Source: Lonicera japonica (taxonomy: Eukaryota; Streptophyta; Magnoliopsida; Dipsacales; Caprifoliaceae). From it: 64,000 bases of DNA. Below the pieces are notes generated by a model that was not told the origin of the DNA, ran no database searches, and saw only the letters and a list, made by a program, of their open reading frames with translations. Both the position numbers and the translations under genes were made by a program. Below, one piece after another: positions 1-64,000 of this stretch (its first letter is position 1; each line of letters starts with the position of its first letter). The DNA lies in contig CM038468.1 in NCBI GenBank assembly GCA_021464415.1, positions 26,007,325-26,071,324 on the forward strand. Direction: 5' to 3'.

Positions 1-536
1 ATAGCAAAATGGACAACGTGATCTTGGAGCTCAGAGGGTAGAAGAGAGATTGTTGTCATGGGATCAAGGGCTTGTTCAAAGTCTGAGAACTGAAAAGGGT
101 GAGAGGTGTCTGGTTGGGACTTTGATGAACTGGCTTGGAAGGGATTCATGACTTGGGTTAGGGTGTATATGACTGGAAGACAAGATATGTTTTGTGGGTT
201 GGAGTCATTGAATTTGAATGGTTTGCAAAAAGGTTCTTTTAAAAGTGGAGCGATGTGGGATGAGGATTTTAACTGCTCAGTTGCTCCTTGTCGAGAAAAG
301 AAGTCAGCAATAACATTGTTTTTGCCTTGAATGTGTTTGACTTCATAATCCCATTGTGAGAACCATTCGGACCATCTTAACATCTGAGAATTTGGGATCT
401 GCTTGTTCTTAAATTGGATCATGGCTGGAAATGAGGACATATCTATTTCTATCTTAATGTGGTAACCAATAAGATGAAACTGGAATTTCTCAATGCCTCG
501 TTTGACTGCTAGAATTTCCTTGAAAGTTGAGTGATG
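1..536 (-). pseudogene. Endogenous pararetrovirus copy 1: RNase H C-terminus running into the acidic domain (partial)
   Basis: This stretch is near-identical to 6262-6797, with about five differences by eye. On the minus strand it encodes the end of the RNase H domain of a caulimovirid polyprotein. It then continues without a stop into the first residues of the domain that is a separate ORF at 5364-6410 in copy 2. The window edge cuts it at base 1 and the rearranged junction at 537-660 cuts its 5' side. The continuous reading frame matters because copy 2 carries a CAA to TAA change here (6588-6590), so the open form in copy 1 suggests that RNase H and the acidic domain were once one polyprotein. 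Domain identity is by homology with the longer copy in this window; function is that of the family. Confidence 0.8.
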
Positions 537-660
537 GCTTTGTTTGCGAATATAGGGGGAGGTGATCCGTAGTTAAGAAACACTCAATGCCTCGTTATTC
601 CAAAGTTGGCTTTGTTTACGATTTGGTTTTTCCAGATCCCTTTATGATATTCTGTTTCTT
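537..660. other. Patchwork junction in the viral concatemer
   Basis: Homology to the RNase H region ends at about 536 and homology to the capsid region resumes at about 660. Relative to copy 2 this deletes the segment equivalent to about 6798-8720 (roughly 1.9 kb). The filler is composite. Bases 551-575 match the region next to the primer-binding site (4825-4851) in direct orientation. Bases around 580-595 repeat a short piece of the adjacent RNase H sequence (near 490). Bases around 592-655 are an inverted copy of about 4926-4985. The mixed orientations and short overlaps fit template-switching end-joining repair. Confidence 0.75.
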
Positions 661-1700
661 TTCGTGACGAACTTAAACTTCTTGAACTTTTTCTTCTTGA
701 ATTTCTGTTTTTTGAATGGTTTAACAAAAGTATCATCAGAAGTGTTGTGGCGACGTGAGGAATGCTTACGGTATTTCTTCTTGTAAGCCTTCTTGTGTTG
801 AGAACAATCACAGCCTTCTTTGTTCTTACACTTGATTTTCCAATGATCTTTATTGCACGCAGATTTGAGCATCTTGTTGGTTTTTTCCATATCATCCAAG
901 ATCTTTTTGTGATTACAAATTCTTTCAACAGAATCAAGGAGGTGCTCATAAATACGGCCAATAGAGAGATCTTTGAGCTCAATACTCTGCATCTTCAGAG
1001 TTTTCTGTGCTTCAGTAACTAGAGAATCTGGGAAAGACTGGAAGAAAACCTGTTTCAGGTTTAAATCATCTAGACCGCCAATAGTATAGAACCTTTTTGA
1101 CATTCTATCATAATGACGTTCTAAATCTTTTTCTTGCAGGGAGCAACACTTCATTCCCATGAATTCAGTTCGAGCAATTTCAGCAAATTTTGTGGGATTT
1201 CCAAGGAATTCATTATAAATGGATCCTATGAACACATCAATTGAGGTGATTTGCTGGAATTGTAGCTGTCTGTATTCTCTATGTGCATCATACCAATCAT
1301 GTAAACGACCAACAACTCGAGCTAAGAATCTCTTAATGACTGATCTGAGATCATAAAGCTCATTGTCAGCAATCATCCATGCCTTGAATTGAAAAAATCG
1401 TTCACGCCATTGATTTGGCTTGAGATCATCAAGAGTGAAACGAACATGGTTATCATGAGCATGGTTTGCCTGAGGAGGTGGTTGGTTTAAAGGAACATTG
1501 ATTGGTTCAGGTGGGTCTTCAACCATAGGTTCTTGGGTTGATTCAGTTGGCTGGGCTGAGTAAATCTGATCAAAGGCTTGAAACAAGTCATCTGATTCAG
1601 TTTTTACTGGTTCGCGATCTGAGAAAGCCAAAGCTTTGAGAAAAGATCCTATCTGATTGACAGAATGGTTTTCAAAAGCTTCCATGGTAAACATCTCCAA
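642..1700 (-). pseudogene. Pararetroviral capsid-protein region, copy 1 (truncated)
   Basis: A 352-residue minus-strand ORF corresponding to the capsid part of a caulimovirid polyprotein. It has an acidic N-terminal third, a central conserved capsid core, and a very lysine-rich C-terminal part. It is the same protein as the copy 2 fragments at 9099-9615 plus 11243-11393, with about 12 base differences over roughly 890 aligned bases. In copy 2 the lysine-rich part continues into a CCHC zinc knuckle; here the junction at 642-660 removes the knuckle and everything downstream, and the last few residues come from filler. The upstream coiled-coil region lies in a different frame, separated by a run of six Cs (1744-1749). 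The ORF is open but cannot make a complete Gag-Pol. Confidence 0.8.
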
Positions 1701-1780
1701 AGGTTTGGTTGAAGCACCTTGGATAACATCTGGTGGTTCAGCTGGGGGGTATATGCTGAGGGTGTTGTTTTAGGTATGGT

Positions 1781-2479
1781 TTAGGAGGTAATCTGCTGGG
1801 GCTGAGATGGAGAGGGCACTGTTTTCAAAGGAGTAGGAAATGGATCCAGTCCTCTGACTTGTCTGGCTGTAGGAGGGGGTATAACAGCTCTGAGAAGTTT
1901 TGACCAATCAACTTGATCAGGGTGTTTGGCTTTATAAGGATAATTTGACTTTGGTGGAACAAACTTTGGTTTGGGTTTTGGGGGAGAGGTTGACCAGGGA
2001 GGTAACCTTCTTTTGGGGGGTTCGTCCCAAAGGTTTATGGATTGGGGTTGAGTTTTACCAGAAAGGGAATATTCAGCTGGGTTATATGAAGGTTGGATAG
2101 GTCTTTCTGGAGGGTAAAACACCGAATAACTAGAAAAATCCGATGTAGGGTTCACTGGTTGAGGAGCATAAGGATTAGGATGAGTTGCAGCTTGTCGCTT
2201 AACAGCTTCACTTCTTTCAAGGGACTCCAATTGAATTTGGAGTGCTCGCTTTTGATTTTCAGAACCTCTGAAAAATTCTGCTGTACCAGCAAAATCTCTG
2301 ACAGTCATGGAGACAGAACGCATCTGATCATTGAGAACCTTAATTCTCATTTTTATGTCTGCAATGGCTTCTTCCATGGTGGTAATAGAAGAAACTCGAG
2401 AACTGATCTGTCTGGTTTGTTGAGCTATCTGAGTAAGAAGTTTATTCTGTGCTACAGCATTCTCTGCTTGCCAATTCAA
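1781..2479 (-). pseudogene. Pararetroviral polyprotein: coiled-coil and proline-rich linker region, copy 1
   Basis: A 232-residue open segment between the movement-protein and capsid domains. The first ~90 residues are rich in A, Q, E, L and I with heptad-like spacing, suggesting a coiled coil. The remainder is proline-, serine- and lysine-rich and looks disordered. It shares the reading frame of the movement-protein ORF (2792-4195), and the region between is open apart from the stop at 2792, so the two were probably one polyprotein. A stop ends it at 1781, and the capsid ORF follows in another frame. In related viruses such coiled-coil segments can belong to virion-associated or assembly functions; that role is inference here. 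Confidence 0.6.
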
Positions 2480-2791
2480 AGCTGCTTCTGCTGCTGAGAG
2501 CTTTTTTACTTGTCCATCAGATACAATGGATTTGGGGTTTTGGATTTTCCATTTGTGGGTTGTCTGATTGGAGAGATCATCAAAGTCTTCCTGTGGAGGA
2601 AAGACTTGATCTGGAATTTCTTGGGAGAGTAGGTAACATGAAATTGGCTGTTGGTGGGGAACAAGTATTGGTTGTTCTTGTGAAGGGCATGATTGACGGT
2701 ATGGCCTGCCAAGTGCTTTCAGGGCCTTTTGGGTATATGGGGAAAGGCGCTGTGGGTTTGGTTTAGGAGGTTCTGGTTCTTGTGGTGGTGG

Positions 2792-4195
2792 TTAAGTGTA
2801 ACAAGAAGGGGTTTCTGGTGATGGTGTGGGTGAGGGTTTATCACCATAAGTGACATAGTAATTAAACTTGCCACTTGGTTCTCCTAAGAGATCAACGGTA
2901 TTATCACCTGCGTTATACCGTTCTTCAAGGATTTCCTGAGAATTTAAGGCTTTTCCAGCCTTCTTTTTTCTGTATAACTTTAATCCCTTGGGATCTAGCT
3001 CTGCCTTATAAGCTAGTTCTTCATAGTCATCACAATAGCACACATCGTACCATATGTGACCTTTTTCATTCCTAGGTTGATAGGAAGGTTTTCCATACTT
3101 ATCAAAGTAAAGAATAACCAACGGATCAGCCTTTAAAACTGGATTTGTAGGTAACCGCCGAATTTCTTGCATCATATGCAGTTCAGTCTGAAAGGGGTTC
3201 CGCTCTGGGGAAGGAGTAGAGATCTTTTGATTGTTAAACCTCATCTCTATCTGTTTGTCAGCTCTGCGGATGTAAGTTGGGTCAGTTTGCTGAAGAGGCT
3301 CCGTATTAGCCTGTTCTTGGAGCTTCTCATAAGAAGTAACCCAAACTTCAGGTAACAACTTAACAAGTTCTGGACGAGTAAGTTGTCTGGGAACATACTT
3401 TGCTGTGTGAGATGCATCAGAATCAATGGTAAGCATGAGAGCTTCTGAAGTAGAAGATCCAGGTATACATAAATCATAAGAATGATTTTGTACACGGTAA
3501 ACCATCTGCTGATGAATTGTTGCTGCTGCTGTGCCTGGGACCATTGAAACACCAGTTATCTGAACCTGGATTTTTAGTGCCGAACAGACAAAGGGATCAC
3601 TAAGAGGGACATTAAAATTAGGATATAGTGTAAAAAACACCGTTCCTGCATTTAACGTTGCCTGGACGTTTCCAAGAATTGCTTGTTGATAATTTGTGAG
3701 CCTGGAGTCAACAAGTGCAATCCTAGCAACCGCTTGTAAACCTTTGCGTCCATGAAAGGTAACTGCAAATCGGATGGCTCCAAAATGCATATGAGTATAA
3801 CCCTGAGATAAGGCTATATGGGGAATATCTGTGGGAAAGGGAACAGTAAAAAACTGTTCTTCATGACCAGATTTAACGAACAAAGAATCAAAAGGGGTAC
3901 ACTGGACAAATTCACGAACTGGGAGTTTGGATTTGTCTGATGAGACCAACTGTCTGACTCTTTTTGGAAAAGATTCTGAGGTGGGTTTTTGAAACACATG
4001 ATATGGGTTTGTGATAGTTAACTTTGTTTCTGGGATCTGTTCTACAGGTAAATGGGTAATTTCATACAAAGACTCTATCTTATCTTTATTAGAACTAGTA
4101 GACCTAAACGACTCAGTAGAACGAAAAGAATCTGTAGGAGTAAGAGTTTTGGAAGAAGAAGATGACGCGGATAAAGACTTAGATTTAGAAAACAT
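2792..4195 (-). CDS. Pararetroviral movement-protein domain (30K superfamily type)
   Basis: An intact 467-residue minus-strand ORF, the first after the primer-binding site and leader. The N-terminus is serine/threonine-rich. Residues of about 90-260 are a beta-rich region with the hydrophobic pattern of plant-virus 30K movement proteins, including a conserved-looking aspartate in the segment ALVDSRLTNYQQ. The C-terminal third is hydrophilic. Caulimovirid movement proteins sit at plasmodesmata and form tubules for cell-to-cell spread. Start at 4195 is chosen because it is the first ATG of a long frame after the leader. The stop at 2792 appears to be a lesion, since the same frame continues into the coiled-coil region. 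Only copy 1 has this domain; copy 2 is cut off before it. Assignment rests on position and pattern, not on a search. Confidence 0.7.
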   Translation of the reverse strand: MFSKSKSLSASSSSSKTLTPTDSFRSTESFRSTSSNKDKIESLYEITHLPVEQIPETKLTITNPYHVFQKPTSESFPKRVRQLVSSDKSKLPVREFVQCTPFDSLFVKSGHEEQFFTVPFPTDIPHIALSQGYTHMHFGAIRFAVTFHGRKGLQAVARIALVDSRLTNYQQAILGNVQATLNAGTVFFTLYPNFNVPLSDPFVCSALKIQVQITGVSMVPGTAAATIHQQMVYRVQNHSYDLCIPGSSTSEALMLTIDSDASHTAKYVPRQLTRPELVKLLPEVWVTSYEKLQEQANTEPLQQTDPTYIRRADKQIEMRFNNQKISTPSPERNPFQTELHMMQEIRRLPTNPVLKADPLVILYFDKYGKPSYQPRNEKGHIWYDVCYCDDYEELAYKAELDPKGLKLYRKKKAGKALNSQEILEERYNAGDNTVDLLGEPSGKFNYYVTYGDKPSPTPSPETPSCYT

Positions 4196-4811
4196 AATTT
4201 TGGAAGAAAGAAGAACTTATACCATCAAAGTATTTCAGAGATAAGTCATGCTTTTTCAATATTTCCATGAAAGATTTTTCTGTATTTTTGGAGTAAATAA
4301 CAGTTTCATAGATCTGAGATCCTCGACTACCTTTTGTTACATCAAAATCTATAATCTCATATTTGACCACAATCAGGAGCATTTATCAGGCATACACACG
4401 GCTGTCCATCGCCTTAAAAGCCTAGCGCTCAACACCTGTCCTTATATGAGAGTATATCTATTTGTGTAACCAAAAGATTTACACCAGTGTTCTGAAAAGG
4501 AGAACGAACGGTTTCTGATACAGGAGATCCACACAAATTCTCTGAGTTTTCTGATGTGAGAGATCCATATAAAATGGCAGTCACAGAGCATACTAAAATC
4601 AGAAGAAGATGTAAAGTGGCAGCTGTAGAGCATACTAAACATTCTTCAGATTTTCATACTAATCAAAGTATAAATATCACTGAAATTTATTTACTTTCTG
4701 AAACAGAAAAACATTTGATCAAAATAGAAAGAAAGAAACCCTTATCTCTTAAAACCTTGAAAGAACAAGTTCTTCCTTAAAAGAACTACTCACGAGAGGA
4801 CATCTTTACAA
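4196..4811 (-). other. Pararetroviral leader region
   Basis: About 615 bases between the primer-binding site and the movement-protein ATG on the minus strand. It holds several short ORFs, none long. Long leaders with small upstream ORFs are usual in Caulimoviridae and are often bypassed by ribosome shunting. I did not identify a specific shunt hairpin. Confidence 0.55.
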
Positions 4812-4823
4812 GCTCTGATACCA
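4812..4823 (-). promoter_or_regulatory. Primer-binding site, initiator tRNA-Met type
   Basis: The minus strand reads TGGTATCAGAGC, which is complementary to the 3' end of plant initiator tRNA-Met. This is the minus-strand DNA start of Caulimoviridae and fixes the origin of the viral map. It lies about 330 bases downstream of the TATA box at 5155-5164, as expected for a site inside the pregenomic RNA leader. Confidence 0.85.
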
Positions 4824-4824
4824 A

Positions 4825-5363
4825 TATAGGGGGAGGTGATCCGTAGTTAAGGGACTACGCAATACCGGGGGAAGAGACACACTCTAAAAACTAAGAAAAA
4901 GACAACAATGATAAAAAGAAATAGAATATCATAAAGGGATCTGGAAAAACCAAATCGTAAACAAAGCCAACTTTGGAATAACGTAGTACATATAAAATAG
5001 GATAGGCATCCTTATTGAATTTACATAGAAGATGAAAATCTCAAGGGAAAGGCTTCTCAAGAGAGAAGATTACTCTTAAAGAGACACTCATAGGACTAAG
5101 ACTCTAAGCAAACAAGCACTCGACTCCTCCTGCTTAACAAAGAGAAAACTCACTCCTTTTATAGGGAAAGGGCTGAGCAACATGACAAATAAAAGGACAC
5201 AGCTGTCCCGACAAATAAAAGCAAAAGCTAAAGATTCCCAATTACTTTTATAAAAGAAAGCTGATAAATACATAAAGCAAAAGCATACAATAATAAAAAC
5301 GCCGAAAGTGGATTTCTTCACATGCGAGTGTCTGAGAAGTGGAGAGTGATGTCATAGGTGACA
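4825..5363 (-). promoter_or_regulatory. Pararetroviral intergenic region
   Basis: About 540 bases with no long ORF, between the acidic-domain ORF and the primer-binding site. By position in the family this carries the pregenomic RNA promoter and probably the polyadenylation signals. A clear TATA box lies at 5155-5164. Part of it (about 4926-4985) was copied in inverted orientation into the junction at 537-660. Confidence 0.65.
5155..5164 (-). promoter_or_regulatory. TATA box of the pararetroviral promoter
   Basis: The minus strand reads CTATAAAAGG, a strong TATA consensus. It lies in the intergenic region about 330 bases before the primer-binding site. Initiation would be expected 25-35 bases further along, near 5120-5130. 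Whether it is active now is unknown. Confidence 0.65.
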
Positions 5364-6410
5364 TCAGTCTGTCTCATTGCCATCATAATCAAGGTCATAA
5401 TAGTCATCACGACCATAGATTGGGGTATCTGGAGAATAAGGGCCATCTGTAGGAGAGTACTGTTCTTCTTCATCAGGGCTGGTATTTGCGAGTTCTGCAA
5501 GTTCTTCGCCAAAATTTCCAGCATTGGGATCATCATCATCATCTGTATCAGATTCTATGCCAACAAATGCCTCTGAGTCTGAGCTTAATTCACCAAAATT
5601 CAGAAATTGACGGGATATGGCGTATGCATAAAGCCTGTCAAACAAACGACCATATATTTCCGAGGGAGCTTTTTGCCACGGATCACGATCAAATTTTACA
5701 TAATCAGGAACAGAATCATAATCAACATTGTTTAGAGCGCAAATGTTCTTTAGAAAAGTAACATAATTTAAGTTGTATGGTTCTTTCACTGATTTAACAA
5801 GGTTTTCTGTGAACCATGCTTCAATGGTAGCATTTAAACCATCCGGGTGGGGAACTCTGAGTGGCTTGTGGAAATGGATCAGGCAATAGGTATGATGATG
5901 AGTCTTGAGAGCATCTTTCCATTGTTCAACAGATTTGAACCATTTCAGGAAAATAACAAAATTATATGAGCTTGGGATGCCATATAATATTGCATGAGCA
6001 TTCTGTGTTTCTGGATCTAAAGTGGCAATCTGTAAATAAAGAAGCAAATCAGCAGCTTTGAAAACAAAGCCGACATGGTAGGATTCTGTGAGATACCATA
6101 AGAAAACAAGAGCTATCTTTGGGACTCTGTAACAGTAATGAACATGGAAGAAAGAACAGAACAGATAAGTGGGATGAAGACGAAGGCCACAGAAATAAAG
6201 GCCATGTTTTTCAAGCAATATTTCTAAATACTTGATCACTAGGTCTTTTGCTCTGAGGTTAATAGCAAAATGGACAACGTGATCTTGGAGCTCAGAGGGT
6301 AGAAGAGAGATTGTTGTCATGGGATCAAGGGCTTGTTCAAAGTCTGAGAACTGAAAAGGGTGAGAGGTGTCTGGTTGGGACTTTGATGAACTGGCTTGGA
6401 AGGGATTCAT
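5364..6410 (-). CDS. Pararetroviral acidic-tailed protein of unknown function, downstream of RNase H
   Basis: An intact 348-residue ORF. Residues of about 40-260 are mixed hydrophobic and aromatic, rich in histidine, tyrosine and phenylalanine, and look like a folded domain. Residues of about 285-348 are strongly acidic (runs of D and E with tyrosine and proline). I do not recognise the fold. Position after RNase H matches the second ORF of some florendovirus genomes and the translational transactivator gene of caulimoviruses, but I see no transactivator signature. It shares the frame of the polyprotein: in copy 1 (1-536) RNase H reads straight into it, while in copy 2 a TAA at 6588 separates the two. 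It may therefore be either a C-terminal polyprotein domain or an independent product from the ATG at 6410. Confidence 0.7.
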   Translation of the reverse strand: MNPFQASSSKSQPDTSHPFQFSDFEQALDPMTTISLLPSELQDHVVHFAINLRAKDLVIKYLEILLEKHGLYFCGLRLHPTYLFCSFFHVHYCYRVPKIALVFLWYLTESYHVGFVFKAADLLLYLQIATLDPETQNAHAILYGIPSSYNFVIFLKWFKSVEQWKDALKTHHHTYCLIHFHKPLRVPHPDGLNATIEAWFTENLVKSVKEPYNLNYVTFLKNICALNNVDYDSVPDYVKFDRDPWQKAPSEIYGRLFDRLYAYAISRQFLNFGELSSDSEAFVGIESDTDDDDDPNAGNFGEELAELANTSPDEEEQYSPTDGPYSPDTPIYGRDDYYDLDYDGNETD

Positions 6411-6587
6411 GACTTGGGTTAGGGTGTATATGACTGGAAGACAAGATATGTTTTGTGGGTTGGAGTCATTGAATTTGAATGGTTTGCAAAAAGGTTCTTT
6501 TAAAAGTGGAGCGATGTGGGATGAGGATTTTAACTGCTCAGTTGCTCCTTGTCGAGAAAAGAAGTCAGCAATACCATTGTTTTTGCC

Positions 6588-7148
6588 TTAAATGTGTTTG
6601 ACTTCATAATCCCATTGTGAGAACCATTCGGACCATCTTAACATCTGAGAATTTGGGATATGCTTGTTCTTAAATTGGATCATGGCTGGAAATGAGGACA
6701 TATCCATTTTTATCTTAATGTGGTAACCAATAAGATGAAACTGGAATTTCTCAATGCCTCGTTTGACTGCTAGAATTTCCTTGAAAGTTGAGTGATAATG
6801 CAATTCACCCTGCTTGAATTTTCCTGACTTGTATCCACAAGGAGTTCTAACACCATTCTTTTCTTCTAACAAGATTGCTGCCCAAAATTCATCACTTGCA
6901 TCAGCTTGCAAAATTCGTTGACCATCTGAAGGGATTTGTAGATCAGGTAACTGGGTAGTGAGCTCTTTCAACTTCTTGACTGCTGTGGTTTGAGCTTCTG
7001 ACCATGGAGGTGGTGATTTCTTCAAGAGAGCCGAAAAGGGAGCATTATATATAGCAACCTTCTGAATGAATTGAGACATGTAATTCACCAAACCAAGAAA
7101 CTGCTGGATTTGAGTCTTGCTTGTTAATTTGTCTGGGAATTTCTGCAA
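6588..7148 (-). pseudogene. Pararetroviral RNase H domain, copy 2
   Basis: A 186-residue open segment with the RT connection and RNase H region, including an LQADAS motif whose aspartate fits the first catalytic residue of retroviral-type RNase H. It shares the frame of the RT segment (7173-8360), from which one TAG separates it. It ends at TAA 6588, where copy 1 has CAA. RNase H degrades the RNA strand during reverse transcription. Both breaks are single-base nonsense changes, so decay after integration is the simplest reading. Confidence 0.85.
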
Positions 7149-7172
7149 ATCCTTAGAGATGTGAGGCTGGAG

Positions 7173-8360
7173 CTAGAATTTTCCATTCTTGATCATCATT
7201 CCAAGGAACTCAATTTCTGTTGTACCGATAACCATCTTCTTTTCTGAGAGCATAATTCCATGGGACATAACTATGTGATGGAAATGGTGAAGGAGCTTGA
7301 GATGTTCTGCTTTATTCTGGCTGAATAGCAAAATGTCATCAATGTATATTAATGCATTTGCTGCAATGGGTTCAAAAATAGACATCATGGTTTTCTGAAA
7401 AACAGATGGAGCATTTTTTAAACCAAAGGGCATTACTGTCCATTGGTAGTGGAAACCAGGAATGCAGAATGCTGTTTTTGGTCGATCAGTGGGAGTGATG
7501 CCTAACTGCCAAAAACCTGCTTTCAAATCAAACTTGGAGAAAACATTTGCATTTGAAAGATGGCTAAACAGGGAATGTTTCTGGGGTAATGGAAATTTGT
7601 CACTGGCTAGGAAATAGTTCAGCGGTTGATAGTTAATCACTAGCCTCATTTTTCCTCTGACTTGTTCAGATTGCTTATTCACATAAAATGCTTCACACGC
7701 CCATGGAGAGGTTGTTTCTTCAATAAGCTGTTGCTGTTTGAGAGAAATCAACTCTTGGAGAGCAAGGAACTGATGTTCTGGATTCATTCCAGAGTGAGAT
7801 GCTCTTGTTGGATTTACATCTTCATTGAGTTTGAAGGGGAGTGTGACAAAGAACTTGCTATTTCGCCAAAGCGGGTTCTGACATTTGGTGAGGAAGTCAA
7901 CATGAGAGTCTGCACAAGACATGGTGACAAGATATCTTTTAAGAGTATCCAATGATATCCCTGGATCAATTGGATATGCTGGAGCTGCTTGATAGAACAT
8001 GAGAGCTGCATCTGGGTCATGCCATGGAAGGAACTGCTTCTTGTATTTGAGACCAGTACCAGCAAATTGTACTTGCATTTTCTTGATGAGATCCCATCCT
8101 ATCATTAATTCCTTTTGGGTAGCACTGCTGCCATAGACTGCATGCTTGATTCTGAGACTAGGAAATGGTTGGATAAGGATTGGTTTACTAACTTTGTCTA
8201 CATAGAGTATTTCACCATTAGCAACACGAAAGGCTAACTGGCAAGGTTTCCATATTGTAGAAGGGAGTAAACTGGGATTTATCATGGTTTTGGTAGAACT
8301 GGTATCAAAAAGGGCTAACACAGTTATTGGCTTTGAATATGGCTCAGGGAATATTTTCAC
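7173..8360 (-). pseudogene. Pararetroviral aspartic protease and reverse transcriptase, copy 2
   Basis: A 395-residue open segment of the polyprotein. Near residue 15 is FDTSS, fitting the active-site D-[ST]-[GS] of a pepsin-like retroviral protease. From about residue 190 there is a reverse transcriptase with the palm motif YIDD (LIYIDDILLFS) and preceding FDLKAGFWQ and MPFGLKNAP blocks, all typical of Caulimoviridae and Metaviridae. The catalytic residues are present. The ORF ends at a TAG (7173-7175), after which RNase H continues in the same frame. Copy 1 lacks this segment because of the deletion at 537-660. Confidence 0.9.
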
Positions 8361-8501
8361 TTTGGCATGAGGGGATTTGATAATGAGACATTCTTCTTGA
8401 GAGAAAGCAAGTTGTTGTAATGAACGAACTGCTTCTTCTGGTTCAGTGGAAAGTTCTGAAGTAGCCGTTTCGCTAGGAGCGTCTGATTCAGCGTCTGATG
8501 C

Positions 8502-9053
8502 TTATGATTCAGTGAAAGCTAATTGCATTAAACAACCTTGAGATGCCTCATCTTGGGCTGAAAGAACTGATTCAACATCTGATTCTGCAATTTCGGGTGC
8601 AAGTTGGTGGAGAAGATTCATGAATTGGGTCTTCTTTGTAGAATCAGGACAGTTTTTTGCGAAATGACCTGGCTTATGACATAAGAAACACTTATCGGAT
8701 TTCTTTCCTCTGAAGTTTCTTTTCGTGACGAACTTAAACTTCTTGAACTTTTTCTTCTTGAATTTATGTTTTTTGAATGGTTTAACAAAAGTATCATCAG
8801 AAGTCTTGTGGCGACGTGAGGAATGCTTCCGGTATTTCTTCTTGTAAGCCTTCTTGTGTTGAGAACAATCACAACCTTCTTTGTTCTTACACTTGATTTT
8901 CCAATGATCTTTATTGCACGCAGATTTGAGCATCTTGTTGGTTTTTTCCATATCATCCAAGATCTTTTTGTGATTACAAATTCTTTCAACAGAATCAAGG
9001 AGGTGCTCATAAATACGGCCAATAGAGAGATCTTTGAGTTCAATATTCTGCAT
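8502..9053 (-). pseudogene. Pararetroviral capsid C-terminus with CCHC zinc knuckle, copy 2
   Basis: A 183-residue open segment: a lysine-rich basic stretch (residues of about 55-115) followed by CFLCHKPGHFAKNC, a CX2CX4HX4C nucleic-acid-binding knuckle. The tail is acidic. This is the standard capsid C-terminus of Caulimoviridae. It is in frame with the capsid core upstream and with protease-RT downstream. A TAA at 8502-8504 breaks the link to the protease segment. In copy 1 the knuckle is deleted. Confidence 0.9.
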
Positions 9054-9098
9054 CTTCAGAGTTTTCTGTGCTTCAGTAACTAGAGAATCTGGGAAAGA

Positions 9099-9615
9099 CT
9101 AGAAGAAAACCTGTTTCAGGTTTAAATCATCTAGACCGCCAATAGTATAGAACCTTTTCGACATTCTATCATAATGACGTTCTAAATCTTTTTCTTGCAG
9201 GGAGCAACACTTCATTCCCATGAATTCAGTTCGAGCAATTTCAGCAAATTTTGTGGGATTTCCAAGGAATTCATTATAAATGGATCCTAGGAACACATCA
9301 ATTGAGGTGATTTGCTGGAATTGTAGCTGTCTGTATTCTCCAAGTGCATCATACCAATCATGTAAACGACCAACAACTCGAGCTAAGAATCTCTTAATGA
9401 CTGATCTGAGATCATAAAGCTCATTGTCAGCAATCATCCATGCCTTGAATTGAAAAAATCATTCACGCCATTGATTTGGCTTGAGATCATCAAGAGTGAA
9501 ACGAACATGGTTATCATGAGCATGGTTTGCCTGAGGAGGTGGTTGGTTTAAAGGAACATTGATTGGTTCAGGTGGGTCTTCAACCATAGGTTCTTGGGTT
9601 GATTCAGTTGGCTGG
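9099..9615 (-). pseudogene. Pararetroviral capsid core, copy 2, 3' part before the solo-LTR insertion
   Basis: Matches copy 1 positions of about 1038-1554. A TAG at 9099-9101 breaks the frame where copy 1 has a sense codon. The 5' boundary is the insertion of an LTR (9616-11242); the other half of the capsid gene lies at 11243-11393. An open segment of 112 residues remains (9099-9437). Confidence 0.85.
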
Positions 9616-11242
9616 TGTGAGAATCCACAAATGCGACCCCCGAGTCTCGTCCCCGTTCGTTGGGTGTCTCGAAACGTCGGAACGGATCCCGTCGTTCCAT
9701 TTTCTTGGAGTTGGTTTGATAATTCATATCGGGTGTCCCTCTATCCTGTTTCTAGGTTCAAGAAGGTTCGTTCAGAGTCGCCAGTACGTTTTACGAGAAA
9801 ACGGACAAAAAGGGTTTTGTAAGGGGAAAGGCTACATATAAGCCTTTCTTTACACGTTTGTCTGCGAAACCAGGATTCTATAGGGTTCGGGAACTATATT
9901 ACGGTTTGGGAAGGTGTTAAGCACCCATTCCGCCCTTTTGGTCTCTAGTGATCTTATATGTTTATTCTATGTTGAAAAACTTGGATGCTTTTACTGACAG
10001 TCTACTACTTTTCAAATGAAAACCCTAATTTCTGGGAGAAAACGGGAAAGGGATAGAAACCTTTGTGTTCCGAGATCCGGTGTTTTTATTATTGAAAGAT
10101 ATAAATACAAATGACAAAAACCTTTTATTTTGAAAGAGTATCCCGTATTATTTCCTCAGATAATGATGGTTTTCTCGTGTTGTGATTACTTTTGTAAAAG
10201 TTCGGATCTTGTATCGGGACTAATTTAATATGGAACTAGAACTCTTTGAGGAGAGTTATCAGACACGTCGCAGTCTATAGAGAAGACAGGATATGTTGAT
10301 TTTAATTCCTAGATAAGTCGTATCAGTCCGGGTTTTGAAAGCAGAATTTTATCCGGATGATAACGTACTTATTCTTCTGGTTTTGCAAATGGTTTTATCG
10401 GGGTCCTTTGTTTTGAAGACGGTAGACTATTTATAACTTGGCAATAAGTTTATTCAAATAAAACGAGGACAAAACAACAGAAATAAAACAAGTACACGGA
10501 CAAACCTGATTTTCGAGCGCGTTAGAAACCTAGCACAACCATGTTGCCACTTCGCTTACTAGGACGGGGATCGACCTGCCCGGTCAGGTCGCGGGGATCG
10601 ACCTGCAATGATACAGCAGAGAGATCTCCGACGATGATAATCTTCTCCTTCTTCAGATATTTCCAAGAATTCGATTCCCGAGATTGGACACGTCGAGTGT
10701 CGAGAATAGATTCGATAATTCTTCAGAAATAAGACGATAATAGAAAATACTAGACGAAAGATCAGAAAATCAGATCATAAACTCGCAATTCTGCTCTAAA
10801 ACTGCTGTTTTTTGCTGTGATGTTGGTATCCCCAAACCTTGGGTGCTGCTGGCCTATTTATAGTGCCGAAAAGGTGTATGTCGTGCGACATTTGGGCGTA
10901 TGTCGCGCGACATACTTGACTGTCGCGCGACATTCTACTTTAATGATGATTTTGACTCACTGCTGAGTCAGAAAGTGGAGTGGTGGGGTGTTTGTCGCGC
11001 GACATGTTCCCCAAAAGGTAGGATTGTCATGCGACATACACCAGTATGTCGTGCGACAATCTTGACTGTCGCGCGACAATCTTGAATGTCGTGCGACATT
11101 TCACTTTAAAACATGTTTGTTTGGCCAATAGACGCTTCCGGGGCAGTCTCGGGTGTTCAGGTGGATCCCGGAGTCCAGAAATAGCAGTTCTCGAAGGTTG
11201 TTAGGGTTCTTGCGGGGGTGGTCACGGATCGGGGTGTCTACA
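9616..11242. mobile_element. Solo LTR (Ty3/gypsy-like, possibly Tat/Ogre lineage) inside the viral capsid gene
   Basis: A 1627-bp insert absent from copy 1. It starts TGTGAGAATCC, ends GGGGTGTCTACA, and is flanked by 5-bp direct repeats GCTGG (9611-9615 and 11243-11247). Removing the insert and one repeat gives exactly the copy 1 sequence. TG...CA ends, 5-bp TSDs and no internal coding region identify a solo LTR left by recombination between LTRs. The ending GGTGTCTACA and the inner motif near 9909 (GGGAAGGTGTTAAGCACC) recall Tat/Ogre elements; lineage is tentative. Strand is undetermined, although a TATA-like CTATTTATAG at 10853-10862 suggests plus. Confidence 0.85.
10879..11098. repeat. Cluster of eight 12-bp palindromes in the solo LTR
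   Basis: TGTCGCGCGACA occurs perfectly at 10901, 10921, 10993 and 11067. Single-change variants occur at 10879, 11047 and 11087 (TGTCGTGCGACA) and at 11025 (TGTCATGCGACA). They lie just downstream of a possible TATA box, so they would fall in the transcribed leader of the parent element. Such dense self-complementary GC-rich words in AT-rich DNA could be protein-binding sites or RNA hairpins; function is unknown. Confidence 0.8.
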
Positions 11243-11393
11243 GCTGGGCTGAGTAAATCTGATCAAAGGCTTGAAACAAGTCATCTGATTCAGTTTTTAC
11301 TGGTTCGCGATCTGAGAAAGCCAAAGCTTTGAGAAAAGATCCTATCTGATTGACAGAATGGTTTTCAAAAGCTTCCATGGTAAACATATCCAA
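11243..11393 (-). pseudogene. Pararetroviral capsid N-terminus, copy 2
   Basis: Continuation of the capsid gene on the far side of the solo LTR, matching copy 1 positions of about 1550-1700. The start codon region at 11393 is preserved. It can no longer be expressed as a capsid because the LTR splits it. Confidence 0.8.
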
Positions 11394-12054
11394 AGGTTTG
11401 GTTGAAGCACCTTGGATAACATCTGGTGGTTAAGCTGGGGGGGGGGGTATATGCTGAGGGTGTTGTTTTAGGTGTGGTTTGGGAGGTAATCTGCTGGGGC
11501 TGAGATGGAGAGGGCACTGTTTTTAAAGGAGTAGGAAATGGATCCAGTCCTCTGACTTGTCTGGCTGTAGGAGGGGGTGTAACAGCTCTGAGAGGTTTTG
11601 ACCAATCAACTTGATCAGGGTGTTTGGCTTTATAAGGATAATTTGGCTTTGGTGGAACAAACTTTGGTTTGGGTTTTGGGGGAGAGGTTGACCAGGGAGG
11701 TAACCTTCTTTTGGGGGGTTCGTCCCAAAGGTTTATGGATTGGGGTTGAGTTTTACCAGAAAGGGAATATTCAGCTGGGTTATACGAAGGTTGGATAGGT
11801 CTTTCTGGAGGGTAAAACACCGAATAACTAGAAAAATCCGATGTAGGGTTCACTGGTTGAGGAGCATAAGGATTAGGATGAGTTGCAGCTTGTCGCTTAA
11901 CAGCTTCACTTCTTTCAAGGGACTCCAATTGAATTTGGAGTGCTCGCTTTTGATTTTCAGAATCTCTGAAAAATTTCTTTCTTACCAGCAAAATCTCTGA
12001 CAATCATGGAGACAAAACGCATCTAATCATTGAGAACCTTAATTCTCATTTTTA
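11365..12054 (-). pseudogene. Pararetroviral coiled-coil/proline-rich region, copy 2 (truncated)
   Basis: Near-identical to copy 1 positions of about 1680-2350. The open segment (11365-12003) reads through into the wrong frame of the capsid start because the C-tract between the two domains is eleven long here (11437-11447) against six in copy 1. The upstream end is lost: at 12054 viral homology stops abruptly and CACTA-type repeats begin. The movement-protein part of copy 2 is absent. Confidence 0.75.
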
Positions 12055-12753
12055 CACTTAGGAGACATACTCTATTGCTTATGTCTCCTACGTAAAACTC
12101 TTAAGCGACATACTCTGTTTGTAAGTCGCTTAAGTGTTAGACTTAAGAGACACATAAAATATAGTATGTTTCCTAAGTTGTACACTTAGGAGACATACTC
12201 TATTGCTTATGTCGCGTAAGTATACAACTTAAGCAACATATGATATTTGTATGTTGCTTAAGTGGTGATCTTAGGAGACATACAAATGTATGTATGTCGC
12301 TTAAGTTGTGATCTTAGGAGAGATACAAAGTTAAGTATGTCGCTTCAGTGCTAATCTTAAGAGACATACAAATGTATGTATGTCGCATAACTATGTTTGA
12401 TTAAAAGTATTGACCACCACTTAGGAGACATACTTTAATTTGTATGTCTCCTAAGATGTTGCAGACCTTCATTCTAAATTTGATACCAATTCATTCACAC
12501 ACAACAAAATTTCTACAAATCAACCTGTAATATAAATTTGATACCAATTCATTCACACACAATTAAATCACACAAAAAGAAGCCAAAATTAAAATGTACA
12601 AAGTCTAATATTTACAAGCCAAAATTAAAATGTACAAAGAGTACAAGCCAAAATTCAAGTATAGAATAAAAATACCATAAGTCTAGCAATAGAGAAAAGA
12701 AAGAAGTCGATATATAAATATGCAAAATAATATATATATAAACAAGTCTATCA

Positions 12754-12880
12754 CTAAACCTCTCTTGGTCTACCATCACCCGTAGGAAGATTCGCCATCA
12801 TCGACGATACTAGATCCCGTACCCGCGCTTCCATCGCCTCATCGCTTGCTTTCTGTCGCGCTTCCGTCGCCTCTCAACAT
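12754..12880 (-). pseudogene. C-terminal fragment of an En/Spm-type (TNPA-like) transposase
   Basis: About 40 residues on the minus strand ending in TAG at 12754-12756, with the alternating E/A/R/Q pattern (EARQKASDEAMEARVRDL) seen at the C-termini of plant Ptta/En/Spm transposases. Upstream, 13400-13520 on the minus strand looks like a 5' leader with a splice-donor-like AGGTAA. Assignment is by pattern and location inside CACTA-1. Confidence 0.45.
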
Positions 12881-13549
12881 GACAAATGAAACTGAAAAAT
12901 AAATTGAAGAAACATATTCTCACATATTTTATATCATATTTATTTACCATAGTTTATGGGATTTTAACAACCTTCAAGTCCACTGTTTTTATAAAAATTA
13001 CCCAGATCAGAATAAATAACATTAGACTCCGAAATTTACACAGAAGATTAATAACACATTAAAATTACTCTATGATTTATTTCATAATTTTTGAGTTAGT
13101 TTTAGGAAGCTAAATAAATTGTTGAAACAGTAAACACAGTGCTGTCACTACAGAGGGCAGATTACTTTCTTATCTTCAAAAATTCACACACAGAAATTTA
13201 TAAGTCCTATGTCAATAAATTTCTTATATGTTGTTCCTCCACGAGTCTATTTTATTATTCAAGTGCAATTTCTAATTTTCATCTTGTAGTTTCTGAGTTA
13301 TAAATGTTTTAGTACAGTAAGGTCAGATTTGATAGATTTACAGAGATAATCTAAATATAACATGAAAAATAGTAAATAAACTATACTAACTCTAAAAAAA
13401 ATTTGAGAGAGAGATAGAGTATTACCTTTAAGATTGAAGGTTTGAAGAACCGAAGAAGCAAATCGAGAATTTGGGGAAGAATCGAAGGAGGCGTTGTGTG
13501 GAGTGAGAGCTAGAGAGTGGAGTCTGAAGGAGTAAAAATTATACTAGGT

Positions 13550-13660
13550 CCATGGTGGCTAGAGAATGGGGGCAGCGTGGAGATGGAGGAGGTGAGAGAC
13601 AGAGGTCGATGGTGGCAGGGGAATGGGGGAAGCATGGAGATGGAGGAGGTGAGAGAGAGA
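13550..13660. repeat. Short G-rich tandem duplication
   Basis: Two copies about 70 bases apart of a purine-rich word GGAGATGGAGGAGGTGAGAG preceded by GGGG(A/G)GCATGG-like sequence. It lies in the putative 5' region of the second CACTA-1 gene and has no coding support. Confidence 0.5.
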
Positions 13661-13714
13661 GGTGAGGTAAGAGTGATAAAGATTAGGTCTAGAAATTGGG
13701 GATATATACCACAC

Positions 13715-14110
13715 ACTTAGGCGACACACTTATTTATGTGTCTCCTAAGATTAACTCTTAAAAGACATACATGTATACCTACGTCGCCTAAGTAAAAAAT
13801 ATTTGCCTCTTTTTTTTTCGCGGAAAATTTGAATTTTTGGCGGAGAACTCAATTTTTTTTAAAACATTTTAGGCGACATATTAATTGATGTATGTCTCTT
13901 AAGAGTAGACTTAGGCAACATATACATACCTATGTCGCCCAAGTAAAAAAAAATTGCCCCCTTTTTTTTGGCGAAAAATTAGAAAAAATATTTCGCGGAA
14001 AATTCAATTTTTTTTAAAACATCTTAGGAGACATACTAATTAATGTATGTCGCTTAAGAGTACACTTAGGAGACATACGGATATTAGTATGTCGCCTAAG
14101 AGTTTTCAGT
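13715..14110. repeat. CACTA-1 internal cluster of GACATAC inverted repeats
   Basis: Alternating TTAGGCGACATA and TATGTC(G/T)CCTAAG words spaced 20-40 bases apart, with T-rich and CGCGGAAAA segments between. The same mixture recurs at 15345-15920. An internal cluster is unusual for a single CACTA and may mean nested or fused elements. Confidence 0.65.
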
Positions 14111-14518
14111 TTTAAAAATTAATTTTGTTTTTTATTTATATAAAAGAGTTTTCAGTTTTTAAACATTTCCTAATGCCCATTTTACCAATATTAAATACAT
14201 AAAAACTTAATTTTGGAAACCCAAAAAATCATATCAATAATATAAAAGACTGATAATATTGAATGAATGTATTAAACACTAATAATTGTCTTTTATGTTA
14301 CAAATTTGAAATGTAAATGTAAAAATTTATGTTTAATGGTAAATAAACTAAATATTCAGTCAGTTTTTAAAATTAATAACCATTTTTATTTATTTTATTG
14401 TATACAACAATTATTTTACTTAATTAATCTAGTTTGTAACAATTAATTCACTTGATTAATAACGCTTACAATAATAGAAAAACCAATCGATTTAATTACA
14501 AATAATAACAATACAACA

Positions 14519-15140
14519 TTAATTGTAGTCATCATCGTCACTATGATCCTGATCCTGATCCTCTTCTTCATTATTATCGTCAATTAAGAAATCATTGTTA
14601 AACCCTTCTGCAACGTCGGAGTCCTCATTCTTGTCATCATCGTTGGGAATATCTATTCGTAGTACTGAACTAAATTCGATAAATAAACTAGATATCAGAA
14701 AACAGTTCGCATCAGGCTCTTGATACGGTTCGTCTACTTCATATAGATGACTGGCGGTTGCATCCCTTGATAGTGTGCTTTCACTGTATGTACCTCAGTG
14801 AAACATCATGTTAACGAGTTTTCAACCGACACTAGCCGACAGATCATCTATACAGAACACTTGTCTTGCCATCTTGGCAAGAATAAATGGGAACTCGTCG
14901 TACCAACTAGTCCAAGTGTTTATAGATAAAAGACCACAATCAAACTTTGTGTTACCGGGAACATTAGGACCTGTGTTGTACCACTTACACCTGAACAACA
15001 CAATTGACATGCCTCCCGCATACCTTAGTTCGACAACTGCTTACAGAATCCCATAGTATATGATGTCACTACCCACTACCATCACTCCACTATTCCGACT
15101 CTTTCAGATCTGGTCTCGCCACCAACTAACAAACTTGACA
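14519..15140 (-). pseudogene. CACTA transposase C-terminal part with DUF4216-like domain
   Basis: Minus-strand decayed coding region. The segment at 14822-15010 encodes VLFRCKWYNTG, then YGLLSINT-like (here CGLLSINTWTSW), then DEFPFILAKMARQVFCIDD. This order matches the DUF4216 domain found at the C-terminus of TNPD/TNP2 CACTA transposases. Downstream is an acidic tail with D/E runs, ending in a TAA near 14519. Several stops interrupt it, so it is not functional. Confidence 0.7.
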
Positions 15141-15344
15141 CCATTTACGTCACACTGTGAATAAATGGGTCAACTCACTGGTATAGATGCCAAAATTTGT
15201 CGCCTAAGATAAGTCATTCAAACCCCACAAATCAACCTGTGTTATAAATTTGATACCAATTCATTCACACAAATTTAGGGATAGATAGTTAGAAAAAATT
15301 TATGGATTGAATAAAACGGGAATTTTCCCTTAATTTATAATTAT

Positions 15345-16320
15345 CACTTAGGCGACACACTTATTTATGTATGTCTCCTAATATTACCTCTTAAGCGACA
15401 TATATAAATATCAATGTCGCCTAAGACTCTCAATTTTTTGCCTCCTTTTTCCCGCGAACAAAATTTTTTACCTCTTTTTTTTCGCGGAAAATTCAATTTT
15501 TTTAGAAACTCTTAGGCCACATACTAATTTTGTATGTCTCTTAAGATATGTATTTAAGAGACATACAAAATTAGTATGTCCCCTAAGAGTCTCAATTTTT
15601 TGCCTCCTCCTTCCTGCGAACAAAATTGTTTTGCCTCTTTTTTTTCGCGGAAAACTCAAATTTTTTTAGAAACTCTTAGGCGACATACTAATTTTGTATG
15701 TCTCTTAAGATATATACTAGAGAGACATACAAAATTAGTATGTCGCCTAAGGGTCTCAATTTTTTGCCTCCTTCCCGCGGACAAAATTTTTTTGCCTCTT
15801 TTTTTTTTGCGGAAAATTCAAATTTTTTTAGAAACTCTTAGGCGACATACTAATTTTGTATGTCTCTTAAGATATGTACTTAAGAGACATACAAAATTAG
15901 TATGTCGCCTAAGATAAATCAGTCAAACTCTGCGCGTAAAAATAGTGTCGGTGGTCAAAAGCACTTAGGCGACATACAATTAAGTATGTCTCCTAAGGAA
16001 GATCTTAAGAGACATACAATTAAGTATGTCTCCTAAGTATATTTCTTATGAGACATAGTATATGTATGTCTCCTAAGAGAAGTATTTAGGCGACATATCT
16101 TCATTGTATGTCGCATAAGTATATACTTAGGCGACACACTAATTGTAAGTCTCCTAAGTGACACTCTTAGGAGACATACGGAGTATATATGTCTTGTAAG
16201 TAGGTACTTAGGCGACATACTAAAGGTATGTCTCTTAAGAGAGAAACTTAGGAGACATACAGTTAGTATGTCTCCTAAGATGTGTTTTAGGAGACATACC
16301 CAATAGAGTATGTCGCCTAA
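15345..16320. repeat. CACTA-1 right subterminal repeat array
   Basis: About twenty GACATAC/GTATGTC words in alternating orientation up to 15 bases before the terminus. In En/Spm such subterminal repeats bind the TNPA protein; here the word is TTAGG(A/C)GACATAC. Confidence 0.75.
15430..15920. repeat. Three tandem ~160-bp units with perfect hairpins
   Basis: Units begin near 15430, 15595 and 15760. Each holds a T-rich/CGCGGAAAA segment, then TTAGG-GACATACTAATTTTGTATGTC-like words facing each other. The arms CTTAGGCGACATAC and GTATGTCTCTTAAG make each unit fold on itself. These are part of the CACTA-1 subterminal region. Confidence 0.75.
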
Positions 16321-16339
16321 GACCACATCTGGTGTAGTG

Positions 16340-18779
16340 ATTGGTGTATATGTGTAAAAAGAGTGAGAGGGCTGTCACTGGGACAATCTTGGATTAACTT
16401 GGAGCTTTCAAGGTCATTTCTCGGTGTTGTTAAAATAATGTTTGGCCAGCGGCAGTCACGAACTGTGAGTGGTGATTAGTCGAGGTGCACAAAAGCTGGT
16501 CCGGACACTCTGTGGGGAATCAAATTTTTTTTTAAAAAGGTGAGAGTAAAAATAATTGTGTGTATGTTAGTGTATTGGTTTAAACAATGTGTAAGAAAAA
16601 AAGAATATTTAATGGTTGATATTTATTGGCTATAAATAAATACATCTAAGGTGAGTATTAGTTGTTGGAGATAAACCATATTCTAAGGTCTATATTGTGT
16701 ATATCTTATTTAAAGTGTTTATGAACCATTGATTGTGTTGAAAAGTTAAAAGAAGCTTGGTCAAAAAAAATATTTATTATATAGATGATGCATCTATTAT
16801 TAAAATAATTATCTCTTTGTTAAAACATAGTATTATTTTTAAAAATTGCACTATACACTTTTAAAATTATATATTATTTTAACATGCATCAGCAATAATC
16901 TTATATTTATTATAATAGTATTATGAAAGAAGTCTACTTTTCTCTCTTAATTATAATGTTGTCCAATTAATTATACCTTCATCTTATCACTTTTCCATCT
17001 TAACTTTTTCTTTCCCCAATATCTTAATATCTATACACATTCATCTATTCACACACTTTTACATAACCCTTTAGATCACTCGATTCATTTGGCACAATAA
17101 TTCACTCTTGCACTTATAAATCCACGAGTATTTGGTAGAAAGGTTTGTTGTTTCATTCAAATTTCAAGATTCAAAGGAAGACTTTTTTTTTCTTATCATT
17201 TATATATTAATTACTAAGTATTAATTGATTTAGCCTTAAATTTTTTTTGTTCTTAAAGCTCTTCTCAAACTTTGTGTTACATTTTTTGTTCTTCAAACTC
17301 TCCTATAATTTTGTGCTAATTACATACGTAAGTACTGCCCCTCTCATGAACTATTTTATTTTGATCATTAGATGTACACGAGTAAATGTTGATTGCAATA
17401 ACGAACTATTCCTAATCTAGAATAATTGTTTCACTTTTTCTTCATGATTTCTTAAATTAATAGTACAATTATTTAAAACAAAAATTATAAAATTAAATTT
17501 TAAATTTTACAATAGAAATATGTTATATTAATTTACTATAAATTATGTTAAATTAAATTAATTATTTTTAAAATATTAAAATCAAAGCGAAGCAATCTAT
17601 CAATTTAAGAAGCATAAGAATAAAAATTAATTATTTTTAAAATATTAAAATAGAATTTTTGGAAAATAAAATTATATAATAAACTATATGCTAAAATGTC
17701 TCCTCATCATGTAATTATTAACATGGTTATTTTAATAATAACCTCACATGCACATGCAATAAATAGGGGTGGATGATGGAAAAAGACACTGCGACTACTA
17801 CTACTGTACGTGCATTGGATTTTATGTAATTTTGAGATGACGTCACGCCATGATTAGGAAATATATTTATTAAAAAAGTATCTTTAATGATATTGTCTAA
17901 GAGATTATCTTCTTTAAAATTCATAAAATAAAATTAACAATTTTAAATGCAATATGGTCTTGTTTTTGTAAGTCCTGATTCGTACTTTTTAATAATTATA
18001 ATTTTTATGACAAATAATTTATAAAATAAAAGTTAAATATTTAAAAACTTAAAAAATAAAAATATGTAAATAAAATATGATAATGATATACTGTGAGACA
18101 TTGTCTAAGTGACAATTTAAAAGCATATAATCAATCACCTTCACAACTTCTATTCCCAATTTTTGCCACATAAATTTGATGGTTATTATCAATGGTTGCA
18201 GTTAAGAGCAATTTTTTGGTTCCTTAATTGTCTATCTTATATGACATCTCATTTTTATCCAATTAATGGTTGTATTAGAGATGCTAGAATATTTAATAGA
18301 ATATTTTCAAATTTAAATCACATTTCCCTCAATTTTTTGAAACAAAATTCAAATTAATTAATTTGTGACCAATTAATATAGTGAACCCCACAGATTTGGT
18401 TAATGAGAAAAAATTGTCAATAGGAATGGCCACATTGTTAACTTTAACAACTATAATCAAAAGTCATTTTGATTATTCAATTTTAGTTATTCCATTGGAG
18501 ATGCTTTAAGAGGAGTAGATTTAGTTATTGGTTAAAAGGGGGTTAGGATTTGGAAGAGAGCGAAATAGATGGGTTTGAAGATTTTGGGTAAAGGACGGAG
18601 TGATTTGGGTGAAATAATTTATGGAAAAAGAAGATTTGTGTACAACTGCAAAATTTGGGATGAAATTTGATGAGTTTTTGAGGCGTGTGAAGGTATGGAG
18701 AGGTTTGGAGAAGATTGGTTTCGAAAATGAGGGATAATATTGAATTTCAAAAATAGGGGAAAGATAAATGAGGTCTTAG
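16340..18779. other. AT-rich region without recognised genes
   Basis: About 2.4 kb. I found only short ORFs with low-complexity composition. Near 18270 and 18493 the words GAGATGCT with CATTGGAGATGCT recall the ends of plant MITEs, but I could not define a complete element or TSD. Confidence 0.5.
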
Positions 18780-19945
18780 CCAAGCATCAGTCGACTAATG
18801 GCATCAGTCGACTGATGGCATTAGTTGACTAAGCAGTCCCTTAGTCGACCGATTAAGCAGTTTTTTGTAGAATTTTGATAGCTTTTCCCTTAGCTATATA
18901 TGAGGCTATATTTTTATATGTTGGCCACTGTTGGACTGTAAAATAACTATTAGTCAACACAATAACATGTAGAATGAATGCGAGCTATGTAAATACAATT
19001 TTAGCACAAGAGATAATTCAATAAATGTATAAAATGATTGTATGCTCATGGAAAATCAATAATTGTTCAATTTATATGAACATTTTGGACAACTAGATAT
19101 CACATGCTCTAGTCATACCAAGTTCATGTCGAATAGTACAAAAATAATCATCCGGGAGTGGTTTTCTGAAAATATTCGCAAATTGTGATTCGGTGCTAAC
19201 GAATTCAATATCAATATCACCTTTTTGCACATGATCACGAATAAAATGTTGTCTTATCTCAATGTGCTTGGTACGTGAGTGTTGTGTGGAATGTAACTAA
19301 AACTAATTCCAAAAGACTAGTGCCTGTCTTAGAAAATGACACTTGTATTATTACATTTGATGGGAATGTGACTAAAACTAATTCCAAAATCTTCTAATTG
19401 TTGTTTAATATATAAAGTTTATGTGCAACAACTTTCGGCCGCCACATATTTGGCTTTAGCCATGGATAAAGACACCGGGTTTTGTTTCTTACTTGACCAA
19501 AAGACTAGTGCCTGTCTTAAAAAATGACAAGTGCCACTAGTGTTTTTCTATCGATTTTGCATCTGGCAAAGTCAGCGTCCGAATAGCTATTTAAGTCAAA
19601 ATTGCTCTCTATTAGATACCATAATCCTAAAGAGCTAGTGCCGGCTAGATATCGAAAAATATATTTTACGAAAACCAAATGTTATTCTTTAGGATCTGTT
19701 TAGAATCGTGCACAAAGATATACACTAAACATGAAGTCCGGCTAGCTAGTAGCTGTCAAATAAATTAGAGTACCGATCATACCTCCATATTTTTTGATGT
19801 CGATATTCTTACCACTTTTATCTTCGTCGAGCTTCAATGTCGAACTCATCGGTGTACTCATCAACTTAACTCCTTCCAAATCGCATTTCCTCAATAGTTC
19901 CTTGATGTACTTCTCTTGGTTGACAAATATTCCATCTTCGTTAAT
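18780..19945 (-). mobile_element. Scrambled Ty1/copia RT-RNase H fragment
   Basis: On the minus strand, 19840-19945 encodes the RT region around GIFVNQEKYIKELL, and 19093-19260 encodes the RNase H end with IRQHFIRDHVQKGD and a TAG at 19093-19095. It closely parallels the copia pol at 61900-62749. Between them the sequence is rearranged: GACTAGTGCCTGTCTTA and ACTAAAACTAATTCC each occur twice (19290-19520). Bases 18780-18870 contain AGTCGACTGATG words also found in the LTR at 34378, so this may be adjoining LTR-related DNA. Confidence 0.75.
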
Positions 19946-19949
19946 TGTC

Positions 19950-20506
19950 GAATCTTCAAATCTTTAATTCGACTCAAACAATTATAATAGAAAAAGTGTT
20001 TTTGACATCGGAATCAAGCCAACTAACATCTAAAACTTTTATTTCTGGATATTTCTTAAAATTCTTAATTGATAAAAACTTTGATCAGCTACAATTTCGG
20101 GCTTCTTACGACAATTCTTGGTTTTTTTCAGAAACTTCATAAATCGATTCAATTGAGCTTCTTTTATCTTAGAATCACTCTTAAACACTTGCACTCACTT
20201 CATTAATGCTTGAGGACAATCTTATTCTCCTCTTGCTAGTGCTTTGGGATTAGTTTGCAGAGTTTTCCTAGCCTCGAGTCTTGGAATGGGTATTGGCTTC
20301 TTTTTCAAACTTCTTTTTGCACTTTTTCGCATTTAACTTTCTTTCTTACATCTAACCTCAATTGCTTAACCATTTTAGGCCTATAAAATGGCTTAGTAAC
20401 ATAAAAATACAATGCAATGCGTTATTTTCATGCTTAAACTGAATTTACATGCAATTTTTGATTTTAGACAGTAATTATAAGCTAATTGAGCCTTGGGTTC
20501 AATAAT
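19950..20506. other. Unassigned region before the copia element
   Basis: No supported gene. A few short ORFs lack recognisable motifs. TSD of the next element (TGCCC) lies at 20507-20511. Confidence 0.4.
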
Positions 20507-20511
20507 TGCCC

Positions 20512-21168
20512 TGTTGTGTTTTTTGCTCGGTTCCAAACCCAAGGGAAGATGAGTTTTATGGGAAATCAAATTGTTCGCTTAAATGGTGCAAAAGAGGATT
20601 TGTGGTTCTGGTAAGGTGCAAAAGCACTTTTGCACCCAGAATATTGCATTCTGGAATGGTGCAAAAGCACTTTTGTAGTTACGCGGAAAAAGTGCAAAAG
20701 TCATTTTGCAGTTAGGCGAGAAATATGTTTCCTTATCAAACTTGGTTTCCTTGTTTATTTTGGTCTCTATTTCCTTGTTAATAGTTTCCTTATTTACATA
20801 GGATTGTATTTCCTTATTTTATATTGGATGGACTCTATTATATTATTATATATAGATAGAATCATTCAATAGAATAAGGTATGAGAGAATTATTCTTCTT
20901 TCTGTGGGATTTGTGGGAGAGTTCATCTTGTTGTGAGAGAGGTTAAAGGGCTGTTGATTTTCTTCTTCTGTGAGTGCTTTGAGTGCAATAATTCTTGTGA
21001 TAGATTTTGTAATCATTTTCAAAGAATTAGTGAAATCTTCGTTTGTCAAATATTGTGTGTTCCATTATCTATCTTCTTGCTTGTTTCTCATCCATATTAT
21101 CTCTAGTTATTAATATTCACTATTTGAATTACGATCCGTGGCGTGATTTATCGTTAATAATCACAACA
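20512..21168 (+). repeat. 5' LTR of the TR-GAG copia element
   Basis: 657 bp, TG...CA ends. Contains a perfect inverted repeat GGTGCAAAAG-CA-CTTTTGCACC at 20615-20636 and further GTGCAAAAG words nearby. Confidence 0.93.
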
Positions 21169-21170
21169 AG

Positions 21171-21181
21171 TGGTATCAGAG
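21171..21181 (+). promoter_or_regulatory. Primer-binding site of the TR-GAG copia element
   Basis: TGGTATCAGAG two bases after the 5' LTR, complementary to the 3' end of initiator tRNA-Met. Confidence 0.9.
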
Positions 21182-21209
21182 GGTGGTATTCAAGTAGGTG
21201 GGTGTTATA

Positions 21210-22061
21210 ATGGAGAAATCTTATAGGATGGAGAAGTTCGATGGAATCATGAATTTCAGCCTATGGCAGATGAGTATGAAAGACTATCTCGTAGTGCTGG
21301 ACTTGGATGATGCCCTAGAAGGTCCACCAATGGTGGAACAAAAGAAGAAGGATTTGGATGATATGGAATGCTCAAGACTCGAAGCTGTATATGAAGAATT
21401 GAAAAATCAGGATAAAGCCTTGCAACTAATTTGGACTCTACCAGGTTCGTACAAGACGCTAATTCAGAACTTTATGAGTAGATCATCTTTCAGCACCTTG
21501 GAGGTGTGTCAAGCTCTGTCTGCGGAAGAAATGATGAGAAAGAGGGATCGAATCAATACCGTTCAAGAAAACGCGTTTGTAGCGAATGAAAAGAAAGGTT
21601 CTAGCAAAGGACGGAAGACTATCTTTAAAGAAGATTGCTTTAAATGTGGTCAACCGGGCCATTATGCTAGGGACTGCCCAAGGAAGAAGGATGACATCAG
21701 GGAAAAACCGGCTACTAACCTTGATGGAGCCGCAACCGTTGCGATGACTTCTTATGACAAAGAAGCCGATCTTATAGATATCCTACTGATGCCTGCAAGC
21801 CTTATTGGTCAGGGAGGATGGTTCTTGGATTGCGGTGCCGCTATGCATGTTTGCAACAATCGTTCATTGTATAACACATATGAAGATTGTAGCGGGTTTG
21901 TCTACATGGGGGATGGCTCCAGATTACTAGTTCGTGGAGTTGGTGAAGTCCGCCTGGATTTGTTTGATGGCTCAGTTCAAACAATCATAAATGTTAGACA
22001 TGTGCCGGAGATAAAGTGGAATCTAATCATTCTCTCTAGATTAGAATCACTTGGGATGTGA
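21210..22061 (+). CDS. Copia Gag with CCHC knuckle and defective protease start
   Basis: An open 283-residue frame from the ATG at 21210, chosen over an upstream GTG at 21198 because plants initiate at ATG. It opens with a copia Gag start (MEKSYRMEKFDGIMNFSLW), skips much of the usual Gag middle without losing frame, and carries the knuckle CFKCGQPGHYARDC at about residues 145-158. It then enters the protease region, where the usual WxLDSGA is WFLDCGA, so the active-site serine is replaced by cysteine. The following residues resemble a copia protease and pre-integrase segment. The frame is undamaged, which fits a non-autonomous element that still makes Gag. No integrase or polymerase follows. 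Confidence 0.85.
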   Translation: MEKSYRMEKFDGIMNFSLWQMSMKDYLVVLDLDDALEGPPMVEQKKKDLDDMECSRLEAVYEELKNQDKALQLIWTLPGSYKTLIQNFMSRSSFSTLEVCQALSAEEMMRKRDRINTVQENAFVANEKKGSSKGRKTIFKEDCFKCGQPGHYARDCPRKKDDIREKPATNLDGAATVAMTSYDKEADLIDILLMPASLIGQGGWFLDCGAAMHVCNNRSLYNTYEDCSGFVYMGDGSRLLVRGVGEVRLDLFDGSVQTIINVRHVPEIKWNLIILSRLESLGM

Positions 22062-22082
22062 TACTCTACTCGAGGTGGAGTA

Positions 22083-22307
22083 ATGAGCGTGTATCATGGC
22101 GACGATGTGGTCTTGAAGGCAAGTCATTGCAGGGGCTTGTATAGATTACATGAGAGAATTGTACATAATGGTGCTAGGGAACCAAGAAGCATATGTTCTG
22201 GTGGTGCAAACGTAGCAAGGATGAGTTATGGCTTAGGTGGTGGCTCTAGACCGTTGACAACTCAGAGTTACGTGCCAGTGATGGTGTCCAATACGGATAT
22301 GGTCTGA
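22083..22307 (+). pseudogene. Remnant of the Gag-pre-integrase segment
   Basis: Follows the Gag frame after a stop. The first ~30 residues (VYHGDDVVLKASHCRGLYRL) resemble the pre-integrase region of copia Pol, then the sequence diverges and no HHCC zinc finger or DDE core is present. Confidence 0.5.
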
Positions 22308-22458
22308 TTATCGAAATAGATAATCGGATGTGGCTCGATCATTGACATAGATGGTTGAGTGGCCCTTGTAAAGGGTGAGACAAAAGAAGATTTCATGTGT
22401 CAACAAGGCGAAGAAGAAGATAGCAGTTGGTTTTGTTACCTTCGCAAAAGGTGGTGAT

Positions 22459-23115
22459 TGTTGTGTTTTTTGCTCGGTTCCAAACCCAAGGGAAGATGAG
22501 TTTTATGGGAAATCAAATTGTTCGCTTAAATGGTGCAAAAGAGGATTTGTGGTTCTGGTAAGGTGCAAAAGCACTTTTGCACCCAGAATATTGCATTCTG
22601 GAATGGTGCAAAAGCACTTTTGCAGTTACGCGGAAAAAGTGCAAAAGTCGTTTTGCAGTTAGGCGATAAATATGTTTCCTTATCAAACTTGGTTTCCTTG
22701 TTTATTTTGGTCTCTATTTCCTTGTTAATAGTTTCCTTATTTACATATGATTGTATTTCCTTATTTTATATTGGATGGACTCTATTATATTGTTATATAT
22801 AGATAGAATCATTCAATATAATAAGGCATGAGAGAATTATTCTTCTTTCTGTGGGATTTGTGGGAGAGTTCATCTTGTTGTGAGAGAGGTTAAAGAGCTG
22901 TTGATTTTCTTCTTCTGTGAGTGCTTTGAGTGCAATAATTCTTGTGATAGATTTTGTAATCGTTTTCAAAGAATTAGTGAAATCTTCGTTTGTCGAATAT
23001 TGTGTGTTCCATTATCTATCTTCTTGCTTGTTTCTCATCCATATTATCTCTAGTTATTAATATCCACTATTTGAATTACGATCTGTGGCGTGATTTATTG
23101 TTAATAATCACAACA
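22459..23115 (+). repeat. 3' LTR of the TR-GAG copia element
   Basis: Same length as the 5' LTR with about a dozen substitutions. The GTGCAAAAG palindrome is retained at 22562-22583. Confidence 0.93.
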
Positions 23116-23120
23116 TGCCC

Positions 23121-25472
23121 TTCTAACCTCCAACCACAATGGGTAAACACACATGCTCTTCACCTGTATATTTATTAATCTCCACTTTTTCAAACTTATC
23201 ATAGTCATTGAAGTGCATTTAATGTCATCATGGTGTTCTGATGGAGAAGTACATTGTCTACCATCAGAGTACACTATTATAGGCAAATATCTCATCACAG
23301 CACCAGATTACAGACATCTAAGAGGTCCATTAACTCTCCTGTTTCCCTTAATAGTCTTCGGTTGGTCTTGCAAATGTGGGTTAGCACACATATGCGGCCT
23401 TGCTAAGTCAACGATATGGTCCTTATCTTGCTAACGTTGGCTCCCACGTTGAACATTGACTTATTGACTTTATTTAACAAAAATCCACCCTCATCATACT
23501 CATACATCAATATTAATAAAAAACTAATTGTATATGCGTTATCCATGTTGTTATCTGTGCTTACAACACTATTCATGTTTGTATAGAATTTTGCGTATTT
23601 ATGACCCTATTCATCGTTACGAAAAATTATTTTTACTTGTTTGAGATGTTTAAATAAATTAGTTTTATTTAATGTCCAATTCCAACACACACCCATATAT
23701 TTATATTGTAAGGTCCAAAATTATAAGGACTTAGCCTAGTTTAACTTAATTCTGGTGCCTAATCGTTTTGATTTATAGTCGCTTACCTCAAGTGAAGAGG
23801 CGTTAAAGTGAAGAAAATTCGATCGATAAGCAAACGTCTAAAGCCTTGAGCATGAATCCAATGTATTAAGGGATCGAGTTAAGTGAGAAAGCATTAGCAA
23901 TTGGATTTAATTCGAGTTCTAGGTGTTGATTTTTTTAATGTTCATCTCAAACTATTTTCGAATTAAATTCATATTTTAAAAGGTGGATTTCTTATTGCAC
24001 GCGAGTTTACTATACTTATTTTGCTTCGGAAACTATCATTCAATATGTAGACATGACTTAAGAGCTTTCGGAGTGATCCATGTGTGTTTAAAACAAACCG
24101 AATGAAAAATGCTATATAAAATCAAGTGCATTAGAAATCAATGAACGGGCCCATTATGAGCGTAAGTAAACCGGTCCATTCATTAAATCTTGGCTAAGAG
24201 CTGCAATTTTGAAAATAAACTACAGACCCATTATGGTAGTAAGCCGTCTGCTAGTTATTTATGGGCAACGTGAATTTTGAAAAAGTTGTGATAAAATTTA
24301 TTTTAACTCGATTTGTTCCCCTATTTAAAAGAGGATTTTGGTCAAGACTTCTAATATAAATATAAGCTATGATTATGGGTCTTATACACATGTTTTAATT
24401 AAGATAGGGTTTCAAACCTTAGAGAGAGATTAAAACTTCAAAACATAAAATCCAACTTGGGGTTTAAATTCATGCCAAGGCACATATTCTTTCTTTGAAG
24501 AACAAAATAAATCCTAAAGTGCATGTGATTAGCAAACGGTGTTAAAGAGATTGGTGCGAGACCGAATTGTGTAATTCTCTATGACCCAAATCATGTGATT
24601 CTAAGAGGGACTTTACACGCAAAACGTGGAGACTTTAGTAGGCGGCTTGTCCTATTCAAGTTGTGACTTTTGTGCGATTTGTGATTAATTGAGTTTGTAA
24701 ACTTTTGTGCATACAGTGAATTGTTGAGGATTAGTCATGCACTACAGTATTACCTCATTAATTATGGTGTTTTCTTATCTTTTTAATTTTTGTATGCTAG
24801 AAATGATTAAACAGGTATTTTAGAATTAAAATCCTATGTTTACTTTCCAATTTGAATAAAATAGGTTTTTAAGAATCCAACCATAAATAAAAAATTTAGG
24901 GTTAATTATTTTGCTTCTGCACGCAAACCTAGAGCTTTCATATATTATGTATTGTGTTAGTTTATGTTTTATTGATGAGGTTATATTTATAACAATTAGA
25001 TTATTTTGCGGATGTCGTACTGAAGAGAATTGATAGATACTTAGGGTGCATTTGGTTACATGGCTTTGAAATTTTATTAAAATTGCAATTCTATAGATCG
25101 AATTACAATTCTCATAATTACAATGTGATAAAATCACAATAACATTACTTAAATAGTCCATGGGTGGACATTCTGGATTTGCAGGTAATTTAATCTTCTA
25201 AATAGTTTATTATGTTTGTTGGTGATAGTTCTATCTTTCCCTAATTTAGTTGCATGATTAAAAAAGTAATGTATTTTTCAGATTAGCAAACAACCAAATA
25301 GTGTCTTAATCTCTTGAATTACATGAAAACAAAATCTCATAAAGAAGTAGTTAATAGATAGATTAATAATCCTATTATATATCCTTATGATAAATAGAAG
25401 AAACAAGAAAAGCAGAAGTCACACATGTCCTTGTCAAAAAAATAATAATAAAAGTACAGACAATAAACCATC
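23121..25472. other. Intergenic region between copia element and UGT gene
   Basis: No supported gene. 23697-24760 has the look of a decayed LTR (TGTAAGGTCC near its start) but I could not find a matching end or TSD. 25044-25310 has partly inverted ends (GCATTTGGTTAC and CAACCAAATAGTG) suggestive of a hAT-type MITE, also unproven. Confidence 0.4.
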
Positions 25473-26861
25473 TCAAATCTCATCCACGAAAGCCTTTAGA
25501 TTCAAATGTGAAGATCCACCTTCTTCCACAGCTTCCCTTGCCAAAATTTTCCATTTCTTAGCATTCTTTCTCACTTCATGTCCTCTTTCTCCATCTCCCA
25601 TCACCAGTTCTATGCACTCCTTCATCTCACTTCTCTCCACTATCCCTTCTTCATTTGGCTTCACTCTCACCCCTGTCTTCCACACATCCTCAATAAGCTT
25701 CGCGTTTGTCGCTTGATCGAACCACTGAGGAAACGCCACCATCGGTACCCCACAAGTCACACTCTCCAGCGTCGAGTTCCACCCACAATGTGTCACGAAA
25801 CACCCCACCGATTTGTGCGAAAGAACCTCCACTTGCGAGCACCACGGCACTATCATCCCTAACTCTTTCAATTCGCCACTAAAATTCATCTCGTCTTCTT
25901 GTTTTTTCGCCCCGTTATTGTCTTCTCTTATCACCCACAAGAATGGTCGGCGGCTCTGAAGCAATGCCTGCCCGATCTCTTCAATTTGTTTGCTCGAAAA
26001 TACTGAGATGCTTCCGAATGATATGTAAACGACGGATGATTCGGTTTTTGAATCCAACCATTCAATGTAGTTTCTTGATTTTTGGAAAAGATCTCCACCA
26101 AATGATTTGTCGGAAGGGTCTTTCCCGTCCAGGAAAGCCGACGGCATCAACGGTCCGATTGCCTTCATTTTGAGCTTCTCCGTAGTTCTTAGGAATCCGA
26201 ACTCCAACGCGTCGAACGTATTCACGAGTATATTAGGGTTGGTTTCTTCCTCGATTATATTGAAGTGTTCTTTGAAAGTTGGGAGAGGAAAGTTGTATGT
26301 GTTTGAGGACAGAAGGAATGATGGAAGATCATGGTTAGTGAGGAGTGGCAATCCCGGTAATTGAATTAAAGACGAGGGGTCACTATTACTTTTACTAATA
26401 ACATCACCGTACCCATTGAGGTTATAGTAATAGATGTCAAAAACGGTGGCCGGTTGGATCCACAGAAGTGTACATGGCACACAGAGACGATGAGCCACTC
26501 GACCCGCCCAAGAAATTATGGTAGTGTAGACCACTTGGGCAAACGGTTTGCCTTCGGCTGCCCCGGTGGTTATAAGTTCAGCTATGTGTTGTGAACCATG
26601 GTTTTCCAGCTCGGATATGTAGTTTTCTACGTCACCACCGGACTGTAGGCCGTTTTCGTAGCCGTCAACGAAGGGAGAGAGGGTTATGCCTCTTGGGATT
26701 GTTGTGTCGGTTTGGTTTTTGATTATTCGATTAATGGCCGATTGGCTGGTGGAGAAGGTGACCTCGACGCCCATTTTGATGAGGCGCTTGGCGAATTGAA
26801 GGGATGGGTTTATGTGCCCCTGCCCCGGAAATATCACTACGAGGACTCGAGGGCTGGCCAT
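25473..26861 (-). CDS. UDP-glycosyltransferase with UGT75-type signature
   Basis: An intact, intronless 462-residue plant family-1 glycosyltransferase (GT-B fold, cytosolic). These transfer a sugar, usually glucose from UDP-glucose, to small acceptors such as flavonoids, auxin, abscisic acid or apocarotenoids. The N-terminus carries PGQGHINPSLQFAKR with catalytic His16. The 44-residue PSPG box runs from W340 to Q383 and contains HCGWNS; the final glutamine (FPQWFDQ) is typical of UDP-glucose users. The segment VVYTTIISWAGRVA has threonine where many UGTs have the His-activating aspartate, and it is followed by LLWIQPATVFDIYYY; both are UGT75 hallmarks. A TATA box lies about 110 bases upstream. 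Acceptor substrate cannot be told from sequence. This is the only intact UGT of the three copies in the window. Confidence 0.93.
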   Translation of the reverse strand: MASPRVLVVIFPGQGHINPSLQFAKRLIKMGVEVTFSTSQSAINRIIKNQTDTTIPRGITLSPFVDGYENGLQSGGDVENYISELENHGSQHIAELITTGAAEGKPFAQVVYTTIISWAGRVAHRLCVPCTLLWIQPATVFDIYYYNLNGYGDVISKSNSDPSSLIQLPGLPLLTNHDLPSFLLSSNTYNFPLPTFKEHFNIIEEETNPNILVNTFDALEFGFLRTTEKLKMKAIGPLMPSAFLDGKDPSDKSFGGDLFQKSRNYIEWLDSKTESSVVYISFGSISVFSSKQIEEIGQALLQSRRPFLWVIREDNNGAKKQEDEMNFSGELKELGMIVPWCSQVEVLSHKSVGCFVTHCGWNSTLESVTCGVPMVAFPQWFDQATNAKLIEDVWKTGVRVKPNEEGIVERSEMKECIELVMGDGERGHEVRKNAKKWKILAREAVEEGGSSHLNLKAFVDEI

Positions 26862-26969
26862 GCCTATTTAGTATGACTGAGAGAGATTTTGTTTTGGGTG
26901 TTTATTATGTTTTGGTGGTGAAGTGAGAGGGGATGGGGTTTGCATGAAAGGTGCATGGGGGTGAATGGA

Positions 26970-26978
26970 TATTTATAG
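26970..26978 (-). promoter_or_regulatory. TATA box of the intact UGT gene
   Basis: The minus strand reads CTATAAATA about 110 bases before the ATG. The inverted partial copy retains the related sequence CTATATATA at the equivalent place near 28550, supporting it as an ancestral promoter element. Confidence 0.6.
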
Positions 26979-27109
26979 ATAAAGATATATGTGATGTTTG
27001 GGGTGACGCAATGGTGGCAAATAGTTTTATAGTTCGTATGTTCAGCTTGATAAGGAAATTTGTAGTATTTTGACTTGGTATTAACAATATGACTTGGTAT
27101 TAACAATGG

Positions 27110-28430
27110 GCGCCGTTCATAGATCTCTAGTATTTTGACTTGGTATTAACAAGTCAAACTTCATAATAATAGTAAGTAAATATAATTATATTTTTTGATA
27201 AAATAATATAAAATTTTAGAAGCATAAAATATTAAATCACAGTAAGGGTCCGTTTGTTAACAACATATAAAAAAAAGATAAAAACAGTTGATTTTTGTGA
27301 GAATTTGAAAAATAAGTTAAGACATGTGAGATATCTTCTTACTTTGTGAATTTTTTCATAGAGAAATTTTCTTTGATAGTTTAAGAAGAAATTTTTTTCA
27401 CAAAAAATGGTAAAGGGTGAAGGGCATCTACTCATAAAATGAACATGAAATGATGAGTGCGTTACCACATGGCTCAATTTATTTTCTAACTTCTTATTAA
27501 ATCAAGTATTTTATTTTTCTTTTTTCATATTATTATCAAATGGAACATAATAGTATCTTTTTGAATTATCTCTATAAAAGTATCAATGGTAACAACTTAC
27601 GACAATTGCAAAGCTTTAGAAAGATACTTGGATTACATTAAAAAAATGTTTGTAACTTAAGAACTAGTTTATTAGTCTCGTTTTAATAATAATATGAAAA
27701 ATGAAAAGAAAAACACTTGATTTGCATGAAAAATTATAAAATAAGTTAATATATGTAATGAAATGCTCTATATATCATGATAATTTTTATGAGTAGCATC
27801 CTTCATAATTTTTTACGGAATTTTTTTCTTCATCAAAATTCAAAGAAATTTTATAATAGTTTTAGGATTCAATACTGGAATTTTGCACACACGCGGTGCA
27901 TGTGCAATGTAAATATAAGTATTTTGACGGAAAATAATAATTAGTAAGTGACTATGTAGTTGAACATGTCTTAACACCCTTGTAATTGCAAGTACAATTT
28001 GAATCATATTACTTACGCTTAAGTATAATTTATTTTTTTGAACTTGAAGGTGGAAGGGATAAAATTGGAAATTAGCTCAAAACTTGACATGACTTCAAAT
28101 AAATGAATTGTCTTCTAACTTTATATAATAGTAAATTGGTAGTATAAAACAAGCTCAGTTGTTGTATAAATTAATATTGTATAGTTAGACACAGACTATA
28201 GTTAGACCGCACCCTCAACTTTACGTGTTTAGGCAAGATCTCTTAAATTTTTATAAGTCGAACTCGAGATCACCCGGACCTTTGTGGGAACATTTGCAAG
28301 TGAATGGTAATTACGTTGTCGTGTTTATATATGATTCTTACCCGTTCCACGCCCAACTCTTTAACTTTGTTAAACATGCCAATTAAATTTACAATTCAAA
28401 ATACGACTGGTCTATATATGAATGGCGCCC
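27110..28430. other. Spacer between the inverted UGT copies
   Basis: AT-rich, no gene. 27242-27560 has an imperfect fold-back: AAAGATAAAAACAGTTGATT and following bases are partly complementary to 27440-27535, and a third direct partial copy lies at about 27690-27800. It may be a decayed MITE (start GGGTCCGTTTG), but I cannot confirm the ends. Confidence 0.4.
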
Positions 28431-28668
28431 ATTGATAGTAAACCAGAAAACACCAATCATATATACAAATTTCCTTATCAATCTGAACATACAAACTAGA
28501 AAACTACTTCCCACCATTGCGTCACCTAACAAATGTCACATATATATTTATCTATATATATCCATTCACCCCCATGCACCTTTCATGCATACCCCATCCC
28601 CTCTCACTTCACCACCAAAACATAATAAACCCCCAAAACAAAATCTCTCTCAGTCATACTAAGTAGGC

Positions 28669-29073
28669 ATGGCCAGCCCTCTAGTCCTCGTAGTGATATT
28701 TCTGGGGCAAGGGCACATAAACCCATCCCTTCAATTCGCTAAGCGCCTCATCAAAATGGGCGTCGAGGTCACCTTCTCCACCGGCCAATCGGCCATTAAT
28801 CGAATATCCAAAAACCAAAGTGGCATAACAATCCCACAAGGCATAACCCTCTCTCCCTTTGTCGACGGCTACGAAAACGGCCTACAGGCAGGTGGTGACC
28901 TAGAACACTACATATCCGAGGTGGAAATCCATGGTTCACAACACATCGCTGAACTTATAACCACCCGGGCAGCCGAAGGCAAATCGTTTGCCCAAGTGGT
29001 CTACACTACCTCAATTTCTTATGCGGGTCGAGTGGCTCATCGTTTATGTGTGCCATGTACACTTCTGTGGTGA
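28669..29073 (+). pseudogene. UGT75-type gene, inverted and truncated copy
   Basis: 134 residues matching the N-terminal domain of the intact UGT with 17 substitutions (about 87% identity). The upstream flank from about 28430 also matches the flank of the intact gene in inverse orientation, so the duplication included the promoter. Homology stops at the codon for the tryptophan in LLWIQPA: the next three bases (TGA) belong to unrelated DNA beginning TGATGCATAC and create a stop. The catalytic His is present, but the whole C-terminal sugar-binding domain and the PSPG box are missing, so it cannot act as a glycosyltransferase. The remainder was not found in the window on this strand. Confidence 0.9.
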
Positions 29074-29526
29074 TGCATACATAAATACATAATCGTTTGA
29101 TTTTGCCTATAGATTGAACAAAATACTTTTGCTAAAACCCTATAAGAATAAAGTGATTTCACCTTTGTGGATCATGTAGAGGATCCATATGAAAAGATTA
29201 GGGTTTGAAAGTATCAAATTGCGATTTGGTCAGGTTTTTATAATTCACGCTAAGCTGCGAAAATTAATTATTTTCGCTACCAAAATGACTTATGATAATC
29301 CTGATTTTTCGCGTTATAATTGTAACTTCGCGTTCTGAACGACATATCCAAAAATCAGCCCGATCCAACGGTGCGATCAAAAGTTACGATTAATTTATGA
29401 TTGCTGTGCTGAGAACCTAAAGATCTTCTATCGTATTCCTTCTGCCATCAAATCTTGCACCGAGTGCGGGCTATGGAATCACCAAGATTTTCTCCTCTCT
29501 CAATAGAACAAACCCTCACTCATGAG
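29074..29526. mobile_element. Unidentified insert that cuts the UGT copy (LTR-like fragment)
   Basis: About 450 bases unrelated to the UGT, starting TG directly at the UGT break and ending where the copia LTR begins. No coding. A truncated LTR is the best guess from the TG start and context; no TSD could be verified. Confidence 0.35.
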
Positions 29527-31080
29527 TGTTGACCTAAGGTCTTAATCTTATTTTGATAATAACAATAAATAAATCATGTGTAATTTAACATGTTTCTTAA
29601 TATAAGTATACAGTTCACTTACTTGAAAAATTCAAGAAAAACATGACAAGGATCACTCTTTACTATTCGATCATTGGACAAGATAAGGAAGATTAAATTT
29701 CTCAATGCAAATCATGAAGCACAAATAATCAAAAAACTATATGAAACGCTTCAAGGAAAAAGTTTCAAATAAAGATCAATCCGAAGAAACAAATCAAAGT
29801 ATTCGAAAACTCGTTAATTTAGTAATTCAGTGAGTGCTTAAAATTTATGTAAAGTTACTTTATTGATTAAATCCCTATAGCTCAAACGTATTCATGCATC
29901 TTTTAAAGATTGATTCAAACAAGCTTGAAATTCAATTTATTTGAAAAATATCATTTTACAAAGACCGAGTTTCAAAATAAATTCATATTAATTTTAAATG
30001 ATCATATTTTAAGCTCTAATAAAAATAGGTATCTTAGAAACATATCTTTGAGGTTCAAAAATCATTAGAATTTTATTTGGAACTAAATTGTTAAATTGCA
30101 AAAATATTTTTATTTTACATTTAAAATTCGCTCAATTTTCGCCCAGTTTTGATTTATTAATATGATGGAGGCCTTTCTGGACTCCGATCATTTTGCAATT
30201 TTTACAGTAGTTAGAAATCATCTCTTACTACTTGTGACTAAAATTTGAGCATGATCCAACGGAAAAATTGGGAGAAATTATCAAAATAAATTTAATTTTT
30301 GTTGTCAAAACTAGCTGTTGGAAAGTTTGAAAATGTATACCATTGACCCAAAACCTCTCTTAATCATCCCCAACGGCCATATGATTTTGCAAGCTATATA
30401 TATGAGGTCCTAGACATGTTTTAACACACCTTGAATCATTCCAATACTCTATTATTCATATATTCAAATATACAAAGATTCAAGAACACATTTTGATCAA
30501 TCTTTCATCTTTTGGGTTATATATTTTTGATCAATCTTGATAACTCTAGTGTGAGCTTCATTTGTAATCTTCAAATACACTTGAGAGTTATTATATTGGT
30601 GTATATCACCACAAATAATTCATTCTTCGTTTCAAAAGAGAGTTTGTCTCTTTGTAGAGTAAGAGAGCATATCTTGTGAGAAGTGTAGTGTGTATAACTA
30701 CATTTTGAGTGTTGTGTGCATAACAACATTTGTATTGAGGTTTGTTCTTCACCTTTAGAAGATTGAATAGTGAAAATTCTCGTGAAACTAACTGAGTGCG
30801 GACGTATGGTTTAGGAAACCGAACCGTGAGGACGAAAAGTCTCGAGCTTCAAATTGGTTTAATCTCTCTAAACTCAAGCTCTTTTTTTATTGCTATATTA
30901 TTACTTGTATTTTGAGATTTCTTATTTCCTTATCTTGGGATTGATTACTTGAAGCTTATTATTTTCTTAATATTGTTGCTTAGCTAAGTTGCTTTGCTTA
31001 AATATTTTAAAAATGTTTTAGTTCCGCATTAAATTTTTAAAACCCTATTCACCCCCTCCAGGGTTGTTTTCTGACCAACA
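29527..31080 (+). repeat. 5' LTR of copia element A
   Basis: 1554 bp, TGTTGACC...CCAACA. It matches the CACTA-interrupted LTR at 46389-53607 along its whole length, which defines both. The primer-binding site TGGTATCA begins at 31083. Confidence 0.9.
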
Positions 31081-31082
31081 AT

Positions 31083-32176
31083 TGGTATCAAATGTTATAC
31101 TCTTATTTTAATTTAACAATCTTAGAGTTTATGATCATGTTTATATATCAAAGAACCGATTTTTTCAAAGGTCTCTCCACCCATATACCACCTATATTTG
31201 ATGGTAAAAATTATAGCTATTGAAAAAGTAGAATGAGTATATTTTTACAATCTAGTGATTTTGAACAATAGGGAGTTGTACTTGAAGGACCCTATGAAAT
31301 TACCAAAAGAGATGATAGTGAAAAAATTGTTCCTAAGAAAATGTCCGAGTATGATGAAAATGATATTAAGAAAATTCAATATAATGCTAAAACCTTAAAT
31401 GCTTTAAATTGTGCATTAATCATGGATGAATATAACAAAATTTCTAGTTGTAAAATGGCCAAAGAAATTTGGGATAAACTTGAGGTTACCTACGAAGGAA
31501 CCACTCAAGTTAAAGACGATAATATAAATATGCTTGTTCATGATTATAAATGATTTAAAATGGAGCCTAATGAATCTCATGCTTCCATGTATAGTAGATT
31601 TTCTATTATTACTAATGATTTAGATCTTATTGGAAAAGTTTATTTTAATGAAGATAAGATAAGAAAAATTCTTAGGATTCTTTCAAAGAAGTGGCGTCCA
31701 AAAGTGGCGGCGATTCAAGAAGCAAAGAATCTCTAAATACTCAGCACGGATGAGCTTTTGGGATCTCTAAAAACTCATGAGAATGAACTTCAAAGAGAAG
31801 AAGAAGAGGATACAAAATCAAAGAAAACTTTAGCTTTCAAAACTATCCAACATGAAGATAATGATGTATTAATGGATGGTGATGAAGACATGGCGCTTCT
31901 ATCTAGAAAATTTATAAAATTTCTAGTTAAGAAGAAAAATTCTCAAGGAAAGGATAACAAATATCCATCATCCTCTAGAAGAAACAACGATCGATCGAAT
32001 CAACGAAGAGGAGAAAATGAAGAAATCAAAAAGTGCTATCATTGCCATGAACCCGGTCATATCAAGCCAAACTGTCAAGTTAGAAAGAAGGTGAAATAGG
32101 ATAAACGAGATAAAGTATTGAAACAAGTGAAGCATGCACTAAAAGAAACATGGAGCGATTCCGAAGAAGGAGAATC
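31083..32176 (+). pseudogene. Copia element A: decayed gag
   Basis: Primer-binding site followed by a broken Gag. The UBN2-type Gag core is recognisable, as is the knuckle CYHCHEPGHIKPNC (about 32035-32075). Stops include TGA at 31221 and TAG at 31269, both at normally Trp codons and both also present in element B. A private TGA ends the segment at 31551-31553, and a TAA lies near 31735. Homology to element B ends at 32176 inside the sequence following the knuckle; protease, integrase and RT are absent. Confidence 0.85.
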
Positions 32177-33330
32177 GTGGCAACTGTGGTCTTAAGATCT
32201 AACGCGATCCCGGATTGTCTTTCCTAGCTAGGTTAATGGATCATCAACCCTTGAACTACGAACGTAGCAAGAACCTTGGAATACGTCAAAAGATGGAAGG
32301 CGGAAACCTCAGCCCAACGCTTCAAGAAGCGCGAACCTTGGTATGATCGAAGATGCCATAATCAGTTGGTGAAAAATTGATTGTTTAGTTAAGAACAATT
32401 GAATTAATCAATTCAATTTATTCAACATGTTCTTATAGAACACAAAGAGAAAAGTCTCAATATTATTAATCGAAAAAACTCCTTTAAAACAATGAATCCA
32501 TCTCCGTTAAATAGGAGTAAACAAAGCCTTAGAATCCTAATTCAAAAAGGAAATTAATTCCTACTTAGAAAAGGAAAATAACTTCTAGAATAATCCTAAT
32601 ACAATAAGAAAATTAATAATAAAATAATAAGAAAACTTATTCAAAAAAGAAACTACTAATCCTAATTCCTAATTGAATAATGAGACTCAAGAAGCCCAAT
32701 AATTTAAAAACAACTTAAAAAATATCTTCTAAATTATTCCAATGTGCCTCATTGCGGTTCTGATCTCTTGAATTTCCACGCCCAATCTTTAGGAACCCCA
32801 TGGAATGTATAATTATCACTTAAGTTTCTTGCATCAAGCATGTAAAATTCTATGGAATTCCTTTTGAATTTTCATGCTCTATCCTTGTGATTCATTGTGT
32901 GTGGATCATCATTTGGAATGCCATGAACCACCATGGTTGAACATAAACTGGAGCTAAGCTGGATCATATCAAGATCCCCAAGAGTAATCCCTCTCCTTTT
33001 TGTTGACAATGAAGGGGGAAAGAAGAAGTAGAATATGTGTGTGTTTGAGTGTTTGGTACACACCTTTTTTGCTTTAGTAGTATTATGTTTGGCTTTAAAA
33101 CCTTAAGTACTATTCTCGTTTGTTTTAAATATTTATGTTGGTTTTAAATATTAGTACTCTATGTTGGTTTGAACTTAAGTTTTTTTATGATATTACTATG
33201 CAATGTTTTGATTTAATATTTTGTTTATCTTATGCATAGTTTGAGGGGGAGTATTTCCATTTTTTTATTTTATTTACGTTCTTAATCACAAACACATATT
33301 AATTTATTTCATCATTAAAATAGGGGAGAT
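32177..33330. other. Sequence between copia A gag and LTR C
   Basis: From 32177 the sequence is unrelated to copia B. 32400-32720 has weak resemblance to 35083-35350, suggesting pieces of one repeat family. 33061-33330 looks like the 3' end of a copia internal region, with a G-rich tract AGGGGGAG near 33243 and a polypurine tract ATAGGGGAGAT just before the LTR at 33331. No intact gene. Confidence 0.45.
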
Positions 33331-35075
33331 TGTTGACCTAAAAGTCACAAATTTTGTTTTGATAATAACAATACTTGTGTTATTTAACTTGTGTGATATT
33401 TCAAGTATAGCCACTCAATGATTTTCATATGTGGAAGAAAACTAACAAAACCGATAATGAAATCAATCTCTTACAAGTCTACAAGTATCACGTTAGCTTG
33501 CATCACTCCCATTAACTTGATCAAAGTGTACATGCCATTACAAATCAATATGGATCAAATTTCAAGCAAGTGAAGAACTGAAGGAACTCTTAAGCATTCA
33601 AGACTCATTAAATTTCAATTGTGTGAGTGTTTAAGCTTTCATTGTAAAGTTTCTTGGTTGATTATTTATATACAGGGGCGGACCCAGGATATTTCGATGG
33701 GGTGGGCTGAATTAACACAAAAATTTATGACAATTTTTTAAGCAAAAAATTTATTCCTACAGTGAAATTTTTTTTTTAAAAAATAATATAGTTAAATGTA
33801 ATTCTTTTTTATGAAAGAAAATTAGTATTCATAAAAATTATACTGAGAGAGAGAGAGAGAGATGCTCTAGTTTGACAACAACACAAAACTTTTTAATTTA
33901 TTTGGTTTTTTTTTCTTGTATAGGGGTGTGGGCCAGTTAGCTTATATTTTTTTCCCTTTTCAATAGAGTTTGAGAAAGATGGACTGGGCTAATTGTGGGC
34001 TGGACTAAAGAATTAACTGGTCTAATAGTATTTTTTTTATATAACTAGTGGGAAAAAAAATTCTTGGGCTGGGCTGGAGCCCTCTGGGCCAGGGCCCAGT
34101 TCCGCCCTTGTTTATATAGCTCATACTTATTGATATAGCTTTGAAAGAATGATCAAAAACAAGTCTGAATTGAAAATTATTTGCAAACACCTTCTTATAA
34201 AAACAGGTTTTGAAATAAATTCATATTAGGTTAATTTGATCATATTTTGAGTTTTTCCAAAAATAGGTGTCTTAGTAACATATTTTTGAGGTCCCCAAAG
34301 CATTATAATTGATTTTAAAGCTAAATTGCAAAATTTTAAAATTTGGCATTTTAACTAGCAGAGTAGTGGACATAAGTCGACTGATGGGCTTAGGCTCAGT
34401 CGACTGAGTTCCATCATTTGACTAATGCCTCAGAATATAGCCATTGGAGTTATTATTTTTTTCTATTTTTGGCACCAACCTTATATCAACTCCTTTAAAC
34501 GACCATATCTTGTCTAGACATAATATAACTTCTTAGTCACTTTCAAATCATCTTGAATCACTATTCTTCATCTATTTTCATAATACAAAGATTAAAGCAA
34601 TTATTTTGATCAAACTTGATAACTCTAGTGTGAGCATCAATTGTAACCTTCAAATGCTTTAGAGTTATTGTACATTAGAGTTTGTCACCAAACAACTTCA
34701 TTATTCAAAATTATGAGAGGATTATCTTATAGAATAGTAAGAGGGATTCTTGTGAGAATGTGTGAAAAAAATACACTTGTAGTGATTTGATCTTCACCCG
34801 TAAGAAAATCGGTTTTAGTGGAACTTCTCGAGCGCGGACGTATGATCTAAACAACTGAACCACGTGAATAAAACGTCTTGGGTTTTTTCGATTTAATCTT
34901 TCTATCTTTAGCTATTTGTTTTATTTCCATATTATTGATTGGGATTGGGATTACTTGTTTTATTGAATTGGTTCTTGATATAGACTTTAAATCTTTTTAA
35001 AACTATTTTGTTTAAAAACCGGATTAAGTTTCAAAAATCCTATTCACCCTCCTCTAGGGTATTTTTCGACCTACA
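33331..35075 (+). repeat. LTR C: diverged relative of copia A/B LTRs, carrying a MITE
   Basis: Starts TGTTGACCTAA after a polypurine tract and ends with CGACCTACA. Without the MITE it is about 1.3 kb. It shares the start, TTTTGATAATAACAA, the CTCTAGTGTGAGC block and the CTAGGGT-TTTTCGACC end with LTRs A and B but is clearly more diverged, so it belongs to a related subfamily rather than to element A itself. Confidence 0.7.
33673..34110. mobile_element. hAT-type MITE in LTR C
   Basis: 438 bp flanked by perfect 8-bp TSDs TTTATATA (33665-33672 and 34111-34118). Terminal inverted repeats are CAGGGGCGGACCCAGG and, on the other end, CAAGGGCGGAACTGGG. An 8-bp TSD and CA-G-GGCGG ends fit hAT superfamily MITEs. 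No coding capacity. Confidence 0.9.
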
Positions 35076-35085
35076 ATAACTTGTT

Positions 35086-35528
35086 TAATGAATAAAAAAA
35101 ATACAACTGGTCCATTAAATAAGGTACAAAACAACACTTAGAATCTTAGAACAATAAGAAAACTACTAATCTAAACATCATAAGGAAAAATAATAATCTA
35201 AACGCAAAAAGGATAATAGAAAATTCCTAATTTACTAAGGAAAACATTCCTAAATGAAGTAGGAAAGCATTCCTTCCTAATTGAATAAGGAAATAATAAA
35301 CAAGTGCCATAATTTAAAAATACTTTAAATAAAATATTTCAGATTATTCTAGTGGCTCTCCATGAGTTGATTTGAGCTCATGAGCTTGAACATGTGCCAG
35401 CCTTGTCTACATCACAAAGTTTCCTAGAACAGCGCATAAGTAAAGGTGTTCCTCAACTTGAACTGTTATGTAGTGTTTGATGCTCCAGATTATACTAGAG
35501 CAACATGTAGTTTTGAACTCTATCTCCA
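35086..35528 (-). repeat. Possible 3' LTR of copia D
   Basis: On the minus strand begins TGTTGGAGATAGAG right after the 3' untranslated part of copia D and runs to about TAAACA at 35086, where LTR C starts or ends. No partner LTR seen, so bounds are tentative. Confidence 0.4.
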
Positions 35529-35535
35529 ACAACAT

Positions 35536-35560
35536 CACACACACACACACACACACACAC
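35536..35560. repeat. (CA)n microsatellite
   Basis: About 12 CA units, between the 3' untranslated region and the putative LTR of copia D. Confidence 0.9.
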
Positions 35561-38500
35561 TACCTATAAGGGAGTAATTTGTAAGCCAGCATGCCATGGC
35601 TATGTGCTTTATTCTAGTATGGTGGACGCTCTAGAGAATTGCCCAGATTCCATAGGAAATGGCCTAACTTCCGCATCCTCGTAGGTGAGTCTATCAAGGG
35701 TAATACTATAGCTAGGTACTCACTCCACTTGGAGCTATATAACTCAATAAGAGTGTATCACTTAGCCTTTATCGATTCAAGATATCATGCTCCACCGGGA
35801 TGGGTTGAATAAAATGCATGATTCACTATTTCACACATAACTTGTTATTTAGCCTTTGAACCTAATTCTTTGGATATTCAGTCATTTATGTTAGGTTCCC
35901 ATCACGTGTAATTCAACTCTCAACAGGCTTTAGCCTCATCCTCTTAGAGGTGTTCTAAACCTTTTTTCTTGCTAGTCCTTTTGTCAAAGGATCAGCTAAG
36001 TTTCCCTTGGATAGTACATAATCCAGTCTTACAGCCCCATTAGAGAGGAACTCTGTAACCGTACTGTGCTTGCGACGAATTTTTCACCTCTTGCCATTAT
36101 AATAACGATTCTCTACTTTTGCAATAGCTGCAGAACTATCGCAGTGGATAAGGACGGCTTGTTTCGGTCTTTCCCATAAAGGGGTATCTACAAGGAAGCT
36201 TCTTAGCCAACTTGCTTCCTCACTAGTAGTAGTTATTGCTCTCATCTCAAACTCCATCGTAAACTGGGCCAAAATGATATGTTTCTTTGATTTTCAAGAA
36301 ACTACACCTCCAGCTATGTTGAAAATGCATTCACTAGTGGCCTTAGAGTCATCTGACGTGGTGTTCAAGTCAGCATCGTTATATCCTTCAAGGACAGCTA
36401 AAAACTTTTAATAGTGTAATCCGAGGTTCATGGTTCTTTTCAGATGCCGCATAACCCTCTCAATAGTATGCCAATGCCCATACCAGGTCTGCTATTAAAC
36501 TTGCAAAGCACTTTAACTGCATAAGCAATATCAGGCCTAGTGCAATCAGTAGCATAACATAGGCTACCAATGTTGCTCGCATACTTATATTTTTAACACT
36601 CTTGCTAGTGTTCTTGAACAACTTTACACTAGGATCGAATGGAGTATTAGCTGGTTTACAGTTAATGTAATTATATTTTTTTGAATTTTCTAAATAATAG
36701 TGAGATTGGTCTAAAGAAAGTTCCATTTTTGACCTGGTAATTATAATTCCAAGAATCACGCTAGGTTTACCCAAACCTTTCATATCAAAGTTAGCACATA
36801 GCAGTGTTTTCGCATTGTTCACAACATGGATATTATAACCAAGTATAAGCAAGTTTTCAACATATAAGCAAATAATGGTGCATGCAATATTCTCAGACTT
36901 GTAATAAATACACTTGTCACTTTCATTAATTCTAAATCCATATGAAGTACCCAATTTTTCAAATTTCTCTTGCCACTGCTTAGTTGCTTGTTTTAAGCCA
37001 TAAAGTGATTTATCAAATTTGCATACTTTGTCCTATTTACTAGAAATAACAAAACCTTCATGTTGTTCCATGTAAATTTCTTCCTTTAATTCTTCATTAA
37101 CAGGAGAATAAGTGTCAAAGAAATCTACATTTTCTCTTTGTCTAAAATCCTTGGCTACAAGACGTGCCTTATATTTGTCTATCATGTCATTAGGTTTTAA
37201 TTTTTTTTTATGAATCCATTTACAACCTATGGTTTTACATCTAGGAGAAAGGTCCACTAAATGCCAAGTTTTATTAGATTTTAAAGAATCCATCTCATCA
37301 TTAATAGCTTCTTCCAAAAGGTCGGCATCTAAAGAAGACAAAACTTCTTGAAGTGTTGTGGGGTCCTCTTCTAATGTGTATGCATGAAAATTGGGCCCAA
37401 AGTCTTTAGAGGTTCTATCTCGTTTACTCTTCCTAGGTTCAATTATTAAATTATCATGCTCGACATTATTAGGTGTAGTAGAACTAGAAGGTAATGAGCT
37501 ACCCCTACAACTGCCCCCACTATTCCTTAATTTAAAACGGAATTTATCTTGGAACAGATTTGTTTAGTATTTTAGTAATCTTTGATTGGTTACAAAATTC
37601 ACATTTTTCGAAATCATTTAGTGATAAAGGGGAAATAATTTTCATTTTACTTATATGTTCTTAATAAGACGCTTCTTCACATGACAAAGTCTAGCATGCT
37701 GCACATTAATGGAGGAAATCATATAAGCAGAACTAGAAACAATTTTATTAGAATTAACATTCAGTTTAAACATTCTATCACATGCATAGCCCTTCCCCAC
37801 AAACATCCCATTCTTAGTAAGAGTAACATATTAGCCCCAATAGTTTGAAAAAAACTAGCCTTATTAAGAACGTAACCCGAAACCAAATATTTCTCATTTC
37901 TAGAGTACGCAAGACATCCTTGAGGATGACAATCTTTTTAGAACTAAACTTTAACACAACTTCTCCCAAACTAGCTACCATAGTGGTGTGAGAATCTCGC
38001 AGCAACACTTTCTTATCTTTAGTTTCATAATAAATCTTAAATTGAGCACGATCATAGCAAACATGGTGAGAAGCACCAGTGTCCACCCACCACCCTTCAG
38101 AACTCGTTACCAGATTTATATATGATATTATACCCAGAAGTGACTTTTCGGTAACGTTCACTTGCAGACGAGGCTGACGAGCGTTCAGGCAATTCCATGC
38201 CATATACCTAGGCCTATTGAGTATTTTTATGTTGATTCTAATTGTGAGGGCAGTTACTATTCTATCCCTGATTCTGATTCTTGTTTCGGTTTCCACCATT
38301 ATGATTTTTATTAATTTTTTCGTTCGATTTCAAAGCAGTATGTGTGGAAGAGCAAGTATGGTTTTGGTTTGAAACAACCAAAACCTCATATTTTTTGTCC
38401 CGTTTACGGTGTACCTCCTCAATTTAAAATTTGGTGATAAAACTTTTCAAAGAAAATTCTTTAGTTTTATACCTCAAATTGTTCTTAAATTCTTTCCATA

Positions 38501-39020
38501 AAGGAGGGAATGTATCAATCATCACTGCTACCTGAAACTGTTCATCTAATGGCATGCCTTCAAAAATAATTTCATGAGCAATTTTCTGAAGTTCATGGAA
38601 TTGAGCAACAACAGACTTGTCAGAATTGTCATCCATCATTTGATATTTCAAATAACAACTGACAACGTATTTTTTAATCCAATCCTCTTTAGTATCATAT
38701 TTTTTCTAAAGTGCATCCCAAAGTTTCTTTAAGGTTTTGCTTGATAAATAGTAATCGTAAAGTTCATCAGAAAGCCCATTAAGGATATAATTTCTACACA
38801 GAATATCGTTATCAGTGCATTCTTTAATCGCTTTCTGATTTTTAAAAGTCAGAGGTTTTGGAAAAATAGGTTTTTCCAAAAGACAAACATTGTTTAGTTT
38901 TTTCGTGGTTAAATAGAAAAACTTCTTTTGTTTCCATCTTTTAAAGTGCAAACCTTCAAAGCGAAACGATTTGTTAAATTCAACAGTATCAGTAGCAGGT
39001 TTAGCAGTCTCAAAAGCCAT
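35561..39020 (-). mobile_element. Decayed copia element D
   Basis: Minus-strand copia in 5' to 3' order. Gag is at 39020-38424 (MAFETAKPATDTVEFNKSF and WKEFKNNLRYK). The protease/pre-integrase region at 38299-37700 contains WWVDTGASHHVC and HARLCHVKK. RT fragments are at 37341-37033 (GCKWIHKKKLK, YKARLVAKDF) and 36954-36460, and RNase H is at 36272-35930 (HCDSSAAIAKVENRYYNGKR, ADPLTKGL). The integrase core is deleted between about 37560 and 37700. In RT the usual YVDD reads YVENLL, so catalysis is lost. Stops and frameshifts separate all parts. The 3' side continues to a possible LTR start TGTTGGAG near 35528 (minus); a matching 5' LTR was not found. Confidence 0.85.
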
Positions 39021-39470
39021 TACATAGAAATAATAACATATTACAAACGTCTTAAAACTGTTGAAACAAAAATGAAGTTACCAAATATCGATTGAAAAGT
39101 ACTGGGTTGAGGCACGGACTAGGTCACTCTCTTTAATAGAACAAAAGTCTAATGCTCAAAGGGTTTAAGCCTTTAGGCAAATTCTTCTTTATAAAAATCC
39201 ATAAAAAAAATTATTTGTCTCTTATGTGAGACTTAGGAAAATAAAAAAAAAATGCCTACTTTAATGCTTGTTTTAATGTCTTACCCATATAAATTTATGA
39301 CTTTTTATACTTATTCATTTTTATAATTAAACACTTCAATTAAATAATTTATAATTAAGAGACAACTCATGAAAAGCATAATCTCATGAAAAACTAAGAA
39401 ACAAAATACTAATAATCATATTACACGTATCCCTGTCAAAAGAAAAAAGAAAAGTAAAGATAACATACAT
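39021..39470. other. Region between copia D and UGT pseudogene
   Basis: AT-rich, no gene. It should contain the 5' leader and LTR of copia D, but no tRNA-Met-type primer-binding site is visible, so the 5' LTR is probably lost. Confidence 0.4.
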
Positions 39471-39613
39471 CCTATCTTTGATTTCAATCTTAACACCAGA
39501 CAATGAACTTATAATATCGCACGCAATCCGAGGGCCAATAATTGATGTACAAGTGAATCCACTTTGCTGCAGAAATCAACATCTTGCCCACGAAGTACCA
39601 ACAATAAACCATC

Positions 39614-40997
39614 TCAAATCTCATCCACAAAAGCCTTTAGATTCAAATATGAAGACCCACCTTCTTCCGCAGCTTCCTTTGCCAAATCTTGCCATTTCTT
39701 GGCATTCTTTCTCACTTCTTCTCCTCCCTCTACATCTCCCATCACCATTTCTATGCATTCCTTCATCTCGTTCCTCTCCACTATCCCCTTTTCATTTGGC
39801 TTCACTCTCAACCCTGTCCTCCACACATCCTCAATAGGCTTCGCGTTAGTCACTTGATCCGTCCACTGAGGAAATGCCTCTGTCGGTACCCCGCATGTCA
39901 CGCTCTCCAGTGTCGAGTTCCACCCGCAGTGCGTCACGAAACACCCCACCGACTTGTGCGAAAGAACCTCAACTTGCGAGCACCACGGCACTATCATCCC
40001 TAATTCTTTCAACTCAACGATAAAACTCATCTCGTCATCTTGTTTTTGCGCCTCACTCGTCTTCTCTCATTACCCACAAGAACGGCCTGCGGCTTTGAAG
40101 CAATGCCTGCCCGATTTCTTCCGTTTGTTTGTTCCATAATACGGAGATGCTTCCGAATGATATGTAAACGACCGATGATTCGGTTTTCGAATCCAACTAT
40201 TCGGTGTAGTCTCTTGATTTTCGGAAGAGATCTGCACCGAATGATTTGTCAGAGGGGTCTTTTCCGTCCACGAAAGCAGATGGTATCAAGGGTCCGATCG
40301 CCTTCATTTTGAGCTTCTCCGGAGCTCTTAGAAATTCAAACTCCAATGCCTCGACCGAGTTTACGAGTATATTAGGGTTGGTTTCTTTGTTAATGATATC
40401 AAAGTGCTCTTTGAAATTTGGGATAGCAAAGTTGTGTGTGTTTGAGGAGAGAAGGAAAGAAGGAAGATCATGGCTAGTGATGGGCGGCAATCCAGGTAAT
40501 TGAATCGAAGACGAGGGCTCATTATCACTTTTACTAATAACATCACCATACCCATTGAAGTAGTAGTAATAGATGTCAAAAACGAGGGCTGGTTGGATCC
40601 AAAGAAGGGTACATGGCACGCATAGACGATGAGCCACTCGGCCTGCCCAAGGAATTAGGGTGGTGTACACCAATTGGGCAAATGGTTTGCCTTCAGTTGC
40701 AGCAGTGGTAATAAGTTTGGCGATGTGTTCTGAACCATTGTTATCGACCTCAAGCATGAAGTGTTTGAGGTCGATACCCGGTTGTAGGCCATTTTCATAG
40801 CTGTAGAAGAAGGGAGAGAGAGTAAGGCCTAGTGGGGTTGGGTCAATTTTGGCTTTGGTTATGCGGTTAATGACTGATTGGCTGGTGGAGAAAGTGACAT
40901 CGACGCCCATTTTGATGATGCGCTTTGCGAATTGGAGGGACGGGTTTATATGCCCCTGCGCCGGAAATGTCACTAGTAGGATGCGAAGGCCGGTCAT
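39614..40997 (-). pseudogene. UGT75-type pseudogene
   Basis: Third UGT copy, same orientation as the intact gene. Residues 1-266 are open (MTGLRILLVTFPAQGHINPSLQFAKR start, catalytic His retained, YTTLIPWAGRVA, LLWIQPALVFDIYYYY). At 40197-40199 a tryptophan codon of the intact gene (IEWLDSK) is TAG. About 150 bases further, near 40040-40060, a net loss of about two bases shifts the frame. The C-terminal half then reads open from 40030 to 39614 with an intact PSPG box containing HCGWNS and ending WTDQ. Two independent lesions in the middle argue for a true pseudogene. The 3' flank matches that of the intact gene, with an extra ~130-bp segment at about 39468-39600. Confidence 0.92.
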
Positions 40998-41145
40998 GTC
41001 TATTTAGAATGCGGTGCAGGAGAGAAAGAGAGAGATTTTGGTTTTGGAAGAGACAAGGCGTGTGGGTTATGTGATGGAGAAGTGAGTGGATGGCTATGCA
41101 TGAAAGTTGCATGAGGGTGTAGGGATATATATATACATATACGTG

Positions 41146-42340
41146 AACCCGTTCTAAAGAAAACGCTTTTAAGTTTACGAAGTACTGTCAATTTTGAAGG
41201 GTAAATGATTTAATTTTTTCATGTATATCTATTAAGTTTGATGATCAAAATCATTTGTTTACTATTGGAAGTGGACGATTTTTCTTTTTCCAACTGAAAA
41301 TGGTCCTCTTAAAAACATGAATCTATATACATATATATGCATGTACGTGACGTTTGGGGTCATGCAGTTGTGGCAATTGCTTTTCTAGTTTGTATTTTCA
41401 GCTTGAATCTTTTTTGGTTGTATTATCAAATATGTTCATTGATATATACATATATATGCATGAATCTTTTTTGGTTGTATTATCAAATATCAATGGTGAC
41501 TGCATGGACAAGTTTTTGACAAGATATTGATGTTAATTGCGCAAGTGTCACCTAGCTAATCAGGGAGACGAAGTAAAGAATTATTGTATTTTAATTTCTC
41601 TAAAATTAAAACAACGGCTGATTATCTATATTTTTCAAATGTGTTATAAACAATTCCACTAAAATTTAATTAAAAATATAGAAAACTAGGATTTAACCCC
41701 TAGTTTTAAAACATATTAGTGAAAAGGAGTACCTAGTTTGAGAAATTAGTGGTACATCCCTATTTTGACCATTTGACCTAGGGTTTCCTTTAATAATAGT
41801 TTTGAAATATGGAGGGCATTGAGAAAATGACTTTTTTGGCCTTTATGTGGATTTTAGAAAGTGTTAACACTTGCTTAATATTAGGATATATTAATTGAGA
41901 TTTATATTCTTGAATTTTGAATTGAAAAACGAAAAAATATGTTTGATTCCGGGAATTTAGTATTTTAATTAAATTAAGTAGTAACGGCAATTCAAATGTT
42001 TGTTTCTATAATAACATATTTAAACATTGATTTTTAAACTTCTAATTGGAAAAGGAATATACACGTTGGAATTTTGAATTTTAAATATATGCATATATAC
42101 ATGTGTGTTTTTCTTTACATTTACACATTTTCTTATTATAGATGTTGATATTTTTTTTTTTTTATCATTGTAGATATTCATTTAATTTTACATTTTGCTT
42201 GTAGAAATTATGATTTTTACAAACACATCTATCTTTTTCCTAATTTTGTTAATAAATACTTTAGAAATACATATCCATTATATTTTTTTATTTTATATTA
42301 TTCTATAAAATATGGTTTCCCGACTAATTGTATTTTTTTT
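41146..42340. other. UGT pseudogene upstream region and AT-rich spacer
   Basis: Homology to the promoter flank of the intact UGT resumes at about 41345 (GTGACGTTTGGGGT), so about 200 bases at 41146-41344 were inserted between TATA-proximal and distal parts. A tandem duplication of about 65 bp containing GAATCTTTTTTGGTTGTATT lies at 41405-41492. No gene. Confidence 0.5.
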
Positions 42341-42345
42341 AAAAT

Positions 42346-42521
42346 TGTTGGAGGTAAATCCACAATTGCGCTCCTCTCCGTGGTGAATCCGGAGGGTATA
42401 TCCGGTGTGCAGGTTATCTAATGCCATGGCGCTCTAATGGTCGTTGGGTACAAGGAAATAAAGTTGCGCCTTCGCTAACAGCTATAGCTTTTGGCGCAGT
42501 GGTAAGCGCTTGATCCTCACA
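42346..42521 (+). repeat. 5' LTR of the miniature retrotransposon
   Basis: 176 bp with TG...CA ends. GC-richer than its surroundings. Contains TTTT at 42489-42492 immediately before a box A-like word. Confidence 0.93.
42492..42502 (+). promoter_or_regulatory. RNA polymerase III box A-like sequence in the LTR
   Basis: TGGCGCAGTGG followed by TAAGCGC matches the box A consensus TRGYNNARNNG and resembles the box A of plant tRNA-Met genes. The same word is in the 3' LTR at 42725-42735. Function is inferred. Confidence 0.55.
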
Positions 42522-42523
42522 AT

Positions 42524-42535
42524 TGGTATCAGAGG
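42524..42535 (+). promoter_or_regulatory. Primer-binding site of the miniature retrotransposon
   Basis: TGGTATCAGAGG, two bases after the 5' LTR, complementary over eleven bases to the initiator tRNA-Met 3' end. Confidence 0.85.
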
Positions 42536-42543
42536 AGGTTACG

Positions 42544-42554
42544 GGTTCGATACC
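42544..42554 (+). promoter_or_regulatory. RNA polymerase III box B-like sequence in the internal region
   Basis: GGTTCGATACC differs from the GGTTCGANNCC box B consensus at no fixed position. It starts 52 bases after the box A-like word, within the spacing used by tRNA genes and SINEs. It occurs only once because it is outside the LTR. Confidence 0.55.
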
Positions 42555-42578
42555 TGGGGCGCCATTGTGGGGGGGGAT

Positions 42579-42754
42579 TGTTGGAGGTAAATCCACAATT
42601 GCGCTCCTCTCCGTGGTGAATCCGGAGGGTATATCCGGTGTGCAGGTTATCTAATGCCATGGCGCTCTAATGGTCGTTGGGTACAAGGAAATAAAGTTGC
42701 GCCTTCGCTAACAGCTATAGCTTTTGGCGCAGTGGTAAGCGCTTGATCCTCACA
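42579..42754 (+). repeat. 3' LTR of the miniature retrotransposon
   Basis: Identical to the 5' LTR. TTTT at 42722-42725 could terminate polymerase III. Confidence 0.93.
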
Positions 42755-42759
42755 AAAAT

Positions 42760-45069
42760 TATACGTAATTATTAATTATAGCTGTTCGATTTTCTTTTTA
42801 ATTTGTATATGTATACATTTTGTTAAATTATCTTGTTATATAGTCAGATTGCAATTATTTTTAATTTGTACCTGCATATATCCTTTTTAAATTGTATCTG
42901 TTAAAGTTATATCTGTTTATATTCTTACATAAAATATGGTTTCCAAAATAATTGTAATTTTTTTTTAATTTGTACGTAATTATTAATTATAGCTATTTGA
43001 ATTTCTTATAATTTGTATCTGTATATATTTTGGTAAATTATATTTGTTGAATTTTATAAATTTTTATATTATTACATGAAATATATAAGGGAACAATTGT
43101 AAAAAAAATATAAATTGTATGCAATTATTAATTATATTTGTTCAATTTTTTTTTTATTTTTGTATATGTATAGGTTTGTGAAATTGTATTTGATACAATT
43201 CGTATAAGTTTATTTTCTGGCACAAAAATATGAAATACAAATCATCAATTGTATGTAAATTGTAATAATAAAAATCATCAATTATATCTGTATAATATCT
43301 AATTAAAGTTCTATCAGTTAATTTTCTAACATAAAGTATAAAATACAATTCATCATTGTATCTGTTAAAAAATTAGTGTATAATTATTAATTATATCTGT
43401 TTAATTACTTATATACGTCGTATAACATGTAATTTAAGTTTTATCTGTTCATGACTATCTAATTATTTTTTTATAAAATTAATTGTATTTTTATTACATT
43501 TATTAATTATATCGGTTCAATTAATTATTTTTTTATTTTTGTACGCGAAAAAATATTAAGTTATATCTATATAATATCTAATTAAAGTTGTATCTGTTAA
43601 TTTTCTTACATAAAATATAAAATACAATTCATCATTGTATCTGTTAAAAAATTTGTGTATAATTATTAATTATATCTGTTTAATTACTTATATGCGTCGT
43701 ATAACATGTAATTTAAGTTTTATCTGTTCATGACTATCTAATTAGTTTGTTATACATTTAATTGTATTTTTATTAATTTGTATCTATATAATATCTAATT
43801 AAAGTTGTATTTGTTAATTTTCTTACATAAAATTTAGAATACAATTCGTCAGTTGTATGTAAATTGTATCTGTATACAACTCATATAGAACAGATATAAT
43901 TATTAATTATATATGTTCAATAATTATATAGGACGCATACTTTCTTATATTAGGTATATAAACAAATCATTTATATCTTTTAAAATTGTTAAATTGTATT
44001 TGTTAAATGTGTATTATTACGTAAAATGTATAGCGTAACTGCTTTTGAAGATAGTTTGTGTATGATTTTAATAAGAAATTATTAGCTATATCTGTTTAAT
44101 AAAAGGGAAATATTATTTTACTAATAAAAAGTTAATAGTATACGTAGTTATTTCCATATCATTTACGCATAAAACTATTTATCAGCTGTGCTTATAATGC
44201 TCGTTGAACGCTCAAACCACTCATTAACAAAGCAATGGGTAGGCTAACTTAACGTCGCAATTTTAGTGCATTTAAATGACTTGGCCAGCATATACATAAT
44301 AATTGGAATGGATCGTGGGCAGAATTACGTTATATTACTATATAACGTAACAATTGCCATGGATCATGTCTATAATAGACGTTAATGTTCAAATTTTGGA
44401 AAACTTTATTCATAAAATGACTGATAATTTTATTCTTGATTACTAGTTCCCATATTACATACTAGCAATATCAATAATATGTACGTAAATTATACGTGTT
44501 TTATTAATATATCTTGTTTAATTATATATTATTAATAATATAATATACATATAATGAAGATATGTATACCATATATTTAATGAGCGATTAAAATATATTA
44601 TCTTTTAAGATGTTTTGTGTGTATGTCTTTCAATTACTGTTGGTAATTCGTATGGATTATTATGTTTACAATTTTGAAAATCTTGTTCACAAGTAACCAA
44701 AAATAAAACATGTTTGAATTACTTGTCTTTTTTACACAAAAAACAAAAAATTGAGCGCGAATAGTTATTTTATTTTCGTATAATTTTCTACGTCCAATAA
44801 TTAAATTTTCTATCACAACAAATACATTTTCGTATCTCATTATCATACCTATCAATATAGCAAACACCTTGTTTGTAACCGGTCAGAATAGTTATTTTAT
44901 TTTTTCCAGCATTACCCAAGGTACATACACCATTCGTAGATATTTCATTTTAGTTGTTAGATAATTTTATTGTAATTCGTTTTACACATTTTCAATTAGT
45001 TTATTACAATTTTGCTTTTCAACAAGATTTAATCTTTATATATATATATATATTTTTTCAGGGAGAACC
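42760..45069. other. Very AT-rich spacer with dispersed repeat words
   Basis: No gene. The words TTATTAATTATA and TATCTGTT recur many times. A longer direct duplication lies at 43285-43790. It may be flanking or subterminal DNA of the Mutator-like element that follows; no terminal inverted repeat was identified. Confidence 0.5.
43285..43790. repeat. Tandem direct repeat, unit about 285 bp
   Basis: Copies at about 43285-43500 and 43569-43785 share ACATGTAATTTAAGTTTTAT and long flanks with few changes. A third, degenerate partial copy follows to about 43915. Confidence 0.75.
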
Positions 45070-46388
45070 ATGAATATGGATGCAGATGGTTTATCTGTTG
45101 CAAGGTGTACTCTCAAGGGCTCAACATTTGCATTCTACGTGTACATGGGGTCATCATTCGAGGAAGTAGTCTGTGAAATCTAATCCCTTTTCGCTGAGCT
45201 TGACCTAAGTGGAATTGTTCTGAAGTACTTGCTCAATGGGGGTGCTAAATGTAACTTGACCACAGATCGTGACGTCCAGATGATGATTGTGAGCAAACGT
45301 GTTTCAAAGTCGGATTTCATCGATATTGAATTGGTTGACACATCTACCAATTCAGTTGTTACTGATAATGACCAACTATCTGACTTGGCAATAGAAGATT
45401 GTGACCCAATAAGCAACATTGATTATGAGCTGTTATGAGACAATGGTGCTGAACAGACTGTTTCCATGACTGATGCGTGGAAGACATAAATTACAAAAGT
45501 CAAGCAAGTGTTTTACAGGGGAACCAAGGAGTTCAAGCAGCAGTTGATAAAATATACAATTGCCCTTGGGTTTAAAATAAAATTTATCAAGAATGACAAG
45601 AAACGAGTTACGGCCGTATGTGCGAAAAGAGTTTCGGACGGGTGTCCATGGCGTATACACGGGTCCATTCAGAAGGCAAACAGTAATTTTTATATCAAAA
45701 CATTCAACAATATTCACACATATCGAGGAATCGTTACAAGTTCGAGGAGTGCAATGGTAAATTCAAGACTTGCTGCCATGATTATTACTAATATGATTCG
45801 TGATAACCCACTTTGCCGGCCCACAGAGATAATGATGGACATGAAGTCCAGGTATGGACTAGATGTATCGTATTGGAATGCTTGGTATGGTCGCGAATTG
45901 GCAAGGAAAAAATTACACGGGAACGAGGATGAGTCTTACCAACAGCTAGTTGTATACCTGTTATCCGTGCTAGACACAAACCCAGGGTCACACTGTAGGA
46001 TCGAGTTTGATAAGGAAACAAATCATTTTACATGTTGTTTTGTGGCGTTTGGTGCTTGCATTAAAGGTTTTAAATTGTGTAGACCGTTACTCTGTTTGGA
46101 TGGAACCCATTTGAAAAGTAAGCACAAAGGCACTCTACTAGTTGCAATCAGTAAGAATGGGGACCAAGGTACGTGATCAAACATATTTATTATTATTATT
46201 ATTATTATTGTATCATTTTTTTGTTTCAATCGATAATACTATTTGTTTGTCATACGATTAACAACGTATGTCACAGGTCTTTACCTTCTTGCGTTTGCTA
46301 TCGTGGACAACGAGACCGATGAAAATTGGAGGTGGTTCATGGAGCACTTACACCATATTCTTGATTCAGATTATAGAACTATCAAATT
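45070..46388 (+). pseudogene. Mutator-like (MULE) transposase, broken
   Basis: The ATG at 45070 follows an acceptor-like CAG. One frame continues through three in-frame stops (45181, 45436 and about 45486). Residues from 45500 on carry the MuDR DNA-binding domain (FKQQLIKYTIALGFKIKFIKN, GCPWRIH), and then the start of the MULE DDE domain with LDGTHLKSKHKGTLLVAIS, whose aspartate is the first catalytic residue. A GT...AG intron at 46169-46276 is inferred because the protein resumes with LYLLAFAIVDNETDENWRWF. At 46389 a copia LTR interrupts it; the rest, with the remaining catalytic residues and zinc finger, was not found. Confidence 0.85.
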
Positions 46389-47499
46389 TGTTGACCTAAG
46401 GTCTTAATCTTATTTTGATAATAACAATAAATTAGTCATGTGTAATTTAACATGTTTCTTGATATAAGTATACAGTTCATTTACTTGAAAAATTCAAGAA
46501 AAACATGACAATGATCAATCTTTCACTTTTCAATCATTGGACAAGACAATGAAGATCAAATCTCTCAATGCAAATCATGAAGTACAAAGGATCAAAAGAC
46601 TATATTTTCACCTTCAAGTAAAAAGTTTCAAATGAAGATCAATCCGAAGAAACAAATCAAAACTTTCGAAGACTCATTAATTTAGTAATTAAGTGAGTGT
46701 TTAAGATTTATGTAAAGTTACTTTATTGATCAAATTCTTATAGCTCAAACATATCCATGCATCTTTTAAAAGATTGATTCAAACAAGCTTGAAATTGAAT
46801 TTATTTGAAAAACATTATTTTACAAAGACCGAGTTTCAAAATAAATTCATATTATGATCATATTTTAAGCTCTAATAAAAATAGGTATCTTAGAAACATA
46901 TATTTAAGGTTCAAAAATCATTAGAATTTTATTTCATTGCAAGAAAAAAGCCTTTCGACGGCACACTTTTAATGACAATTAGTCTAAAAATGTCGTTAAA
47001 TATGCACAAGGATGACATTTTGAAAATAAATGTCGTGAAAAAATCCATCCCCTTGAAACCCACAACAATATTTTTAATGTGTTATGGAAGATGGTATTCC
47101 ACGACAAATTACAGATGTCGTTAAATTATTAACGACAATTTCAAAACAATTGTCGTCAAATTTAATATCACGACAAACTATGGTGCATGGTTAAATTCAT
47201 ATATATTAGACGACACCTAAGCAGATGTCGTAAAAGTGAAATAATATTTTGCTCTCAAATCTTTCCCGGTTTCATTCCCGCTACTAATTAATTTTGGCGC
47301 TCGGGCAAATGTTTGAAGGAAGGATTTTTTTTAATTAAAATTGATATTTTCTCCATCAATCAAAAGTGGCCAGACTATCTTTCTTTCTCTCTTAATCGAT
47401 GTGTTTGCTCTCTTTCTCTGTCTCTATCTCTCAATCGATCTTTCCAACTAGCAATTTTCTCTCTACAGGTACCAATTTCATCACTCACACTCTTTCTAT

Positions 47500-47575
47500 A
47501 TGTATATATATCTCCCTCTCCCTCTCTCTTTCTCTCTCTCTTTCACTATATATATATCTACATATATATTTCCAG
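47500..47575. repeat. Compound microsatellite (TC)n and (TA)n
   Basis: CTCTCTC and TATATA runs in the putative leader of CACTA-2. ORFs predicted across it are low complexity and are not supported. Confidence 0.7.
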
Positions 47576-48249
47576 ATCTTACTGTGTATTTGTTGCAATC
47601 TTTAGGGGTGATTTCGATTTTCTTTTACATTAATTTGATCTATGGCTTTTGTATTGTTCTATGTTTTTGGGGTTTGTTCTAATTCCAACTTCGGGGGTTT
47701 TTCAATTTGGGTTTTTTTTTGCCTTTAGTAGATTAACTCAATCTTATTTTAATTTATACTAGATTAGATTATATTGTACATGTTACAGACGAATAACTCA
47801 TATATATACATTTAATTTGAAGAAAATAATTAAAGTGATAGGTACATACAATGATTAACCTTATGCTCAACTCTCTTTTAATAGACAAGATTCAACAGAA
47901 GCATAGTTTTTTTCATCTTCTATGTTTGACAATTTTGGAAGTCTTTTCATTGGATGTACTCTCACATTTCTTAATGAATTATGCTTTTGTGTAGCTCTGA
48001 TAAAAAGTTTGATAATTAGTCGAGACTTGTATTTGATTTTCAACATTCAATTTGGACTTGGGTTTTTTTTCCATAAAGACCACATTCTAGAATGAAATAT
48101 AAAATGCCTGGGACTTCATTTTATTAATTTCTTTCTTAAAAAAATGTTTGTTTCCCAGATTATTAAGAATAGCAAAGAGAAGAAAAAGTTATTTGTATAC
48201 CTCACATGAAAATAGTGTGACTCATTCTAAAATGCTTATGAAGATATTA

Positions 48250-48590
48250 AGGATGGCAATAAAACCCAACCTGGCGGGATTTTTACCCTACCCAACCCGA
48301 ATTGGGTGGGTTCGACGCGGATTTTTTAACACCGGGGTGGGTTCGGGTTTGCACAAATTTAATCCGTTTAACCCGTCCCGCCCAGAATATAATATTTTCT
48401 TCCTTAAATACCCTTATAAAATAGTATAATTACCACGGGGCGAGGCGGGTCAAGGCAGGGCGGAGTAGGTTTGGGTTAATGCATATACCACTCGGGGCAG
48501 GTTAAAGTTTTAGAAAATAAAACCCACACCAAGTCGGGGCAGGGCGGGTTCAGGTTTGGGTTTGGCCAAACCCGACCTATTGCCATCCCT
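48250..48590. mobile_element. GC-rich fold-back MITE inside CACTA-2
   Basis: About 340 bp with terminal inverted repeats: AGGATGGCAATAAAACCC at the left and, from the right on the other strand, AGGGATGGCAATAGGTCGGG. The interior repeats GGCGGG and GGGTTCGGG words. This GGATGGCAAT family is common in plants. No clear TSD was found. Confidence 0.75.
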
Positions 48591-48654
48591 CGAAATCATC
48601 TAGATGTCTATTGCTATGGCTGCCATTTGGGCCAAAATAAATAAGAGCATTTTT

Positions 48655-49730
48655 TACGATAAGCTAAAGACAAGTGTGTACACAAAATGGAGAAGAAGAA
48701 TAAGATGACGGTAGAGTGTGCTTAGATAGTGAGACAAAGAAATATGTTAAAACTATATATGAGGGTACAAAGTGGAGTGGATTTAATAAATATTTTTTTG
48801 GATAGTAAAAGAATCTGAGCAGATTTAAGTTTCATATAACTATCTTGGACTACACAATTGTTTTTACTTTGTGAAAATGTAAGATTATACAGTAGCATTT
48901 GCACATTATTTATTTATGGTCATGATCGTAAGTTCAAATCCTCTTTCTAGTATTATTATATAATAATTTTGTGTACATTTTTTTATGTACGTGTTTGATA
49001 TATAATATATATAGATGTATGTGTTATTCATCAAAACGGAGTTCTAGTTAGTCTCTTCCTATCTTAATATGTTTAGTGGAACTCGAACTTGAAATCGACC
49101 TCTCTTAAATTTGAGTGTGCGTCCTTCAAACTAAACTAATCGAGTTGCACTTAAACAGAGTATGTATATATATATATATGAGGTTTCTGCCTATTATTAA
49201 TAGTTTGGTATATATACTTTTTGGCCATAATATTGGATACTGAAAAGAACTAATAGAAGGAAACATTCATTTAACTACTAGCTACCTTAACATTGGCCAT
49301 TGGAAAAAAAAAAGAGAAGTGTGTTCACGAAATGGAGAAGAAGAATGAGAATAAATTAGGATGGAGGTAGAGTGTGCTTAGAGAGTGAGGTGAAGAAAGA
49401 TGTCAATCTGTAAAGAATTATATATATGGGTACAAAAGGGATTTAATTAATTTTTTTTGGGTAGTAAAAGAATCCTAGCAAATTGACAATAATATAATTA
49501 TCATTGACTGCACATAAGCACCACGTCTAGATGTTTTTACTTTGTGAAAATATAAAATTATATAGTAGCACAGGGCATAATATTTGTTTATGGTTATGGT
49601 CATTAATTCAAATCCTCTTTTTAGTATTATTATATACATGCCTTTTTTTGAAGTATGTGTTTGATATATATATATATATAGATGTATGAGTTTTTATTTA
49701 AAAAGGATATCTAATTAGTCTTTTCCCATC
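48655..49730. repeat. Direct duplication inside CACTA-2
   Basis: About 48655-49060 and 49295-49730 share AAATGGAGAAGAAGAAT, GAGTGTGCTTAGA, TAGTAAAAGAATC and the later TATATAGATGTATG in the same order. They differ by many substitutions and small indels, so the duplication is old. Confidence 0.75.
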
Positions 49731-50089
49731 TTTTCCGGGTCAACTCTACTACTTGAGGCAACGCTGAGGTGTCATAATCGGTTTTACGAGAAAATCTTTT
49801 AGACAGCCAAACGGTAATTTAAATATAATTAGGTTCAAAAAATATAGTTTTATACATTTGCAATATCTTTTCATTTGGATGTGTACAAAACTGCATAATT
49901 ATAGTTCATGTATATTTTCTTCTAGTTTTTCTTAGTTTATTCTATGACCTTGTAGATTCATATTTTATCGACAAGTTGCTACAAAAAATGGTTAAAATAG
50001 AGATGGAGGCAATTCAAAATGTGGTGTTTGGTTTTAGTTTACTTCTTGGTAAATATTAATGGAGAGAAAGAGGTTTGTTGAAGCAACAA

Positions 50090-50930
50090 CAAGATTGGAC
50101 AAGGGGATGCCGTATTCCTATTTTTAACTTGTTGAAAATGCTAGTTGATGTATCGAAGAGGGCTAAATCGGTGGAAGGGTTTTGATTTCTAAAGTCCTCG
50201 TTCACGTTAAGATATAAGTGTTTTTTGAAGGGGTGATAAGGATGAAAAATGAGATCCTTTATTAATTGAAACTTGTCAACAGAACAGGCGATTGGGAAGG
50301 AGGGGGGGGGGGGGGGGGGGGGAGGTTAAACATTCATACCTAAGAAAAGCTTTTCTTGGTAAATAGTTATAAAGGCCCTTTGTGTTCAAATTAGTTATGT
50401 CATGATTTTATTATAAGCATGTACTTCTTGAGGAACTCTGGGTTGGACACCAAACTTTTAAGTAGGGCAACTCTATAAGTCCTTTGTGATACTTTTTCGA
50501 AATATATTATTTTGGGAGGTGAGGGTAGGAAACATTGTGAGATTGTAGGAAGATGTTTGGATGCACGGCAGCTGTTCTGATTCTTATTATCCTTATATAC
50601 ATTTTATTTCTTTACGTAAAGGTGCTTATCTCAAATCATAATTTGGTGGACGCCCAATGTTTATCTATCTTCTAGCTGGTGTGTGCTATAAAGATGAGCA
50701 GCTGATTACTAGCAAACACATTTTCTGCAGGATTTGGAATTAGTTGGGTGTTGCGTAAGTTAATAACTAATTTTGTGTCTTGGAGATTGTAAGTTAGGAT
50801 GTCAGAATGCCAAATCATAAGGAGTTTGTGGAGCTGCATATATCTGCCATAATATGGTTCACATGGTTAGAAAGAAATAAGAGGATTTTTTAAAACTTGA
50901 AGAAGAAAAGGAATGGTTTTGAAAAGATAC
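50090..50930 (+). pseudogene. LINE (L1-type) 3' fragment inside CACTA-2
   Basis: Decayed plus-strand coding with the features of plant LINE ORF2 C-termini: a cysteine-histidine zf-RVT-like stretch (CYKDEQLIT followed by a truncated HIFC-like segment at about 50690-50735) and the ending IWFTWLERNKRIF at about 50850-50895. Frames are broken throughout. The 5' part of the RT is only faintly recognisable. Confidence 0.55.
50302..50322. repeat. Homopolymer run of 21 G
   Basis: Unusually long G tract within AT-rich DNA, inside the LINE-like fragment. Length may be an assembly or sequencing approximation. Confidence 0.85.
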
Positions 50931-53663
50931 AATTTAGTAGTAATAACATGAGTTCCTTTCCGATAAATATTGAAGCTTATGTCTCATATTTACATCAAAG
51001 CAATGATTTTTCTTCAGATTTAAGTAGCTTTCTTATATTTTAACTAGAATCTCAACTAATGCTAATGCTATTGTAATTTCAATTTGTCTTATTTTCCCGA
51101 GATTTACGCGTTTTGCCGTGTCATATTTACAAAATGCAATGTATACTATAATATTAGTCACAACACTAAAGAGGATTGTGTATTTCATTAGACGACTTGG
51201 TAATTTTTTTTTCTTGTTTGTCTTTATGATATCTTTGTTCTAGAAGCCCTTGGTTTCTTTTTTACTTCTAACTGGCTGTGAACAAATCTTTCTTTATTTT
51301 CTAGGTCCTTGTTGCAAAAAACCGATGCTATCAATATTGTGAAAGTTTGACATATTTGGAACTAGAATTGGGTAAGTTTATGCCTTCCTATTATTGCACC
51401 TTGAATTTGCAAAATTCTTATTTAAGTACCAATTCAGAATTTTAATGCAAAATTCTGCTATGTACGTGTATCAGAAAGCAAATCATCTAATGATATTAGT
51501 TTTCCTTAAAGCTTTTCTTTTCTTTGCAAATATTTGGAACATCAATGTATATAGGCTAATTAATTAAGTGACTGAGCGATATGTTAAGTAAAAAATTGTT
51601 ATTGCATGCCTTTAAGGAGTATAAAACTGGAGATAGAGAATAATGAATCAGTTATTAATTAAGTTCAATAGCCAAGAGCGCATATATCCATATATACACA
51701 ATTTTTTTCACATTGATTATTGCACCAATTTGATTGTGGGTTGTAGTTGTAACCAATGATAACCTCAATATATGTTATATATAGGTATGTATAGGTGGGG
51801 TTGCTAATTAAATGTGCAATTTTTTTTAGCACAATTGAGTGTTAAGTAATCTATTTTCCTTCAGGTAGTTGTTAAAATGTGAAGGATGAGACTTTTATTG
51901 GATTGCAACGAATGAAGAACTTTTTGGATTACAGTGAATGAAGACCTTTTTTGATTTCTGCGAATGAAGACTTTTTTTTGGATCGCGTCAAATTACGACT
52001 TTTTTTTTTTGCATTGCTACAAATGAAGACTTTTTTTTATTACTTCAAATGAAATAAACATTTCTTCTTTTTTAAGACTGCAGCAAATGTTAGTTAAATA
52101 TTAGGTCTTTTTATTTCATTTTCCTTTAGTGTAAGACAACTAATTTGCCAATATTAATATGAAGTTTGAATATTTTTTCAATCCAATGCCATGCTTTAAT
52201 TATGGATTATGGATGCTTTTTGAATGAATTGTTTGTTAAATTGGTAATAACTAACTATTTCACCGGGGAGTAACTTTATGGTAATAAGGTTTTGACGACA
52301 CTTGGTAGTTGTCATGGCAATGTGTTCCAACGACACTTGGTAGCTGTCATGACAATGTCTTCTACGACATGTTACATTTGTCGTAAAGGTCATGTTTTTC
52401 ACGACACCGTCAAATTGTCTTAGAAAATCCTTTCAACGACACATATTCACTGTCGTTAATGGGTACCCACGACACCTTGTATATGTCGTCGAATGTGGAA
52501 AACTTTTTACGACACCCTCTCGAGACGACACCACGAATGTGTCATTAAAACCTTTTCACGACATATTTTCTTTGTCATCGAAGTGTTTTTTTCTTGTAGT
52601 GTTTGGAACTAAATTGTTGAATTGCAAAAATATTTTTATTTTACATTTAAAATTCGCTTAATTTTTGCCCAGTTTGGATCTAACGGTAAGATAGAGGCCT
52701 TTCCGAGCTCCGATCATTTTGAAATTTATACAGTAGTTAGACAACATCTCATGTCACTTCTGACTAAAATTTGAGCATGATTCAACGGTCTAATTGGGAG
52801 AAATTAACAAAATAAATTTGAATTTTTTGTCAAAACTAGCTGTTGAAAAGTTTAAAAATGTATAACTTAGAGCCAAAACCTTTCTTAATCATCCCCAACG
52901 GCCATAGGGTTTTGCAAGCTATAAATATGAGGTCCTAGACATGTTTTAACACACTTGGACCATTCTACAAACTTATTTTACATATATACAAAGTTATTCA
53001 AATATTCAATTAATTTTATTGATCATATTCTTCATTTTTTGAGCTATATATTTTTGATCAATCTTGATAACTCTAGTGTGAGCTTCATTTGTAATCTTCA
53101 AATACACTTGTGAGTTATTGTATTGGTGTGTATCACCACAAATAATTCATTCTTCTTTTCAAAAGAGAGTTTGTCTCTTTGTAGAGCAAGAGAGCATATC
53201 TTGTGAGAAGTGTAGTGTGTATAACTACATTGTGAGTGTTGTGTGCATAACAACATTTTTATTGAGGTTTGATATTCACCCGAAGAAGATTGAATAGTGA
53301 AAATTCTCGGGGAACTAACCGAGCGCGGACGTATGATTGAAGAAATCGAACCGTGAGGAAAAAAAGTCTTGAGCTTCAAATTGGTTCAATCTTTCTAACT
53401 CAAGCTCTCTTTTTATTGTTATATTATTGCTTTTATTTTGAGATTGCTTATTTGCTTATCTTGGGATTGATTACTTGAAATTGATTATTTCCTTGATATT
53501 GTTGCTTAGCTAAGTTGCTTTACTTAAATATTTTAAAAATGTTTTAAATCCGCATTAAGTTTTTAAAACCCTATTAACCCCCCTCTAGGATTATTTTTCG
53601 ACCAACAATTGGTATCAGATGTTGTACTCTTATTTTGATTTAAAAATCTTAGAGTTTAGGATC

Positions 53664-55053
53664 ATGTCTATATATCAAGGAACTGATCTTTCTGAAGGTC
53701 TCTCCACTCATAGACTACCTCTATTTGATGGTAAAAATTATAGTTATTGAAAAAATAGAATGAGTATATTTTTACAATTTAGTAATTTTGAACAATAGAG
53801 AGTTGTACTTGAAGGACCCTATGAAATTACCAAAAAAGATGATAGTGGAAAAATTGTTCCTAAGGAAATGTCCGAGTATGATGAAAATGATATTAAGAAA
53901 ATTCAATATAATGCTAAAGCCTTAAATGCTTTAAATTGTGCATTAAGTATGGATGAATATAACAAAATTTCTAGTTGCAAAACGGCCAAATAATTTGGGA
54001 TAAACTTGAGATTACCTATGAAGGAACCACTCAAGTTAAAGATGATAACATAAATATGCTTGTTCATGATTATGAATTATTTAAAATGGAGCCTAATGAA
54101 TCTCTTGCTTCCATGTATAGTAGATTTTCTATTATTACTAATGATTTGGATCTTCTTGGAAAAGTTTATTCTAATGAAGATAAGATAAGAAAAATTCTTA
54201 GGATTCTTCCAAAGAAGTGGCATCCAAAAGTGACGGCGATTGAAGAAGCAAATAATCTCAAAACACTCAGCATGGACGAGCTTTTGGAATCTCTAAAAAC
54301 TCATGAGAAGGAACTTCAAAGAAAAGAAGAAGAGGATACAAAATCAAAGAAAACTTTAGCTCTCAAAACTATCCAAAATGAAGATAATGATGTATTAATG
54401 GATGGTGATGAAGACATGGTGCTTCTATCTAGAAAATTTATAAAATTTCTAACTAAGAAGAAAAATTCTCAAGGAAAGGATAACAAATATCCATCATCCT
54501 CTAGAAGAAACAACGATCGATCAAATCAACAAAGAGGAGAAAATGAAAAAATCAAAAAGTGCTATAATTGCCATGAACCCGGTCATATCAAGCCAAATTG
54601 TCCAGTTAGAAAGAAAGAGAAAAGGAATAAACGAGATAAAGTATTGAAACAAGTAAAGCATGCACTAAAAGGAACATGGAGCAATTCCGAAGAAGGAGAA
54701 TCGGATGCCGATTCTAGCGATGAAAAAAAGGCTAACCTTTGTCTTATGGCAAATGAAGATGAGGTTGTATGAGAGAAAAAGCTAGCAAAACAAAGTGGTT
54801 CTTGGATAGTGAATGCTCGAAATACATGACGGGAGAAAAGAGAAATTTCTTGAGTCTCACTCCTAAATAAGGAGGTAACGTTACATTTGGAGACAATGTC
54901 AAAGGTAAAATCATTGGTATAGGTAAAGTTGATAATAAATCTTCTTATATTGATAATGTTTTACTTGTTGATGGTTTAAAACATAACTTGCTTAATATTA
55001 GTCAATTGTGTGATAAAGGTTATGAAGTTATTTTTAAATCTGAATGTTGCATT
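53664..55053 (+). pseudogene. Copia element B: gag and protease region
   Basis: Gag starts at ATG 53664. Early stops are TGA (53748) and TAG (53796) at the same two codons as in element A, then a private frameshift near 53988. The open segment 53975-54772 has the UBN2-type Gag core (MEPNESLASMYSRFSIITND) and the knuckle CYNCHEPGHIKPNC. The following protease region reads WFLDSECS, with Glu (54811-54813) replacing the glycine of the D-S-G active site, and contains a stop. Homology ends at 55053 with insertion of CACTA-3. Confidence 0.85.
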
Positions 55054-55739
55054 CACTACACCATAATGACCCTTTTGTAACAGATCTTGTCCGTTGGCGA
55101 AAATATTTCTAACATACAAAATCCGTTACTAATTTGGCGTTGGAAACACTTTAGTAACGGATATATTTGTTACAAAAATTAATCAAAACCGTTACAAAAA
55201 TAATTTTGTAACGGACTAAAATTGTTGTTAATCTGTTACTATTAAAATTTAAGTAACGGATATATTCCGTTACAAAATACTATACATCAGTTACAATAGT
55301 ATGCAAAAGTAACTAAATCTCAAATGATTTGTAACACTTACAGCCCGTTATTAATCATAAAACTGTTATAAATTTGTAACGGTTTATAGCCATTACAGAA
55401 AATAAATTGAATAAAAAATTTAATAGATATTTTTTCCAATTTCCTGAAATTGTATAAATTCCTATACCTGTAGATGCACTAGTTTTAGTACCACATTTTT
55501 AGCTGCACAATACAAATTCATATATAATGTTCAAATAGCATCATATGTTTCCATATTTATCAAAAAAATTACCCATTCAATATTCATCTAAAACTAAACC
55601 AATATTCTTACAAAAACATGTCAATCCACAAATATAAGGCGCCAAAAGATGTTTGACCATACATAAAACATACTAAATTCAAAATGGCCAAGTCTACTTT
55701 ATTAGCCTCTTCTTTTGCTTTTGCAATCCATAAGTGAAT

Positions 55740-55860
55740 CAACTACTTTTTGGTAACATGTGAACCAACTCCACGAACATGTCCCCTTTGATCCTTGCCA
55801 AAAACTTCAGACAATTCGTCGTTCTCAGTACTAGATACCTCTCCACTTTTTCTTTTTGAT
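55740..55860 (-). pseudogene. En/Spm-type (Ptta) transposase fragment
   Basis: Minus strand encodes ELSEVFGKDQRGHVRGVGSH, matching the VxGKExxGRVRGVG signature of plant Ptta/En/Spm transposases. It is followed by decayed sequence in CACTA-3. Confidence 0.65.
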
Positions 55861-56092
55861 TTTGCTTCCTTGACTTTATCTTATCAAAATCACAAGTTAA
55901 GAGTATTACAATTTGTAAATAACGTACAGTTTGAAGCTCAAAGTAAAATTACAAAGTACTTACATAATCTTGAAATAAGAATCAACAACAATAAGGATCA
56001 ATATTAGTTAGCAAAAGTCTCCATTACTAAAATAGTCCCTACATTCAAGTAAATATATCAAACCAATATATGTTAATAAAGAGTACCTTATA

Positions 56093-56350
56093 CAGGGACG
56101 AAGCCAGAAATTTGAGGTAGAGGGGGCATACATTGAACACTAATAAATTTAAAAGTATCATAAGCGCTGATTAATTTCTTTTTGAAGTACCGTATCAAAA
56201 CAAAAGAAAATCTCAAAGTACAATATTAAAAAAAGTATCTCAAAGTATTACTGCAATTGTCCTCGACAAGTTTTCATAGTTTATAACCGATTCATGATAA
56301 TCGAGGAGGGGTGCCGGCTGCCCCCCTGAGCCTGCTACAACTCCTCCTTG
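56093..56350. mobile_element. hAT-type MITE in CACTA-3
   Basis: 258 bp with ends CAGGGACGAAGCCAG and, from the right on the other strand, CAAGGAGGAGTTGTAG. The flanking 8-mers ACCTTATA (56085-56092) and ACTTTATA (56351-56358) differ at one base and fit a hAT TSD. Confidence 0.75.
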
Positions 56351-56399
56351 ACTTTATAGATATAATAAGGTGGGCAAAGTTTAAATTCTTTGGAAAATA

Positions 56400-58045
56400 A
56401 GGTGGACAATGTTATATGTTACCATGTACAACATACAAAATTAGCAGCAGTGTGAACAGTTTCTGCAAACCAAATATGCTTCAGTTTTTCTACATATTCT
56501 CCCAGCAGTTATGTTCTTTTATATGAGGCAGATTATTTGAGCTGCATTGATGGTTTTTCTTTATTTTTCGATCTTACTTCAGTTAGGCCATCATGTTTAG
56601 GCCTTTTATTCAGTTTTTGCTTGTTATTTTTCCAGGCAGCCTGCTCTATTTTCCTATTTTAGAATATATTGGCAGATTTCCTTCTCACTTTCTGGTTGTT
56701 TGTGTGTGCCAACATGTTTTGGCTTCTTTAGAATGTGCTTTATGGACTTTACAGCTTAGAGGACTTAATAAAAAAAAGAGCAAATTTTATGACTTCCAAT
56801 GGCAGGCATTGTTGGCAAATCAAAAGAAAAGACAAGAAGTGGCAGCTACAAATAAAGAAAATGAAGAGCAGCTTGATGCAGTTTGTGTTGTATATATATA
56901 TTAAATGTGAATGATATAATTACTTTGGTGCATGTAGCTTGAGTGGGAGAGGCCTGAAAATTTGGCTTGGATGTCCTTGGTTCAAGTGAGCTACATTTAT
57001 TACTAAATATTTTTGCTACTTAAATTAATATTCCTTCCGTTTGATAGGCTGATTTCAATTTTGCTGGTTGTTCGTCTCAGCCAATGCAATTTAGGCAGTT
57101 TATTTTTCTGCAGAAACACTATGTATTCAAAGCAAAACCAACTAGGCCTACACACAGTGGACACATAACAAAGCATGATGGCAAACAAAAGGAAAAAAAA
57201 CACAAAAACAATCCAAACAAAACATACTACTTGAACTGAATGAGGTGGGAAATGCCCATCCCTTCTCTGTTCTATCTAACTTCCTTACTTATCATATAAC
57301 TAGATTGGAATTTGTGTGATGCAGTGGTAAATCTTTACAAAAATGTCTTTTGCAATGAATAACTGTTGATGTAACGGTAATCACATGCATAAATCTTAAA
57401 GAAGGCTTCAGAAAAATATTGATGCATAACCGAATCAAAAGAGAATAAAGAGAGAGCAAATAAGGCATTTGAGTGTAACCTAGTCAATAGAATTTTAATT
57501 TCGTAGTTAACAGAAATCAAGCAAAATCATACCTATACGCACCAAAGTCAAGAACAGTTGCATTTGTTCCCAATATCTCTATTTTCTCCTTCAAAGTAGT
57601 ATCCTAGAAACTCCATATAATAATTTAAAAAGAAAAAAGAAGAAGATGTTATACATATACATCACATCCAATAATATAGGAATTTTTGTGGAAACAATCG
57701 ATTATTATGTTTAATTTTATGAGTTCGAGTCTTTTTTTAAGCATTATTTTACTACGGCCTTTAAAGTTTGAAAGATATTTTAAACATTTTTTATACGAAT
57801 TGAAAACTCTGTGCTCATGCTTAATTTATTTTATAAATAAATCAAACTTTTTTATTTTTTATTTTGTTTTAATAGAAATCACATTTTACATAAGATTGAT
57901 TTGCATATATATGGAATGGTGCTTCTGACTTTGACCACCACATGGATCTGCTTTTGCCGACTTTGAACTAAATCCCCCAACAGCACATGGTCCTTCTAAT
58001 GTGCTTCTTTCTCTCACTGCTATTCAATTCTAAACAAAGAATATT

Positions 58046-58083
<38 letters not shown>

Positions 58084-59750
58084 GAGGCATAAGATGAAGT
58101 GAATGAGTAATGTGGAATGAGGAAATGGGCACAAAAAGGTAAAGAGAAAGCATGTGTTTGACTAGTCTCTCTATTTTGGTCACTTGTTTCAGCATTTACC
58201 CACACTTATCTTTCTTTTGTATCAAAACTAAGATTTGGTGCAGCCGAATCTTGAAATTTAATTCATTTAATTATAACAAAAAAATCCAAATAATTTGTCA
58301 TAAGCCTAAATAATGCCGTTAATATTATGGATTATTTGTAAATTGAATTACTGCCCTAAACCCAATAGTGAACGTATATTAAATCTAAAAGAGATTAAGA
58401 TCTCTCGCCTACCAAATATTCTGACTAAAGTTTCTTTAAATACTCATGTCGTTTTACAAAGATTAACCATGCAATAAATTGCGGTTTTTTATGATCTTTC
58501 TCCTCTTGCTTTGTGATCTATATTCTACCAATGTTTTAGTTAGACCTTTGAGATACCCAATTTCCATTCATTGAAAAAGCAATAAAAGATGGCATATGGT
58601 TTGATTACAAGATATTTTCTTTTCCAGATTTTCACTTGCATCTAAGTTAAAGGCCGCCTGTTTGGTTGAGATGCCACCATGACAGAATAATACTACGCTC
58701 ATCAATTAATTTGAACAAATTTAAAAATAAGAAAGAAGGGTATTCATATTGTCAAAGTAATTATGTTTAATCTAAGAAAATGAGGAAAAGACCTATAACA
58801 ATAGCTCAAAGTACCCTAAAATTAACCAAAAAATGACAGTATATAATAAGCTTAAGAAAAGTGAAGAAAACAAGCAAAGTTGTTGTATCAAAAGAATAAA
58901 TTCATGGACATGAAATTGGTGAATATAATTACGAAGAATCTAATACTAGGACTACCACCCCACATTTTATCGAATAAACCTCATTATATAAAACGAGAGG
59001 CCCTCAAACAACTAATAGTCAAAACACTCATCTCCTAAATCTAATACTAGGACTGCCTTATAGAAATACCAACCTGAATGACCAACATTGCCACAGTTCG
59101 GTCAACTAAACGACGCTCACTCCTACCCTCATCAACTAATCTCTACCTTACTTTACAATAACATAACTCGTGCTCTGAAAATACTGCGACTGGTTTTATT
59201 GGACTATTACCAAAGAGTTTTATTTTAACTTTTCTTTAAGAAACATTAAGTTTAACTTAACCACTCACAAAAGAATAACTTAGTTACGAAAGTAAGATAT
59301 AGTATATAGATTGTGTCCTAAAAACAGGCAACACTTAAATTAAGAGCCCCAATTTTCCCACTACTATTGTTATCATTTTGAAAAGAAAACCAAACAGGTA
59401 TAAATCAACGGGTTCAAAATTTTTTTGACAGAAAATGGATGGCAACACAGTTTGCAAGATCCTAGTACTATAAATAGTGGATTAAGATTGTATCTAAAAA
59501 TTGATGGATTATATTTTCGTAAAGAATCCCACATGAAACGTTGGCAGGCATTAACAAAAACCATTAACAAAAATCCAAGTCTTGTGACTAAATAATTCAA
59601 AATCACAGACACCAATCAAAAGCACAAATCTTAGGTGAATGATTTGACTAAGAAACATAAATATATTATAACAAAACATGGTGAGTTGTGGATTTGTCAT
59701 TTATACTGAGCACCAAAATTGGAGATCATAACAACCTATTAATACTAAGA
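56400..59750. other. Interior of CACTA-3 without assigned genes
   Basis: A 103-residue ORF at 56593-56904 ends in a charged KKRQEVAATNKENEEQL segment that could be an exon of a transposase gene, but I cannot confirm it. A (CA)n(TA)n microsatellite lies at 58047-58082. The rest is AT-rich and non-coding. Confidence 0.4.
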
Positions 59751-60094
59751 AATATGAATAATATCAGTATAAGAACCTTAGGGGTTGACGGCGAATGTAG
59801 AGGAATGTCGGAGAGCTAAACGATGGAGGGATGTACTTGCATTAGCGATTGTGAGGAGCAACGTGTGTCAGAGAAATGGTGAGAGGAACGGCGCCAAGGA
59901 AGGGGGTAAAAGGAACGGCGGCGAGGTGAACGGGGTGAGAGATTCGGTAGCAGTGGCGAGGTGAAGGGGGTAAGGTGAGGGGGTAACGACTGTGAGCTAG
60001 GGCTTTTTTGTTCTTTTCATTTTTCATCGAGTGTGAGAGATATTTTTTTATTTTTTTTGTTTTTTGATTTTTTGTTTAATTAAAATCTAAGAGG

Positions 60095-62749
60095 GGAAAC
60101 CAATATGGATTTAATTAATAAATTATCTAAAAAGGAATTAGTTAAAGGATTGCCTAAAACTAAATTTGATAAAGATAGAATTTGTGATGCATGTCAACTT
60201 GGTAAACAACACAAGTCTTCCTTTAAATCTAAGAAAGATATTACTACTACTAGACCACTTGATATGTTACATTTAGATTTATTTGTACCTAATTCGGTTG
60301 CTAGTTTAGGTGGTAAATTGTATGCCTTTGTGATTGTTGATGATTTTTCTAGATTTACTTGGGTATTATTTCTTACTCATAAAAGTGAAACACCTCATGT
60401 ATTTGCTATATTCTGTAGAAAAGTTTAAAATGAAAAGGGTACTTCTATTGTACATGTTAGAAGTGATAGAGGTATAGAATTTGATAATATTGATATTGAG
60501 AATTTTTGTGATGAGCATGGTATTAATCATAACTTTTCGGCACCTAGAACTCCTCAACAAAATTGTGTGGTTGAAAGAAAAAATAGATCTTTTCAAGAGA
60601 TGTCTAGAACTATGTTACATGAACATTCTTTACCGGAATATTTCTGGACAGAAGCCGTTAATACCGCATGCTATGTAACTAATCGTGTTATTATTCGTAA
60701 AAAGTTAGATAAGACACCTTACGAATTATGGAATGTTAAGAAACCTAATATTGCATATTTTAAGGTTTTTGGTTGTAAATGTTTCATTTTAAATGATTGT
60801 GATCATTTAGGAAAATTTGATGCTAAATCCGACGAAGAAATATTTCTTGGATATGCTACTAATAGTAAAGCTTATCATGTTTATAATAAGAAAAGTTTAG
60901 TTGTTCAAGAATATATACATGTTGTTTTTGATGAATCTAATCCTTTTGCACCCATAGTGCATTCCGATGATGATGTTGAAATTATCCAAAAAGTTTCAGA
61001 TATTCAAATTAATGATACATCTAAGGAAGAACCATCGAGTGCTCAAACTTCTTCTAAGGAGATAGAAAGTAAGGGGGCGAACAAAACTCGAATGATTTAC
61101 CTAAGAGTTGAAAATTTGTGTCCAACCACCCTATTGATCAAATTATTGGAGATCCATCTAGTAAGGTTATGACTAGATCATCCTTAAGAAATGTTTGCAA
61201 TAATGTGGCATTTGTTTCTCAATATGAGCTTAAAAACATAAATGAAGTCAAACAAGATGAATCTTGGATGATGGCTATGCAAGAAGAGCTCAATCAATTT
61301 GAGAGAAATAAAGTGTGGACACTTGTTACCAAACCAAATGATCATACTATTATAGGCACTAAATGGGTATTTCGGAATAAAAAGGATGAAAATGGTGTTA
61401 TTATTTGAAATAAAGCTAGACTCGTTGGCCAAGGATACAATCAAGAGGAGGGCATTGATTATGAAGAAACATATGCACCCGTTGCACGTTTAGAAGCTAT
61501 TTGCATGCTACTTGCTTACTCTTGCTTTAAAAATTTCAAGCTATATCAAATGAATGTGAAAAGTGATTTCTTGAATGAATTTATTGAAGAGGAAGTTTAT
61601 GTGAAACAACCTCCCGGATTTAAAAATTATACGCATCCGAATTACGTATTTAAATTGTCTAAAGCATTATATGGCTTGAAACAAGCACCTAGAGCATGGT
61701 ATGATAGATTAAGTTCATTTTTGCTTAATAATGGATTTGTTAGAGGCAAAGTAGACACTACTTTATTCATTGCCAATGATATGCTACTTGTGCAAATTTA
61801 TGTTGATGGTATTATTTTTGGTTTTACTAATGACAATCTTTGCAAAGAATTTTCTACTTGTATGCAAAAGGAATTTGAAATGAGCATGATGGGAGAGATG
61901 AATTATTTTCTCGGATTGCAAGTAAAGCAATGCAAAGATGGAATCTTTGTCAATCAAGAGAAATATGTGACGGAACTCTTAAAGAAGTTCGACATGGAAG
62001 GCGCTAAATCAATGAGTACGCCTATGAGTTCAACGTTGAAACTTGACAAAGACGAAAGTGGTAAGAGTGTTGACATAAAGAAGTATCGAGGTATGATTGA
62101 TAGCTTACTTTATTTAACGGCTTCTAGGCCAGACATCATGTTTAGTGTTTGTTTATGCGAACGATTCCAAGCGAATCCAAAAGAATCCCACTTACACGCC
62201 GTAAAACGTATATTCCGTTATCTTTTCGGCACTAGTTCTTTGAGTTTGTGGTATCTAAGAGAGAACATATTTGACTTAATAAGTTATTCCGATGCAGATT
62301 TTGCGGGTTATGAAATCGATAGGAAAAGAACTAGTGGCACATGTCACTTTCTAGGACACGCACTAGTATCTTGGTCAAGTAAGAAACAAAATTCGGTGGC
62401 CCTTTCAGCGGACGAAGCCAAATACGTGGCGGCCGAAAGTTGTTGTGCACGAACTTTATATATTAAACAACAACTAGAAGACTTTGGAATTAGTCTTAGC
62501 CACATTTTCATTAAATGTGATAACACAAGTGCTATTAGCTTGACTAAGAACCCCATACAATATTCACGTACTAAGCACATTGAGATAAGACATCATTTTA
62601 TTCGTGATCATGTGCAAAAAGGTGATGTTGATATTGAATTTGTTAGCACCGAATCGCAATTTGCGTATATTTTCACTAAACCACTACCGGACGATCGTTT
62701 TTGTACTATCCGTCGTGAACTTGGTATGACTAGAGCTTGTGACATCTAG
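60095..62749 (+). pseudogene. Copia element B: integrase, reverse transcriptase and RNase H
   Basis: In order: integrase zinc finger second half (CDACQLGKQH), the DDE core with aspartates in LHLDLF and SDRGIEF and the glutamate in VVERKNRS, then RT (GTKWVFRNKKDENG, NVKSDFLNEF, YGLKQAPRAWYDR) and RNase H (YSDADFAGYEIDRKRTSGT) ending at a TAG at 62747. Lesions are a TAA at about 60426, a frameshift near 61110, a TGA at about 61406, and the RT catalytic box YVDD changed to YVDG (glycine codon 61808-61810). Without the second aspartate the enzyme would be inactive. The 3' LTR is not found after 62770. Confidence 0.88.
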
Positions 62750-62835
62750 TTTGATTAAAAAAAACACAAGTCTTCATTTTGCATGTTATTGTAAACTAAT
62801 AATAATTTTGCAGTTTAAAAATCATTATCTGTTAT

Positions 62836-63609
62836 TCAAAGAAAAGAAGGGAAAAGAATCTGAAGATCATCAGCATCAAAATTCAAAACATCATTGAGAC
62901 TAGAAGAAGAATAATAAACAAAATTATGCTCTATATCTAATAGAGTTGTCCAATCAGGGCTCATTGGCTCGACAACCTTTGCAACAACACTACGGTTTGA
63001 AAGATTCTCGATAGTCGAAAGAATTTCAGGTGCAGCTTTTTCTGCCGACATGAGGAGCCCTAAAAATCCTCCAGATGAAGGAGATGCCAACAAATCAGCA
63101 TCGATTGGAAGAATCTCATGTTCTGGAAGATTTTCGGTAGTCGGATTAATACCTGGCGCAACATTTTCTGTCGATGATAGGAGCCTTGAAGAACTTCTAG
63201 GAGGAGCAAAAGAAAAGCATGGGTTAGCGCTAGAAGACTCTCCTAATCGAGCCTCTAACGCCAGCACCTGTGATTGCAAAGCCTCTAACGTTGTCACCCG
63301 TGATTGTAACTCTTCTACCTTCTGTTCAAGAGAAACAATGAGCGCAATACAGCCTTTACTGGGATTCTCGATTCTCGCCTTAGCTTAAAAAAGAAATGAA
63401 TTTAGAGTCTCAAGATATTGATGTTCGGGAATATTTTGTAAAGTATTTGCAACACTCTTTACCCCGAAAACGGTGAAGATTGTGCGATAATCTTGACGAC
63501 TAATCACATCAAGAAAAATTTGTGCATATTCACACCATGGATGACATCTCTTGCGTCTATAAGTGCAAGCAGCACAAGAAGAACCTGTACAACGAAAGGT
63601 ATTCGCCAT
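62836..63609 (-). pseudogene. LOB-domain (LBD) transcription factor gene with an in-frame stop
   Basis: The ATG is at 63609. Residues 12-26 carry CAACTYRRKRCHPWC, the CX2CX6CX3C zinc-binding C block of LBD proteins. FTVFGVKSVANTLQNIPEH is the start of the GAS block. At codon 75 (63385-63387) a TAA replaces the conserved glutamate of the LVYEA-type motif, and the same frame resumes with AKARIENPSKGC and then a leucine-zipper-like coiled coil (LEQKVEELQ, LEALQSQVLALEARL), running open to 62836 with a serine-rich, acidic tail. The total is about 257 codons. LBD proteins are plant nuclear regulators of organ boundaries and lateral organs. A single G to T change explains the stop; an intron there is possible but I see no good splice sites. 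Confidence 0.75.
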
Positions 63610-64000
63610 ACTTATGATTTAGTTTCCTTTACTCAAGGGTACCTCCTATAAAAGTTATAAGAAGAAAATGGATCTCAAGGGAGATAACAAGAAAGAGGGG
63701 ACAAGAGACATCTAGCACTGAAAGAATCTCAAAGATGAAAAGCTGTCTTCTTTAAAAGTCAAAATATATAGCGCCTCACACGTGCATCTAGAATTCGGAG
63801 CCCTTGCATGGTTTAGCTCCCTTTTTGATGTTGACATAGGGGGAGAAAATATGTGTATGATGTTGATGCTTCGGTAAGAGGCGGTAAGATTTTTTGCTGT
63901 GGTAAGATTTTTTATACTGACTTTAAATGTTGTGGTAAGATCTACATTCACACTTTTGAAAGGTTTATTTATAAAATATTAGTTTTGGTTTTAAAACTAT
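63610..64000. other. Upstream flank of the LBD gene
   Basis: No gene supported. A GATGTTGACATAGGGGGAG word at about 63827-63845 recalls the purine-rich ends of copia internal regions, but no LTR could be matched before the window ends. Confidence 0.35.

What the first reader, a model, noticed from the sequence alone, without database searches (positions are those of the whole stretch)
42346..42754. A 409-bp retrotransposon whose RNA polymerase III-like promoter is split across the LTR and internal region
Seen: identical 176-bp LTRs, perfect AAAAT TSDs, a 57-bp internal region, box A-like TGGCGCAGTGG at 42492 in the LTR, box B-like GGTTCGATACC at 42544 in the internal region, and TTTT directly before box A in each LTR. 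Known: Cassandra elements carry a polymerase III (5S rRNA) promoter in their LTRs, and most other TRIMs are thought to use polymerase II. Inference: transcription from the 5' LTR would start near 42481-42484 and stop at TTTT 42722-42725. That RNA would begin and end inside equivalent LTR positions, giving a minimal terminal redundancy of about ten bases, exactly what strand transfer needs. Only the 5' LTR would have box B downstream, so only one LTR would act as promoter. Both boxes resemble tRNA-Met, the primer family of the element, hinting at promoter capture from the primer tRNA.
Basis: partly seen in the sequence, partly recalled or inferred. Interest (0 to 1): 0.85.

Follow-up and report, generated by a model that had tools for sequence, protein, structure and literature searches.

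The report
Mini-retrotransposon with boundary-spanning tRNA-like promoter
A tiny plant-type mobile element, probably copied by the enzymes of a larger retrotransposon, carries a tRNA-like start signal that straddles its repeat and its core, so that only one of its two repeats could switch it on; whether the signal is really used has not been shown.

Summary
42346-42754 is a TRIM: identical 176-bp LTRs, 57-bp internal region, iMet-type PBS, G-run PPT, AAAAT target-site duplications (TSDs). 29 of 39 close copies in the unnamed 886-Mb host genome have perfect 5-bp TSDs. The LTR/internal junction carries a box A/box B pair fitting the published plant SINE consensus. It is the only such pair in the window, and 0 of 20,000 shuffles give one. 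The stretch aligns with host tRNA-Cys through both arms, but Rfam's tRNA model does not match it. The LTR|PBS border falls in the enlarged 'anticodon loop'. New finding: 63 exact junctions join Copia LTR ends to this TRIM's internal region, and two chimeras with unlike LTRs sit in perfect TSDs. They were joined before integration, which names the likely helper; a relative lies at 52.6-64 kb of the window. Pol III use is inferred. Box A even varies more than expected, conservation tests had no power (the PBS shows no slowdown either), TTTT is a weak terminator, and TATA/AATAAA motifs leave a pol II rival. New variant of the published TRIMp3/Helenus kind.

The parts
42341..42345 (+). Target-site duplication AAAAT, left
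   Evidence: Sequence; equals 42755-42759
42346..42521 (+). 5' LTR, 176 bp, TGTTGG...TCACA
   Evidence: 100% identical to 42579-42754
42394..42403 (+). TATA-like GGGTATATCC (rival pol II promoter)
   Evidence: 58 of 78 copies have exactly these letters; TATAT is in all 8 forms printed, which make up 78 of 78
42457..42462 (+). AATAAA (possible pol II poly(A) signal)
   Evidence: Within GAAATAAAG (68 of 78) or AAAATAAAG (9 of 78)
42475..42484 (+). Predicted pol III start region (inference from box A position; not measured)
   Evidence: Inference; rule recalled for tRNA genes
42489..42492 (+). TTTT in 5' LTR (leaky pol III terminator candidate)
42492..42502 (+). Box A TGGCGCAGTGG; letters 2-11 fit RRYNNRRYGG (plant SINE A box, PMC2774510)
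   Evidence: 69 of 78 copies fit
42492..42557 (+). tRNA-like region: 4-bp D stem, 5-bp anticodon-type stem with enlarged loop, 4 of 5 pairs of T stem
   Evidence: stems counted on a typed stretch with the AATGG box A type of family copies; not matched by the Rfam tRNA model
42522..42578 (+). Internal region, 57 bp
42524..42534 (+). Primer-binding site TGGTATCAGAG (complementary to the 3' end of initiator tRNA-Met; complementarity recalled)
   Evidence: TGGTATCAGA also starts the internal region of the Copia relative at 53605
42544..42554 (+). Box B GGTTCGATACC, fits GGTTCGANNCC
   Evidence: 63 of 78 copies fit
42569..42577 (+). Polypurine tract (8 G then A)
42579..42754 (+). 3' LTR, 176 bp
42722..42725 (+). 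TTTT in 3' LTR (proposed RNA end)
42755..42759 (+). Target-site duplication AAAAT, right
52602..64000 (+). Relative of the likely helper, a Copia element: LTR end ...GACCAACA|ATTGGTATCAGA at 53605, gag (PF14223), integrase-side domain (PF25597; integrase core below cut-off), RT (PF07727), one GGGGGAGA tract at 63839; 5' LTR truncated, 3' LTR outside the window
   Evidence: all 14 chimeric stretches compared match its LTR (71-93%)

Best explanation
This is a non-autonomous TRIM retrotransposon mobilised by a Sirevirus-like Copia element. Its genomic RNA is most likely made by RNA polymerase III from a tRNA-like internal promoter that spans the border of 5' LTR and internal region. Box A lies in the last 30 bases of the LTR and box B just after the PBS. 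Shown: the anatomy, the promoter-like pair, many copies with their own TSDs, and two physical Copia/TRIM chimeras integrated as single molecules. Inferred: TFIIIC binds both boxes and pol III starts near 42475-42484 in the 5' LTR. The RNA ends at TTTT in the 3' LTR in part, or runs on past the LTR. Either RNA repeats at least R of the 5' end, so minus-strand DNA primed by tRNA-iMet can jump to the 3' LTR. Copia reverse transcriptase and integrase finish the copy. A consequence is that a 3' LTR or solo LTR, having no box B, is silent as a promoter.
For: Structure and TSDs. Unique box pair in 64 kb, 0 of 20,000 shuffles. Exact fit of both boxes to the plant SINE consensus printed in PMC2774510 (passages). 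tRNA-like sequence outside the boxes: best host tRNA score 42, reached by 46 of 3000 shuffles of the middle with boxes fixed and by 1 of 3000 full shuffles. The 4 reconstructed box A changes with 5 or more copies on each side of the tree all stay within the consensus. Helper: 63 exact Copia-LTR|PBS-TRIM junctions, 0 with the pattern read backwards, with 5 kinds of Copia LTR end; the upstream sequences of all 14 loci compared match the LTR of the window's own Copia at 52602-53619; L189 (TSD AATGT) and L194 (TSD CATTC) have a Copia LTR on the left and a TRIM LTR on the right within perfect TSDs.
Against: No RNA data. Rfam's tRNA model does not match even at E 10, and ARAGORN finds no tRNA in the window. 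Box A has more, not fewer, changes than U3 context predicts (33 against 21.5), and internal/terminal ratios of consensus-breaking changes do not differ from U3 (3:20 against 72:393, Fisher P 0.52). Transitions at R and Y positions keep the consensus by default. TTTT is weak and lies a few bases after the predicted start in the 5' LTR. TATA-like and AATAAA motifs give a conventional pol II layout. The older box A type lowers the tRNA-Cys match from 46 to 38.
Confidence: 0.6

Rival explanations
1. An ordinary pol II TRIM: TATA-like GGGTATATCC at 42394 starts RNA near 42425-42435, and AATAAA at 42457 ends it near 42475-42490, giving an R of about 50 nt. The tRNA-like stretch is a relic of a captured SINE or tRNA and is not used.
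For: TATAT is in 78 of 78 copies and AATAAA in 77 of 78; AATAAAG has 1 change against 5.1 expected (P 0.09), the TATA stretch 6 against 9.1. Box A is not conserved beyond context. Cassandra-like TRIMs with TATA boxes coexist with Cassandra in two species (PMC10853983, passages).
Against: Short AT motifs are easily met and AT letters rarely change here (0.41 changes per site against 2.6-4.5 for C and G). A relic need not keep two boxes at working spacing in both old and young subfamilies.
Confidence: 0.27
2. The two boxes are a coincidence of U5, PBS and leader sequence.
For: The PBS is itself antisense to tRNA-iMet (recalled), so some tRNA-like letters are forced; the tRNA covariance model gives no match; the search pattern was written after the element had been seen.
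Against: Box B and box A lie outside the PBS; 0 of 20,000 shuffles and no other pair in 64 kb; similarity continues between the boxes (46 of 3000).
Confidence: 0.08
3. The Copia/TRIM chimeras arose by recombination after integration and say nothing about the helper.
For: Such recombinants outnumber template-switch complexes in Triticeae (table: 20 recombinant, 2 template-switching; PMC1950507, passages). In 7 of the 14 chimeric loci read, a polypurine tract stands right before the Copia LTR, so a Copia body presumably lies upstream, and no TSD could be tested. Some junctions lie in tandem arrays.
Against: L189 and L194, the only two loci read with both outer ends of the chimera in view, each have perfect, different 5-bp TSDs around unlike LTRs.
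Confidence: 0.1

Closest known systems
Helenus (TRIMp3; Kojima 2024, PMC10886601; parts 1-4 of 6 of the text read, plus figure legends and tables)
   Same: Short non-autonomous LTR element, PBS, PPT, 5-bp TSD (fungal and plant ones), tRNA-like box A and box B presumed to be a pol III promoter, Copia helper proposed for the fungal ones
   Different: Helenus has the tRNA-like sequence inside its LTRs, so both LTRs carry it; here it spans LTR and internal region. The one plant species listed is Selaginella moellendorffii.
Cassandra (TRIM with 5S rRNA promoter in its LTRs; as described in PMC10886601, and in passages of PMC10853983)
   Same: TRIM with pol III promoter; RNA begins and ends in the LTRs with a short redundancy (18 bp)
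   Different: 5S-type promoter, complete in each LTR
Ordinary plant TRIMs such as OsajRetroS10 with Copia OsajLTRA10 (Gao 2016, PMC4717578, passages)
   Same: 408 bp, Copia relative, 5-bp TSDs, tandem arrays in the paper
   Different: Helper proposed there by shared LTR and internal sequence; here LTRs differ and the link is by chimeras; no promoter described there (words promoter and tRNA: 0 hits in the main text)
Template-switch complexes of Triticeae (Sabot and Schulman 2007, PMC1950507, passages)
   Same: Complex LTR elements with TSDs, explained by joining during reverse transcription
   Different: There between closely similar elements, switch proposed at R; here between unlike elements, junction at LTR|PBS
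Retrozymes (PMC4918200, passages)
   Same: Small non-autonomous LTR elements with tRNA-Met PBS
   Different: They carry hammerhead ribozymes; no Rfam family reached its gathering score in the window

Membership tests
TRIM | Two LTRs, PBS, PPT, under 1 kb, no coding | tested here: met
   409 bp; no stop-to-stop ORF of 130 aa or more overlaps it
TRIM | Mobile by LTR-retrotransposon route (5-bp TSDs) | tested here: met
   29 of 39 copies with perfect TSDs
Helenus | tRNA-derived sequence within the LTRs | tested here: not met
   Box A in LTR, box B in internal region, in the window and by alignment in 77 full copies
Helenus | Boxes A and B conserved | tested here: inconclusive
   Consensus kept in 69 of 78 (A) and 63 of 78 (B), but A has more changes than context predicts and B only slightly fewer
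TRIMp3 (TRIM with pol III promoter) | pol III transcription of the element | not testable with these tools
   Needs RNA ends and pol III occupancy
TRIMp3 (TRIM with pol III promoter) | small-RNA-gene-type promoter sequence | tested here: met
   covariance model negative
Cassandra | 5S rRNA promoter in LTR | tested here: not met
   No Rfam match in the window at gathering score
Retrozyme | Hammerhead ribozyme in LTR | tested here: not met
   No Rfam match in the window at gathering score
Helper is a Sirevirus (Copia) | Copia gag and RT; repeated polypurine tracts before the 3' LTR (lineage hallmark recalled) | tested here: inconclusive
   Window relative: PF14223, PF07727, one GGGGGAGA seen; L128 and L129 have two each, L129 matches the pol end of the window relative at 87%; no lineage tree made

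The most novel reading that the evidence does not exclude
A TRIM of a plant-type genome whose pol III promoter exists only across the LTR|PBS border. Transcription, LTR end formation and primer binding are overlaid in one 66-base tRNA-like module, so each new copy has exactly one active promoter and its 3' and solo LTRs are born silent.
Probability: 0.5. Interest if true: 0.72.

Novelty: new variant of a known kind. Interest (0 to 1): 0.58.

Why it matters
How the smallest LTR elements are transcribed and which element helps them is open for many TRIMs (Gao 2016 found larger relatives for 11 of 289 subfamilies; passages). Here one family gives both a testable promoter model, with the unusual prediction that only the 5' LTR with its internal flank is active, and hybrid integrants that name the helper. 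If pol III use is shown, a split promoter would explain how an LTR element avoids promoter activity in its 3' and solo LTRs.

Tried and rejected
Rfam scans of the window at gathering score, of the junction and of seven divergent copies: no tRNA match. The mir-548 and MIR3712 hits in L113 come from an inverted repeat in that one copy and were not pursued. RNA folding of the junction in copy L082: z -1.44, 19 of 200 shuffles fold at least as well, not a cloverleaf; no support. Bacterial-type promoter/terminator scan: irrelevant for this genome, 0 found. First conservation run (59 copies plus window) showed no box changes on internal branches outside the R and Y positions 42499 and 42500; the larger run (77 plus window) removed that contrast (P 0.52), and the larger run is what I report. 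Copies fetched by patterns that require box B and by the junction query were left out of the conservation counts because they are biased; they are in the printed alignment. A partial LTR duplication in L122 starting at CTTTTGGCGC could mark an RNA 5' end, but it is one case. Parent tRNA: host tRNA-Cys against recalled iMet, undecided (only 20 of the 63 tRNA hits were fetched). TSDs around the long Copia+TRIM chimeras: the pattern search did not complete. Host species: not identified.

Full report
WHAT IS THERE. The element at 42346-42754 is as described: two identical 176-bp LTRs, a 57-bp internal region, PBS TGGTATCAGAG at 42524-42534, a G-run polypurine tract at 42569-42577, and AAAAT on both sides. 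One overlap: TTTT 42489-42492 shares its last base with box A. The window lies in an 886-Mb genome without a name; 'plant-type' rests on its gene and repeat content by my reading. The search scored 40 of 574 candidates, all near full length at 96-100% identity. Of the 39 other copies, 29 have perfect 5-bp TSDs, mostly different from each other. The family is therefore real and moved as an LTR retrotransposon. LTR-LTR divergence over the window copy and 59 others is 0 to 0.068, median 0.028; only the window copy has zero, so it is among the youngest.

THE PROMOTER-LIKE PAIR. Using a tRNA-type box A and box B pattern, 25-75 nt start to start, the only pair on either strand of the 64-kb window is 42492/42544, and 0 of 20,000 dinucleotide shuffles of the LTR+internal unit give one (the pattern was written after the element had been seen). 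Letters 2-11 of box A and all of box B fit the plant SINE promoter consensus RRYNNRRYGG and GGTTCGANNCC printed in PMC2774510 (passages). The box A to box B distance is 52 nt; in the 17 of 20 host tRNA genes where my script placed both boxes properly it is 43-45 (three others were misplaced by the script). The stretch between is tRNA-like too: it aligns with host tRNA-Cys from D arm to T arm, score 42, and with the boxes held fixed only 46 of 3000 shuffles of the middle score as well. The stems fit: D stem 4 of 4 pairs, anticodon-type stem 5 of 5, T stem 4 of 5. The LTR end and start of the PBS fall into the loop of the anticodon-type stem, enlarged to 13 bases. Against this, Rfam's tRNA model gives no match at E 10, ARAGORN none, and the junction RNA folds otherwise. 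So it is a tRNA-like promoter sequence, not a tRNA. The parent is unclear: for the older box A type, host tRNA-Cys scores 38 and a recalled plant initiator tRNA-Met 37; for the young type 46 and 37.

DO COPIES KEEP THE BOXES? I aligned 77 further full copies chosen by whole-element similarity (from the lists), plus the window. Box A fits the consensus in 69 of 78, box B in 63 of 78, both in 55 of 78. The four reconstructed box A changes with 5 or more copies on each side are C to T and T to C at a Y position, A to G at an R, T to C at a Y; all stay in the consensus. But transitions at R and Y positions stay in the consensus by default, so this is weak. Changes against those expected from U3 by cytosine context: box A 33 against 21.5 (98.6% of simulations have as many or fewer), box B 16 against 23.5 (P 0.057), PBS 17 against 20.1, TATA-like 6 against 9.1, AATAAAG 1 against 5.1 (P 0.09). 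Consensus-breaking box changes on internal and terminal branches are 3 and 20, U3 changes 72 and 393, Fisher P 0.52. As the PBS, which must work, shows no clear signal either, most copies are probably dead and the test has no power. It neither supports nor refutes function; the excess in box A counts mildly against it.

TERMINATOR AND START. TTTT is nearly invariant, but T rarely changes here. Four of 20 host tRNA genes read (tRNA-Lys, TTT; two of them look organelle-derived, by recall) contain TTTT inside the gene, and 13 of 20 have a run of 5 or more T in the 40-base 3' flank. So TTTT is probably leaky, which the model needs anyway, as pol III would meet the same TTTT soon after its start in the 5' LTR. 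If RNA runs past the 3' LTR, its shared part with the 5' end is the whole stretch from start to LTR end, about 40 nt, and strand transfer still works (inference).

A RIVAL LAYOUT. GGGTATATCC at 42394 and AATAAA at 42457 give a conventional pol II arrangement; 58 of 78 copies have exactly GGGTATATCC, and 77 of 78 have AATAAA. I keep it at 0.27.

THE HELPER. The pattern PBS + box B occurs 349 times in the genome, of which 100 were listed, in several element classes. Among the 20 stretches then read, some had a different sequence upstream: the 3' end of another LTR, joined exactly at LTR|PBS to this TRIM's internal region and LTR. A dedicated pattern found 63 such exact junctions, none when read backwards, with 5 kinds of LTR end (18 distinct strings), so the joining probably happened repeatedly; some of the 63 lie in tandem arrays. 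I read 14 such loci. The foreign LTR of all 14 matches the LTR of the window's own Copia at 52602-53619, at 71-93% identity, and L129 also matches its pol end (87% over 116 bases). In seven (L188, L190, L192, L193, L195, L125/L128, L124/L129) a polypurine tract stands right before the Copia LTR, so a Copia body presumably lies upstream. In three (L123, L191, L196) the TRIM LTR is followed by a PBS-like start and non-TRIM internal sequence; in L191 and L196 this matches the leader of the window's Copia (81% and 97%). In L109 and L112 the left end was not read. L189 and L194 are short: Copia LTR of 1080 or 801 bp, TRIM internal region, TRIM LTR, flanked by AATGT/AATGT and CATTC/CATTC (L194 by reading the printed sequence). 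Two unlike LTRs within one perfect TSD mean that the hybrid existed before integration. The simplest route is plus-strand DNA of the Copia element annealing by its PBS end to TRIM minus-strand DNA in the same particle (inference). Sabot and Schulman described a related template-switch origin for complex elements (PMC1950507, passages). Repeated GGGGGAGA tracts in L128 and L129 (two each) recall Sireviruses (recalled trait; no tree made). The window's relative has Copia gag and RT domains. Sharing a particle with this Copia is thus well supported; that its enzymes do the work is inference.

LITERATURE. Closest is Helenus (PMC10886601): TRIMs with a tRNA-like sequence inside the LTRs, proposed with Cassandra and Ajax as TRIMp3; the only plant species there is Selaginella moellendorffii. 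I found no description of a promoter shared between LTR and internal region in the listings (open-access papers only; several lists were capped, and only six papers were opened). Under Helenus' definition this element does not belong, since box B is outside the LTR; it works like one, if it works.

VERDICT. Observation confirmed, promoter reading plausible but unproven (0.6), helper newly identified. New variant of a known kind.

Noticed in passing
window 600-12000, - strand: Fragments resembling an endogenous plant pararetrovirus: an ORF with a viral movement protein domain (PF01107, 2792-4216) and one with a reverse transcriptase (PF00078, 7173-8501), with ORF pieces that recur. Described only.
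   Followed up: partly
window 25473-26867 (-), 28663-29073 (+), 39614-41003 (-): UDP-glycosyltransferase gene (PF00201) and similar ORF fragments by eye, a small cluster; the TRIM lies about 1.3 kb from the last one.
   Followed up: no
L122; L149; C3:27685328-27693459: Tandem TRIM arrays (LTR-internal-LTR-internal-LTR), and five near-identical units about 1.9 kb apart on C3.
   Followed up: no
L122 minus strand, around 250-290: One LTR is followed by a partial second copy of its end that starts at CTTTTGGCGC, near the proposed RNA start; could be a trace of an RNA 5' end or mere slippage.
   Followed up: no
C2:8263461, 8265069, 8266677: Three Copia-LTR|TRIM junctions spaced 1608 bp apart, apparently a tandem array of a chimeric unit; in L112 the TRIM LTR runs into an inverted copy of itself.
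   Followed up: partly
G000, one search list: A second class TGGTATCAGAGGTATAGGTTCGA recurs among the 100 listed rows: another element class with GGTTCGA 5 bases after its PBS; L118 shows an unrelated upstream sequence.
   Followed up: no
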